Source: Atrina japonica (Eukaryota; Mollusca; Bivalvia; Pterioida; Pinnidae). Taken from it: a stretch of 64,000 nt of DNA. Position 1 is the first letter of the stretch. Each line of letters opens with the position of its first letter. Made by a program: the position numbers and the translations under genes. The notes beneath the pieces were generated by a model. That model was not told the DNA's origin. It was given only the letters and a program-made list of their open reading frames with translations, and searched no databases. The stretch is taken from assembly GCA_030159075.1 (NCBI GenBank), contig BROG01000794.1, positions 113,501 through 177,500 of the forward strand, given 5' to 3'. This document shows positions 1-64,000 of this stretch, one piece after another.

Positions 1-81
1 GACACTTCTAATCATTTACATCGTCTGTAGGATGATAAGATGTTTGTATGTTCCTTTTTTCAATGTATTTGTCATTTACCA

Positions 82-83
<2 letters not shown>

Positions 84-177
<94 letters not shown>
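84..177. repeat. (CT)n-(CA)n compound microsatellite
   Basis: About 75 bp of CT followed by about 18 bp of CA. The 72-codon frame over it (Leu-Ser repeat) is not a gene. Confidence 0.98.
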
Positions 178-178
<1 letters not shown>

Positions 179-1282
179 AACATTAATACACATACACCCA
201 ACCATCTAATACAAGCAAATGTTGAAACAGTTCATATGTCTGATAGTTAGTAATGTTATCTTGGATACTAGAATCAAATCTTAAATATAAAAACCGTCAA
301 CAGTAATGCAATTTTGTTTTATACGCTACATAGTTAACTGATACCTTTTAAATCTATTCCATTTTGTTCATCATGTAGCTGGTGATCAGAAATGCTCAAT
401 CTGGAATATCTGTGTGCTAAACTGAAAGAGTTACAGAATAAATATATTTTTCTGAATCAAATTTAGCGAAAGGGTGTTTTGGTGGCTACTGGGAAACCAT
501 AAACGTTTTGGGTAACCAAATAGAAAAATTATTTAATATAATTACAAAATTATATTTAAAAGATAATACCTATTCAAAAGAACTGGACACTGGAGTTGAA
601 ATAATTTCTGGATCTCAATGGTGATGTCAGCTAAAGGTTGAGAAGTAAGTCATATCATTGCCCTAGTCGCATAATATATCTCAGGTGAACCCAGAAAAAT
701 GCATATAAATAACATTACAACTAAATTTACAGGTACTCCCATTAGGGTTAAAACACGCGAAATTAAATGTCTATGATTACCATAATTGATCTAAATTAAG
801 GGGTTTGATGTGGCTAGTGAATCCATAACCGTAAACAAACGGTGGAGCGGTACGGGAAAGCCCTAATCACTAAATTATCAACTCCCTTTATATTACCGAA
901 CTTGCTAAATAGGTTTTTAAATGTCGCCTGGAAGTTCTGATCAGAAAGGTCATTAAGTGTGTTTTATCATCTTTGCTATTGTCACGTCAACATACATACG
1001 AGGAAGAAGTAAAAGTATTGCAAAACATTAGAGTAGAAAGAATACATAAATGTGCATGTTGTTGGATGTAGTTCTGTCTTGATGTAAGTTATCAATAACA
1101 TGAAAGAGGACAATGTGCTCTCTGTCTAGTAACATCATTATTGTCTATCATTTTTTCTATATTTTTGAAAAACTTTAAAGTGGCTTTTCACATATTGTCA
1201 TGAGAATAGTCAACATATTATTTTCCTGTAAACTAATGTTTGTTGAATGAGTTGAACGTAACTACAGGGACACATATATCAT
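178..1282. other. No supported feature
   Basis: AT-rich unique-looking sequence without a frame, RNA gene or repeat that I can support. Confidence 0.6.
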
Positions 1283-1470
1283 AAACTTAATGCCAAAGTT
1301 ATAAAGTGCGACGAAAACAAATACTCAAGACTATCGTACCAAGCATTAAAACTTCATCGACTGAGCTCGACTTTGAAATAGATGTAAAATTCCAAAATCG
1401 AAAGTGGTATTATTAAAGGCCAATGATATACCTCAATGTATTGACCAAACGTTAAATGCATCTAAAATGT
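1283..1470 (-). repeat. Retrozyme-family relic
   Basis: A weak but ordered match: ATGCCAAAGTTATAA, CTCAAGACTATCG, AACTTCATCGACTGAGCTCG, GTGGTATTATTAAAGGCC. It is heavily diverged and the hammerhead boxes are damaged. Confidence 0.55.
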
Positions 1471-2934
1471 CTGCAATTGTGGCGGTTTTATGAATGGATA
1501 TATACATTTCATAGTGTCAAAGCGCCATATAGCTCATTTTCACCGGTGTGTGTCTTCAATTTTATCATTGCTTATTTTTTAGTATAAAGCTTGTTGTATA
1601 TGCTTCCATCTAAAATAACATTGGATTTGATATAACTAAATATTATACCAAACCATTGTAATGACAACATTATCACAATAGTGAAACAGTTTTTAGAATG
1701 TATTTTTATCAATTGAAGATAATTTGACATCAAATAATTTAGTTTTGTACGACCCACTAATGTTTCAGTATCATAAGAAATTCATGTTAGGAAAAAGCAA
1801 ACAACAAACTCTTGTATTGCAAGGAGAACACTTTCTTTTTTGAATCGGCCGACATTCACAATGACATTACAGCCAGAGATTGCAATAAAATTGATTGCAA
1901 TTTTATCGCTATTATTCAAAATAATTTACCACAAATGTTTTTTTTGGTAACCCTTGGCTTGAATACTATCATCCTTATCGAAGTTCCGGTCTCGGGTACT
2001 TGCTTCCTTGCAATGATGTTGAGGCAACAAGAAATATCGTTCACTCGATGGAATTGATTGTATGATAGCTAAATTAAACTGTCATTAGAGGCAAAGAAAC
2101 AGTTGTAAAAAGAAATAAAAGAACTGACATTAGTTGTTCATATACAATACAGTTCAAACCATTTAATGGTGTCCGATGCGCGCAATTGATCCAACGAATG
2201 ATTTTATTTTCCGGAATGACATCCGGTCTGGCAAACACGAATATCTAGTCATTGAGGGAATCAAACTTAGTGACTGAATTTCTCAATTAAAAATCTTGCT
2301 AGCTAGATATATATCTGGCTAATTACTGTTATTAAGGCTAAAATCTAGGAGCATTTGGGTCAAAAGGCTATTTAACTCTCCTCGCTAGAGTTACCTTCTA
2401 AAACGCATTACGAGGAAAGGTAATTTAATAAGGCATTTTAGTGTTGTCAGAATCATTGAGTTGATTTATGATATAATGCAAATGTTGCTTGTTGCCGTAG
2501 ACATGCATTTCCTACACCAATATACGTGCTTTCCTCTACAATGAGATCGCATACATCATAACCGATTTCTGATCATTTGTTAACACTTCATAATTCTGTG
2601 CATTTTGACTTAACTTACTGTAGCGCACAGACATACCAAAAGAAACGGAAAATAATAGAATTGTAAGATTGAAACGAATTAATTAAAAGGTATGAATGGC
2701 GGAAGCGAAATTTCCTCATATTACTTGATCTAATTTTTGTAAATTTATGGTTACATTGGTAACATCATATGTGATTGGTGTATATTACATTCTGTTTCTT
2801 CTCAAGCAGAGTTTGTTATACATGGAATATGATTTCGTCTGGTATCCGGCTTACATCAAAAGAACAAAACATTAACATTGTGCTTTAAAACTATATGTAT
2901 TCCTCCTACATAAAAATTAGAACAACTAATAACA
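1471..2934. other. No supported feature
   Basis: AT-rich sequence. The 61- and 81-codon frames at 1572-1757 and 1812-2057 show no composition or motif suggesting coding. Confidence 0.55.
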
Positions 2935-3600
2935 TATGACGCATAAAAATCACATTAATGAGTTGAACCTAGATTTTTTCAGTTTAACTTAGTTTTCTGC
3001 ACTTACATCTAGATTTCTTTCACTTTTCACACACTGTCCCAAAATCGTAAAAATGAGTTAAGCTTAGTTGTCCTCGAAAGAAACTCAAAAATTTGATTTT
3101 GGCGCAGTTAAGCCTGACAGATATTACTCATCTACGTCTCATGGCGCTACAGTTAAACAAACGAACAGAATTAAATGAATCTTGGTCTTCAGATATTTCG
3201 TTACCGCATATTTTAATTTTTAGAGCGCAATCTTATGACCTCTGCAGGGAAATAAAATGACAACAGTGCTGTCTAGTAAATCTCTAAATTTGGGAAGTTT
3301 ACACCGCATTCCACTGCAATGACCAATGAAAATACTAGTTTCAGAAATAGGCGATGTCAAATATGTATTTTCAGAAATGGTTTGATTAAACCAGGACTAA
3401 CTGCTTCAGAATAATTAATATGAATTTAACCTAGTTTTTCACAGTTAAAGAGTTTTTTCCCGAATACAAATTAATGGCAATTAGAAAAAAAGTACGTTGA
3501 ACATAGTAATATTTGTTTAACTGAAGAAAAGCTAGTTGTTACAAAAACTAGGTTTATTTCATAAATGTAATTTTGATGTGTCATTCAAAAAGGTAACTAG
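2935..3600. repeat. CTAG-module repeat, degenerate copy
   Basis: Scattered modules: AAATCACATTAATGAGTTGA, ACCTAGATTTTTTCAG, TGATTTTGGCGCAGTTAAGC, TTAACCTAGTTTTTCACAGT, ACAAAAACTAGGTTTATTTC. Older than the copies at 38 and 56 kb. Confidence 0.65.
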
Positions 3601-4770
3601 ATATTATCTCTTGGCAAATTGACTTTCTGTCCTTAATTCTGATATTAGGTCCAGTTTACATCTCTTTATGTCAGTTAAGGTGACTGCTTTTGACTGAGGA
3701 TTCAATGCGCAGGTGTTATACGTTTCAATTTAGGTACATTTCTTTTCAATTTTAGAGACGTCACCAGCTCTAATAACATATTTTTATCCGTGCGCTATGA
3801 ACTTATTTCAACACGACGAGAAGCAAGATAGCCAATTAAATGGACTTCAGTTTTATATCTTATCTGAAAGACCGGATACTTTCACATGTTATGGCGCTTG
3901 CTTGACGCAAGTATATTCACTACTGTTTATAATGTCCTAGTCATAACATTGTAATGTGAATCGTACCTGGAATCATACAATTGTGAGAGGAACGCTATAC
4001 CACAAGATCATAGCAAGCGGTCAACGTCAACGTGACGTCTCGGTTTCTTACTCGTCATAATAACATTCCTGATCTACTTTTTAACCCTAATTCACGTTCC
4101 AAGTAACGACCAAATGTTACAATTGTAATATCGTCTAGACTCTAGTAATGATTCAGTTTCTTTTCAGCGTTATGAATACCTCGATCAAAATGATGTAAAC
4201 ATTATGAGACGTTCTTCGGCGTTACAATAATCAAAAGATAAGAAATTGGCTCAAATCACCCGACATTTTCAGCATATCAATTTGCTGTACATGAAAGGGC
4301 GTGTCGTAACAAGGTTACAACGTTTACAAATGATAAAAATAACTTTCTTGTGGTAAAAATAGTGTACTTGGTTTTGGAAAACATGTGCATTTTGTAATAT
4401 GTAGTGACAATTTTATGGATGAACGGTATTTTTCAATTTGACATTTAAATTTTTCAGATTTAGAGTTGATGAGGAAAAGAGTTATACATGTTTATTCAGT
4501 TATGCATTTTCCTGTATATTTTTACTCACGTGTAAATAAAGCAGGCGGTTAGTGATTTTCTGATTGCTTTGTGATATTAATAGGTTACTAGAAATCAGAA
4601 TTAAGCATCGATTCAATGCTTTTACCCATTTGTCTGGATTCAAAAAGTCAAAATATTAGTGCTTGAATGTATATTTCATTTTATCCTCGTTTAGGTTTCA
4701 ATTAAAAATCTGTTGTCAACATTCGTCATACTGTCCGTTTTATAACATAAACAGCTTATTATAACACTTA
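3601..4770. other. No supported feature
   Basis: AT-rich sequence between the degenerate CTAG-module repeat and the unrecognised frame at 4.8 kb. Nothing recognised. Confidence 0.55.
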
Positions 4771-5199
4771 ATGATAAATGTAAGACATGGTGTCACATTG
4801 CTTTTATGTCCCGACCGCCATTGTTGTCATCTTTCCTTCATCTTCCGCGACATCTGGGATACATATCTAATAATACACAGAATAAATGTATTAATGTCAA
4901 ACCGAATTAATTTATCTCCTTTTCAGGGATCGTTAATGGATTTAAAACGATTTATACAAAAGACACAAACAAGCATGTTCACAGTTAGAAAGTCAAATCG
5001 ATATGTTAAATCTAAGTGTATTTACTATGACGATACTGAACGTGTCATTAGGATAAAAATCACTGACGGCCATTTCCCAGTTTTACCAAGTAAACGACGT
5101 TACGAGCAGTTGCCTCGTCAACGGCTGTGGAATAATCAGGATTATATTGAGCAAATATCGTTTTTATTTATTCCGCGTATTCTTAATGGTGCCACATAA
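4771..5199 (+). CDS. Unrecognised open reading frame, possible exon
   Basis: A 142-codon frame. The part after 4926 follows a good acceptor (tttatctccttttcag|G) and is richer in charged residues and GC than the flanks (RKSNRYVKSKCIYYDD, IRIKITDGHFP, SKRRYEQLPRQRLWNNQ). The upstream part looks random. A second frame follows at 5212-5439 (KRTPRYVKTNTEGVLCRCI) with no clear link. I recognise no family. It could be a terminal exon of an unknown gene, a decayed element, or chance. Confidence 0.2.
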   Translation: MINVRHGVTLLLCPDRHCCHLSFIFRDIWDTYLIIHRINVLMSNRINLSPFQGSLMDLKRFIQKTQTSMFTVRKSNRYVKSKCIYYDDTERVIRIKITDGHFPVLPSKRRYEQLPRQRLWNNQDYIEQISFLFIPRILNGAT

Positions 5200-6018
5200 T
5201 CTATTACATTAATGTATCACTGTTTGATGATCAATCTATTCAGTGTCTATCGATCATCAGGGAGGTATGTTTTCTTCCATGCCTTACCGGTGATACTAAA
5301 TTTGCCATTTGCCATCATAGAGGACATATCAAACACAACAACACAAAAACGTACTCCCCGATATGTCAAAACCAACACGGAAGGTGTTTTGTGTCGTTGC
5401 ATCATAGAGATGCTGAAATATCATACATTTATTACTTGACATATACACATGAATATGATGTATTTTGAATCCTTTAAACTCCGAATTCCAAATATAAAAT
5501 TACATAATTACTTCATTAGAAACCATGTATTCCGATTAACCTTAACACCCCCAAAAAGATCTGATATGATTTTTATATGTGTGTTCAGACATAGAATGTT
5601 TGCAATATAAAGGTGCCAAAAGATATAACTGCTTCGCAAATGAGATTGAATTTAATCGCATTGTATCTCTCATTGTAATTAGATGTATCTTATAGCAATG
5701 CATACAGTGGAATATAGCATGTCTAAGCTTATATAAGTATCCTGTTCAACGTAAAATCTTCTATAATCCGAACTCTGTATAAGACGAACTAGAAATTAAA
5801 GATACAACAAAATCAAACACACACGCCTGCTATTTGGACATTACTATAGACACAGACAGGATTAAACAACCCGGCTATACGACAAAAAAAGACGATTTTG
5901 GCTTCCCAATCGAAAATTTTCCACATTCAAGTAGAAATATCAAATTGTCTCTTATATATGCTCCGATTTGCCAGGACATGTTCAACATATGAGAATTTTT
6001 ATATATATAGAGGCAAAC

Positions 6019-6240
6019 TACTAATTAAAGTATTTTTTAATAATACCAAAGATATAGTTTTACAAAAAAAAAGACAAAAAGACCAAAACAAATGCTCAAG
6101 ACGACCGTTTCTGTCAATAAGACTTCATCAGTTGAGCTCGAATTTAATATAAATGCATACTTCCGAATGCAAAAATGTGGTATCATACAAGGCTAAAAAA
6201 TAAATCTAAATATAGTGCCAAAGTAAATCTAAATGTGTTA
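6019..6240 (-). repeat. Retrozyme-family fragment inserted in a Penelope-like copy
   Basis: Family landmarks: ACCAAAGATATAGTTTTAC, AATGCTCAAGACGACC, and TGGTATCATACAAGGC. It belongs to the longer subfamily, with about 25 extra bases between ACCAAAG and ATGCTCAAG. Penelope-like RT sequence is on both sides (5795-6018 and 6241-6560) and reads through when this piece is ignored. Confidence 0.8.
6094..6137 (-). ncRNA. Hammerhead ribozyme motif in the 6 kb copy
   Basis: Minus strand: stem I GCTCAA/TTGAGC is perfect, with CTGATGA, GAAA and the GTC triplet all intact. Stem III is ACGGTCGT, one change from the palindrome seen in related copies. Core-complete despite the age of the surrounding fragment. 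Confidence 0.7.
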
Positions 6241-6714
6241 ACTGAAAACTTGTTGTCCCGGGGATTTCGGAAAGACATTTGATGTCAACGTTCAGCATTT
6301 TACGGTCAGTATGATAACAATTTTTGTAATCTCTATGTTTCACTAAATGAAATGTTGAGTTACCTGTTCGGTAGAGGTTGTTCAGTCGTCTGTACCGGTT
6401 ATAACAAGGATTAATTTCTCGCTAATTTCATTTGAATTAGACTGCGGACTCACAGATTTTGCAATCAGTCAACAGGGGATACTTTTTCTTCCATGACACC
6501 TGATACCATCTCTGGATTCCCAGTGATATGTTTTTGTCCAATATTCACCAGAGCGATTATCACAAATATTTATTATATACATGTGTAATAACACAGTTAT
6601 GACAAGGAATTCAAAACGCCTGAACAAAGATCATTAAGTCTTTTGACATCTTTATAATACATTTGTAAAAAAAATACTCCTTAACTTCACGCCCGATATT
6701 CAATAATACAGGCA

Positions 6715-6850
6715 CAATATTAAAGTTGAAGTTTTACAAAAGAGGCCAAAGAAAATGTTCAAGACGATCGTTTCTGTGAAAACGATTTCATCAGTTGAGC
6801 TCGGATTTTATATAAATGTAAATTTCCGAAGGAAAAGGTGATGACTTGGG
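6715..6850 (-). repeat. Retrozyme-family fragment
   Basis: A partial unit of the longer subfamily (AGTTTTACAAAAGAGGCCAA present). The hammerhead core CTGATGA and GAAA can still be read at 6757-6800 on the minus strand, but stem II is eroded and stem I has one mismatch. Confidence 0.7.
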
Positions 6851-7017
6851 AGATACAGGGCAAATTATGATCTTTGTGGAAAGCTAAACTGAATGGATAC
6901 CAAATGCATGTTTCCACTTCCGTACCTGTTTAGAAAAACATTGAGGTACTACAATGTATACCTATCAATATTATAAAGTCGTTCGTGAGTATCTGGAGCA
7001 CTACAATTTTTAGCATA

Positions 7018-7206
7018 TGTTTATTTGTGTGTTTAACCCCACACTCAACATTTTGTCAGTCATATGATGGTGGCCAGTTTTTATTGGTGGAGGCAAGGAG
7101 GACCCGCTTACAATGTACCAGTGAAAAAACCACCGGCCTTCCGCAGGTGAACTGGGAACCTTTCTCACAAACTCAGGTTAGCTTCTAGTGGGACTCGAAC
7201 CCGTGC
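7018..7206 (-). mobile_element. tRNA-derived SINE, 5'-truncated
   Basis: On the minus strand it has a pol III B-box-like GGGTTCGAGTCCCAC (about 7203-7189). A body follows with GGTTCCCAGTTCACCTGCGG, CACTGGTACATTGTAAGCGG and CAATAAAAACTGGCCACC, and a 3' end GTTGAGTGTGGGGTTAAAC. This body and end are familiar from SINEs of molluscs. The A box is absent, so the head is truncated. A 67-codon frame across it on the plus strand is incidental. Confidence 0.7.
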
Positions 7207-8746
7207 TGACAAGTCGTGAGAAATTTCATTATTATTATTACCATAGTTAAAAATAAATACAAATGCACAGTAACCTTGACATCTCTTAATGCTTTGTATA
7301 TCGTCATTTCTGATTCCAGAGTTTGCTAGGTACGTTAATGTTTGCATTTGTCCAACACTGACAGTGTTTTCTTATGTTCTCACTTTTTTATTTACCAGGG
7401 GTTTTAGCAAAATGTCAGAACAAGATAATTATTTTAATAAATCTATGACACAGGTCAAATTTATTGCACTTCACAAAACAGCAACAGCAACAACATAAAC
7501 AACTACAACAACAATTGTTGCAGCAGCAGAACAACAACAACAGCAACAACAACATGAGCAGCAGCAAAACATCTTGATAATGGAATGTTTAATGCCCATT
7601 AAATTTAAAAACAAACTATCAGTGTGTGAATAAAATACAGATGCATTCTTTCAATCTTAATTACACTCTTAAATAGAGTTAACCTATACACAAATATATC
7701 TTATGTCATTTGATGTAAAATTGTATGCTTATAGAAATATATTCGTTTTAAGAATAGATTAATACATTACACTGAGTTCATAAATTTCCAATGTGTTAAT
7801 GAGGTGCACTTGTCATTTTTAAAGTTAATTACTTGTTGAATAATTATGATACTGTTTGACCTTTTAATAAGCTTAGAATAAACCTAAGATTGATATGCTG
7901 GTTAGTAAATAACAAGGTCCTCTGGAAAGTTATCCATTGATGATAGAATCTTTGTGAATGTGAAAATGCTGCTTATATTTGGGGTAATGTAATTTATTCT
8001 GAACTCGGCAGCATATTTCTTTGTTAGAAACTCGTTTTAAACTTTTTGCTCGTACCACGAGATACAGGCCATTTTGTTTCGACACATTTTTTGCTTCCCG
8101 TTCGATTTTAATTTTGCACCGAACCAACAAATGTTCTTCTGTGCACTTAGACAACCCTGCTGAGACTTTGTGAAAGTAGTTTTTATTGAGAATAACGTTT
8201 TGATAACTATATAAAATAACAAACTCTCATGAAAAGTACCCAGAACAATGCATTGAATAGCCTATCAACCAAGATGTTGCAACCTTTAATATGATATAAA
8301 GAAAAATTATTAAAATCTCAATTTCTTAACGGTCAATAATGATTCATCTAATTCATGTTAATATTGTTATAATTTGTGTCATAGTAAGAATGTTTATAGA
8401 ACTTGTGACAGATGGCGCATTTTACGACCTAGTCAAAGTTACGAGCGCTATAAATAAAGCGTAATAGAATATTAATATTCCGTTGCATAATAATATGTTG
8501 TGTTTCGGGAAATTCGGAAAACAAAACGTAACGTGAATAAAACGTTCCGTTTTTCGTATCATGACAGCAGTTCTAGTTAATTCGTTTATCGATGACAAGT
8601 CATTATCGTTTTCAAACTCTGATAGACGCTATCTTGAAATACTTCACAATTTAGCAAATTAATGCAATCTTGAACATTTTGGGGTGAACAAAGCGTTATA
8701 ACTTTATGTCTTTTTGGTATCTGTGATTTAATATCTAATAAATAGA
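7207..8746. other. No gene seen; one (CAA/CAG)n-rich patch
   Basis: 7475-7565 is an imperfect CAA/CAG trinucleotide patch. The remaining frames (7289-7498, 7930-8222, 8586-8783) show no recognisable product. Confidence 0.5.
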
Positions 8747-8912
8747 GATTCCACAACTTGTGTAAGTTGATTATCAAGTTCATCTAACGCGACTTAGTTA
8801 ATATTCAAAATTTGAAAAGACACCAGGTTTATCGAGTGTCTCTTCAAATTTGAATATTTACTAACAAGACTTACATAAACATGATAATCAATCCTCAGGA
8901 ATTGTGGAATCT
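8747..8912. repeat. Imperfect 165-bp hairpin, MITE-like
   Basis: The outer ends GATTCCACAA and TTGTGGAATC, then TTGATTATCA with TGATAATCAA, then TTAGTTAATATTCAAAATTTG with its near complement, form a long stem around GGTTTATCGAGTG. No coding sequence. Classification unknown. Confidence 0.65.
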
Positions 8913-9096
8913 GTTTGTACCTTAACTGAAAACATTGTTACTATGAATTGTTAGTCTACATCACGTCTAAACACTATCGAGTCCGGACTCTCGTGATTGC
9001 GTCAAACATGTACCTCGCTTCAATCTTCAGATAACATCAATGTATCAAAGCTGGGAATCCCGACATTTTTAGAGACTTTAATAATATAAAACGTCT

Positions 9097-9290
9097 CAGA
9101 TACCAAAGTATAAATCTATAGGATGTCCAGGATACAGATACAAATCCGGCAAAAATGTACAAACACGGACCTCTGGAAACCAAGAGGTGGGATCAGGTGT
9201 CATGGAGGAGTAAGCATCCCCTGTCGACCGGTCACACCCGCCACGAGTCCACAGTCAAGTCCAAACGAAATACGTGAGGAATGAATAACG
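9097..9290 (-). mobile_element. Penelope-like 3' tail only
   Basis: On the minus strand it carries the shared tail: GACTGTGGACTCGTGG, GGTCGACAGGGGATGCTTAC, ACCTGATCCCACCTCTTGG, then TCCTGGACATCC. No RT sequence precedes it, so the copy is extremely 5'-truncated. Confidence 0.75.
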
Positions 9291-9614
9291 GACCTCATCC
9301 CCCAGTTACATTAATCGCCAACTTTGAGGGCCGACAACTGGTCTGATGCAATTCCTCGTACGAACATTTCATTACAATAGTAGTGCGGGTTCGGTCAATG
9401 AGATTTATTCAGTCCTGTTGGTTATTTGCTGCAGCTTCGTTTACTTAAACAACCGTACAACAACACAAGTTATAGTAGAACATATAAGTAGAAAAAACTA
9501 GATTTATATCTTTGTTCCACCTCAAAAATAGTAATAATGATAAAAATGATTTCAATGACATTAATACACTTAAACACTCAGAAGATATGATAAATACTAA
9601 TATGACAAAACATT

Positions 9615-9615
9615 T

Positions 9616-9648
<33 letters not shown>

Positions 9649-9649
9649 G

Positions 9650-9681
<32 letters not shown>

Positions 9682-9798
9682 TTAATTATTAGATTCATCC
9701 GATTTCATATTTTTATTATAAATATCATTATTATAATGACTAATTAATTTTATCATTATTATTATTAACTATTAATACTATTGTTTTTATTATTAATA

Positions 9799-9840
<42 letters not shown>

Positions 9841-9900
9841 GTAGTATTATTATTAGTAGTAGTAGTAGTAATAGTAGTAGTAGTAGTGGTAGCACTTTTA
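9615..9900. repeat. Trinucleotide microsatellites (ATA)n, (ATC)n, (ATT)n
   Basis: 9619-9648 AAT, 9652-9680 ATC, and 9795-9890 ATT with AGT interruptions. The Met/Tyr- and Asn-rich minus-strand frames here are by-products. Confidence 0.95.
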
Positions 9901-11230
9901 TTAATGTCATTATTATAGAAATGTTTTATCAATTGAAACATCGGCATCATTTTAGATATCAGCAACTAGTTGGTAATAATTATCAATATCAATATTTTAC
10001 ATGAAATTATTTTTAAGAATTTGAATAATTTTTAATGTTTTCCAAGTTCAAAAAGCGATGAAATTTTTAAGAATAGACCAAATTTAATGAAATAAAACGA
10101 CAGAATGCAAAATGAATTTTAACATGAAAAATAGCAGTATTGTTATTTTTTGTTATAACAATTTTACAAACCAATTTGTCCATAATTTTTTTTAAGATAA
10201 AAGAAACTCAACTTTAATGATTACATAAAATATGAAAACAAACAATATATAAATATAAATGATTATCATTGATATTATTGTATTAACTTATCAATATCAT
10301 AGTTATTGATATGTCATTACGGTTAGGTAAATATGGGTCAGGTTTTTACCATTTATATATTTTATGTCTTTTAAGAGTTTGATCTTGGTTATCAGCTTGA
10401 CATTTGCAAACACGAAGCATGTCAATCGATAAAGTTACAGAAAACTGCTGTTTTTAACAGTGATAGTATAATTCCTTTGAAGTAAATCAAAATGTTTGCT
10501 GAAAAGATAATTACGCAACTTAAGCCAACTATCAAACAGATTATAATTCGACGAAGAGGCTCAAAGCAAACTACAAATACAAAATATCCTAAAAATCAAA
10601 TTTCACCCGGACAAGTTGATTGTATACTCTGTAAACAACTCCTTTTGTTGGTGTAATGATTTCAGAAATAGAAACTATATCTTCTATTAATTCAAAGTAT
10701 GTTATTCGGTAAGTAAATATATAAATTCATTTTCGTGAGTTTAGGAAATTCTGTTCAAATATTCATTCCATTTTGTCTTACATCCATACACAATTTAATC
10801 CCGATTTCTCACGTACATTGTTTACTCACAAAGTTCAGTCATGGAGTGCGCCTGTCTGATTATAGCTGTGTGCTTTAAAGTTTTATTTACACAGCAATCG
10901 GTTTTATCATTTTTGGTCAAAATTGTTTAAAGAGGTTCTTAATTACAGAAATAAATATGAAAAGAAATGATCAATTATGGTAACTATAAAATATCAATTA
11001 GTTGTAAAAAGTTGACGGTTCGTAATGCAATATCAAGCTTTTGATGTTTGCATTCATGCTCATTACTTCGTGATCTGGGTGAGACAAATGTTTGATTAAT
11101 GTTGAAATTTAAACACAACGATGCTCGTGTACATATTAAACACTGCTGTTAAAATGCCAGAAATGCTCCAAGTATTTGATTATTGTTTCCAACAGAGTTC
11201 AGTTAATGCATTTAATATTGACCTAAGTGG
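9901..11230. other. No supported feature
   Basis: Very AT-rich; no frame or repeat recognised except small dyads around 10255-10310. Confidence 0.55.
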
Positions 11231-11333
11231 TTATTTCCCTTACAATTTCCGCAAACATTTTAGTGCTAAAAGATTTAGAATTAAAATAATTGTAATGAAA
11301 TTTGTTTAAAGATACCAAATTAATTGCCATCCT
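11231..11333 (+). repeat. Direct repeat, left copy, flanking the 68-bp array region
   Basis: TTATTTCCCTTACAATTTCC onwards, 103 bp, matching 13345-13447 at over 90%. A 62-codon frame at 11121-11309 overlaps it and is not supported as a gene. Confidence 0.85.
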
Positions 11334-11634
11334 ATAGAATTACGATACATAACTTGTAATAGTTCAAGTGTGAAAAAGATCAGACTTTCGTACCGTTGCT
11401 CTAACTATCACTCATGTTGTTCTGTTTCCGATAAATTCTTTTTCTCATGAATCACATCATTTTCCGCATGCTGATATGTTTAACGAAAAGTAGTAATGAG
11501 GAAATGAATATTCATTTGGACATTTCTACTGAAATACTAAAATAATTTACTACCCTAACAACAAATATGTCATTTCCTAGATAACGATTTCCTCGATTTG
11601 TACTTTAGAACTTTAGAACATAGTATATTTTTTC

Positions 11635-11743
<109 letters not shown>

Positions 11744-12177
11744 ATATTTAAATCATCATCATTATCATCATCATCATCATCATGCCTTTTTATTCTTTAT
11801 CGTCGTCATTTTGTCAGTTACATATTTATATTTATCACAGCAAGAGCGAAAAACGAAAGAATTTGGATTCCTTAATTAAAATTCTAATTTATGCAGTTAC
11901 ATATATTTTCTAAACCATGAATGTCTTCAGAAACTAAGATCAAAGACAATGAATTCTATGAGATCAAAATATCTATAGGTTAAGTATCTCACGAAATACC
12001 ATGACACAAATTAGCGAGACTATAACTATCGTAAGCTCAGAGTTATAATGATATCCAAGTCGTAAAACCTTAAATAAATTAGTGAGATTATTACCATCGT
12101 AAGATTGGCGTTTTAACGGTATCCAAGTACTAACACCTTAACAATTTAGAGAGATTAACCATTGTAGGCTCAATGTT

Positions 12178-12306
12178 TAGTCGTAAGTCATCATTAGTCG
12201 ACCTTGGATGCTTACTCCCCCATGACACCTGATGTCACATCTTGATTTTAAAAGGTCCATTTTTGTCCTTTTTGTTTTACACGATTTGTATCTTTATCCT
12301 GTTATG
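12178..12306 (+). mobile_element. Penelope-like 3' tail inserted in the 68-bp minisatellite (older)
   Basis: Diverged tail sequence (GGATGCTTACTCCCCCATGA, then ATTTGTATCTTTATCCTG) interrupts a minisatellite unit inside its AGTGTTATAA segment. Confidence 0.65.
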
Positions 12307-12733
12307 TTATAACGAGATCCAAATGGTAAAACCTGACACAAATAAGCGAGACTGTTACCATCGTAAATTAAGTGTTATAAATATATCCAAGTGGTAAAAC
12401 CTATAACAAATTAGTGAGACTATTACGTACGTAAGCTCATTGTTATAAAGATATCCAAACTGTAAAACCTTAAACAAATAAGCGAGACTATTACCACCGT
12501 AAGCTCAGAGTTATAAAGATGTCCAAATGGTTAACCTTAAACAAATTAGTGAGACTATTACCATTGTAGGCTCAGTGTTATAAATATGTCCAATTGGTTA
12601 ACCTTAAACAAATAAGCGAAACTATATCCATCGTAAGATCAACGTTTTAAAGATATCCAAATGGTAAAACCTTAAACAAATTAGTGAGACTATTACCATC
12701 GTAAGATCAGTGTTATAAAGATACTCAAATGGT

Positions 12734-12891
12734 GTGACCGGTCGACAGGGGATGCTTACTCCTCCATGGCACCTGATCCCACCTCTTGGTTTCCAGAGGT
12801 CCGTGTTTGTCTATTTTTACCGGATTTGTATCTATGTCCTGAACATCCTATTGATATTATACTTTGGTATCTGAAATTTTTATATTTAAAC
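12734..12891 (+). mobile_element. Penelope-like 3' tail inserted in the 68-bp minisatellite (younger)
   Basis: Tail from GTGACCGGTCGACAGGGGAT to GGTATCTGAAATTTTT, near-identical to the tails at 9.1, 35.8 and 53.0 kb. It sits between AAATGGT and CTTAAACAAATTAG of the minisatellite, removing about five unit bases. Confidence 0.8.
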
Positions 12892-13344
12892 TTAAACAAA
12901 TTAGCGAATCTATATCCATCGTAAGATCAACGTTGTATAGATATATAAATGGTAAAACCTTAAGCAATTAGCGAGACTATTACCATCGTAAGCTCAGTAT
13001 TATAAAGATATCCTTATGGTAAAACCTTAAAAAAATTAGTGAGAATATTACCATCGTAAGCTCAGTGTCATAAAGATAACAAAATGGTAGAACCTTAAAC
13101 AAATTAGTGAGACTATTGCCATCGTAAATTTAATGTTGTAAAGATATTACAGTCGTAAAACCTTATATGAATTAGTGAGACTATTACCATCGTAAACTTA
13201 ATGTTATAAAGATATCCCAATGGTGAAACCTTAGATAAATTAGTGAGACTATAACCATCGTAAGCTCAGCGTTATGAAGATATACAAATGGTAAAACCTC
13301 AAATAAAATAGTGAGACTATAACCATCGTGAGTGCATGGTAATA

Positions 13345-13447
13345 TTATTTCCCTTACAATTTCCGCAAATATTTTAGTGCTAAAAGATTTAGATTTAAAT
13401 TAATTGTAATGAAATCTGTTTAAAGATACCAAATTAATTGCTATCCT
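13345..13447 (+). repeat. Direct repeat, right copy
   Basis: Matches 11231-11333, about 2.1 kb away in the same orientation. The (TA)n tract and the whole 68-bp minisatellite lie between the copies. Confidence 0.85.
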
Positions 13448-13984
13448 TCTTTGATAAAAGAACCAGGTTTGACTGATGAAAATCTAATTGTCTTAATTCA
13501 TTAATGTTATTTTGGCGTACCCACTCTCCAATTCTCATTTCGTCAGATCCCATACTTCTGTCATGTGGGTTTCAAAATCATACGTTCAACACAGATGATC
13601 ATAAATCAAAGTAATAAAAGACATTTGAATGGGTACCAAGACGCCGGAATCAACAAAACTTTTGAGTATAGATCATAATGATCATAGTTATAAAGTAAAT
13701 ACATGCATAAATTGTTGATGAACAATGTATGAAGGATAATCCAAAGAATAAACAAAATTAGTATCATCTGATTAGAAAGTCACTTCCTTGCATCAGGTAA
13801 TATGATATGTGAGAGATACGATCTGTTTAAAAAGGGGTTATTTTTTGTATTCGACATCATATAGGTAGGGAGGTATTATCTTTTAGGGTCAGTAGTTTTC
13901 CTAAAGTTTTACACCATCGTTTTAGTGAAGATATCATGATGAGTTTGATTTAATTTTGAACGATAATACGCTTCAATTCGACAA

Positions 13985-14265
13985 TAAACAAGACATATAT
14001 ATATAATTACTGGAATTGCCATAGGAACAACAATGGCACCAGCTTATGCAACTTCAACATTTGGATATTTGGAAAACAGCCTATACGAGATGGGGAACAA
14101 CAAAAAATTGGACTGATTTCAATGTTACAGAAATATTTAAACTATATGGAATAGATATTTGGACTGTCGTTTCATTTTCTGGAATCATAACCGGAGCAAT
14201 ATATTAGACGATTTACATGGTATATTGCAAAATGACTATTCGAACATTACGCTCAAATAGTAAGA
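13985..14265 (+). pseudogene. RT fragment of a second Penelope-like lineage
   Basis: Two adjacent frames give GIAIGTTMAPAYATSTFGYL followed by LENSLYE and, after a frameshift, WNRYLDCRFIFWNHNRSNIL then DDLHGILQND. The order 'G-x-AMGT-x-MAPxYA ... W-x-RYLDDCFIFW' is the RT core of a Penelope-like group distinct from the GIPMGTNCAP group elsewhere in the window. The catalytic second Asp is replaced (LDC), and only about 90 residues remain. Confidence 0.65.
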
Positions 14266-14471
14266 TTTTATAGATAAACACAATCCATTTCTTAACAGAA
14301 CGTAACATTTAATATCATCTTATGTAATTGAGTAATTGTCTTATCAGATTATTATCTTGAGCAATATAACTTTGGTTTTATGTTTATAATATAATACTAA
14401 TTTTGTTTATTCTTAGCATTATCCTTCACCTTCATATATTAATGCTATCTTGTATCATCAACAGTTTTGAA

Positions 14472-14476
<5 letters not shown>

Positions 14477-14559
<83 letters not shown>
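14477..14559. repeat. (CA)n microsatellite
   Basis: 83 bp of pure CA. Confidence 0.98.
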
Positions 14560-14561
<2 letters not shown>

Positions 14562-14639
14562 ATTGATCGGTTACTTTAAATTTGTTCAATGATTTACTGA
14601 AAAGGGACATAAAGGGAGGTGACCCGTTTGTTTATATTA

Positions 14640-14905
14640 TTTATTGTTGTTTAACGTCCCATCTAAAAATCGGAGACGTCACCAAATTCCGGTAAAGGGC
14701 TTCGAATTTTGACCTATGTCGACACTTACGGCCACTGAGCAGTGAGGAGTCTTTAACATGCCGACAACTACTGTAACACGGGACCTCGGTTTTTACTGTC
14801 TCATCCGAAGGACAGGAAACCAACCTGCCGGCGGCTGGATTCTAACTCACAACCTCACTATCAAGAGTTGAGCGCGCTTCGGACTGAGCCAGGTGGGGTC
14901 GAGAT
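14640..14905 (-). mobile_element. tRNA-derived SINE
   Basis: On the minus strand a tRNA-like head has an A-box-like TGGCTCAGTCCG (near 14891-14878) and a B-box-like GAGTTAGAATCC about 40 bp later. A body with CCTTCGGATGAGACAGTAAA and GTAAGTGTCGACATAGGTC follows, ending in GGGACGTTAAACAACAATAA. The head spacing fits an internal pol III promoter. The 60-codon frame here is incidental. Confidence 0.65.
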
Positions 14906-15504
14906 GACTCGCATATTAGTATTTTACCGATTAATATTTTAGTTGATTATTGTTCCATAATTCTACTCTCCATAGTGTTTTCAGGGGAAATAGAAAATAG
15001 ACCTTATATGTAAACGTTCGGCAGACAATATGAAAATACTTTTTATATAAAAGAATTGACAGTGAATAAAATTAACGGTCATAAAAACCATTGTTATCTT
15101 TCAATAAAAATGTTTCAAATTTCTTGTTGATATATTTCTGATTTAGGTGACATGCAACATTTCGTCAGCTCGTATATATTCGTATATAGAGGTAATTTGT
15201 TAATGATGAAGGCGTGATCCTAGTTAGAATCTTCCCGGAAATAGACGACAAATATGTTGTTTTGTAAACATTTACCTAGTCACTAGTACATTCATTGAAA
15301 GTGACACTTTTTTGTCAACACACACACACACACACGTGTATATTTATGCACACATTATTCGAACATTTTATTCTATATCACACCTTTTGATTGGACACAA
15401 GTTCTTCAAAATTAGAACGCCCTCTCCATACAATATTATTCTTAGATTATCATCAGGCGTCCTCTTAATAATTTCTGAATGTGCCACTAATAGTAAAATC
15501 CATA

Positions 15505-15775
15505 TAGTCTGGCGGATGTTGAGTCATGTGAACCATTTTTGACCTGGAAGAGTTTAAGTTTTAAGTAATAAAGCATAACATTAAAATTACACTGACTAGA
15601 GTAATCGTTCCTACTTGTCACCATACATAAGAGTGTATCCAGTGAAGAATAAAACGGTTTTCCTGTTCGACTTGTCATAACGGAAAAGTGAGTAGAATAA
15701 TCTGCATGATAATCAAAAGGTTACTCCGTCCCGCCATCTTATGTGAATCTGACAATAATAAATAAAATATAACCT
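15505..15775. repeat. Dispersed 270-bp repeat, copy 1
   Basis: It shares, in order, GAGTCATGTGAACC, GTAATAAAGCATAA, AGAGTAATCGTTCC, TTGTCACCATACA, GAAAAGTGAGTA and AAAAGGTTAC with 22680-22950. Both copies are in the same orientation. No terminal inverted repeat or coding sequence is visible. Confidence 0.7.
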
Positions 15776-16764
15776 CATTACATAGCAGAAAAGCACTTTA
15801 GCAATATTGCCGAGAAAAGACAACAAGAATTCAGATAAGAAGAAGCAAATTTGGACACTGTGTAGAATCTATGAAAAATTTTGAATTAATTTGAAATAAT
15901 AATAATTATTATAATTATTACTTTTCTTCAAGAACTTTTATATAGTAACAACGAACCCATCAGTCACCCTAAAAGTCAAGCACGCTATCTTTACAGCCGT
16001 TTATTTATGTCTCAATTTCATTCCCGTTATACAGATTTGCAGACCCGTATATTGGTAGTATATTCTTTAGACTGTTAATAACATTTTAATGACCGTGTTT
16101 AACGGCAAAGCTTCCGTCGGCTCAAACAACATTATACACATTGCCCTCTCTTGCATGTCTATATATTTTCATCAATATTATATAATGAAATGGTCGCTGT
16201 TTATGCTGGGATAAATACAAAAGCTCAAGTTGAACGATCGTTAGAAAGAGTGAGGGCGGGAAATTGAGCGTCATTACGGGATTATACTCCTTAATCCTCT
16301 CAGTGTCACTATTGACAAAAATTTAGCGTGGCTTTCACCTATTACTTTATTCTATTAAATTTTGTTGAATAAAATTGAAATTTGTATCACTTAACAGAAT
16401 GACATTGTGTGGTCGAAAGCAAAAGGTATTGGTGCCGTCGCTGTATTTAATAGATAAAGTTTCCAATTTAAATATAATTAAAGAAAGATTTAATTTTTAG
16501 ACGTTTTATTAGAATGTTTTTGTTCAGTGAGTTGTACTTAATGTACTAAGTATTTCTTTATTAGCACGGCTACCATCTATTATGCTCATTTGCAGTTTGA
16601 ATGTCCAGTACATGTCATGGTGAAACCAAAATTACTTTTCATAGGTAGTCACTTGATTCTTTGTAAAATTAATCAGATTATACTAAGTAGACAACCTACA
16701 AATCTTATTCCCAGTATAAATTCAAACTAAATACACCTGCACACTTATTTATATACGAATGGGA
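15776..16764. other. No supported feature
   Basis: AT-rich sequence between a dispersed repeat and Penelope-like scraps; nothing recognised. Confidence 0.5.
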
Positions 16765-17070
16765 AATTAAAGTCGGTACAGAACGAATGTCGCTACAAAA
16801 CGCAATGAATTCGGCTTTCCAATGGAAGAATGTCTATATCTAAGTAAAATGAAGCACTAATGTATAATTGAGACCCCATATGTATTAGAATACGATAAAT
16901 TGGAGATTAATAATGGTATCATCATGAAAAATAATTGTAAAACCCAAACGGGATAGGACCAAGTGTCCAGAAGGAGTCAGCGTCCTCTGTTAGCATGTCA
17001 CACCCGTCTCAAATGCTACCTCTCAAGTTCGGTTAAAAGGTCAAGTTCGGTGAAATGTCAAAATGTCATC
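16765..17070. mobile_element. Penelope-like fragments: RT scrap (+) and tail scrap (-)
   Basis: AACGCAATGAATTCGGCTTT at about 16800 matches the KRNDFGFP block in plus orientation. 16940-17070 matches the tail on the minus strand (complement of GGACGCTGACTCCTTCTGG). The two orientations mean two events or a rearrangement. Confidence 0.5.
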
Positions 17071-17289
17071 AGTGAGGTTTAGATCTGTATATTGTGTTCA
17101 TTTATACCATATGATCCAAAATGGTAGACTGACAGCTCAACATACAGTCATTTGATACACAGACAATTCAATGAAAGTGCAAACTAAATCACGTCAAAAT
17201 TGTCTCGCTATCTCCGATGTTGAATTACTTTCTGATTCGTAGACTTTCTACACAAATTATAACTAAAACTTATGTCTTTTTGCTTTGAC

Positions 17290-19310
17290 TACAGACTTGG
17301 GCGGATACAGCGAGACGGCAAAGGGACGCGTTTTTGTCCATGACACCTAATGCCACCTCTGGATTTTCCGGAAGTCAATATATGTCGATTGTTACTTGTG
17401 TCTACGTATTGCTCTAGGGCACCAATTTCGTCGTTATAAAATGAGTATGGGCATCCAAGCTGTTAAATTACAAACGGGTTTTGCAGTGCCTAGACATAAA
17501 AAATCTTCTTCACAACACTGTCACATGTTCATTTGTATCATCTCTCTTCAAATATAATGTCGTCACCGGCGCCGTTTCTATTGTTGAAAATGAAATCTTC
17601 AAAAATCCTATTTTAAGAGGTCCTAAATACCACAAAGCCCGTTCCTTTAATTGGCGACAAAATTTAGGTTTAGTTATGAGTTCTGTCGAAGATTATGCCA
17701 GACGATGGGCCAAACATGAAGACGTGGAACCAGACACTTTGTCTGAATTGCTAAAGGCTATACGATGGTTGATAAAATATCGTATTCGAAAACTTAAAGT
17801 AACTATGAAAATACGTTATCCCTCTGTTTGATAAGAATTATGGTAATCCTTTATACACACGTAGCTCACTTTCAAAGGACGAGATCCTTCAAAATTTCGT
17901 GTCCGTATTACGATCTTTTGGTGTACCTACAAACGATACTGATTTTGAGCTACCATACCATATTTTATACCTCAACTTCATAAAACCCCATATAAACAGA
18001 AGTACATAGCAGGATAGAGCAAATGTTCTACCAAACCTTTATCTCTACTTCTTACCAAGATATTGACAGCCGTTAAGCAGAAACTTCAGCAAAATTGTAC
18101 AGTTGCTTATTCTAGAAGCGGTGTAATTCGGATGTGGATACTTAAAAATTCTAAATAACATTTAGAAAATTTGAGGGCACACGATTTTTCTCAAATTCAC
18201 AGTATCAAAACATATATCTCTACTATTTACACATTCCACATAAAAAATTAAAAGAAAAACTTTATACCATCATAGACAACTGTTTTTTTCACTAAAGGTG
18301 GTACCCAAAAATTTAAATATGAAGTGATTGGTTATCATGATACTTATTTTGTCAAAAACCATTCTGATTCTACACATAAATACGCTAAAGTTGATATAAA
18401 AAGATTCTAGTAGACGATATATTTGTAATGTTCGGAGACGTGGTTTTTCAACAAACTGTCGGCATTTCTATGGTAACCAATTGTGTCCCTTTATTGGCTG
18501 ACCTGTTCCTTTATTCCAACGTGGCAGACTTCATTTAGAAACTTCTAGATCATAAGAAGAAAAAGCTAGCGGTGTCCTTCAAGTTGACATTTAGATATAT
18601 CGACGACGTTTTGTCAATTAATAATGACAATTTTCATACACATATCAATGCGATATATATCCCAGCGAAATTAAAGATACAACAGAATCAAGCACACACG
18701 CTTCATACTTAGACATTTTACTTACTAAAGACACAGACGGGATATTGGCATCTAAGGTATACGAAAAACGCAACGATTTCGGCTTTCCCATCGTAAATTT
18801 TCTACATTTAAGTAGTAATATCCCACATTCATCCGCATATGGAGTTTATATTTCACAAATGATCGGATATGCCAGTGCGTGTTCAACATATGAAAATTTC
18901 ATATGCAGATGTAAACTTCTCACTGACAAATTATTGACGCAGGGATATCGAAAACCGCGTTTGATGTCAACGTTCCGCAAATTTTATGGTCGGTATAAAA
19001 AAGTCTTCTTTGCAATTAATCTATTTCACCAAGTGAAATGTTGAATTGACTTTCCGTTGACGGTTGTTGAAACGTCTGCACCAATTGTGACGAGGATTCG
19101 TTCCTCATGTATTTCATTTAGACTTGACTGTGGACTCACGGCAGGTGTAGCCAGTCGAAAAGGAATCTTACTCCCCCATGACACCTGATCCCACCTCTTG
19201 ATTTCCAGAGGTCCGTGTTTGAACATTTTTACCAAATTTTTATCTATGTCCTGGACATCCTAAACGATTTATAATTTGGTATCTGAGATCTTTTATAGAT
19301 GTATATCATT
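17290..19310 (+). pseudogene. Penelope-like retroelement, long degenerate copy
   Basis: This is the longest RT-bearing copy. An open frame of 116 codons at 17481-17831 holds the conserved N-terminal region (RGPKYHKARSFNW, YARRW, RWLIKYRIRKLK). Then come broken frames with KCSTKPLSLLLTKILTA, FQQTVGIS and the catalytic RYIDDVLS box near 18590-18620, then a C-terminal frame at 18745-19044 (KRNDFGFPIVNF, SSAYGVYIS, FRKFYGRY). It ends in the family 3' tail (CCTGATCCCACCTCTTG, then TCCTGGACATCCTA). The role of an intact protein would be target-primed reverse transcription. A tail-like stretch at 17330-17420 upstream suggests a head-to-tail or terminal-repeat arrangement. Several stops and frameshifts make it non-functional. 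No GIY-YIG endonuclease is visible in this copy. Confidence 0.85.
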
Positions 19311-19344
19311 TTACTTAACAATGTAAAGTATGCTAAATAGTATG

Positions 19345-19990
19345 AATATTATTACAATGCGAAATTTATAGTTTTACCAACAAACAAAAAAGAAATTCTC
19401 AAAACGACTGTTAATGAGACTTTATCTGTTGAGTTCGAATTTGATATAAATGTACTAAATTTCCGAAAGTAAAATGGAGTATCATACAAGTCCAAATGAT
19501 AAATCCAAATGTATTGTCAAATCCGTCTAAAAGTATTCACTGTAAAAATATAACTATCTTAGCGTTTGTGAAGTTTAGAATTTTAATGGTGCAATCCAAG
19601 AGAAATATTACTTCAGTATAAAATGATAAGCTGGTTCAGATATGTTGAATTTATGTATACTCTCGGGGACTCAAACGGTCCACTAGCAGTGGAAACGGCC
19701 CAGTGGTTATAAATGTTATTAATAATACCAAAGTTATAGTTTTAGAAAAGAGACCAAATCAATGCTCAAGACGATCATTTCTTTCAATAAGACTTCAGCA
19801 GTTGGGCTCATTTTTAATATGAATATGTATTTCCGAAAGTAAAAAGTGGTGTCGTACAAGGCCAAATAATAAATCTTAATGTATTACCATTTTCTTCTAA
19901 GAGCACTCACTGTAAAAAATATGACTATCTTATGTTTTAAGAAGTTTAGAATTTGAATGGTGCAATCCGAGCAAAATAGTGAATACAGAA
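19345..19990 (-). repeat. Retrozyme-family dimer, degenerate
   Basis: Two head-to-tail units. Landmarks such as CTCGGGGACTCAAACGGTCC and GGTGCAATCC recur with about 360-bp spacing, about 40 bp after the 3' end of the large Penelope-like copy. Both hammerhead cores are mutated (CAGATAA in one, CTGCTGA in the other), so no self-cleavage is expected. Confidence 0.8.
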
Positions 19991-20939
19991 ATTTAATTCA
20001 GAAATGTTATGAACGAGTTGCCGATTGAATAAAAGAGATTAAACGAACTCGAATCTACAAAATGATATTTGCAGCTGCATACCATTTGTCTCTTGATGCT
20101 TTCATAATAGTTTTTATTATCATATTATTCACCAGCTGAGATATTAACATTGTCATTCAATTTATATGGATGATTTAAAGTTCAGAAATTGAATTTATTT
20201 AAGAGGAATTTTGTATATATTCGCGATTGAAATATTAATCTTATTAAGTAAACTTGTATAGTTGTCTTCCTGAGAAAAATGAATATTTTATCAAAAGAAT
20301 TTAAAGTTAAAATCATTTTCAAAATGTATAAACACATTCTGTAAAGCTTAAAATTCTTCCGTTTTTAGTATAAAACTTTGGTATTATGTTTATAATATTT
20401 GTTTAATACTGTGATTGCTGCAACTTGTTATGACAATATTACGATTAGTGCGCTGTGATCTCGCATCAAGCAAGGTGTGCATGAGACAATTAAACCAAGA
20501 TACATGTATATTCTAAATCGTATTCAAATTGAAAATTTTGTTTTACCTTTTGTTATATCATTCAATGTAGTGTTTCAAAAATACTTAATATCTGAATTAG
20601 TATCCATTATCAATATATTGCAATTGGTTTCGTAGGTAATTTCAAACGATAACTAAATAATCTATTTCATGATATTATACTATGATGTGAAAAATTATGT
20701 CAGACGTTCTTGCTTTTGACCTAAAAAATTCATGGAAATTCTACAGGTCTTTGTATTCTGGATATATATCAGGTATCTGCTGCTGAAAAAAACTGGCTAT
20801 CTAATATAAATTAATATTAATTATATTTATATACATTGTACTTGGATAATCAATCACTTATTTTTTTCTGTGTCAATAGTCCTATATTTACGGAAGCGTA
20901 TTTGGGTCACCTTACGAGTTTTTATTTCTCGTTTTTTCA
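19991..20939. other. No supported feature
   Basis: AT-rich. A 25-bp stretch near 20380 (ACTTTGGTATTATGTTTATA) matches the retrozyme family start and may be a scrap of it. Confidence 0.5.
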
Positions 20940-21145
20940 ACATAAAAGTTTACTTTTCCACCTTAATTCTTGGAATTTCCAACATTACAGTTAGTTTTTC
21001 CAACTATTTTCTTAGTAATTCCAACTTTAAATTTGGCAATTCCAAAATTATTTTTGGAACTTTTTTCTTGGCTTTTCAAACTTTATTCCAGGAATGTCCA
21101 ACTTAAAAGTTGGCTTTTCCAACTTTTACTGGACTTGTCAAGATT
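20940..21145. repeat. Degenerate short tandem repeat
   Basis: TTCCAAC followed by TTTAA(A/G)TTGG alternates roughly every 20-25 bp. The overlapping 60-78-codon hydrophobic frames come from this simple pattern. Confidence 0.5.
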
Positions 21146-21149
21146 AGTA

Positions 21150-22274
21150 TAATTATGACTTATATGTATAAACAGGCGCTGGAACAGTTGTATTAAATAA
21201 ATTATTCATAAACAGGGACTCGTACAGTGTGAATAAATTTGAATAGCTTTAACGTAGTTTTCATTTTTAGGACATCGTGTAAAATATCATGTAGCGGTAT
21301 AATTACTGATTAGCAATCGGACGATTCTTCGCTAAAATGATGGAATTAAAAGGAAAACGATGCCAACATCGCAACAACCCTGTGGCTAGGGAGTATGGTA
21401 GTGATTAATGCTGTCAGAATTTGGGCATATATACGCCGAAATGTAGCATTCATTCAAATAAAATTGAACATTTGGCACAAAATTAATTATTTAACACCGT
21501 AGTTTATCATTGGATGCATTTTTATTTCTATCAGATATTACATTTTATGTTGCGCTCGAAACGTCATATAACCTTAAGGGACGATTTTTTTATTATGATG
21601 GGAGAGTATGCCAAATTGTCAAGCCAGATTATTCATTATCATTACGTCAGTAGACAAACTATATTTTAGGGACAGATTATTTATTTTGTTTAGTTTCTTT
21701 GACCTTGTGATCAAGATTTTATTTAAACTAGTGGCAGATCTGAACATTTTCAAGGGGTTATCTTTTATTTATTACATTTAAAACTCGATCACTGCGCATG
21801 GGATTTATTAACAAGTATCTTTTAGTGGTTTTATCAGCATCTAGAACTGAAACACTGTCTTCAACTGATATTACATCACATTTATTATACATATCAAAAG
21901 AAAATTGTCTCAGTAAACATAATACATATGAAATCAATGTATGTTCCGCTGGAGTCTTTTTATCATTATTGTACAAGGCATGAGAGGCTATTTTGTGGTT
22001 TCTAGACAACAAGTTGTGGCATCTTAATTCTTCAGAAATATCCCATTGATAAACTAATCAACTCTGAAAATAAAGGGAAATTCAGCATACATAAGCTGAA
22101 TGCTCCATTCTCTCTTTGTGTAACGTGTACTCTGCTCATAGATACATATTGTTTTTTGAAAGAAATGCCTAAGATTTAACTCGTACGAAGTTGGAAATTT
22201 CAATAATAAAATTGGATAATCGAAGAAAAAAAAATCTGTTTTGTTTTAATTTTATAGTAAAGTCCATATAAGCA
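21150..22274. other. No supported feature
   Basis: The antiparallel 84- and 61-codon frames at 21758-22012 and 21798-21983 show no motif or splice context. Confidence 0.5.
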
Positions 22275-22664
22275 TTGAGCATTATAACTTTGGCATTATG
22301 TTTATAATATTTATAACCACTAGGTCGTTGCCACTGCTTTTGGACCCTTTGAGTCCCCGAGGGTATACATAAACGTAGTACCTGATATTTCGCTACCAGC
22401 TGTTCATCTTATATTAAAGTAATATTTGGCACTATTAACACTATTTAAATTCGAAAATTGTCTAAAGGTAAAATAGTAATTTTTTTACTCTTAGACGGAT
22501 TTCGGCTATACTTTTAGAGATATTATTTGACCTTGTATGATGCCACTTTATCTTTAGAAAATACACATACTTCTCAAATTGGAGCTCAACTGATGAAGTC
22601 TTATTGACAGAAACGATATCGTCTTGATCATTATAACTTTGGTATTATGTAAATAATATTTATC
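22275..22664 (+). repeat. Retrozyme monomer, plus orientation, slightly over unit length
   Basis: The same family as the 39-41 kb array but a single copy in the opposite orientation. It begins TTGAGCATTATAACTTTGG, exactly the sequence 3' of the predicted hammerhead cleavage site. It runs 349 nt to the next cleavage site (after 22623), then continues about 40 nt into a second copy of its own beginning before homology ends. The bases before 22275 do not match the family, so its 5' boundary coincides with the self-cleavage position. Directly after it lies a copy of the 270-bp dispersed repeat (22680-22950). Confidence 0.85.
22584..22629 (+). ncRNA. Hammerhead ribozyme motif, dispersed monomer
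   Basis: Plus strand: stem I GCTCAA (22584-22589), CTGATGA (22590-22596), stem II GTC/GAC, GAAA (22610-22613), stem III palindrome ending in GTC (22621-22623), then TTGATC. Stem I has one mismatch (TTGATC for TTGAGC). All core residues are present. Confidence 0.78.
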
Positions 22665-22679
22665 TATATATAAGCTAGC

Positions 22680-22950
22680 GGGATGGAGTCACGTGAACCC
22701 TTTGTTTGACCCGAACGAGTTTAATTTCAGGTAATAAAACATAATAAAGCATAATGGCAATGAAATTAAACTGACACGAGTAATCGTTCCTTCTTGTCAC
22801 CATACACCACGAGTATCTAGTGAGGAATAAAACTTTTTTTTACACTGAAACTTGTCATACCCGAAAAGTGAGTACAATCACGGGTATGCATTGCAATTAA
22901 AAGGTTACAATGTTATGTGAATTTGACTAAGGTAAATACAACTTTCCTTT
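22680..22950. repeat. Dispersed 270-bp repeat, copy 2
   Basis: Same family as 15505-15775. It begins GCGGGATGGAGTCACGTGAA, directly after the retrozyme monomer. Confidence 0.7.
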
Positions 22951-23474
22951 AGACCTTTAATATTATCAAAACCATATCATTTATATACACAGAATTTGCA
23001 GAAAGGGAACTTTTAGGAAATGAAAGAATGTTGGTTTTTTTCATCAAGCGAACAATCAAGAATCAATCAAAACTCTCTAACAAAAATACAAGACCTTGTT
23101 GTTTACATTTTTATCACTGTCTAGTCAAAATAGTTTCATTTCAATAAAATATTAGATAGCTTTCTTTTTATTTGAATTGCATCATAATTATGTTTTTTAC
23201 AAACATGTGTAATAAAACAGTTATAATACAGGGTTCAGTTCAATATGTCTGTGCAATAGGTAACACTGTATTGCCCTGAAGTTGGATTCCACCAAGATTC
23301 CACCGGAGCTACTTTTCTAAATGGAATTCCAGTCATCAAAAATATTTGATGACGTCTTTAAAAAAGGAATGAATTCTAAATGTGTGCACAATTGATTAAA
23401 TAAGGGACATACAATGGATACAAAACCATGCAAATGTTAATCTATGCATCTGATTGCTCTTGATTGTTGTACAA

Positions 23475-24262
23475 TCTAATATTATTGAGAGGGGGACTTC
23501 ATAATGTTTAACAAGATCCACGTATCGACCATAGAACTTCTTAAACGACGATTTCAAGCGTTCAACAACGTAACCTTGTGTACGTAGTTTATTGGCGAGT
23601 CGTTTCGCTCTCGGAATAAAACATTCATAAGACGAGCATGCCCTGGCATAGCGTATAAGTTATGAAATGAAAACGCCATAGGCAGGAGAAGATGGAATAT
23701 TACTACCTAGAAATGGGAAGATCGTGATATGGAAATTGAAATCGTCGCGTTTGTCATAAAGGGAGGTGTAAAGTTGACTGTCCTTTCCAGTCGACAGGAG
23801 TAAATATAGGTAAGAAACAGACGTGTTGCTCTCTGTCGTCTTATTGATCTCTAGCTCAACAGGATATATCTGACCGACACAATTCTGAAATTCTGAATTA
23901 TTTATGGACAAGTAGTCGTCGATATACCTCTAAGTAAAATTAAATTGAGATGAAAACTGTTTGTTTCCTTTGGATATCAGAGACTGTATAAATTCCGCTT
24001 CGTATGAATACAAAAAGATGTCAGTCAAAAGAGATGCACAATTGGTACCCATTGGAATGCCGACAATCTGTTGGAAAACTTTTCCCGCAAACACCACGAA
24101 TATGTTGTCCACCAAAACCCCCAGAATCTTGATAATATTGTTCTCAGTGTACTTGTTATTGGAATCAGAGTGTTTCTTTACAAAATAAGGTTCCTCATTT
24201 TTATTTTTGTATACAAAGGAGGTTTGTATAATAGATGTTAACTTGTTTGTCAAATTAGTAAT
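23475..24262 (-). pseudogene. Penelope-like retroelement, central/C-terminal RT fragment
   Basis: Minus-strand frames at 24253-23930 (YFVKKHSDSNNKYTE, VFQQIVGIPMGTNCASLL, EAEFIQSL) and 23911-23660 (IYPVELEINKTTESN, LYDKRDDFNFHI, SSPAYGVFIS), then LIRYARACSSYECF and KSSFKKFYGRY down to about 23480. A frameshift falls at the catalytic YIDD region. It is truncated at the 5' side just upstream of a TAG at about 24267. It is divergent from the 17 kb and 51 kb copies (KRDDFNF rather than KRDDFGF), so it is a different subfamily. Confidence 0.82.
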
Positions 24263-24324
24263 TTTTCGAATTTCCTACCTACTGTTGTAACAACTGTAAA
24301 CAATCAATTTATATTTTGATCGAT

Positions 24325-24400
24325 GTGGAATGCCAGCAAAAGACACTTCCTTCCGGACATCTGATCCTATCCCGTTTGGGATTCGCAATTGTTCTTCATG
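24325..24400 (+). mobile_element. Penelope-like tail scrap
   Basis: ACTTCCTTCCGGACATCTGA then TCCTATCCCGTTTGGGATTC resembles the GGATGCTTACTCC...CCTGATCCCACCTC tail with changes. It is opposite in orientation to the neighbouring RT fragment. Confidence 0.4.
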
Positions 24401-25205
24401 TTAACATCATTTACACATCTATTTCGTCGTGTTCTAATGGACATTCGATTATCAATTGGTACTTCTTCAGTTTTACTTTTAAGAATTATAATAAAGATAT
24501 GTTACTTTCACTATCTGATACCGAGCGTTTGGCGATGGAATAGGTATTGGATTATAAATAAGAATGATATAGTGTGTATATCGAACACTAGACGATCTAG
24601 TCGCATGGCGAATTATGTAATTCTAGATAACTGCGATAATCGTAATAAAGGAGTAAATGTGTCTAATCGTAGCATAGATATATTATGCTAACGAATCAGT
24701 TTTCCATTTCAGGGTTCACACCACCAAGTGCCATTTTAGCAAAGTTCCAAAAATATCATAAATTGGCTCAAAAATAATGTTTCTGGCTAAATTTTTCGCT
24801 CAAATAAAATTCTTAGCAATTGTGTGACAACCCGTGGAAAATCCGTTTAAAGGTAATATATTAGTAAAATACAGGATCTCTCCCCTGCCATTTACAAGTA
24901 ACTTGAGGACTGATTAACTAATTTGATAAGTACTGGTGTCAGCATTTGATTGTAAACTCCATCGGATGCAGGGTATACCTGGCCATTGTGTGGCGCGTGC
25001 ACAAGTTGACCCAAGTATGCAAATTATCTAAATGAAATAAACAAAATTAAATGGTAGAAATCATACAGATTGACTTCAATGGATTGTTGGTATGATTAAA
25101 AGGTGTAAATTGCAAACACTGGTTCTGTTAATTATGATCAGGGGAAAAAGTGACACCTTGAGTATACCCAAAGACAGCAATTGTGATACATGCAGGCATT
25201 TAATA

Positions 25206-25207
<2 letters not shown>

Positions 25208-25263
<56 letters not shown>
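25208..25263. repeat. (TA)n microsatellite
   Basis: 56 bp of TA, about 70 bp before a Penelope-like fragment. Confidence 0.98.
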
Positions 25264-25265
<2 letters not shown>

Positions 25266-25335
25266 CAATGATAAAGAAATGGAATTACAGTTTTAGAATG
25301 TTATTAATAGCCTTGGATACTTGTTGTTTATTCAT

Positions 25336-25510
25336 TTTGTGATATATCCCAGCAAACTAGAAATTTAAGATACAACAGAATCAAGCACGCAAGCTTCATG
25401 CTTAGACATTTTACTTAAAATAGTTACAGACAGGAAATTACCAACAAAGCGATACTACAAACGCGACGATTTCGGCTTTCACATCGTAAATTTTTCATAT
25501 GCATTTCAGT
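25336..25510 (+). pseudogene. Penelope-like C-terminal RT fragment
   Basis: Degenerate match to the IYPSELEIKDTTESSTxAS and KRDDFGFHIVNF blocks, with internal stops. It starts about 70 bp after a (TA)n tract. Confidence 0.7.
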
Positions 25511-25589
25511 GCATGTATTCCGTATTAGTAATGTATCATTTCTTAGCTTGGTTACGAATTATAAGAAACGTCTTAAATATAAATATCAC

Positions 25590-25690
25590 TGTCATAAAAA
25601 TCAATATTATTAACAGCACCGAAATTCTAGTTTTACAAATGAGGCCAAAACAAATGCTCAAGACGATGATTAAAGTAAAAGTTGTGAGAT
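25590..25690 (-). repeat. Retrozyme-family relic
   Basis: A short piece with AGTTTTACAAATGAGGCCAA and AATGCTCAAGACGATGAT, truncated inside the hammerhead. It lies just after a short Penelope-like fragment. Confidence 0.6.
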
Positions 25691-25699
25691 ATAAGCCAT

Positions 25700-26919
25700 G
25701 ATAGATCTTGCTTCAAACATATAGCCACGTTTTTCGGATATATCTTATCTACCCGATTAAACTCTGTCCATATTGAGAAGTATAGTTGAAGGATGAAAAT
25801 ATAAATCAAGTAAATGAAACAAACGAAAACAACTGAAAGGACGAAATATAGGCGTATAAATATTTCAGCAGTACATTAATACAATTTGTACTCGCTCCTC
25901 TTTCAACATATACAATGTATATTTAAAAAGTATATCACTATTAGGTATATACCAAAATTTGCATTTGTCACACCTTTTCTTTATTCACTTTGAAATACTG
26001 TATAAGGTTTCGTGTAGTTGTGTGTGGTATTGTTACTCGTTCAGAGGAAATCATGAGCGACCCACACACATTCACTAACAATCTACCTGCCATCTGTGTG
26101 GAACTGATGAATGCGATATCGCATGTTCTTTTGAAATAGTAAACAATTTACAGGCAAATGAAAATCAATTATACATAATTATCTTTCTGTTTAGACCGAA
26201 TACGTACAATATGAATAATCAAAAAGAAAGAAGCAGTTGTAAATATTGAAAACTAAGTATAATGTGTGCTTGTTAAATGAACTCGAAACACATAAATCAG
26301 TTATCAGTATTATATCAATTGGCCGATGGTGTCCAGAAAAAAACACCTAACAGAAACCATGCAAGTTCATTACCCTTGTAATAGAATTAACCTCTTCCGT
26401 GAAAAGATGATTGTAGAGATATTAATTGATATATGCTTCAATGATGTAACTGACAGAATAATACGCTTTGACGAGAAAATTGAAGGATTGAAAAAACTGA
26501 TAACAGTAGCACACGTAATGATTGCGTGGGAAAGTGGAATCTTCAGTTTATCAAACAAAACTGAAGAACTATTTTGAGCAATATTTTTATCTTTCTCTCG
26601 ATATCATAACTGTCAATCACGCAACTGATATCTGTTTAATTTTGTTCATTACACCTGCTAATCAATATAATCAGTTATTCATGGTCAAATTAATGTTTTA
26701 TATCAATGTCTAAATGTATTTGCTGAAATAGCATATGAAAGATTTATTCTTTCTTCCTATACTTTTTACATATTATAAAAATAGTATAATTGCGATAGGT
26801 TACAATGTGCGAAATTTACTACATGCACTCACAAGTAATCTCGATAAAAGTTTTATTTCAATAGTTCATTAGTTTAAATCAAAGTAAGATAAAGATTCTA
26901 AATCCTATAACTGAAAAAA
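25700..26919. other. No gene supported
   Basis: An 83-codon frame at 26326-26577 (CNRINLFREKMIVEILIDIC) is unrecognised and has no convincing splice or promoter context. Confidence 0.45.
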
Positions 26920-27623
26920 GTGGAACACCAAAAAATAATTTTTGTCGGCGACCCTTCCCCGAGTACACAGAGAATAGAACACCAAGCATTGATTCTTGTC
27001 GGCGACCCTTCCTCGAGTACACAGAGGATAGAACGCCAAACTTTAATCATTGTCGGCGACACTTCCCCGAGTACACAGAGAATAGAACACCAAGCATTGA
27101 TTCTTGTCGGCAACTCCTCCCGGAGTACACAGAGGATAGAACACCAAGCATTGATTCTTGTCGGCAACTCCTCCCGGCGTACACAGAGGATAGAACACCA
27201 AGCATTGATTCTTGTCGGCAACTCCTCCCGGAGTACACAGAGGATAGAACACCAAGCATTGATTCTTGTCGGCAACTCCTCCCGGAGTACACAGAGGATA
27301 GAACACCAAGCACTGATTCTTGTCGGCAACTCCTCCCGGAGTACACAGAGGATAGAACACCAAACTTTAATCATTGTCGGCGACCATTCCCCGAGTACAC
27401 AGAGGATAGAACACCAAGCATTGATTCTTGTCTACGACCCTTCCCCGAGTACACAGAGGATGGAACACTAAACAATAATCATTGTCGGCGACCATTCCCC
27501 GAGTACACAGAGGATAGAACACCAAACTTTAATCATTGTCGGCGACCATTCCCCGAGTACACAGAGGATAGAACACCAAGCATTGATTCTTGTCTACGAC
27601 CCTTCCCCGAGTACACAGAGGAT
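26920..27623 (+). repeat. Minisatellite, 54-bp unit, open in several frames
   Basis: Thirteen units of ACACCAAGCATTGATTCTTG, TCGGCAACTCCTCCCGGAGT, ACACAGAGGATAG. Because 54 is a multiple of three, long frames appear on both strands (plus 26920-27471; minus 27374-26898, 27363-27043 and 27346-27047), each an 18-residue repeat. There is no signal peptide, splice signal or similarity to support translation, so I treat these as by-products. Confidence 0.9.
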
Positions 27624-28184
27624 TTGGACAATATCATTTCACTAGATATGAATTTGTATTTGTCTCTTTGTTTCCATGTTGTTTAACGTTCGATTTTAAT
27701 GGGTTTGTTAATGAAATAAATAAAAATGAAGTTTTGTATCATTTTATTAACGATTTTTAAAAATATTTCTTTTATTGTGAAGTTGAATTTTGAATTATAC
27801 ATTCTATAATAACAAATCTTAAATGAACATAAAAAGGTTAATTTCAGTTATATTAAAGCAACCCAGTAAACAGTTACATAATGCTTGCAATAATGAATTG
27901 TATTATATATATAAATTAAAAATAAACGTTTTCTAATTGGATAAGCCGGTCTTCAACCCATCAAAATATATCTATATATTCTATGGACAACCAGAGAATA
28001 TTATTTCTAAAAATAGACTATGGAAATTCCCTTTAAAATTTACACTATTAGAATTACTCTGATTGTTACTTACATTGTAGAATTAGCAATTACATGCATC
28101 GAAATATTTACTTAACAATACAGTTATGGACTTTCGAGTGGTTGAATATGGTGTAATATTGACTAGAAAACCAATATTTCACTT

Positions 28185-28296
<112 letters not shown>

Positions 28297-28312
28297 TGTG
28301 TGTGTAAGTGTG

Positions 28313-28710
28313 TGTGTTATAAACAAAATACCAAAGTTATAATGCTCACGACTATCGTTTCTATCAATTAGACTTCACCAGTTGAGCTCCAATTTTGGAC
28401 AGATTTTCTAAAGAGAAAGTGGTATCAGACAAGGCCAAATAATAAATCTAAATGTGTAGCCAAAATCCGTCCAAGAGTAGCCAATGTTAAAAGATGGTTA
28501 TCTAAGTTTTTAGAAGAATTTAGAATTTAAATGGTGCTATCAGTGCGAAATATTACTTTAGTATAAGATTATTAGCTGGTGCCACAATACCAGGTTCTAG
28601 GTTCATGTGTACTCTCGGGTACACAAACAACGATCCACCAGCACTGGCAACGACCTGGTCATAAATGTTGTAAACATAATGCCAAAGTTATAATGCTCAA
28701 AACGATATAT
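28313..28710 (-). repeat. Retrozyme-family monomer, degenerate
   Basis: A full unit plus the start of a second (ACCAAAGTTATAATGCTCA near 28330, then GCCAAAGTTATAATGCTCAA near 28680). The hammerhead core is changed to CTGGTGA. It begins immediately after a (TA)n/(GT)n microsatellite. Confidence 0.8.
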
Positions 28711-29846
28711 ACAAAAAAATGATATAGTTTTATCCAGTGTTATGGAGTTGTGTTAAAGGAGCAAAGTTCAAGTTTGTGTCACAACTCGATTTCGAATCCA
28801 AAATAGTTGCGATTTGGCCTTATTACTTGTAATGTTTTCGAACAGTTACTACGACTTTTAAAAAGTCGTAGGCCTGATCCGTGTTCCAATCCGAACTCCC
28901 CACAAGACAACAGCCAGTTATTACCTTTTAAATAAATATTATGAGCCATTAAATTATATGAGACAGTTTTGAGTCATTTGATTTCATTTTTGTTTTTTCA
29001 TATGGTTAGGCATCGTATCAACAGTCCATTATCAATTAAGAATGTTCAGAGTGTATCCGAGGGCAAACATCTATCATTCAACTGATTACTGTTGACAAAA
29101 TTAAGTAAATATCAGACAATGTTCTAACAAATGTGTAAAATCACATAAAACGAAGTGACAAGAATAACAAAATTTAGAGAAAAGTGAGTATTTCACACTG
29201 TATACTCAACGTTTTTGCCTATAAACTCAGTCACTTAGTATACAAAATCCAAAATTAAACAATGTTTCTGGTAATGATTCTATATAATTGATATTGCAAT
29301 TAATTTATCATTTATAGGTGAGTAGATGCGATATGTCAATGAAAATCTGTTTTGATTTCGAAAAAATTGTTCATTTTTCAATGTTATGATCAACAAAATA
29401 TATTTCTATTGGTATGTCGTTAGATGAATGCATAATTCTGAACGTTTGACAGGTAAACAGTTGAGATGTATAACCATCATCAATTGTCTTTTTGGAAAGC
29501 TGCTACACTAAGCGGAATGCTGCCTTTGTCGTTAGGGAACAGTTAAACATACGGTAAACAGCATACATGTAGATATGCATTTCAAAAAGATTCAAGAAAT
29601 ATAATACAGAAACTTACTTTTGTCTTGGGACCATTGAAAAACAACAGAGATCAAGCAATAAAGCTAACGTTTTCCTTTTGCGTTCACATTTGGTTTATTC
29701 AGAAACTGGCGGGAAATACATTATACAGTCATTGTGACGACGTGGATGTCAATGCACCACATTTTTGTAGTTCCTTTGTTACTTTTATAAAGTGTTTTGT
29801 CTACTATATCATTCGGCTTCGAGGGTAAGTGCTAAGTACGAGTATT

Positions 29847-29849
<3 letters not shown>
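28711..29849. other. No supported feature
   Basis: AT-rich; a 67-codon frame at 29625-29828 is unrecognised. Confidence 0.5.

Positions 29850-29936
<87 letters not shown>
29850..29936. repeat. (TA)n microsatellite
   Basis: About 87 bp of TA. Confidence 0.98.
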
Positions 29937-29941
<5 letters not shown>

Positions 29942-30249
29942 TTATATATATATGTATATAAGCTGCTAAGTGATGAGTTGATGTCACAGGTACGCATTTG
30001 TGTGGTCGATATAATGATAATGTGTTCACATATCATGTTGCACTTTGCGATTTATTCCGCTACTATAATATTATCTGTCAAAATCTTTGTAATCTATTTC
30101 GAAAATTGAAATAAATTATAAAATGATACAATGCTCTTTATTGATTTGACATCTTTTTTTTTTGTGTATATCAGTTTTACAGGTAATAAGCTACACATGC
30201 CCTGCTTAAATCAGGGTGGTTTAATAAAATATTAATCAAATAAATATTT

Positions 30250-30368
30250 AATAGTACCAAAATTGTAGTTTTACAAAATGACTATCTTAGCTGTTGAGAA
30301 CTTAAGAATTTTAATGGTGTAATCCGTGCGAAATATAACTTTAGTATTACATAATCAGCTGGTATCGC
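30250..30368 (-). repeat. Retrozyme-family unit, left part (split by a Penelope-like fragment)
   Basis: It carries ACCAAAATTGTAGTTTTAC, GACTATCTTAGC, and the stretch up to CAGCTGGTATCG. The unit stops there and a Penelope-like RT fragment follows. The unit resumes near 30572. Confidence 0.7.
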
Positions 30369-30374
30369 AAAACA

Positions 30375-30570
30375 AGGTTATATTTTGTAATGTTTGGAGA
30401 TCAGGTCTTTCAGCAAACTGTTGGCATTCCAATGGAAACAAATTGTAACCCGTTTTGCTGACCTGTTCCTGTTCAGAATTCACACGGAAGCTTCTGAATC
30501 AAAGGAATAAGCTAACGGTAGCCCTTAATTTATATCGACGACGTTTTGTTTTCATATGTAAATGTCATAT
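30375..30570 (+). pseudogene. Penelope-like RT fragment nested in a retrozyme unit
   Basis: GTAATGTTTGGAGATCAGGT, TTTCAGCAAACTGTTGGCAT and TATCGACGACGTTTTG match the FVMFGD..FQQTVGI and YIDDV blocks, with internal deletions. Retrozyme sequence abuts it on both sides. Confidence 0.7.
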
Positions 30571-30571
30571 A

Positions 30572-30965
30572 TCCCAAACCCCTCGAAAGGTCCACCAGCA
30601 TTGGCGACACCCCAGTGATTATAAATATTATTAACAATACCAAAGTTATAGTTTTACAATAACGACCAAACGAAGTGCACAAGAGGGTCCTTTCTGTCAA
30701 TAAAACTTAGCTAGAATTTGATACAAATGTATATTTTCGGAAATTATTATACAAGGCTAAATAATAAACCTAAATATATTCCCAAATCTGCTTAAAAGTA
30801 TCATACTGTAAAACGATGACTATTGTTAGCTTAGATTTTGAGACGTTTAGAATTTAAATGGTGCAACCCAAGGGAGATATTACTTAATTTTAAATTATCG
30901 GACTCGTACCAGATATTAGGTGTAGGTATATGCAACTCTTTAGGTTCTGTCTGGAAATGGTGTAT
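30572..30965 (-). repeat. Retrozyme-family unit, right part plus a second unit
   Basis: It resumes at CCTCGAAAGGTCCACCAGC (family: CCTCGGGGACTCAAACGGTC then CACCAGC). It continues through the ACCAAAG junction into a second degenerate unit. The hammerhead core is not preserved. Confidence 0.7.
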
Positions 30966-31034
30966 ATATCCTAGTTTTGATCAACTAGGATCCAAACAAA
31001 TACACATACATACACAGACACGGCACATATGATT

Positions 31035-31950
31035 TGATAGTACTTGTTAACTTATCAGTACTGATTGTGAACAGTATTATTACTGATTTGTAATCTGTAG
31101 TACTCGTTAACTATCTTAACCGATTGTGAACAACTGTAGTACTCGTTGACTATCTAAACTGATTGTGAACAGTGTTATTACTGATTTGTTCATTATTTGT
31201 AATCTGTAGTACTCGTTAACTATCTAAACCGATTGTGAACAGTGTTATTTCTTTTTTTTTAATCTGTAGAACTCGTTAACTGAGCTGTACCGATTGTGAA
31301 AAGTGTTATTACTGATTTGTAATCTGTAGAACTCGTTAACTGTCTAAACCGATTGTGAACAGTGTTATGTCTGGTTTGTAATCTGTAGTGCTCGTTAACT
31401 GAGCTGTACCGGTTGAGAACAGTGTTATGTCTGGTTTGTAATCTGTAGTGCTCGTTAACTGAGCTGTGCCGGTTGTGAACAGTGTTATGTCTGGTTTGTA
31501 ATCTGTAGTGCTCGTTAACTGAGCTGTGCCGGTTGTTAACAGTGTTATGTCTGGTTTGTAATCTGTAGTGCTCGTTAACTGAGCTGTGCCGGTTGTGAAC
31601 AGTGTTATGTCTGGTTTGTAATCTGTAGTGCTCGTTAACTGAGCTGTGCCGGTTGTGAACAGTGTTATGTCTTGTTTGTAACCTGTAGTGCTCGTTAAAT
31701 GATCTGTACCGGTTGTGAACAGTGTTATGTCTTGTTTGTAATCTGTAGTGCTCGTTAACTGAGCTGTACCGGTTGTGAACATTGGTATGTCTTGTTTGTA
31801 ATCTGTAGTGCTCGTTAACTGTCTAAACCGATTGTGAACAGTGTTATGTCTTGTTTGTAATCTGTAGTGCTCGTTAACTGAGCTGTTCCGGTTGTGAACA
31901 GTGTTATTTCTTATTTGTCTCTTATTTGTAATCTGTAGTACTCGTTAACT
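31035..31950 (-). repeat. Minisatellite, 60-bp unit
   Basis: About 15 units of GTTATGTCTGGTTTGTAATC, TGTAGTGCTCGTTAACTGAG, CTGTGCCGGTTGTGAACAGT. Central units are almost identical and the edges are diverged. A 148-codon minus-strand frame (20-residue repeat, Thr-rich) is a consequence of the 60-bp period. Confidence 0.9.
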
Positions 31951-31954
31951 ATCT

Positions 31955-32090
31955 AGCATGAGATGCTTACTTTTTCAATGCACGTGATCCCAACTCTGGA
32001 TTTCCCAAAGGATCATGTTTGTCATGTTTGTAAGTTTTTTACGGACTTCGTTAAAACTTTGGGATCTGAATTCATATTAATAGCGGATAA
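31955..32090 (+). mobile_element. Penelope-like tail, degenerate
   Basis: GAGATGCTTACTTTTTCAAT, ACGTGATCCCAACTCTGGAT and ACTTTGGGATCTGAA follow the tail order. It abuts the end of the 60-bp minisatellite. Confidence 0.55.
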
Positions 32091-32339
32091 ATCAAGGCTA
32101 AATATATTAACTGTATGCGTGCTTGCAAAAATGAACTTCATCATACTTCAGTAAGGTGAAACGACATTTGCTACGCAATAAATAGTAACCCACTGTAATC
32201 CATTGCATTATGACAGAAATGAAAAAGTCTATAATCGTAAATAAGCAAAAACAAAATTGTATATACATATAAAATACATACATACGCACGAACACACGCA
32301 CATACATGACACATACATACAGACAGACAGCCAGACAGA

Positions 32340-32450
32340 CAGAGAGACATACATGCATACATACATACATATATACATACATACATACATACATACATAC
32401 ATACATACATACATACATACATACATACATACATACATACATACATACAG
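32340..32450. repeat. (CATA)n microsatellite
   Basis: Roughly 27 CATA units with one TATA interruption, preceded by an (ACAG)n patch. Overlapping Tyr/Val/Cys/Met-rich minus frames are by-products. Confidence 0.97.
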
Positions 32451-33499
32451 TAAGGACAGATGAATGGATTGATTGAAAGAAAGGTAGAAAGATAATGTTC
32501 AAGTTCTAATATGTTTCAACTTTTTGAACTACAGCACATTCAAAGCTGGTTGATATAACAGTCTGTACGTTTTCCATTTATTTTTGTTATTCTAAAACTT
32601 TTGTTTTGCAATAAGAATATTTAAAAATATTTTCACTGATTAATTTTGACAGATGTAGCGAGAAATTGAATATGTAAATTGCTGTTGATATTGCTATAAA
32701 AATGCAATTATCAAAAATGTTCTGCCTCGTGATAATGTACTTTTAAAGGATTCTATATTATTCCCAAAATTAATAATAAAATCACCAAAACGACGAATCC
32801 AACATCTGATGAGAACCTTATCGCTACCCATTAAAGTATAGAATTACATAATTATGCGCATTTCATTTCCAAATATTATCTATTTGCTCTGTTTGGCGTG
32901 ACTCTGTACACTTTTGTTCCATTGTTTGTATCGTAATACAATTATCATACTTTTAATACTTTTTCATGAAACGTACTTTTAGACATTGAGTTACCGAAAC
33001 GACATATAAAAACCACAAAGTATTATTTGATATTTTCATTATCTCACTCGTTTAGCAAATGTTTTTTGCAGATCTGCCCAGTATTCCTCATTTTCAAATA
33101 TTTTTATGCAAAACTTTATAATAGTTTTCAACATATTTCAAATAACTTTAGGTGTGATTTTTCAAAATGCAATAACCGTCGTGGATCTGCGTACTTATAG
33201 CATCCCTTACTAGTCAAAGTTGAGCGATTACGTCCCTTTGAGCGACGGAAATCATGAATGGCAGGTAATGTGACGTCATCAGAATGGAACAGAATAAAAA
33301 AGAACAAAATACTATATATTTCATTATAAACTTGTATATTATAAATGATGTTACAAAGTTTGAATACCATTATAATTTCAGTAAAAGTTAAAGAGGTTGT
33401 GTAATTATCACAAGAATGAAGTACAAGTTGATCCAACACAAAAAGGTGCATCTTCAAATGCATCATTTATCACACAAACAAGCACATAACTCTCTTACT
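32451..33499. other. No supported feature
   Basis: A 112-codon minus frame at 33128-33466 has no recognisable motif or splice context. Confidence 0.45.
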
Positions 33500-33800
33500 T
33501 GAACATTTGATATAGTCTAGACACAGAAAGAAATTTAACAAGCAAGTAGTACGGTACACGTCATGATTTCGACTTTCCTATAGTCAACTGTAAGTAGTTA
33601 TAATATTCATTTGTCACGGCCAGCATATGGTGTATATATCCTATATATCACAAATGATACGATATGTCGGAGCTTGTTTAACATATGAACATTTCATATA
33701 CAGAAGAAAATTACTTATTGACAAGTTGTTGCTTAAAGATACAAGGAATATAATTTAAAGTCAACATTTCGCAAATTTTAAGGTCGGTATAATTACTGTA
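33500..33800 (+). pseudogene. Penelope-like C-terminal RT fragment
   Basis: CATGATTTCGACTTTCCTAT, CCAGCATATGGTGTATATAT, ACGATATGTCGGAGCTTGTT and AACATTTCGCAAATTTTAAG follow the C-terminal blocks in order. Multiple stops. Confidence 0.7.
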
Positions 33801-33974
33801 TTTTACTTAATCAAATGCTGAGATATTTGTTCGATGTTAGTTTTTGCTCTGTTATGTAGTTTTTGACGAGGTGTATTCACCACTTCTCTGACATTGTATG
33901 ATAATCTACATCTATCTTAAATTCTAATTGGACTGATAAAGTTGTATTGAAACTAATTGTCGTTTTCAGCAAAT

Positions 33975-34060
33975 AATTCTAGTGGACCGTTTGAGTCGGC
34001 AAGGGTATACATAAACCCAGTAACTTGTATTTCCACAGGAGCCGATAAATTAGTAATTAA
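33975..34060 (+). repeat. Retrozyme-family fragment next to a microsatellite
   Basis: It matches the family in plus orientation around GGACCGTTTGAGTCGGCAAG and GGTATACATAAACCCAGTA. It is followed within 30 bp by (TA)n then (GT)n. Confidence 0.6.
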
Positions 34061-34084
34061 AACTATCCATCTATCTATCTTTCT

Positions 34085-34194
<110 letters not shown>

Positions 34195-34257
34195 AGAGAC
34201 TTGTAGAACATTTTTTTATTAATATTTGGCATTATTTGCTTTATTACCTCCTCGCAA

Positions 34258-34645
34258 ACTAAGTTTGGGGAAATATAGGATTAGGCTCGTACGTACGTGA
34301 CTACGTCACATTTCTTGTCAGCGCTCTAATAATTTTATTTCTCAACGGAATTTCACGAAAATTGAAATTAGGATTTACTATGGAAATATCTCGGACAAGT
34401 TTGCATTTCGTAACCGACACTCACTTATTTACAAAGTTATTGCCCTTTGTTTGTTTCATTGAAACACTATTTGGTAGCACTCTAACAAGTTTATTTCTCA
34501 ATGGAATTTTACGAAACTTTATACATGGGTTAATTATGGAAATGTCTCGATTGAGCTAGCCTTTCGTAACCAGCGCATCCTTTTTTACAGAGTTATTGCC
34601 CTTTGCTTATTTAATTGAAATATTATTGTCAGCACGCTACAGGTT
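34258..34645 (+). repeat. Dispersed invertebrate repeat with two tandem 150-bp modules
   Basis: It opens with AACTAAGTTTGGGGAAATAT. Two modules then share AGCxCTCTAAxAATTTATTT, TATGGAAATxTCTCGG, TTTCGTAACC and AGTTATTGCCCTTTG (about 34320-34450 and 34472-34605). The sequence resembles a repeat I associate with mollusc genomes. A 65-codon open frame inside it is incidental. Confidence 0.55.
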
Positions 34646-34700
34646 TTATACAACATTTCCTTTGCAAATGGATTAGTATCACTTGTGATACCTTGTTCTG

Positions 34701-35618
34701 TTAGCGATGTCACCATCGTAGTTTTTCAGACCGAAATTGTTGTTACTAACAGTTACAATTGTTCATTGTTCGATGACGTCATAATAGCGTCGGACGGTAG
34801 CAATTATCATTTACAGAATTATATTTATAAAATGATTAATTTTTGTTAAGTTTTGTGTCGTAAATTTTTATAAAATAATATTGTTTTGCTTTTCTCAGAT
34901 CTTCGTCATTATTCCATATTTTTAAGAAAGGAAAAAAATTAAATTTTCCTTTTCCGCAAATGGCAAAATGTTTCGGACACTTGGCTCTCTGATTTGTTGT
35001 TTATGGACTGTTACTCTTGCGTTTAGTTTTCTAGGTCGTACAATGTAATTTTCCTCGCATGTCGGACATGTTGCGCAATATATGATATTTAGCGATTCAC
35101 AGTCATGGTGGCATTTGCCTGCAATGTTTTTTCCAGTTTTTATAATTAATTTCCCCCCTTTTTCGATGTAATCACATGCTCCGCAACGAGGATCTCAATA
35201 CTTTTGAACCTGATTTATTTCTTTTGGTGAGAATTTAACCCGAATAATTTAGTCAATATATATTTCACTTACTTTGTTCACTACATTACGCTTGAGGACC
35301 CTGGACGTAAAAGGGCGCTGTAATTATTCGACTTGCTCTTGTTTTTTTCAGGTTCAGTGGTTGTCGTCGGCTATTAATTATGTATGATTTGCTAAATAAT
35401 TTGTAAATATTTTCCGACAGTTTCAAAATTGGGAAGAATCATTTTGCAGCATATAGCATACTATGGCTCAGTAGGTGTGGGTTATCGTTTTATAAATATA
35501 ATTCTGTAAATGATAATAGCTACCGTCCAACGCCATCATGATGTCATCGAACAATGAACAATTTTATCTTCTTAACAACAGTTTCCATCTGGAGAACTAC
35601 GTTGGTGAAAGCGCTAAC
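34701..35618. mobile_element. 0.9 kb element with long inverted arms around the nuclease remnant
   Basis: The left arm (34701-34836) and right arm (35484-35618) are reverse complements at roughly 80%, for example TTGTTCATTGTTCGATGACG against its complement near 35550, and ATTTACAGAATTATATTTAT against the stretch near 35490. The interior is about 650 bp. Inverted terminal repeats are known for some Penelope-like insertions; a foldback DNA transposon is the alternative. Confidence 0.6.
34922..35194 (-). pseudogene. GIY-YIG / zinc-finger endonuclease remnant
   Basis: A 90-codon open stretch on the minus strand without an ATG, preceded by an in-frame TGA. It shows CGACDYI, then GKCHHDC (Cys/His cluster), IIYCATCPTCEENYIV, and LNARVTVHKQQIREP. 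This is the layout of the C-terminal nuclease of Penelope-like elements: a CCHH-type finger, a GIY-like motif, a YIG-like motif (here YIV, so a key Gly is lost) and the LxxRxxxH helix with its Arg kept. It would nick target DNA for primed reverse transcription. No RT is attached. It is flanked by inverted arms at 34701-34836 and 35484-35618. Confidence 0.6.
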
Positions 35619-35703
35619 GGATAAAGCAAATATTGCTAGAATATTTTGATGTTCTACACCTTTCTTAGGATATTTATCGCTGTACTTAGAAAACCAACTC
35701 TCT

Positions 35704-35758
35704 CACACACACACACACACACACGCGCGCGCACACACACGCACATACACACATACAT

Positions 35759-35789
<31 letters not shown>
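35704..35789. repeat. (CA)n-(TA)n compound microsatellite
   Basis: CA with CG and CATA interruptions, then 20 bp TA, directly before a Penelope-like tail. Confidence 0.97.
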
Positions 35790-35811
35790 GTATGTAAATT
35801 TACTAGATCTA

Positions 35812-35930
35812 TGGCACCTGATCCCACCTCTTGGTTTCCAGAGGTCCGTGTTTGTCCATTTTTACCGGATTTATATCTATGTCCTGGACATTCTATTGAT
35901 TTATACTTTGGTATCTGAAAATTTTTATGT
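35812..35930 (+). mobile_element. Penelope-like 3' tail only, next to (CA)n/(TA)n
   Basis: A clean tail (GGCACCTGATCCCACCTCTT, then GTCCTGGACATTCTATTGAT, then GGTATCTGAA) starting about 20 bp after a compound microsatellite. Confidence 0.75.
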
Positions 35931-36573
35931 AATTTAGAGAATCCTTTTTAGAACTTTTATAGAGAATGTTGTTCTAAGTATATATACATGTAATTTTAAA
36001 TTAGTGGTGGTTATTATTATCAGTTAGCCTTATTCACACGCTCCAATGTAACAGAATATAATAGAAATGTGTGTCCCAAAGCCATGTCTACTATTATACA
36101 TAATTGACCAAATTAAAACAAAAACACAATTATGATCATAAAAACAGAAGTGGAAAAATCACGTAAACCGATGTTGTAATGAAGAATGAAATATTTTATC
36201 TGTGGAAAATTAAATTAATTTCTTTTTCTTCCGAACCAAACATTGTCAAGATATTCTTACCAATATTTAACTATACCTGAGTTAAAACACGAATGACATA
36301 TATGTCAATAAATTGCTTATCAGTGTGAAGATGAAAACATAAATTCTCTGCTTCTTCGTATCTTATCACAAAACCTCTGCTAACAAGGTTTTATTGTTTA
36401 GATAGATGGAAATCACTTCAATGTATTCATGTGTAAACTTCTCAAACCATTTTGATAAATAACTCATAGTGTCATTGTTCTAAAATGTAGTCTGTTTGAA
36501 TTATTTTATATATGGAACCTGCTCCCCTTACTTTCATTTCATATTGTGAGGGGAAGCTACTTATTGATCAGAT

Positions 36574-36656
36574 ATATAGAGGATATTTGACAATTATTTT
36601 TTAATAACATGTTTATTAAATCGAGATGTAATAAACATGTTATTCAAAAACAATTG
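36574..36656. repeat. Near-perfect 37-bp-stem hairpin
   Basis: The left arm (ATATTTGACAATTATTTTTT then AATAACATGTTTATTA) pairs with the right arm (TAATAAACATGTTATT then CAAAAACAATTGTCAAATAT) around a 10-base loop AATCGAGATG, with only a few mismatches. It could be a small foldback element or a precursor-like transcript. Confidence 0.8.
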
Positions 36657-36659
36657 TCA

Positions 36660-38324
36660 AATATTCTATTTATTACATTTTCCAGTTAAGTTTCGTTAGG
36701 CCTAGATTTACCCGATGTTCTGTACATGTAGGCTAGGCTACTCTACGATTTGTGGAATGTAAACAAACCACGTTTTGACACAGGGGTTCGGAAATCTTTT
36801 TAAAGCGTAATTTGCTCAATGAAACTTGATTCTGGAGGGAAATATTACGCTGTAAAAAAGATTTTCACGCCGCTGTGGTTTGGAATGAAATACATCACTT
36901 GATGCCTTAAAGAGCATGCCAAAGTTATCTATTGACCTGTACAGCAAACTTGCTTCGATGTTAGCCTTATTCGATGTTCATATTCTGTACTGTATCTCCA
37001 GTGCCACTGAATCATGTTAAAACGATACATTAAACATTTCCGCTGCCTTTCGACCACTTAAACCCACTCCATCAATACATAATATCGCCTGCTTTTCAGT
37101 CGAGACAGAACAAGTCTGTGCGCAGCCATTCGATACGGCATTATAAATAGCTCACACGAAAATCCCTTCGTGAAACGTCATATCTACAGTACGTGTTCAA
37201 AAGTTTTTACCATGGCATTACAATTTATTGGCATTTGTGGCAAATGTGATCAGTTTATAACCATCACAATGAATTGAAAATTATCATTACATGATAGATG
37301 GGATTAATTAATCGGATTTCCATTAGTGGCCTGACACTGTATTTGTATTGGCTTAATGAAAAATATGTATTTTTTATTAAACCAATTAATATAGAGTAAA
37401 ATCAATGAAAAATAACAGTGAAAAATAAAGTTTTTATTTAATTTATAAATTTCACAAAAATGTAATAAATGTAGCCATACTGATAGCTTATATACAGAGA
37501 AAACTACGTATTAATAGGATATACATGTATACAGAAATCAAAGCAAAGCAATGATTTGACGAATGATACAGCTTTGATTATGCAATGCCTGTTAGTTCTA
37601 CTGAAGTGAGTGTAGCACGATCTGAAATACACAGAGAAATAAATGTCATTGTGTGTCATCACTTGAAATATTTATTTTCTTACTCACAAAATTTTATTTA
37701 AACATTATCCATCACTTTGTTTGCCATGCACATGTCAGCATTTATAACATTTTTCAGTTAGACACCGACCTAAATGAGCAGTACAATATCTATATCGGTC
37801 AACATAAAATATTCCACTTTTGAATAATACAACCCGGCGCGTATGAATTTATAGTGATATTTCATTTATGTCTAGAAATACTATCTCAGGATTTTTTTCT
37901 TTGATCTTCATTAATAGTGTGCGTAATCAAATAAATTCCACATTTTGTTCTGTATTAAAAACAATGAACTATCTTTTTTGTAGCAGCAAGATTCTATTTG
38001 CGTAATTAGCGGTAAATTGTCAAGACAGAATGGCGGGATCTCTTCGAGATCGACAATAGCAAATACATGTGTGTGACACAAATGGACAACGTAGGAATAC
38101 CTAAATCATGTATGTATTATTATCTACTTTATCTTCTGAACAATTTTTTATAAAACATAATCTAAAACTTTGTGCTTTTTTCTATCATTAACAGAAAACG
38201 TTACATTCTCCTGTGAACTCTTTTATTTGAGCGGAATTTAATGACAGTAAAACCCTAAAAAACAAGGATAACAAATTTTCAATTTGAATAAGCAGTTTAA
38301 CACGTCGGGTAAATCTATGGCACA
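36660..38324. other. No supported feature
   Basis: AT-rich unique-looking sequence; no open frame of note on either strand. Confidence 0.5.
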
Positions 38325-38690
38325 CCGAAATCACATTATTGTGTTAAACCTAGTTTTTCACAGATAAACTTAGTTTTTCTCCAGTTGAAGATAGTTTTTC
38401 TCAGTTAAACCATGATTTTCTCCAGTTAATGTGGGTTACGATTTAAACCTAATTTCCCCCTAGTTAATCCTAATATTTCTCGTAACCCAAATTAACTGGA
38501 GAAAAACTGAGTGTTAACATTTATCACTCAGATTTTATAACATTAATCACAGTTAACAATCGGGTTTTGGTGCAGTTAACACTCAGTTTTTCTCAGTTAA
38601 CACTCAGTTTTTGGCACAGTTAACACTCAGTTTTTGGCGCAATTAACACTCAGGTGGTTTTCTCAGTTAAACTTAGTTTTTCTCCAGTGG
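38325..38690. repeat. CTAG-module foldback repeat, second copy
   Basis: Same module set as 56-57 kb (GTTAAACCTAGTTTTTCACA, CCAGTTAATGTGGGTTACGA, CTGGAGAAAAACTGAG). Here many modules read CTCAG in place of CTAG, a local variant that has spread (GTTAACACTCAGTTTTT four times). Confidence 0.8.
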
Positions 38691-38691
38691 T

Positions 38692-39130
38692 AGATGTTAC
38701 GGATATGTCGGTTGCCATGGTGAAAGCCTGTGATTGGTCAAATTTTATTTGTCGGATTTGGCTGACAAATAGTAATGAGGAGGTTTTGGTTTAACGAATT
38801 CAATGGCAGATGTTGTGAAAGTGTCAGTTGTCAGGGTAACAAAATAAAAGACACTGATTTGTCAAAATTGATTTATTTTCAGATTTTGTAGAAAATTGGT
38901 ATACAAAGGTATTTTGACGTAACTGCGAATTTAATGTTGTGTTACAGAAGCATTGGTTGCCATGGTAACAAAATAAAGGGTGGTGATTGATCAAAATTTC
39001 AATTTTGTTAGATTTTTATAAGAAAAATAGTATTCAGGGGTAGTTTTAAATTACGAATTCAATAGAATGCGTTATGTACATCTATAAATAAAAATTGCCA
39101 GGTGATTGGTTCAGAGGTCAAAGGTCATCG
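38692..39130 (+). repeat. Degenerate tandem repeat, unit about 120-130 bp
   Basis: Three to four units share GTTGCCATGGTAACAAAATA, GTGATTGGTCAAAATTT, TGTCAGATTTT and ACGAATTCAATG. It lies between the CTAG-module block and the retrozyme array. Confidence 0.6.
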
Positions 39131-39187
39131 GTAGTTGTGATAACTGAAATACTGAAAATGTGTAGTTTTAAAGTATCGGAAATACAA

Positions 39188-39189
39188 AA

Positions 39190-39224
<35 letters not shown>

Positions 39225-39225
39225 G
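39188..39225. repeat. (AAAT)n microsatellite
   Basis: About nine AAAT units. Confidence 0.95.
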
Positions 39226-39383
39226 TCGGGGACATATTAATGTTTTTTATTCTATTTAAAGATAACATAGTGGTGCATTACCTGATATGTTTTTTCAAAC
39301 TTGGCATATTGTCAAAATACCTTAAATGGGCGTTTCCCAGTAATATTTTGTAAATATTATAAACATAATACCAAAGTTACAAT

Positions 39384-39429
39384 GCTCAAGACCATATCGT
39401 TTCTGTCAATTAGACTTCATCAGTTGAAC
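39384..39429 (-). ncRNA. Hammerhead ribozyme motif, array unit 1
   Basis: Core boxes CTGATGA and GAAA are intact. Stem I keeps five Watson-Crick pairs plus one G-U pair (GTTCAA with TTGAGC). Stem III carries one change (ATATGG in place of ATATCG), which breaks the palindrome, so this copy is probably weaker than units 4-6. Confidence 0.7.
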
Positions 39430-40453
39430 TCCAATTTGAAAAGTATGTGATTTTTTCTAAAGATAAAATGGTATCATACAAGGCTAAATAATATCTCTAA
39501 AGTTATAGCCGAAATCCGTCTAAGAGTGTCCACTGTAAAAAATGACTATCTTAGCTTTAGAAAGATTTTAGAATTAAAATGATGTTAACAGTGCCAAATA
39601 TTACTTTAGTATAAGATGAACAGCTGGTACCGAAATACCAGGTACTAGGTTTATATATACCCTCGGGGACTCAAACGGTCCACCAGCAGTGGCAACGACC
39701 TAGTGGTTATAAATATTATAAACATAATAACAAAATTACAATGCTCAAGACGTTATCGTTTCTGTCAATAAGACTTCATCAATGAGCTCCAATTTGAAAA
39801 GTATGTGATTTTTTCTAAAGATTAAATGGTATCATACAAGGCCAAATAATATCTCTAAAGTTATAGCCGAAATCCGTCTAAGAGTAACCACTGTTTGACT
39901 ATCTTAGCTTTAGAAACATTTTAGAATTTAAATGGTGTTAACAGTGCCAAATATTACTTTAGTATAAGATGAACAGCTGGTACCGAAATAACAGGTACTA
40001 GGTTTATATATACCCTCGGGGACTCAAACGGTCCACCAGCAGTGGCAACGACCTAGTGGTTATAAATATTATAAACATAATACCAAAATTACAATGCTCA
40101 AGACCATATCGTTTCTGTCAATAAGACTTCATCAATGAGCTCCAATTTGAAAAGTATGTGATTTTTTCTAAAGACTAAATGGTATCATACAAGGCCAAAT
40201 AATATCTCTAAAGTTATAGCCGAAATCCGTCTAAGAGTAACCACTGTAAAAAATGACTATCTTAGCTTTAGAAACATTTTAGATTTTAAATGGTGTTAAC
40301 AGTGCCAAATATTACTTTAGTATAAGATGAACAGCTGGTACCGAAATACCAGGTACTAGGTTTATGTATACCCTCGGGGACTCAACCGGTCCACCAGCAG
40401 TGGCAACGACCTAGTGGTTATAAATATTATAAACATAATACCAAAGTTACAAT

Positions 40454-40499
40454 GCTCAAGACGATATCGTTTCCGTCAATTAGACTTCATCAGTTGAGC
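40454..40499 (-). ncRNA. Hammerhead ribozyme motif, array unit 4
   Basis: On the minus strand: stem I 5' arm GCTCAA (40499-40494), core CTGATGA (40493-40487), stem II GTC/GAC with loop TAATT, core GAAA (40473-40470), stem III palindrome ACGATATCGT, and triplet GTC with predicted cleavage between 40460 and 40459. The 3' arm TTGAGC (40459-40454) is a perfect complement of the 5' arm. The 10.1/11.1 pair is A opposite G, non-canonical, so activity may be weak. The loop-poor palindromic stem III is typical of Penelope/retrozyme hammerheads that work best as dimers. Confidence 0.8.
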
Positions 40500-40813
40500 T
40501 CCAATTTGAAAAGTATGTGATTTTTTCTAAAGATTAAATGGTATCATACAAGGCCAAATAATATCTCTAAAGGTATAGCCGAAATCCGTCTAAGAGTAAC
40601 CACTGTAAAAAATGACTATCTTAGCTTTAGAAAATTTTTAGATTTTAAATGGTGTTAACAGTGCCAAATATTACTTTAGTATAAGATGAACAGCTGGTAC
40701 CGAAATACCAGGTACTAGGTTTATGTATACCCTCGGGGACTCAACCGGTCCACCAGCAGTGGGCAACGACCTAGTGGTTATAAATATTATAAACATAATA
40801 CCAAAGTTACAAT

Positions 40814-40859
40814 GCTCAAGACGATATCGTTTCCGTCAATTAGACTTCATCAGTTGAGC
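40814..40859 (-). ncRNA. Hammerhead ribozyme motif, array unit 5
   Basis: Identical in every base to the motif in the preceding unit, 360 bp away. It has the same 6-bp stem I, CTGATGA and GAAA boxes, palindromic stem III and GTC cleavage triplet. The identity points to recent amplification or homogenisation of the array. Confidence 0.8.
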
Positions 40860-41172
40860 TCCAATTTGAAAAGTATGTGATTTTTTCTAAAGATTAAATG
40901 GTATCATACAAGGCCAAATAATATCTCTAAAGTTATAGCCGAAATCCGTCTAAGAGTAACCACTGTAAAAAATGACTATCTTAGCTTTTGAAAATTTTTA
41001 GAATTTAAATGGTGTTAACAGTGCCAAATATTACTTTAGTATAAGATGAACAGCTGGTACCAAAATACCAGGGACTAGGTTTATGTATACCCCCGGGGAC
41101 TCAAACGATCCACCAGCAGTGGCAACGACCCAGTGGTTATAAATATTATAAACATAATACCAAACTTACAAT

Positions 41173-41218
41173 GCTCAAGACGATATCGTTTCCGTCAATT
41201 AGACTTCATCAGTTGAGC
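41173..41218 (-). ncRNA. Hammerhead ribozyme motif, array unit 6
   Basis: Same motif as units 4 and 5, with core boxes and stem I intact. The unit it belongs to is cut short about 70 bp further on, at the inverted junction near 41284. Confidence 0.8.
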
Positions 41219-41283
41219 TCCAAATTGAAAAGTATGTGATTTTTTCTAAAGATTAAATTGTATCATACAAGGCCAAATAAAAT

Positions 41284-41403
41284 TGTCTAAAGCTAAGATA
41301 GTCATTTTTTTACAGTGGTTACTCTTAGACGGATTTCGGCTATATTTTCAGAGATATTATTTTGCCTTGTAAGATACCACTTTTTCTTTAGAAAATACAC
41401 ATT
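41284..41403 (+). repeat. Inverted partial retrozyme unit at the array edge
   Basis: The last array unit stops inside its conserved GGCCAAATAA stretch. It is followed directly by about 120 bp of the same unit in the opposite orientation (TCTAAAGCTAAGATAGTC, then CTTAGACGGATTTCGGCTAT, then GTATTTTCTAAAG read backwards). The result is an imperfect palindrome between the array and the presumed EMX 3' end. Confidence 0.8.
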
Positions 41404-41449
41404 AATAATAATATAACAGAAAAGTTGTGTTTACATTAAAAATAAAAAC

Positions 41450-41709
41450 GAATATTAATGTTTAAAAATGCTTTAATGAATCATCATGGACATTTTAATG
41501 ATACACAAATATCATTTTTCTCAACGTATAACAAGTTAAGTACACTGAACGTCAATGAGCTAATGGCAGTTATACATATCAAATAACTATATCGTCGTAC
41601 TATTTACATCTACAACTACTAACGTGAAATCATTTTAATTATGAAATTATTTAAATGTTTTTAGTCCTCATATACATTACATATACATTATTGCAGAGAT
41701 GTGATTTGC
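41450..41709 (-). other. Probable EMX 3' untranslated region
   Basis: This is the sequence after the TAG stop on the minus strand. It is AT-rich and non-repetitive. The only poly(A)-signal-like hexamers are ATTAAA variants (complements at about 41472-41477 and 41494-41499), so the transcript end would fall near 41,450. It is bounded on the far side by the inverted retrozyme fragment ending at 41403. The 3' end is inferred, not shown. Confidence 0.35.
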
Positions 41710-41874
41710 CTAGTGTTCATCGTCATTGGAATCCGATTGGTCAAGATTGCTGTCAAGTGGTTCGTGCTTTCTATAACCAGATCCCCCTGGTTGATCGTCA
41801 GATTCTTGATCAGAAGATTCATCGGTTTTCACTCTTTTGAACTTTGTTCTGCGATTCTGGAACCAAACTTTTAC
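41710..41874 (-). CDS. EMX: EMX/empty spiracles homeobox gene, last coding exon
   Basis: Read on the minus strand, an acceptor (ttacag at 41880-41875) is followed by an open frame of 54 codons ending in TAG at 41710. It begins VKVWFQNRRTKFKRVK, the third helix of a homeodomain, with W48, F49, N51 and R53 intact. It continues the frame of the exon ending at 46414 exactly (LTETQ|VKVWF). After the homeodomain there is a short acidic, Ser/Asp-rich tail (ESSDQESDD, then DQSDSNDDEH). EMX proteins are nuclear DNA-binding regulators of anterior and nervous-system patterning. The tail lacks the basic linker I associate with vertebrate EMX, so this is an invertebrate form. Downstream there is no AATAAA, only ATTAAA-type hexamers near 41472-41499 (minus). 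The EMX assignment is strong; which paralogue it is cannot be decided from this exon. Confidence 0.93.
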   Translation of the reverse strand, partial: VKVWFQNRRTKFKRVKTDESSDQESDDQPGGSGYRKHEPLDSNLDQSDSNDDEH

Positions 41875-43218
41875 CTGTAAAATATAATCAGTATTAATTG
41901 CATTCTACATGGTATATTACAACATGATAAATCAAGGTAAAATACAACTAATGCTATGAGAGTAAATAATACTGTATTAATACTTATCAGATACATGTAT
42001 AGGTTTATATCTGATTGTGCACGTGTCTGTTTAAAATTGCTAATTGATATATGACACTTCCTTTACCTTTGTAAATTCATTTCAATCTTTTTTCTGTTTC
42101 TTTCTTTCTCTATCTCCCTTTCATATTTTCTTTTTAATTCTTACATACGGTTTCTCTCTTTCTCTACAATGAATTATCTTCGCTCGAACGATGTATTGCG
42201 TCTGCATTCATGTATGATTTAATATGATTTCTTTTTATAAACGCTAACAAATATATCTGCTAAATAAGTAGTCCCAGTCGGGTATCTCGGTTGAAGAATG
42301 AATATGGTGTTTTTCTCGTATAATCCAGGCTTATTTGGGTTTTTTAACCTCATAATTTGAGTTATAAATCATCGTAATTTGATAACCCTTATAATAACAA
42401 ATCTAAAATTCGTGCCGGTGAATGTTTAACACCGTACGTTGAATAAATCACTCCACAAAGAACCCCTGACGGAAACTTAATGTGAAATTAAATGGATTAT
42501 ATTTTACCTTAAATAGAGTTTTTGCCGTATTATTATTGAACATACAGATGATTTTTTGATACTCTATGAATTGGAGAACTATAAGTATGGTGCTAATATT
42601 CCAGGGTGTGAAATACTTTTTTTCTAATTTCAATTACTTCATGTGGTTAAGAATATTGAAAGCCATACCCTTGACAATTAGTGCTGAACACCAAATCCTA
42701 TAAATTTTGTATATGGGGATTATTTTGACATAAATTTCTCCATAACAAGCAATAATAAAACTGATGGCCCAGGGTAATCTCTGAATCCATCATATACAGT
42801 GATGATATACTTAACGCTGGGTGAGAATGTAATTGAATATTTAAGATATGTCATTTAATCTAAATACCACTACTTAATCCTGAAATCAACCATTCATGCA
42901 ACATTCTGATGTAAAGAAATGCGGTATGTTGCATCGGTCAATCAAGTTAGCTCAGCTGTTATAAACATCAGAACTAATGTTGTATGCTACCCTATTACAA
43001 ATGTATTTATATATTTATTTCCAGATATACTGAATAATCAATTATTGACAACAACGTTTCTTTCTCCGAAAATCAGGAGACAGTAGCGGTATTGCCTTAC
43101 AATATTGCCCCTCAACGGTCGTTTAATTTGCTTCAAAATATGTAGTTGCATTTGAATGAAATTTGATTACAATTTTCAATTTTGTTAAATCGATGTTGCT
43201 GTTATATTATTATAATTG

Positions 43219-43250
<32 letters not shown>

Positions 43251-46034
43251 GTGTAAGTTCTTGTTATTGTTTTTTCATTTACTAAATAGTACATCATTAT
43301 ATGAAAGGAGTTCACTGGTATTAGAGATGGTATTACTTTCTTGCAATTAAAGTAAAATAGAACTGTTTGAATATAATTTCGGAAGAATTCTCCATGGATA
43401 CAAGATATACCCCAAATTCAAACATATTTTTTCATTCCACAAAGTTGAAATTGCATTAATTTATTAGGAATGTTATTGATTATTCCAACTTAAACATATT
43501 TTCTATCAATGTGCTACAGATAACAATATAATGAAATGTTTGTTGTTTATGTTTAGATTATAAGTATGATATTGGAAATAATAATAAAGAAGATAATAGG
43601 GATGTGTTAACGTTTGAATGATAAAGGAAAATAGCTGTCAATGTAATTAAATAAATAATCTTTATGTTCAATGGTTGAGTTTATTAATGGATTAAACCAG
43701 ACAACGCCTATTGCATCTTAATGACATATTTCATGTAATTATACAAGGCGATAGAATTAATATCTTTCGATATGAGAACCTATTTTAAGGATAAATCTTT
43801 ATTTTTTATTTCTAGATTTCTAATATTGCTCGTTTGTGTTTTAATATTACATTTTAACTGCCACACGCTATCTTGGAGCATGTTTTGTATATGCAATTTA
43901 CACTTGAACTTTTCACTGGATTAAACATTTATGCAGAGGTAATGAATCTAGCATTGTGTCTAATTTAATTGCGTTTTGACAAACACACAACTAATGTCCA
44001 TTTTTGATAACCTCTTACAGAAAAAACCTGAAAATATGTGTCTATACTGAACACACTAACGATCCAAATAGCGATTAAGACCGACACGAAACAGTCATTT
44101 GTTATGGGTAGTAAATAAACAGAATTTAATTGCACTTTTTCAGTGTTTAATCTACAAATCATCAAAATATTAATAGGCTTTAAATGAAATTTCTGTCTAA
44201 TTCTAACTTGTATATATGACATGAAATATAATAAACAAATTCTTGAACCTGTCACTAAATAGATGTAGAAAACGCAATCACTGTTACAGGAATACAGTTT
44301 TGTTTTTCTCTATAGAAAATGAAGTATTTTGAATGAATGGCAATCAATACTTGTCATTTGTCTCTAATTATCGTTGTAAAACTCATTTATACAAATTCTG
44401 TTTTCTCATGGTAAAGACAGCTACATTCAAAATTTGGATTGAAGGAATTTGGATATTTGACAACGATATAAAGTTATTTTAATTAAAAATGAAAAGATAA
44501 CATTTTATCAATATCTGGAGATGCCGGAAAATGATTTGACAGATTTTCGTATATATCAATTCATTCTTGTTATTCAAGAGCAATAGAATTTCTTTTTTTC
44601 AAGGTATTTTGATATGACTATGTAATTGATTTTTGTGACACAAATTAAAATAGGTAAATCTAAAAATCTGGTACTTTACAACTTGTGTATCTTAAAACTG
44701 ACACATCAGTTTCATCGAATAATAAAACATTTTATTTAATACATTCTGGATTACCGAAACAAACAAGTCTTTAGACGTCGTGACAAATACAGAACCTAAT
44801 CGTTAAAAAGCACAATAAATAAATATATATATATTCACATGATCTTGACACAGATGTAATAACTCTGTTTTAGTACTACATGTTAACCATGCCTAATGTT
44901 TGTATCAATCCATTTGACAAGCATGGGACATTGCAGACTGTAGAATGATGATGCACACAGCACGTACAAAAATGCCGGATTATATGATCGGTAAAAGGAC
45001 ATAACCACGTGTATGGAGGCCAATGAATCAATATTAGCTACCTGCTGGAGATTCTTTTCGAATCTTGCTTCGCGACAGGACGTCTATTAACGTCTATTTA
45101 AAACTTAATTCTGAAATAACATCCACAAAATCCAGCCATTATCCCGATAAACTATCTATGGTCCACTGAATGAGACTTGCCTGGATAAAACTATTGAGCT
45201 CAAACCAGAACTGTTTCCTTTCGCCACGTCATGACACGCTGCGGACGGAATGGGGTGACTAGAGAATATGTATCTAGTCCGCAAATATAATTAGATTATT
45301 TCTAAATCCTCGTGGCTAAACAATAATATTACATAATGTATGTCGGTTTTGTTGCCCGTGTTAGGCGTCATGGTGGGAAAAGGGAAATTTTTCTATGATT
45401 CATGCTAATAATGGTTAAATAATCAACTGATATCTGAAAATGCAAACTACATGCATAGAATATAATATGTTCAATTCTACATCATTTTTGTTCATTATTA
45501 ATCCTTTAAAATTGATTATGTTTGTGGGTTTTTGCACTTCTCTCTGTAGTGCATATGATATGATTTACAAAAAGGATATTGGTCTCCACATGAAGTGGCC
45601 TTTTTGCAGAATGGTTATGTAGTGCGGGTATCATAATCTTTTAATTCGTATCATTATTGTTTAATGAAAATAGAAGTATTTATTTGAATATTAGCACGAC
45701 CTCATATGGTGTAAATTAAATAAATTATTCTATTTGATACGGATTGTATGAATAAATAAACGTTGGTTTAAGTTTGGTAAGTAATTCACCAAAAACATTC
45801 TATGACTATCACCATGCGGAGTTACTACTATCAATGTTATTAAACTTAGTAGCAAAGCCTTACTCATATTATCAGTTTTAGGGGATATTCACAGTTTGAT
45901 ATAAATTTTATTATATATAAATTATATATACATTTGATGATTATGATGATGACGATGATAATACTATTAATAACAATAATAGTAATAATGAAAGTGAATA
46001 GGACAATAGCAAGTATATTAATAAATTAGAATAG

Positions 46035-46080
<46 letters not shown>

Positions 46081-46413
46081 AAATTTATGATAACGACGAG
46101 TATATACATAATAAATGATATGAAATATGGAACTTTCAATGAAAATAGATAATAATATAAAAAATATAGATAAGAGTCACTAATACATAAAATAATAAAG
46201 AACAGGTTAAACACAACTTTTTCTTGAATTGTTTTCGTAAAATGTGCATAACATGTTTGTTTTGGAAACTATATTTTTCTTTAAGTTCAGAATTTAGATA
46301 TTTTCTTTAAATGAGTTTTATTTATATTCATAATAATTATTAATCTGAGTAAGACTAGACTACGTCTATTTATATATTTTTATATAATTTTCTCTACATC
46401 AAGAATTTGATAC
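41875..46413 (-). other. EMX intron between homeodomain codons 44 and 45
   Basis: This 4,539-bp phase-0 intron has donor GTATCA (46413 downwards) and acceptor TTACAG (41880-41875). Apart from an (ATT)n tract near 43220-43250 and a (GAT)n tract at 46035-46080 it carries none of the mobile elements that fill the rest of the window. That is unusual for its length here and compatible with regulatory content. I see no reading frame of note in it. The 45,000-45,300 stretch is less AT-rich than its surroundings and is the most likely place for a conserved non-coding element, but that is inference. Confidence 0.85.
46035..46080. repeat. (GAT)n microsatellite in the EMX intron
   Basis: 15 GAT units, about 330 bp downstream of the EMX internal exon. 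Confidence 0.95.
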
Positions 46414-46586
46414 CTGTGTCTCTGTTAGGTTGAGTTTCACTGCCAGATCTTTTCGTTCCTGTCCTACAACGTAATGGTTCTTCTCAAATGCATGTTCAAG
46501 TTTCAAGAGTTGAGACGGGGAAAACGCTGTTCTTATTCTTTTTGGCTTTCTATATGGGTGATAAAAAATGCTGGTGTCTGGATGAC
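46414..46586 (-). CDS. EMX: EMX/empty spiracles homeobox gene, internal exon (homeodomain helices I-II)
   Basis: On the minus strand a strong acceptor (pyrimidine tract tttcttttcttgtcag, ending at 46587) precedes a 173-nt exon that starts in phase 1 and ends in phase 0 at CAG|gtatca. The 57 full codons contain a pre-homeodomain stretch ([12 protein letters not shown]) and homeodomain residues 1-44. [19 protein letters not shown] followed by NHYVVG and LTETQ is the EMX/ems signature. The exon stops exactly between homeodomain positions 44 and 45, an intron position shared by many homeobox genes. The ATG at the exon edge is formed by intron sequence and is not the start codon. The missing first exon should encode the N-terminal EMX motif. 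I looked for it upstream on the minus strand to 64,000 and did not find it. Confidence 0.95.
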
Positions 46587-46744
46587 CTGACAAGAAAAGA
46601 AATGTAAATAAGAATTCGTTTGTGTAAATGTAGGACAGTTACCAAGGACTGTAGTTATTTTGAAGTACAGATTAAAACTGAAACAGAAACAGTAAAACAA
46701 CCAAACAACAACTACAAGAACAACAACAACAAGAACAACAACAA

Positions 46745-46785
46745 CATTAAAAAAAAAAAAAAAAAAAAAAATAATAATAATAATG

Positions 46786-46823
<38 letters not shown>

Positions 46824-46919
46824 TAGTTTATAATAATGAATAATAGTTTATAATAATTATAATAATAATAATAAAAAAAAATAATAATAATAAATAATAT
46901 TTTACAATAATAATAAGTT

Positions 46920-46984
<65 letters not shown>

Positions 46985-47050
46985 AATATTAATAATAATA
47001 ATGATAATAATAATAATAATGATAATAATAATAATAATGATGATGGTAAT
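46745..47050. repeat. Poly(A), (AAT)n and (GAT)n cluster just upstream of the EMX exon
   Basis: A 22-base A run, then imperfect AAT and GAT runs over 300 bp, starting about 160 bp from the exon acceptor. It lies in presumptive intron 1. Ile/Leu-, Asn- and Met-rich frames across it are by-products. Confidence 0.95.
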
Positions 47051-48019
47051 TATAGTAGTAATTAAACGACATATGGAAAAATATACTGTTGCAAACGGCA
47101 ACATAGGACTGACTCATCATGAGGAAGAATTATATATCTTTCGATTCTGTCTGATAAAAATTATTGCATAAGGTTGTCTTCAATGACAACAAGACAAAAT
47201 ATGAAGCTAACATATCTCTCTTTAAAACCATTAGGGTTCAAAATTGTTTTCTTTAAGATATTCCGTCACCTAAAACAATTCAATTTTCTAAAAGATTTAA
47301 AAATGAGTGTATATCTTTGTTGAGACGACAGACAGTCATTCCAATTCATGGAGCTATAACAAAGCTCAGACCGACTCTTTTATCTCCAAGGTATAATTTA
47401 AAGCATTTTGTTTTCAATTTGACGCATTAGTAGGGGAATACATTTCCGTCATTAGGATTTTGTTTCATTTTACGAGTTTTTAACTTCTTTTCCGTGACCA
47501 TCAGGATATATAAAGTCAATCTTACAATAGGTCGTTACGTGTCATATTACGTCTAAACTCCTGCTTTTTTGTTCAAGAATCAATTATCCCAATACAGAAT
47601 GCTAATTGATTTCATCAAATACTGAAATAGTGTAAGACGACAGTAACGAAACGGTATACAGAAATATTGCCGTCTTTGAGACGTAGGACTGCTATTGAAC
47701 CTAGTTGTACAAAGTCGTTGACCATTTATGTACTACTACAATACAGCTTGCTTAACTATTTGTTTGCGTATGAAATTAAGTGCAGTAATCGTTGTAATAG
47801 AAAGAAAATTATTTTTCATTGTAGAAGATTTTGGACAAGATGAAATAAAGTACTTTAAGGGTCATTGGATATTTTACACTTCAAATTCAGAATATAATTT
47901 TGGGTTAATCTCCGTTTCTCTTTGATCAGTTGTGAATAATTGAATAATTTTGAATGATATAAAATGAATAAGTTTTATGCAATATGTTTTTGTATACATA
48001 TATAGAAATATGTGTAATA

Positions 48020-48079
48020 CTAATGATGATGGCGGCGACGACGACGACGTTGACGACGACGACGATGATGATGATAATA

Positions 48080-48126
<47 letters not shown>

Positions 48127-48152
48127 GATGGTGATGGTGGTGGTGGTGGTGG

Positions 48153-48232
<80 letters not shown>

Positions 48233-48292
48233 AGGAGGAGGAGGAGGAGGAGGAGAAGGAGGAGGAGGAGGAGGAGGAAGAGGAGTAAGAGG
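48020..48292. repeat. (GAC/GAT)n then (GAG)n trinucleotide tract
   Basis: GAC, GAT and GGT triplets to 48232, then GAG to about 48292. The poly-Asp, poly-Met and poly-Ile frames on the two strands are by-products. Confidence 0.97.
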
Positions 48293-48549
48293 AGGGGGAT
48301 AGACGAAATAACCAAATTTTGTAAATGTCTGGAAAATGCGTTTTCTGTATTATCTCAGGACGTTTTCATATTCCATAATGTCAAAAAAACATACAGTAAC
48401 AATATATTGTTTGTCCTTATTTAATCTAATAAAACTCTATCCCGATGATGTTGTGTTAGATGTATTCATAGACATTAACTCTCCGAATACTGCAGGTTTT
48501 TAAACTATGTAAAAGTCATATAACGTGTATCGTTTCTTCTTTGTACAAA

Positions 48550-49225
48550 CATAATGTGTGAAGATAATTATCTTTTCCCTGTACAAACGAACCTTATGTA
48601 TGAGAATGAGACTACCCTTCCTCTTTCTTACAAACGACATTATGTATCTATATGAGACTATCCTTCCTCTTTTTACAAACGAACATTATGTATGTAGATG
48701 AGACTATCCTTCCTCTTTCTTACAAACGACCATTATGTATGTAGATGAGACTATCTTTCCTCTTTTTACAAACGACCATTATGTATGTAGATGAGACTAT
48801 CCTTCCTCTTTCTTACAAACGACCATTATGTATGTAGATGAGACTATCCTTCCTCTTTTTACAAACGAACCTTATGTATGGGAATGAGATTATCCCTCCT
48901 CTTTCTTACAAACGAACATTATGTACGTATATGAGACTATCCTTCCTCTTCTTACAAACGAACCTTATGTATGGGAATGAGATTATCCCTCCTCTTTCTT
49001 ACAAACGAACATTATGTATGTATATGAGACTATCCTTCCTCTTCTTACAAACGAACCTTATGTATGGGAATGAGACTATCCTTTCTCTTTCTTACAAACG
49101 AACATTATGTATGTAGATGAGACTATCCTTCCTCTTTTTACAAACGAACATTTTGTAAGTAGATGAGAATATCATTCCTCTTTTTGCAAACAAACCTTAT
49201 GTATGTAGATGAGACTATCCTTCTT
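48550..49225 (+). repeat. Minisatellite, 46/47-bp unit with dimeric order in the middle
   Basis: About 14 units of ACAAACGACCATTATGTATG, TAGATGAGACTATCCTTCCT, CTTTCTT. Between about 48840 and 49100 units alternate (GAACCTTATGTATGGGAATG with GAACATTATGTATGTATATG), giving a 93-bp higher-order period and a spurious 92-codon frame. Confidence 0.88.
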
Positions 49226-50279
49226 CTTCCTCACAGATTATATAGACAGAATAGTTCCTTATTCTCTCCAATTTGATAATAAAAGGACCTAATGAGTCTA
49301 GGTTTCATTCCATGTCATCCCAAGAGTTTGATAAAAATATTTGATGGAAAGGTACAGATTTCAAAATTATATTATAGTTAGTTATTGCGCTGAGGTCTAT
49401 TGAAAAGTATGTATGGCCCAAGTCAATTTGTGATAACTCTGGGTTATCTGCTGATTCAGTTTACAATATCGATAGTCACCAAAATCTTTAAATACATCAT
49501 TGTTGTAGGTTGGTGGAGTAATTCTATCATATCCACCATGGAGCTGGAAAATCTTTTGAAATTACTTATTGCGTTGATATTTACTTGCCAAAGGCAACCC
49601 ACCACTGAAAGACCTCATCTTGAAACTGATGACCATCTATCATTTGTGACTATGTGACCTATGTTTCGTACCAAATTAATTCCTAACTCTTTTGTCATAA
49701 TTTTGTACACAGGGATACCCAAAGCATATGTATTTTGACGATTTAAAAGAATTCAACTATAAAATATTTTCAGAAAAAATTAAGGTTATTTTTAAGGCTT
49801 TAATCTCTATTTTAACTCTATTTTAATTGACTAAAGAATGGCTTTTTAGATTGCATTTTAACCTGACTTAGACGAAAACTACGTTTGCTTGTTGATAAAT
49901 CTGGGCAAATAGATTGGACCGTACAAGACATGTGCCAATACCTTACTCCAAGGAATGCAATGCTGAAAATGCGTCAAAGCTATCATGTGACAGAATGTCT
50001 TTGTTTGGGTTAGACGGGTCGACACAGAATATCAATACCTCGGTGGTACCTGGTCCACCTATGCATTCTTGTCTCATATTCAATTCATCTTATACTATCT
50101 GGTAGACAGTTTGATATAGGTTAGTTTTCTAGTTATTTTTTCTATTCGTAGTACGCCATAGTATATTTAGAAAAATAATATTTTCATGTTTCAAAAACAC
50201 ACACATATTTAGTATAATTTTTTAAAATTTATATAGATAGCCAATTGTTTAAATCTACAATTTTTTTATCGTATTAATC
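49226..50279. other. No gene supported
   Basis: Frames at 49400-49657 and 49914-50105 (GLDGSTQNINTSVVPGPP) are slightly protein-like but unrecognised and lack splice support. Confidence 0.4.
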
Positions 50280-50370
50280 CTTCAACACACGTGATACCTT
50301 TTCTTTTTACATCATTTGTCCTGGACATTCTATTAATTTTAAACTTTGGTATCTGAGAATTTTTAATATA
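50280..50370 (+). mobile_element. Penelope-like tail scrap
   Basis: ACACGTGATACCTTTTC and TTGTCCTGGACATTCTATTA then TTTGGTATCTGAG match the terminal part of the tail. Confidence 0.6.
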
Positions 50371-51789
50371 TTATATTATTTCATATGTTATATGTGGATA
50401 GTTATTCGAGATTTTGATTTTGGGTCAATTTGTCAGATTTAAATATATATATATGTAATAGACTGTATTTGATAATGGATATTCATTTGGTATGTCATTC
50501 ATAAATATGCTATTCAATTTTTTTAATCACATGATAATATGATAATTATGGTAATTGATTTTCTATCAATTAAGAACTAATTACCAAGATAAGGTCAATA
50601 ACCAAGTCACATTAAGGTTTGAAAAGTTACAAAAAGAAACAAAGTCACGTCAAATAATGTGATACACAATACTGTATGTTAGATGTATGATATGTATGGA
50701 ACTTTACAAAAACGACGTTGTTGACAGATCTGGTATAATACTTTGTCAGAATGCATTGAAACAAAAGCCACAATACGCCTACCCACTGTACCATGCAATG
50801 TCATTTTTGTAAAACAAAACAGATATATTCAACGGCGTCTTGTGGCGAACAAGGAGCTTGTTTTCCACACAATAGTTATCAAGCGACACAAATAATGACT
50901 TTTATAACAACGCAGTGAGGTGGAAATATGCTTACTAATTTAGTCTCCGAATAATAGTATCCCATAACACATACCCCTATGCCTTTTACAGTATCAATTC
51001 AGCGGAATATGTAGTAATGTCTTCTTTATTTTTTCCATCAGTTTCCATTACTTGTTTCAGTTTCTCTTACTTCTTGGATCAACTATTTTGTTTGATTAAG
51101 TGATGTTGTAATTGTAAAATTATGTTTTCAAATTATCAGATATCCTGCTCTAATTATATAAAGAGTTAGATAAGTGTTTTGAAATACAAACATTTGATAA
51201 GTGAATATAGATGGTACGATTTTGTCCACAGTTATCAAACAATAAAGCAGTATTAAGTTAGTATCATTGACAGGGTATTTATATATTTTTATTACGAGTT
51301 ATGAGGATATAGTTACTGGTAGAGTATTCTTATGTTTCTATTTTCTTTTGTCTAAACCATATAATTAATATTGTATATTCTTAAAAATGTAGAGAATTAT
51401 ACGTTTGTTATATATTTAATATCTATAACTGAAACACCAAAAACATTTTATATCAGAATTTTTAATCTAATTGTTAGTACTGTTATGACAACACTTTGGT
51501 ATATATGTTTTTATATTCAATAGTAAATATTTGTTGTTCTTTCGTATAAACATGTTATTTGTTTAAACAGAACATCCGACGTGGATGTTAATATTGCTTT
51601 AGATACAATTCTATAATTGTTTTTTATCCTCTTAAAAAGTTACATTTTTTAAAACAGAAAACGGAAGCGACCAAAAAAAAAAAAAAAAATGACAAGTCTA
51701 TATAATATTTGACACAATAAAGCCATACTCAATTGTATATAAATAATTCAAATTGTTCGACGTTAAAACAATGTGTATTTAAATGTTAT

Positions 51790-53100
51790 TTGTATCAAGT
51801 TGAATGTCAAGCAAATGTTCTACCAAACCTTTATCTTTACTCCTTACCAAGATATTGACAGCCGTTAAGGAGAAACTTCAACAATACTGTACAGATGCTT
51901 ATTCCAAAAGCGGTGTAAATCAGATGTGGATACTAAAAAATTTTAAACAGCTTTTAGAAAATTTAAAGGCACACAATTTTTCTCAAATTCACAGTATCAA
52001 AACATATGACTTCTCTACTCTTTACACAACTATTCCACATAAAAAATTAAAAGAAAGACTTTTTAGCATCAAAGACAACTGTTATTTCACTAAAGGTGGT
52101 ACTCGAAAATTTAAATATCTAGTGATTGGCTATCAGAATACTCATTTTGTCAAACACCACTCTGATTCTACACATAAATAAACTGAAGTTGATATAAAAA
52201 ACATGCTGGAATTTCTAATAGACAATATATTTGTAATGTTCGGAGAAGTGGTCTTTCAACAAACTGTCGGCATTCCTATGAAAACCAATTGTGCCCCTTT
52301 ATTGGCCGACCTGTTCCTTTATTCATACGAAGCAGACTTCATTCAGATACTGCTAAATCAAAAGAAGAAAAAGTTAGCGGTGTCCTTTAATTTGACATTT
52401 AGATATATCGACGACGTTTTCTCAATTAATAATGACAATTTTCATACATTTGTCAATGCAATGTATCCCAGCGAACTAGAAATTAAAGATACAACAGAAT
52501 CAAGCACACACGCTTCATACTTAGACATTTTATTTAATATAGACACAGACGGGATATTGGCAACTTAGCTATACGACAAACGCGACGATTTTGGCTTTCC
52601 CATCGTAAATTTTCCACATTTAAGTAGTAATATCCCTCAGTCACCTCAGTCATATGGAGTTTATATTTCCGATCCGATATGCCAGGGCGTGTACAAAATA
52701 TGAAGATTTCATATACAGAGATAAACTACTCATTGACAAATTATTGACACAGTGATATCAAAAACCGCGTTTAACGTCAACGTTCCGCAAATTTTATGAT
52801 CGGTATAATAGTATTGTTTGCGATTACTCTGTTTCACTAAGTGAAATGTTGAGTTGCCTTTTCGTTGGCGGTTGTTGAGACGTCTGTATCAATTGTGAGG
52901 ACGATTCACTATTCACGTATTTCACTGGACTTGACTCTGGACTCACGGAGGGTGTGACCGATCGACAGGGTATGCTTACTCCTCCATGGCACCTGATCCC
53001 AGGTTTCAAGAGGTTTGTGTTTGTCCATTTTTACCGGATTTGTATCTATGTCGTGGACATTCTATTGATTTATACTTTGGTATCTGAGATTTTTTATATA
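51790..53100 (+). pseudogene. Penelope-like retroelement, 5'-truncated, least decayed copy
   Basis: It starts abruptly inside the conserved SSKCSTKPLSLLLTK block and reads in one frame to 52568 with a single stop (TAA at 52179-52181, where relatives have a Tyr codon). A second stop (TAG at 52566-52568) stands where relatives have Lys, and the frame continues beyond into LYDKRDDFGFPIVNF before shifting. Visible RT landmarks: YDFSTLYTTIPHKKLK, FQQTVGIPMKTNCAPLLADL and the catalytic RYIDDVFS. The tail with ACCTGATCCCAGG and TGTCGTGGACATTC ends near 53100, and a (TA)n tract begins 50 bp later. It is nonfunctional but young. It lies in what is probably EMX intron 1, on the opposite strand. Confidence 0.88.
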
Positions 53101-53146
53101 TCTTCCATAAATATAATTTAATAATTGAAATCATTGAAAAGTAGAA

Positions 53147-53281
<135 letters not shown>

Positions 53282-53890
53282 CTTGGAAATTATGATTGTA
53301 TATATCGGATTGAGAGACATATTTTTGTTAATAAATAAGCGTTCAATTAAGGAAAATAATTAATTACTGATGGCATCTATAAATTATTATTCTGTATATC
53401 ATATACAAGTTCGTGTTGGTATTGTCCGCTAAACCCTGATATCAAATTTCTGCAAGTATTTATGGAAGAATTGGGCCATATCACGTTTGTCACAATGTTG
53501 GCATATTTTTTTATCTTTCTTATCATATTATGAATCGTAGAAGCCTCAGATATCTTTCAGAACGATCTGTGGTTGGTACCATAAATTACTTCAAGTATTA
53601 TATCATGAAAGGCAAGTATTCAGAGATTATATTTACATCTCAGTTTAATTATCTGTTTAAGGTCCATTATAACTCAATAACCATACTCAATCGAAACATT
53701 ATGTTTAAAAATTGGATTCCATCTATCAACGGTATTAATAAAAACACACCTACGTCATTATAATGGCATGATTTATTTTTCATCAATTCATTTTCATTTA
53801 GTCTTTAACTATACAGGAGACATTTATAATTGCTTAGTAATGCATATATAAATTGCCATTCATCACATGTCATTATCTCTCATTAAAATC

Positions 53891-53999
<109 letters not shown>

Positions 54000-55059
54000 G
54001 AATCTCACATATTATCAAATTCAGTGAACACGATAAAAGATTATATCACAGCGCAAAGCGATAATCAGTATGAATACTGGTAAAGTAAAATCACCAATAT
54101 CAATACATATACATAACATATATTAATGAAATTAGCCAATGAAATGAAAAGAAACATAGTGAATCGACATAAACATGTTTTTTTTCTGAAAATAGTGTTA
54201 AAATCGACAGCGTTTTTAATCTACATTTTACATCTACTTAAGCCACTGTCAGACATTAGATAAAATCCACAGCGTTTTTGACAATCTTAGGACAACATCT
54301 GGCATAGTTAATCTCGTCTGTAAGACAAATTACAACAATATACAATATGAAAAAAATCCCCAAAACAGAAAATGAAATAAAGGAAAACAATCTATGTATA
54401 GTAAAATGTTTTTTCAGGTAAAATTTAGCTCATTTATTAAAGATATATATTTCGAATGAGATTCCCATTTCAGTTTCTTCCAATAATCAAAGAGTAAAAT
54501 TTATCTTTGACAGTTTTGCACCATAGGTCATTCTAATCATAGAAATTATGCCTAAATCTTAGACAAAACCAATTAATTGGGCCTTTCGCGTCCAAAAGAT
54601 CGTCCATATTCTCTGATGTTGCATTACACAGTATAGATTAAGGCATTTATTAAATTCTGTCGAGTTCCTGAAATCTAAATATCTATAAACCGCTTAGTAA
54701 CCAATTTTGTATTATTGTGTGTTCCGTCATACAAAGAGCGTTTTGTTGCTCTGTTGATGATCACGTGAATCTCGCTAAAGCTGCGGATTCGGCAACAGAT
54801 CATCCGCTTGTTGTGTGTTTGTGCATATCGATAATACTAGATGCAGCAACAGAACTATTGCATTAACAATTGTAACTGTACATGTCAGTCTATATCTTAT
54901 ATGGACCGGTCCAATAATTTCTTATATGGACTAGTGGATAGAATATTATAAAATACCTGATGAAAGTAAAATTATTTAAAATGTTACTTGTTTAATTGGT
55001 TATTACAGCTACATGAAAAACGTTATATACAATATTGGTTCGAACAAATGTCAAGTTTA

Positions 55060-55148
<89 letters not shown>

Positions 55149-56034
55149 GTATAAGTAAGTTTACTATAAAGGAAATTTCAATAACATCCTTGTATTTGCA
55201 ATTTTTATAAATTTTGCATTTGCTTTCTATTATAATACAGACAGTTTATAGCCTATACTTCCGTTGACATTGTCTCTTCACAAAACATTAGTACAATAAA
55301 GGTCAGTAAAATGTCTTAATTTTGTGAAATCGTTTGTATTTATTGTCATGTCTTTATCTGCAATTCAAATTTTGACAGATTTAGAATTTTAACTATAAAT
55401 TTGAAACCATAAATGACTTTCTCTGGTCAGTAATTAGGGATAGTTACGAGTTGCTTAGAATGATGGCTGCTTTGATAGTTGGACTTTGATTAATTGTGTG
55501 ATAGTTGGAGTAGTCCAATGGTCATGGGGGCATGTTAGAAAGCAAATGGTCAATTGAGACACGCGAGGTTAAGCGTCTCATATCTCAAAAGACAATACAT
55601 GAAGAGAAATAAATCTGCGTTTGGGCGTTTCTCGTTAAGCTCTATAATAGGAATTGTGACTAGTCTTTGAGCAATATAGTTGTTACATGGGAATTTCAGT
55701 TCATAGTGATTCTCATGTTCTAAGTCCTGAGCAGAGCATTCTAATAATCATCACAGGTCCATGTCTAATGAACAGATGTTCCAGCACCACCTACTTTAAA
55801 CGCATGTCAAAACAAGAAAGACAACTCTTGTTTGTAAGATGATTAATATATCATTATTAATCACATATATCATGTGTAATAATATGATACTAGTAGATAA
55901 ATTCAACCCAAACTATAACTAAAATATTTTTGTGCAATGAAAAATGATGATGCCAAAGATTGTTCCTTTATACTACCATTATAAGGTATTGGTAATTACG
56001 TGTGACTGTATTCTAAAATGGAGATGATACTAAT
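54000..56034. other. No gene seen; one (TA)n tract
   Basis: Presumptive EMX intron 1. Apart from the (TA)n tract at 55060-55145 nothing is recognised, and no EMX first exon is visible on the minus strand. Confidence 0.5.
55060..55145. repeat. (TA)n microsatellite
   Basis: About 86 bp of TA. Confidence 0.98.
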
Positions 56035-57440
56035 GGCACGCCAAAATCACATCCATGTATGACACGTCAAAATCACATTAATGAGTTAAACCTAGTTTTT
56101 CTCAGTTAAACCCAGTTTTTCTCCAGTTAAACCTTGTTTTTCTCAGTAACCCACATTAACTGGAGAAAAACTAGGTTCAACTGAGAAAAACTAGGTGTAA
56201 CTGCGCCAAAACCACAACAATGAGTTAAACCTATTTTTTCTCGAGAAAAACCTAGTTTAACTGAGAAAAACTAGATTTAACTGCGTCACAATCACATTAA
56301 TGAGTAGTAATATGATTTTGGCGCAGTTAATCTTAGTTTTTCTCACTTAAACCTAGTTTTTCACCAGTTAATGTGGGTTACGAGAAAAACTAGGATTAAC
56401 TGGAGAAGAATTAGGTTGAATTCGTTACCCATTTCAACTGGAGAAAAACTAGGTTTAACTGCGAAAAACTGGGTTTAACTACGCCAGAATCACAAAAATA
56501 AGTTAAACCCTGTTTTTCTCAAGAAAAATACTAGATTAACTGAGAAAAACTAGGTTAATTGCCAGTTAATCCTAGTTTTCTGAGCTAAATCTAGTTTTTT
56601 CAGTTAATATGGGTTACGAGAAAACCTAGGATTAACTCATTCGGTGCTTCATCATCTTAACCTAGATTTTCTCAGTTAAAGCTAGTTTTTCTTCAGTTAA
56701 ACCTATATTTTCTCAGTAACCCACATAAGCTGGAGAAAAACTAGGCTTAACTGAGAAGAACTGGGTGTAACTGCACCAAAATCACAAAAATGAGTAAAAG
56801 CTTGTTTTTTCCCCGAGAAAAAATTAGTTTAGCTGAGAAAAACTAGGTTTAAATGCGACACAATAACATTAATGCGTATTTCGCGCAGTTAATCCTAGTT
56901 TTTCTCAGTTAATTTTAGTTAATTTTGGTTACCAGAAAAAGTAAGATTAAACGGTAGAAAAATCAGGTTTAACTCGTAACCCACATTAACTGGAGAAAAA
57001 CCAGGTTTAATTGAGAAAACCTAGGTTTAACTGGAAAAAAACTAAGTTAATCTGAGAAAAACTAGGTTTAACTCATTAATGTGATTTTGGCGTGCTATAT
57101 CAATGAGTTAAAACTAGTTTTTCTTGGTAAAATCTAGGGTTTCGCCAGTAAAATAAGTATGTTTTTTCTCCAGTAAAATATAGTTTTTCTCAGTTAAACC
57201 TAGCTTATTTCAGTTAAATCAAGTTTCGAAAAAAAATATGTTTATCTCATAAATGTAATTTTGGTGTCACAATTTGAATAAAGTGCAAAACACTAGCTTT
57301 AACTGCACTAAAACTACATCGATACTGATTAATGTGTTTTTAGAACAGTTAAAACTAATTTTTCACAGTTGAACCTGAAATCTCGCATCTATTGGAGAAA
57401 TGCTTGGTTTAACTGGAGAAAAACTAGGTTTAACTGGAGA
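56035..57440. repeat. Foldback repeat made of inverted CTAG modules
   Basis: Dozens of copies of CAGTTAAACCTAGTTTTTCTC and its reverse complement alternate. The block 56035-57094 is bounded by inverted ends: GCACGCCAAAATCACAT on the left, and AATGTGATTTTGGCGTGC on the right. Further modules run on to 57440. The motif GTGGGTTACGAG marks internal turning points. No protein is encoded; a 70-codon frame at 57369 is incidental. Confidence 0.85.
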
Positions 57441-57444
57441 AAAA

Positions 57445-57829
57445 CTACGTTTTTTATTGTAAACATAAAACCAAGTATAGTTTTGCTCACGAAGATTGTT
57501 TCTGTCTATTTGACATCAAAAGTTGAACTCAAATTTAACATAAAAGAAGAGTTTCAAAAAAAAAAAAATGGTATCATATAAGGTAAAAAATAATAAGTAT
57601 ATTCCTCCTAAAAGCAACCGCTGTAAAAGATGACTATTGTAGCCAATGAGAAGTTTTAAATTTAAACGGTATTATTCATCCGAAATATTACTTTGGTAAC
57701 AATAATGAGCTAGTACCGAAATACCAGTTACTGGGTTTATATATACCCGTCGGTTGTTAATACCTTAAACATGTTACCAAAGTTATAGTTTTGCAAATAG
57801 AACAACGCCAAAACAAATGTGCAATACTA

Positions 57830-57830
<1 letters not shown>
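57445..57830 (-). repeat. Retrozyme-family monomer ending in a (GT)n tract
   Basis: Family landmarks are present (TGGTATCATATAAGG, GACTATTGTAGCC, GTACCGAAATACCAG). The next unit begins and stops within the hammerhead stem III region (ACTATCGT), where the sequence turns into a 90-bp (GT)n run. The core is degraded. Confidence 0.75.

Positions 57831-57921
<91 letters not shown>
57831..57921. repeat. (GT)n microsatellite
   Basis: About 90 bp of GT starting inside the hammerhead region of a retrozyme copy. Confidence 0.98.
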
Positions 57922-57924
<3 letters not shown>

Positions 57925-57959
57925 GAAACATCAGTAGCTATCAATATTTGAACTTTTAA

Positions 57960-59425
57960 TTGTTCTCCAGGTTAAAAAGAATTATACATTAATCCATCAA
58001 AAAGTATAAACCCAGCAGACAGCAGCATCTTTTATTAACAAAGTTTGAAGTGGAGTGAACGTGCTTTGAACTGATGGTTTATGTAATTAACGTTTGATTA
58101 AAATAACTTATTAACGAAAATATAGTGCCTTCTTTCACATCCCTTAACCTTCAAAAATCCCTTATCTAAAGATAACAAACTTATTACAAATGAGTGATGC
58201 TATCTTAACCAGCTATGTTTGTCATTTTGAATTACAATTTTGATTTCAGATATTGTTCCTATGTATTTGCTAGAAATTCAAAGACTTCAAAAGACTTGCT
58301 TACTTTCAAGGATTTTCAGAGATGAGGCCAGCTAATCAATTTAATGAAGTGAAATCTGCCAATTTGGATATTTTGTCACATAATTTCTGTTTTCACATCA
58401 TGTTATTTACAAAAGATTTGATATAAGTGATTCATGATAATGTTAATAGCGTTATGTAAAGTTCAATCCCTGAGACTTAATCACCCGAGGCATTAATACA
58501 TTTTAGCTACTGTGGTACTATTTGCCCAGCACAAACACGGAAAGTATAAGATTTTCCCTACTTAACTTTTAATTAGTTTAAAACTCCGAAAAGGAATATT
58601 ATTTACCGTTAGGATTTAGGAGTCATATAGTAGATTTGTGTGTGGTAATAATCCTAAAGGCTATTGACAACTGAAAATTCAGTTCAATGTAAATTAGTGA
58701 AATACTCTCTCAAATTTTAATATCCTCTTCTAAATTCTTTGAGGGTATATTCAATTTCCTTTGTACAACGTATAGTATGACACTGAAGCAGAGGGCTTAA
58801 CCACGACAATATCATAAAAGAAAATGATGTCATTTTTAGGCATTTCATTGTCCGGAAAGAATGCTGAGCGTTAATGGAAATGGTACAATAATTGTACTAG
58901 GTAATCACATTTATACCAAAGGACGTGCAAATGAGCTTAAATATTCCATTATACGCAGTTATGTAAAGCATCCAGAGAGTAATATAATTAACCTGTGACG
59001 CCCAGATATATATTTGTACTCATGATCCCAAAAATCAGCGGCTGCACCGTCTCAAATATATTTAATTCGAAATAAAAGTATCGGGTGTCAAATTTGAATT
59101 AGGAATGCGAGAACAATTTTGTGTGTTTTAGTTAGAAGAGTTAAGGTGAGCAACGAATAAGTTACTTACAATGGTAACATTTACTTTCTCGTTAACTCAA
59201 AAACAAAGTTCTTTTCTAGTTTCTACTATAAAACATTCGCAGACGAATGCTTTGGATAATATTAGACTCTTTATCTCATAAAAAGTTTATATGCATATTC
59301 GGGAAAAGAATAATAAAAACAAACAAACAAAAGCATTAAATGCAATAAGGCAAAAAACACCCACAACAACTAAATCGACAAAATCAACTCAACTTTTCAA
59401 CCTGAGCCCCCTACAGTATCTACAG
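57960..59425. other. No supported feature
   Basis: Unique-looking AT-rich sequence without a frame or repeat I can support. Confidence 0.5.
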
Positions 59426-59429
59426 TGGT

Positions 59430-60620
<1,191 letters not shown>

Positions 60621-60624
60621 CAGA

Positions 60625-63340
60625 CTAGTAACAAAGGTAGTCAGGCAAACAGAGAGGCAGATTGACAGAGGGATAGATGGGTAGTTGGTATATAACTGGG
60701 TGGCTGGTGGATTGATAAAAAAGATGTGGGATAGACATAACAGACAAAGGGCAACACTGAGTAGTTACCCTAGGTTTAAAAATTCTACTCAATTTGATAA
60801 TTGATATTTTATGAGTATCAGATGAGCGAAAGGTTAATGTAGAAGAAAGAATCAGGTCTTGGTGTACCGGCAGTGATCTGAAGTCGACCGGTATCGTATA
60901 TAGCACACGGTCACACTCCACTTCCGTCCTTATCGGCTGTTCACAACTTCACCATAACTCAAGACACTTAACTCGCTGTTTGACAGGGTGTGCTTCCAAT
61001 TTTCAAATAATTTGATTGATTTTTTGCGATTTCGGTTGTTTGACTGTTATAATTAAATTTGGCACTGTTTTCGGGTGCATGGTTCCTTAAAACAGCAATT
61101 AGCTTACTGTAATATAATCTGCTTGCTAGGATATTCATAATCATTTATTTATTGTGCGCAGAGGAAAGTCTAACAGTGTTAATGTTTTCGAGTTGAGAGA
61201 GTGATGTCTCCTCGTAGAAACAAACGTTCCACACAGAAACTATTTCTGTCAACAATATTTATCTAAACCAATGCAAAAACAGATGTTTTCTACACGACTA
61301 TCTTCTGGTGATGAAGTTTTTATTGTGTCGTGACGTAATACTACAAGAAAATCATTTGAAAGATCAACGGTCATATATACCAAACCTAAGTTCAAATTTT
61401 ATTGTATGTATCTACATCAGTGAGTTATCTATTCACTTATTTCTCGTCAAAATATCATTCCTTTTCGATAAAGCTACACTAAAAGATTGTCAGATACTAA
61501 TTCATATTTGTGCAGCGAAAGTGATCAACGTAATGTTAAATCTTGTCGCCCTTATAATGTTCGTACACATATTGACGTGTAATCTTAAATATGACGTATA
61601 CTGACAAAATAATAGTGTAAATAAAATGTTATGACCCCACAATGGTAGATAAAGATACATGCTCATGTCGAGAAGTGCAAAATTAATGTAAACTTGTCCA
61701 ATAGGACTACCAGGGTAAACAGAATACCTGCTGATCAAATTAACACTTATAGACCAATTACAGATAAGTATAGATAAACGCTTACATTGAGTGACGACTG
61801 GAATACGTGATAAACAAATTAATTTATACATTGTATATATAATGAATTAATGCATATTAGTTTTTAGATATGGAAACTCATGACTCTTAAGCGATTTGAA
61901 ATTTTGAAATGAAACTTTTTTTTTCAAATCCCTTCGATATCTGAACTTCAAAAATATCAATGTTATGTTTCTCTTGCTTACGTTTGTATTGACACACAGA
62001 ATGTAGTATTTCACATTGCATCACCAAATAGAATGTGTATGAATTTGCCATTGCTTTCATTATTTTTGTCTTTCGAATTATTGATTTATTTACAGAACGA
62101 AAATTTAAATTCAGTAAAAATAATTCTCATAATAAATCGCAGTCCAATATTGACCACAGCAATTGAAAATATACACTCCAGGAAATATACAGATGGGATA
62201 TATCGTAAATATGCTAGTGACCTCATTGAACCGAACTACAATAATTCGCAATGATATAAATCTGTGTCTATGTTTCTTCAAAAGCAATTTGCATTCTCTC
62301 ATGTGATCTGCCTACACAATGGAAGCGACCACAATCATAAATCTTGACCGAGATAAGAACTTTTTCCCGCCCACCATGGATGGTGTCATCGAAACTGTTT
62401 TTATACGTGATCTGAAGTTTTGTAAACATATACTGATGAACTGCATGTTCCATTCAAGAACACACAGAAACTAATTGAAAACGCAAAACATTTAAAAACA
62501 GATTATTCTTCTTTAGAAAGAAACTAGATAAACAGACTGATATGGATGGTTGTTGGTCATCGTCCATATTACCTTTCCCACGCGCAGCATATCTTTTAAA
62601 TGTCGCACAGTATACCTCATATTTATCTGTCAGTTTCTTCAAATCATAATAATGTTCTCTCCTCTATCATTACAAACCACCACCACCATATAACTGAAGT
62701 GTGCAGTTAAACACTATTAAAATTCAAATTAAAGAATACAAATATGTATATATCAATCAGTAGAAAAGATTCTGAATCGATTTTATTTATATTTCATTTA
62801 TATTTATTATTTATTACAAATAGATAATTAAAGGGCATAATGGCCACGCTTAGATCATCGGTACATTGTTGGTAGTATCACTTCTGACGAATGCGTAATT
62901 GTGTGGGTGCCAAAGGATTGGTATTAGTCACTCTAATATATTGTTGTTTTGTGTGATTTCATATGTTCTGAGATACCTAGAAGTGGCCAGTGAAAATATT
63001 GTAAAATGTTTTGAATTTTGGCTACAAATAAATGTAACTAAGTGTACGATTATAAACGCACATTTTGTCCTCAATATGTATACTTTTTGTTTATATTGTA
63101 ATGGGAAAAGATAAAAATGTAATTTATCACCTTGTAAAAATTCTTAATGTTGTAAAACTATAGTCGAAAAAATGGACAATTTATTCTTTAATTATTTTAG
63201 AAATAACTGTTGAAAGTAATCATCCAAAACTCGCCATGTGGGAATATTTCCATCCATAAACACGTTAATATGATAAAACGGATATAGAAGAATTTTGATC
63301 ATTTCGATTTCAATGCACAAATACTTGTTTAAAATCTTCT
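60625..63340. other. No gene supported
   Basis: Frames of 60-109 codons (for example 61308-61604, 61502-61831, 62033-62254) are unrecognised, overlap on opposite strands and lack coding features. No EMX first exon was found. Confidence 0.45.
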
Positions 63341-63398
63341 AATGTTTGTCTACAGACGAAAGTCTGTGAAACTTTTTAATATAAGATTTAACTTTTGT

Positions 63399-63549
63399 CT
63401 TCAACTCTGCGACGGTGCCATTTCATACTACTTTATCATGATTTGTCGGAAGGTGGTGCCACAAACAAGTCAGTTATCTGCCATAAAACAATTAGTTAAC
63501 GATTTACAAAGTAAAATTGAAAAGCCACACACGGCGGAAAATAACTGGT
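63399..63549 (+). CDS. Weak candidate exon, unrecognised
   Basis: Within a 69-codon frame, the stretch RKVVPQTSQLSAIKQLVNDL continuing QSKIEKPH looks like a short amphipathic helix and is followed by a donor-like TG|GTAAAT. The upstream acceptor is ambiguous. No family recognised; may be chance. Confidence 0.12.
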
Positions 63550-63944
63550 AAATATATATGTTTTAAATAAATGAAATATATTAGGTGTTTAAAGCATCAA
63601 TTTGGTTCTAATTGTTTGAAAGACTTCCCTTCCCTTTTGTAAAACGTATATAATCACTATCATGTTAGTTCTCAAATTTCTCTTAACTTGGTATTCAATA
63701 TCTTCATGATCATTAAAGATTTTAAAATCCATTTGACTCTATATCATGCAGACTAATAATGTGTCCTTTACTTTCTTATAATGCACTCATGTCATTATGT
63801 CCTTTGTTTTGTAACACAGTAATATGCTCATTACTTGGCTCCTACTTTCCTAATGTACGTCTCTCCTATATATTTTGTCTGTGCTTTTATAATTGATATA
63901 CTATCTACAATTCTTAAGTTTCAATTCTTAGGAACGGAATCGCA

Positions 63945-63946
<2 letters not shown>

Positions 63947-64000
<54 letters not shown>
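63947..64000. repeat. (TA)n microsatellite at the window end
   Basis: At least 54 bp of TA, continuing past the window. Confidence 0.98.

Follow-up and report, generated by a model that had tools for sequence, protein, structure and literature searches.

A tandem array of hammerhead-bearing units

The analysed stretch of 64,000 nucleotides from Atrina japonica (hereafter the window) carries a tandem array of a short repeat on the minus strand, in which a hammerhead-like motif occurs once per unit; an inverted partial unit lies at one end. The features of this focal locus are as follows.

39348-41295, minus strand: focal insertion of 5.44 tandem retrozyme units (Tandem Repeats Finder; alignment to the tandem consensus)
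39384-39429, minus strand: hammerhead-like motif of unit 1; CTGATGA, one stem I wobble, A.A at 10.1/11.1
39743-39787, minus strand: hammerhead-like motif of unit 2; TTGATGA lesion, A.A
40096-40140, minus strand: hammerhead-like motif of unit 3; TTGATGA lesion as in unit 2, A.A
40454-40499, minus strand: hammerhead-like motif of unit 4; A.G at 10.1/11.1
40814-40859, minus strand: hammerhead-like motif of unit 5; A.G
41173-41218, minus strand: hammerhead-like motif of unit 6; A.G
41278-41402, plus strand: inverted partial unit (positions 179-304), joined head to head to the array at its 5' edge

Tandem Repeats Finder called the array at 39351-41292 (period 359, 5.4 copies, 96% matches), and six [C/T]TGATGA...GAAA sites were found on the minus strand with first bases at 41212, 40853, 40493, 40135, 39782 and 39423 (spacings of 359, 360, 358, 353 and 359). 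This confirmed the tandem array of hammerhead-bearing 353-360 bp units that a first-pass annotation had recognised from the sequence; its edges, placed by that annotation at 39345 and 41285, moved to 39348 and 41295 after alignment to the tandem consensus. When unit position 1 is defined as the first base 3' of the predicted cleavage site (between GTC and TTGAGC), these edges correspond to unit positions 244 (5') and 42 (3'). The array has a GC content of 0.337 and no stop-to-stop frame of at least 110 aa.

CTGATGA is present at four of the six sites, while the sites at 39782 and 40135 share both TTGATGA and the loss of 1 nt from stem I; as first described, the motif sequence is identical in units 4-6 and the TTGATGA lesion is common to two units. 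Stem I was also described as intact at all four CTGATGA sites, but the site at 39423 reads GTTCAA, which turns one stem I pair into a wobble. In stem II, every unit carries an additional purine on each side (A..G in units 4-6, A..A in units 1-3), replacing the canonical G10.1-C11.1 pair. Pairwise comparison of the five full units shows differences at 10-22 alignment columns, and they are more diverged than those of several other arrays (e.g., L002, 0.6%; L087, 0.4%), which suggests that the focal array has had a later history of its own and does not fit its earlier description as recently homogenised.

A dispersed family with thousands of copies

Within the 832 Mb genome (2347 contigs), the core pattern CTGATGAN{0,2}GTCTN{4,13}GAAACG produced 8431 matches compared to 2 for its reversed control, so the motif is more abundant than expected by chance. 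A 34-mer from the middle of the unit matched 1565 times (control, 0), and a query with the unit itself returned 3049 first-look candidates, 40 of which were scored. The repeat also displays sequence hallmarks of animal non-LTR retrozymes, being a multicopy, non-coding and AT-rich tandem repeat within the range of 150-450 bp. Judged by these sequence features, the array is one locus among thousands of a dispersed, retrozyme-type repeat of ~359 bp. IMG/VR scans with two unit motifs returned 0 matches, and no match to sequence strings of the mussel and window repeats was found in literature text.

A profile search with the array found another eleven matches in the window, distributed over both strands. 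Other retrozyme copies in the window are the following.

1276-1449, minus strand: old, diverged retrozyme copy
6079-6248, minus strand: old retrozyme copy nested in a copy of a reverse transcriptase (RT) element
6747-6875, minus strand: old retrozyme copy; hammerhead-like core at 6794
19394-19978, minus strand: old retrozyme copy of 1.6 units
22275-22663, plus strand: dispersed retrozyme copy, 89% by blastn; hammerhead-like core at 22590, 3' end at unit position 40
28317-28708, minus strand: dispersed retrozyme copy, 81%; adjoins a (TA)n run
30582-30932, minus strand: old, diverged retrozyme copy, with a further piece at 30273-30377
57455-57753, minus strand: old retrozyme copy, 71%; 3' end at unit position 35

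Most sampled retrozyme insertions share their 3' edge

Ninety loci were sampled non-randomly, by contig order combined with motif or similarity, and yielded 75 distinct insertions after removal of 15 whose 3' flank was the same as that of another. The 3' edge fell at unit positions 32-49 in 66 of the 75 insertions and at positions 36-43 in 57. The wider range was occupied in all three samples (best unit matches, 18/21; motif pattern, 25/29; 34-mer, 23/25), and the narrower range at all levels of identity (18/21 at ≥0.96, 12/16 below 0.90 and 27/38 in between). Two of the nine exceptions (L042 and L079) contain an internal deletion, after which their 3' ends lie at positions 36 and 41. Conversely, the 5' edges of the 66 insertions were spread evenly over the unit (KS p = 0.23). 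Sampled insertions ranged from 0.3 to 5.4 units, and the 25 of 29 motif-sampled insertions with the fixed 3' edge measured 98-1421 bp with no step at 359. The combination of a fixed 3' edge and free 5' edges fits reverse transcription that begins at a fixed site and stops at random.

Units within an insertion resembled each other more than units of different insertions. At six diagnostic sites, which were selected because insertions differ there, differences were found in 38/487 cases within an insertion compared to 640/1241 between insertions; at the remaining sites, difference rates were 3.1% and 5.1%, respectively. Full concordance at the diagnostic sites was observed for 17 of 23 multi-unit insertions, with the other 6 being discordant.

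A telomerase-like RT element in the window

Three stretches of the window belong to an RT element or a relative of it, described here with reference to the copy at locus L091.

17451-19297, plus strand: RT-element copy, 85-87% to L091; ends at its 3' tail
23571-24198, minus strand: piece of a related RT element, 67% to L091
51807-53104, plus strand: 5'-truncated RT-element copy, 93% to L091; ends at its 3' tail (CTTTGGTATCTG...)

Open frames of up to 782 aa were found in this family (150 scored of 27260 first-look candidates). Pfam scans of RT fragments gave weak, unrelated matches only, until longer relatives were used, some of which carry RVT_1 (one of four above the Pfam cut-off); the 782-aa L091 frame itself produced a weak RVT_1 match, and neither GIY-YIG nor any other endonuclease domain was detected in it by Pfam. 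One relative is a named reverse transcriptase of the bivalve Pinctada imbricata, and a PDB sequence search with an RT relative gave no relevant match. The fold model of the L091 frame had a mean pLDDT of 49, with the RT core better modelled. When this model was compared to the PDB using Foldseek, ranks 1-11 were all telomerase RTs (best E 1e-4; TM-scores 0.15-0.34) and the R2 retrotransposon followed at rank 44. Its best fold matches suggest that the element is telomerase-like, and it is probably Penelope-type, a label based on the fold match. The missing GIY-YIG domain is still compatible with a Penelope-type element (PLE), as endonuclease-deficient PLEs are described in parts of PMC3846280.

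Among 42 blastn pieces of the RT element from the window and the sampled loci, counted after leaving out pieces that extend past 4200, 24 end at element coordinates 4029-4051 from 24 different starts and none ends beyond; the other 18 probably end earlier through splits, nesting or divergence. The tail motif of the element occurs 14075 times in the genome (reversed control, 0). One RT-element copy was read, and it contains neither the hammerhead pattern nor a blastn match to the retrozyme unit below E 1.5. Inverted units beside the RT-element copies of the window were considered as terminal repeats and rejected, as the copies look separate, are sometimes nested and have their own edges. The nested copy at 6079-6248 is flanked by two RT-element pieces (5785-6022 and 6241-6540) whose adjoining ends correspond to element coordinates 3660 and 3662.

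Proposed copying of retrozyme RNA from an internal start

The reading we favour, with somewhat better than even confidence, is that the array is one insertion of a retrozyme that spread through a telomerase-like (probably Penelope-type) RT copying a predicted self-cleaving, probably circular RNA from a start ~40 nt past the predicted cleavage site. Retrozyme transcripts would cleave and be joined into circles, and the RT-element protein would bind the retrozyme tail (TTATA.CTTTGGTAT...TTTATA) and start copying at the 3' border of that tail. The enzyme would then round the circle one or more times before stopping at random, and may sometimes jump to another RNA. As copying of a cleaved linear monomer from that start would give a product of only ~40 nt, the template must cross the cleavage junction and would be either a circle or an uncut multimer. 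The RT element is a likely partner of the retrozyme.

The hammerhead-like motif lacks its canonical stem II closing pair

The motif order of a type I hammerhead (open stem I, CUGAUGA, GAAA, GUC) is present once per unit. However, among 112 motifs from the three locus samples in which TGATGA, the stem II frame and GAAA were all kept, positions 10.1/11.1 were occupied by A.A in 96, A.G in 6, C.A in 6, G.A in 2, U-A in 1 and A-U in 1, while both the G10.1-C11.1 closing pair and canonical spacing were found in 0/112. The canonical hammerhead pattern CTGATGAGTCN{3,9}GACGAAACN{3,16}GTC likewise had 0 matches in the 832 Mb genome. In passages of Perreault et al. 2011 (PMC3088659), the 10.1/11.1 pair is given as the most conserved apart from A15.1-U16.1, with U.U as the best tolerated mismatch. 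The first-pass annotation had considered four motifs of the array intact and proposed a covariance-model search; the Rfam hammerhead models gave no match to the window motifs at gathering score or at E up to 10, which, together with the non-canonical closing pair across the family, makes their intactness doubtful.

Conservation of the motif provided evidence both ways. In the 34-mer sample (27 insertions), the 51-nt motif block had an identity of 0.963 compared to a mean of 0.931 over 275 windows avoiding the 34-mer, and only 6 of these windows reached that value, namely the motif block itself and 5 overlapping it; bins adjoining the 34-mer (41-60 and 81-100), which this comparison covered in part, scored 0.98. 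In a pooled table of all samples and the old window copies, region 56-110 ranked first and the motif window 95th of 359, a ranking that is biased by the way of sampling, in part because one sample was drawn by the 34-mer located in region 56-110. Both TGATGA and GAAA were kept in 37 of the 45 motifs covered in the 34-mer sample and broken in the other 8. Folding of the consensus unit as a circle was no better than that of shuffles (z -0.33), and no covariation was detected in 26 motifs of 100 unique ones, a non-random set picked by hand for diversity. Stem III is a short palindrome with an older form, ACGATCGT, and a younger form, ACGATATCGT; such a stem would fit dimeric action, which is reported for other animal hammerheads in parts of PMC7229834 and PMC7761336.

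These observations bear on a first alternative, in which the family is mobilised through RNA but the hammerhead is dead, circles are not involved and the RT copies long, uncut array transcripts from its fixed start. The predominance of A.A at a normally highly conserved pair, the Rfam result and the broken motifs of the 34-mer sample all favour it, as does the finding that hammerhead mutants of an Anolis PLE still insert, with unprocessed RNA as the main substrate (PMC11167929). We nevertheless regard it as rather unlikely, given that the motif block is the most conserved part outside the sampling region in a sample that was not motif-selected (an argument weakened by the pooled table), and that units agree in 17/23 insertions, as expected from copies of one circle.

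Similar tails and fused copies may link the retrozyme to the RT element

The 3' end of the RT element reads ...ATACTTTGGTATCTGAGATTTTTATAT and that of the retrozyme ...TTATAACTTTGGTATTATGTTTATAATATTTA. Aligned against the RT element, the retrozyme tail fitted best at the element's 3' end with a score of 31 (antisense strand, 29), which was reached by 219 of 20000 shuffles. In the reciprocal comparison, the best windows of the unit for the RT-element tail start at 351-354 and end at 32-35. A shared 10-mer within 4 nt of the same distance was found for 1 of 2535 element windows and for 0.9-1.1% of shuffles; with double shuffling, 357 of 40000 shared such a 10-mer, the tolerance of 4 nt having been set after the match was seen. 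By itself, the likeness of the tails is no more than suggestive.

A genome pattern search for the RT tail followed by the retrozyme motif in the same orientation, allowing spacers longer than those found, identified 7 loci (reversed control, 0), compared to about 0.06 expected from density arithmetic. All fused retrozymes are 5'-truncated, and in 6 of the 7 fusions the RT part reaches its ATAT end, some with a substitution, with junctions at -5 to +6 nt; the full RT tail is absent from fusion C419. Fusions C58 and C98 have similar junctions and may therefore not be independent. An additional fusion with a 3-nt spacer was found in L016, and the spacer in L023 is about 30 nt. Inverted, tail-to-tail neighbours of the two families occurred at 5 loci compared to about 2.2 expected, an excess of only about 2-fold, so neighbourhood explains little of the same-orientation excess. 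The fusions would be the trace expected of template jumping by one enzyme, the alternative being nested insertion at exactly that border.

It is unlikely, in our estimate, that the retrozyme is moved by a different RT (from a LINE or from some other PLE family) and that tail likeness and fusions merely reflect two abundant AT-rich families landing next to each other. That explanation would accommodate a tail likeness of only p about 0.01 by shuffling, the existence of inverted neighbours and the nested insertions seen in L076 and L085; it is at odds with 7 same-orientation fusions, 6 of them at the 3' border of the RT element, with the small excess of inverted neighbours, and with the fixed 3' end and free 5' ends common to both families.

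Insertion sites show no regular target duplication

No regular target-site duplication was detected, as only 5 of 73 testable insertions exceeded the 99% null and the two strongest candidates (L029 and L033) appear to have inserted into tandem repeats. Animal non-LTR retrozymes, where they duplicate their target at all, do so over more than 4 bp. In 20 of 66 insertions, short direct repeats (5-9 bp) lay close to the junction, compared to about 10 in mismatched pairs, and this twofold difference makes some short target duplications possible. Where retrozymes lie within RT-element copies and can be compared to an empty site, the target showed a 1-nt gap (the copy at 6 kb in the window), an overlap of 3 (L085) or an overlap of 5 bp (L076). 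Neither a target motif nor a junction composition preference or AT enrichment at the junction was found.

Capture at DNA breaks of cDNA made elsewhere, instead of target-primed synthesis, would be consistent with this lack of regular duplication, target motif and AT enrichment and with the RT element having no visible endonuclease domain. The excess of 5-9 bp repeats argues that some target duplication may occur, and a known PLE relative nicks and extends target DNA (PMC11167929); we therefore consider break capture improbable. Ordinary satellite DNA arising by unequal exchange or DNA circles, with the hammerhead letters as a relic, would fit a tandem array with one lesion in two units and diverged focal units, but is very unlikely because such exchange, circles or random breakage would be expected to yield edges that are either both free or linked, and not the fixed 3' and free 5' edges of 66/75 insertions.

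Set against the favoured reading of an RNA-copied retrozyme with a borrowed RT, we counted the A.A closing pair, the negative Rfam searches, the unremarkable fold and the lack of covariation; the modest tail likeness, the inverted neighbours, the 6/23 discordant insertions and the weak fold model; and the RT-element copy without hammerhead or GIY-YIG, as well as the pooled motif rank of 95th. The assignment made in the first-pass annotation, a retrozyme-type element on the minus strand, is supported by anatomy, copy number and insertion structure, and its suggestion that such elements depend on a Penelope-like RT gains support from the telomerase-like RT element, the fixed 3' end and the fused junctions.

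Comparison with known retrozymes and retroelements

LINE/SINE partnerships offer a parallel, in that a non-coding element uses the RT of another with which it has a 3' tail in common. The RNA of a SINE, however, is linear and carries no ribozyme, whereas retrozyme copies exceed one unit without a length step. As presented in parts of Cervera and de la Pena 2020 (PMC7229834), the non-LTR retrozymes of Mytilus galloprovincialis are repeats of ~350-390 bp that are expressed as circular RNA, and the Atrina family resembles them in its unit length, single type I hammerhead, low GC and thousands of copies. It differs in having mostly A.A as the closing pair of stem II, in lacking any genomic match to the canonical pattern, and in its fixed 3' edge, which passages of the main text of PMC7229834 do not describe for Mytilus. 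There, PLEs are called a strong candidate for moving animal retrozymes, with the enzyme and a circular template left open. Among the papers searched, retrozymes and target-primed reverse transcription are treated together in one on LTR elements.

In the Poseidon-type PLE of Anolis carolinensis, reverse transcription begins at internal sites that lie downstream of the element's own hammerhead, and this explains the PLE 'tail' (Frangieh et al. 2024, PMC11167929); the hammerhead requires protein in order to cut and is dispensable for insertion in vitro (PMC11167929). The Atrina system would share with it a hammerhead followed by a tail tied to an internal start, a template crossing the hammerhead site and a telomerase-like RT. 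In Anolis, however, the hammerhead lies inside the RT element; that element encodes a GIY-YIG endonuclease and cleaves AT-rich DNA (PMC11167929), whereas in Atrina the hammerhead and the RT belong to two different elements, and an endonuclease domain was not detected in the RT frame. Penelope elements of Adineta vaga, according to parts of PMC3846280, share 5' truncation, partial tandems and head-to-head 5' inverted pieces (compare the inverted unit at 41278-41402), but are coding, and some have 8-10 bp duplications. By analogy, the Atrina case looks like a mussel retrozyme and a PLE combined, with a hammerhead-tail-start layout beside an RT element with a similar tail.

A broader proposal, which we regard as possible though doubtful, is that animal retrozymes live as tail parasites on a telomerase-like retroelement that lacks an endonuclease and whose enzyme would start 40 nt past the cut, roll round the circular RNA and insert any number of units, and that the ribozyme would be a new protein-assisted hammerhead with a stem II opening on A.A. 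A family of thousands in which the hammerhead retains its core but has lost the best-conserved pair of stem II would widen the known tolerance of this ribozyme. The insertion edges may be read as the footprint of synthesis that begins at a fixed internal position on RNA spanning the cleavage site, and for the movement of retrozymes a specific candidate enzyme can now be named, together with its proposed start site.

Sequence context of the retrozyme array

Two homeodomain pieces lie upstream of the array:
41713-41904, minus strand: homeodomain piece 1 (Pfam PF00046, slightly under the cut-off)
46402-46638, minus strand: homeodomain piece 2 (Pfam PF00046)

In their sequence and the way they are split, these pieces resemble an emx gene. 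Some 420 bp separate the stop codon from the start of the array, which lies downstream and is oriented the same way, so it could be transcribed by read-through.

The window also contains several other repeats:
26923-27623: minisatellite, 54 bp
31134-31955: minisatellite, 60 bp
48582-49235: minisatellite, 46/93 bp
38343-38684: run of a ~20-bp repeat (GTTAAACCTAGTTTTTCTC)
56084-57452: run of the same repeat, in both orientations at 56-57 kb

The oppositely oriented copies could potentially form hairpins, and the ~20-bp runs were the source of sub-threshold matches to a plant microRNA model. Similar letters flank L081, one of the sampled retrozyme loci.

Retrozyme loci and a possible Penelope-like family in the genome

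The array at C257:133838-138202 (L020 and L030) is composite: several of its units are rearranged, and its edges are other than the usual ones. Two other loci, L076 and L085, are inserted at an identical place within copies of the telomerase-like RT element and have almost equal 5' starts (unit positions 295 and 296), so that either a single insertion was copied together with the element carrying it, or the site is hit repeatedly.

One further stretch was noted in the window:
34925-35194, minus strand: 90 aa, possibly GIY-YIG-like

It may resemble the GIY-YIG endonuclease of Penelope-like elements; a Pfam scan of these 90 aa returned no match. A Penelope-like family with an endonuclease may also be present in the same genome.
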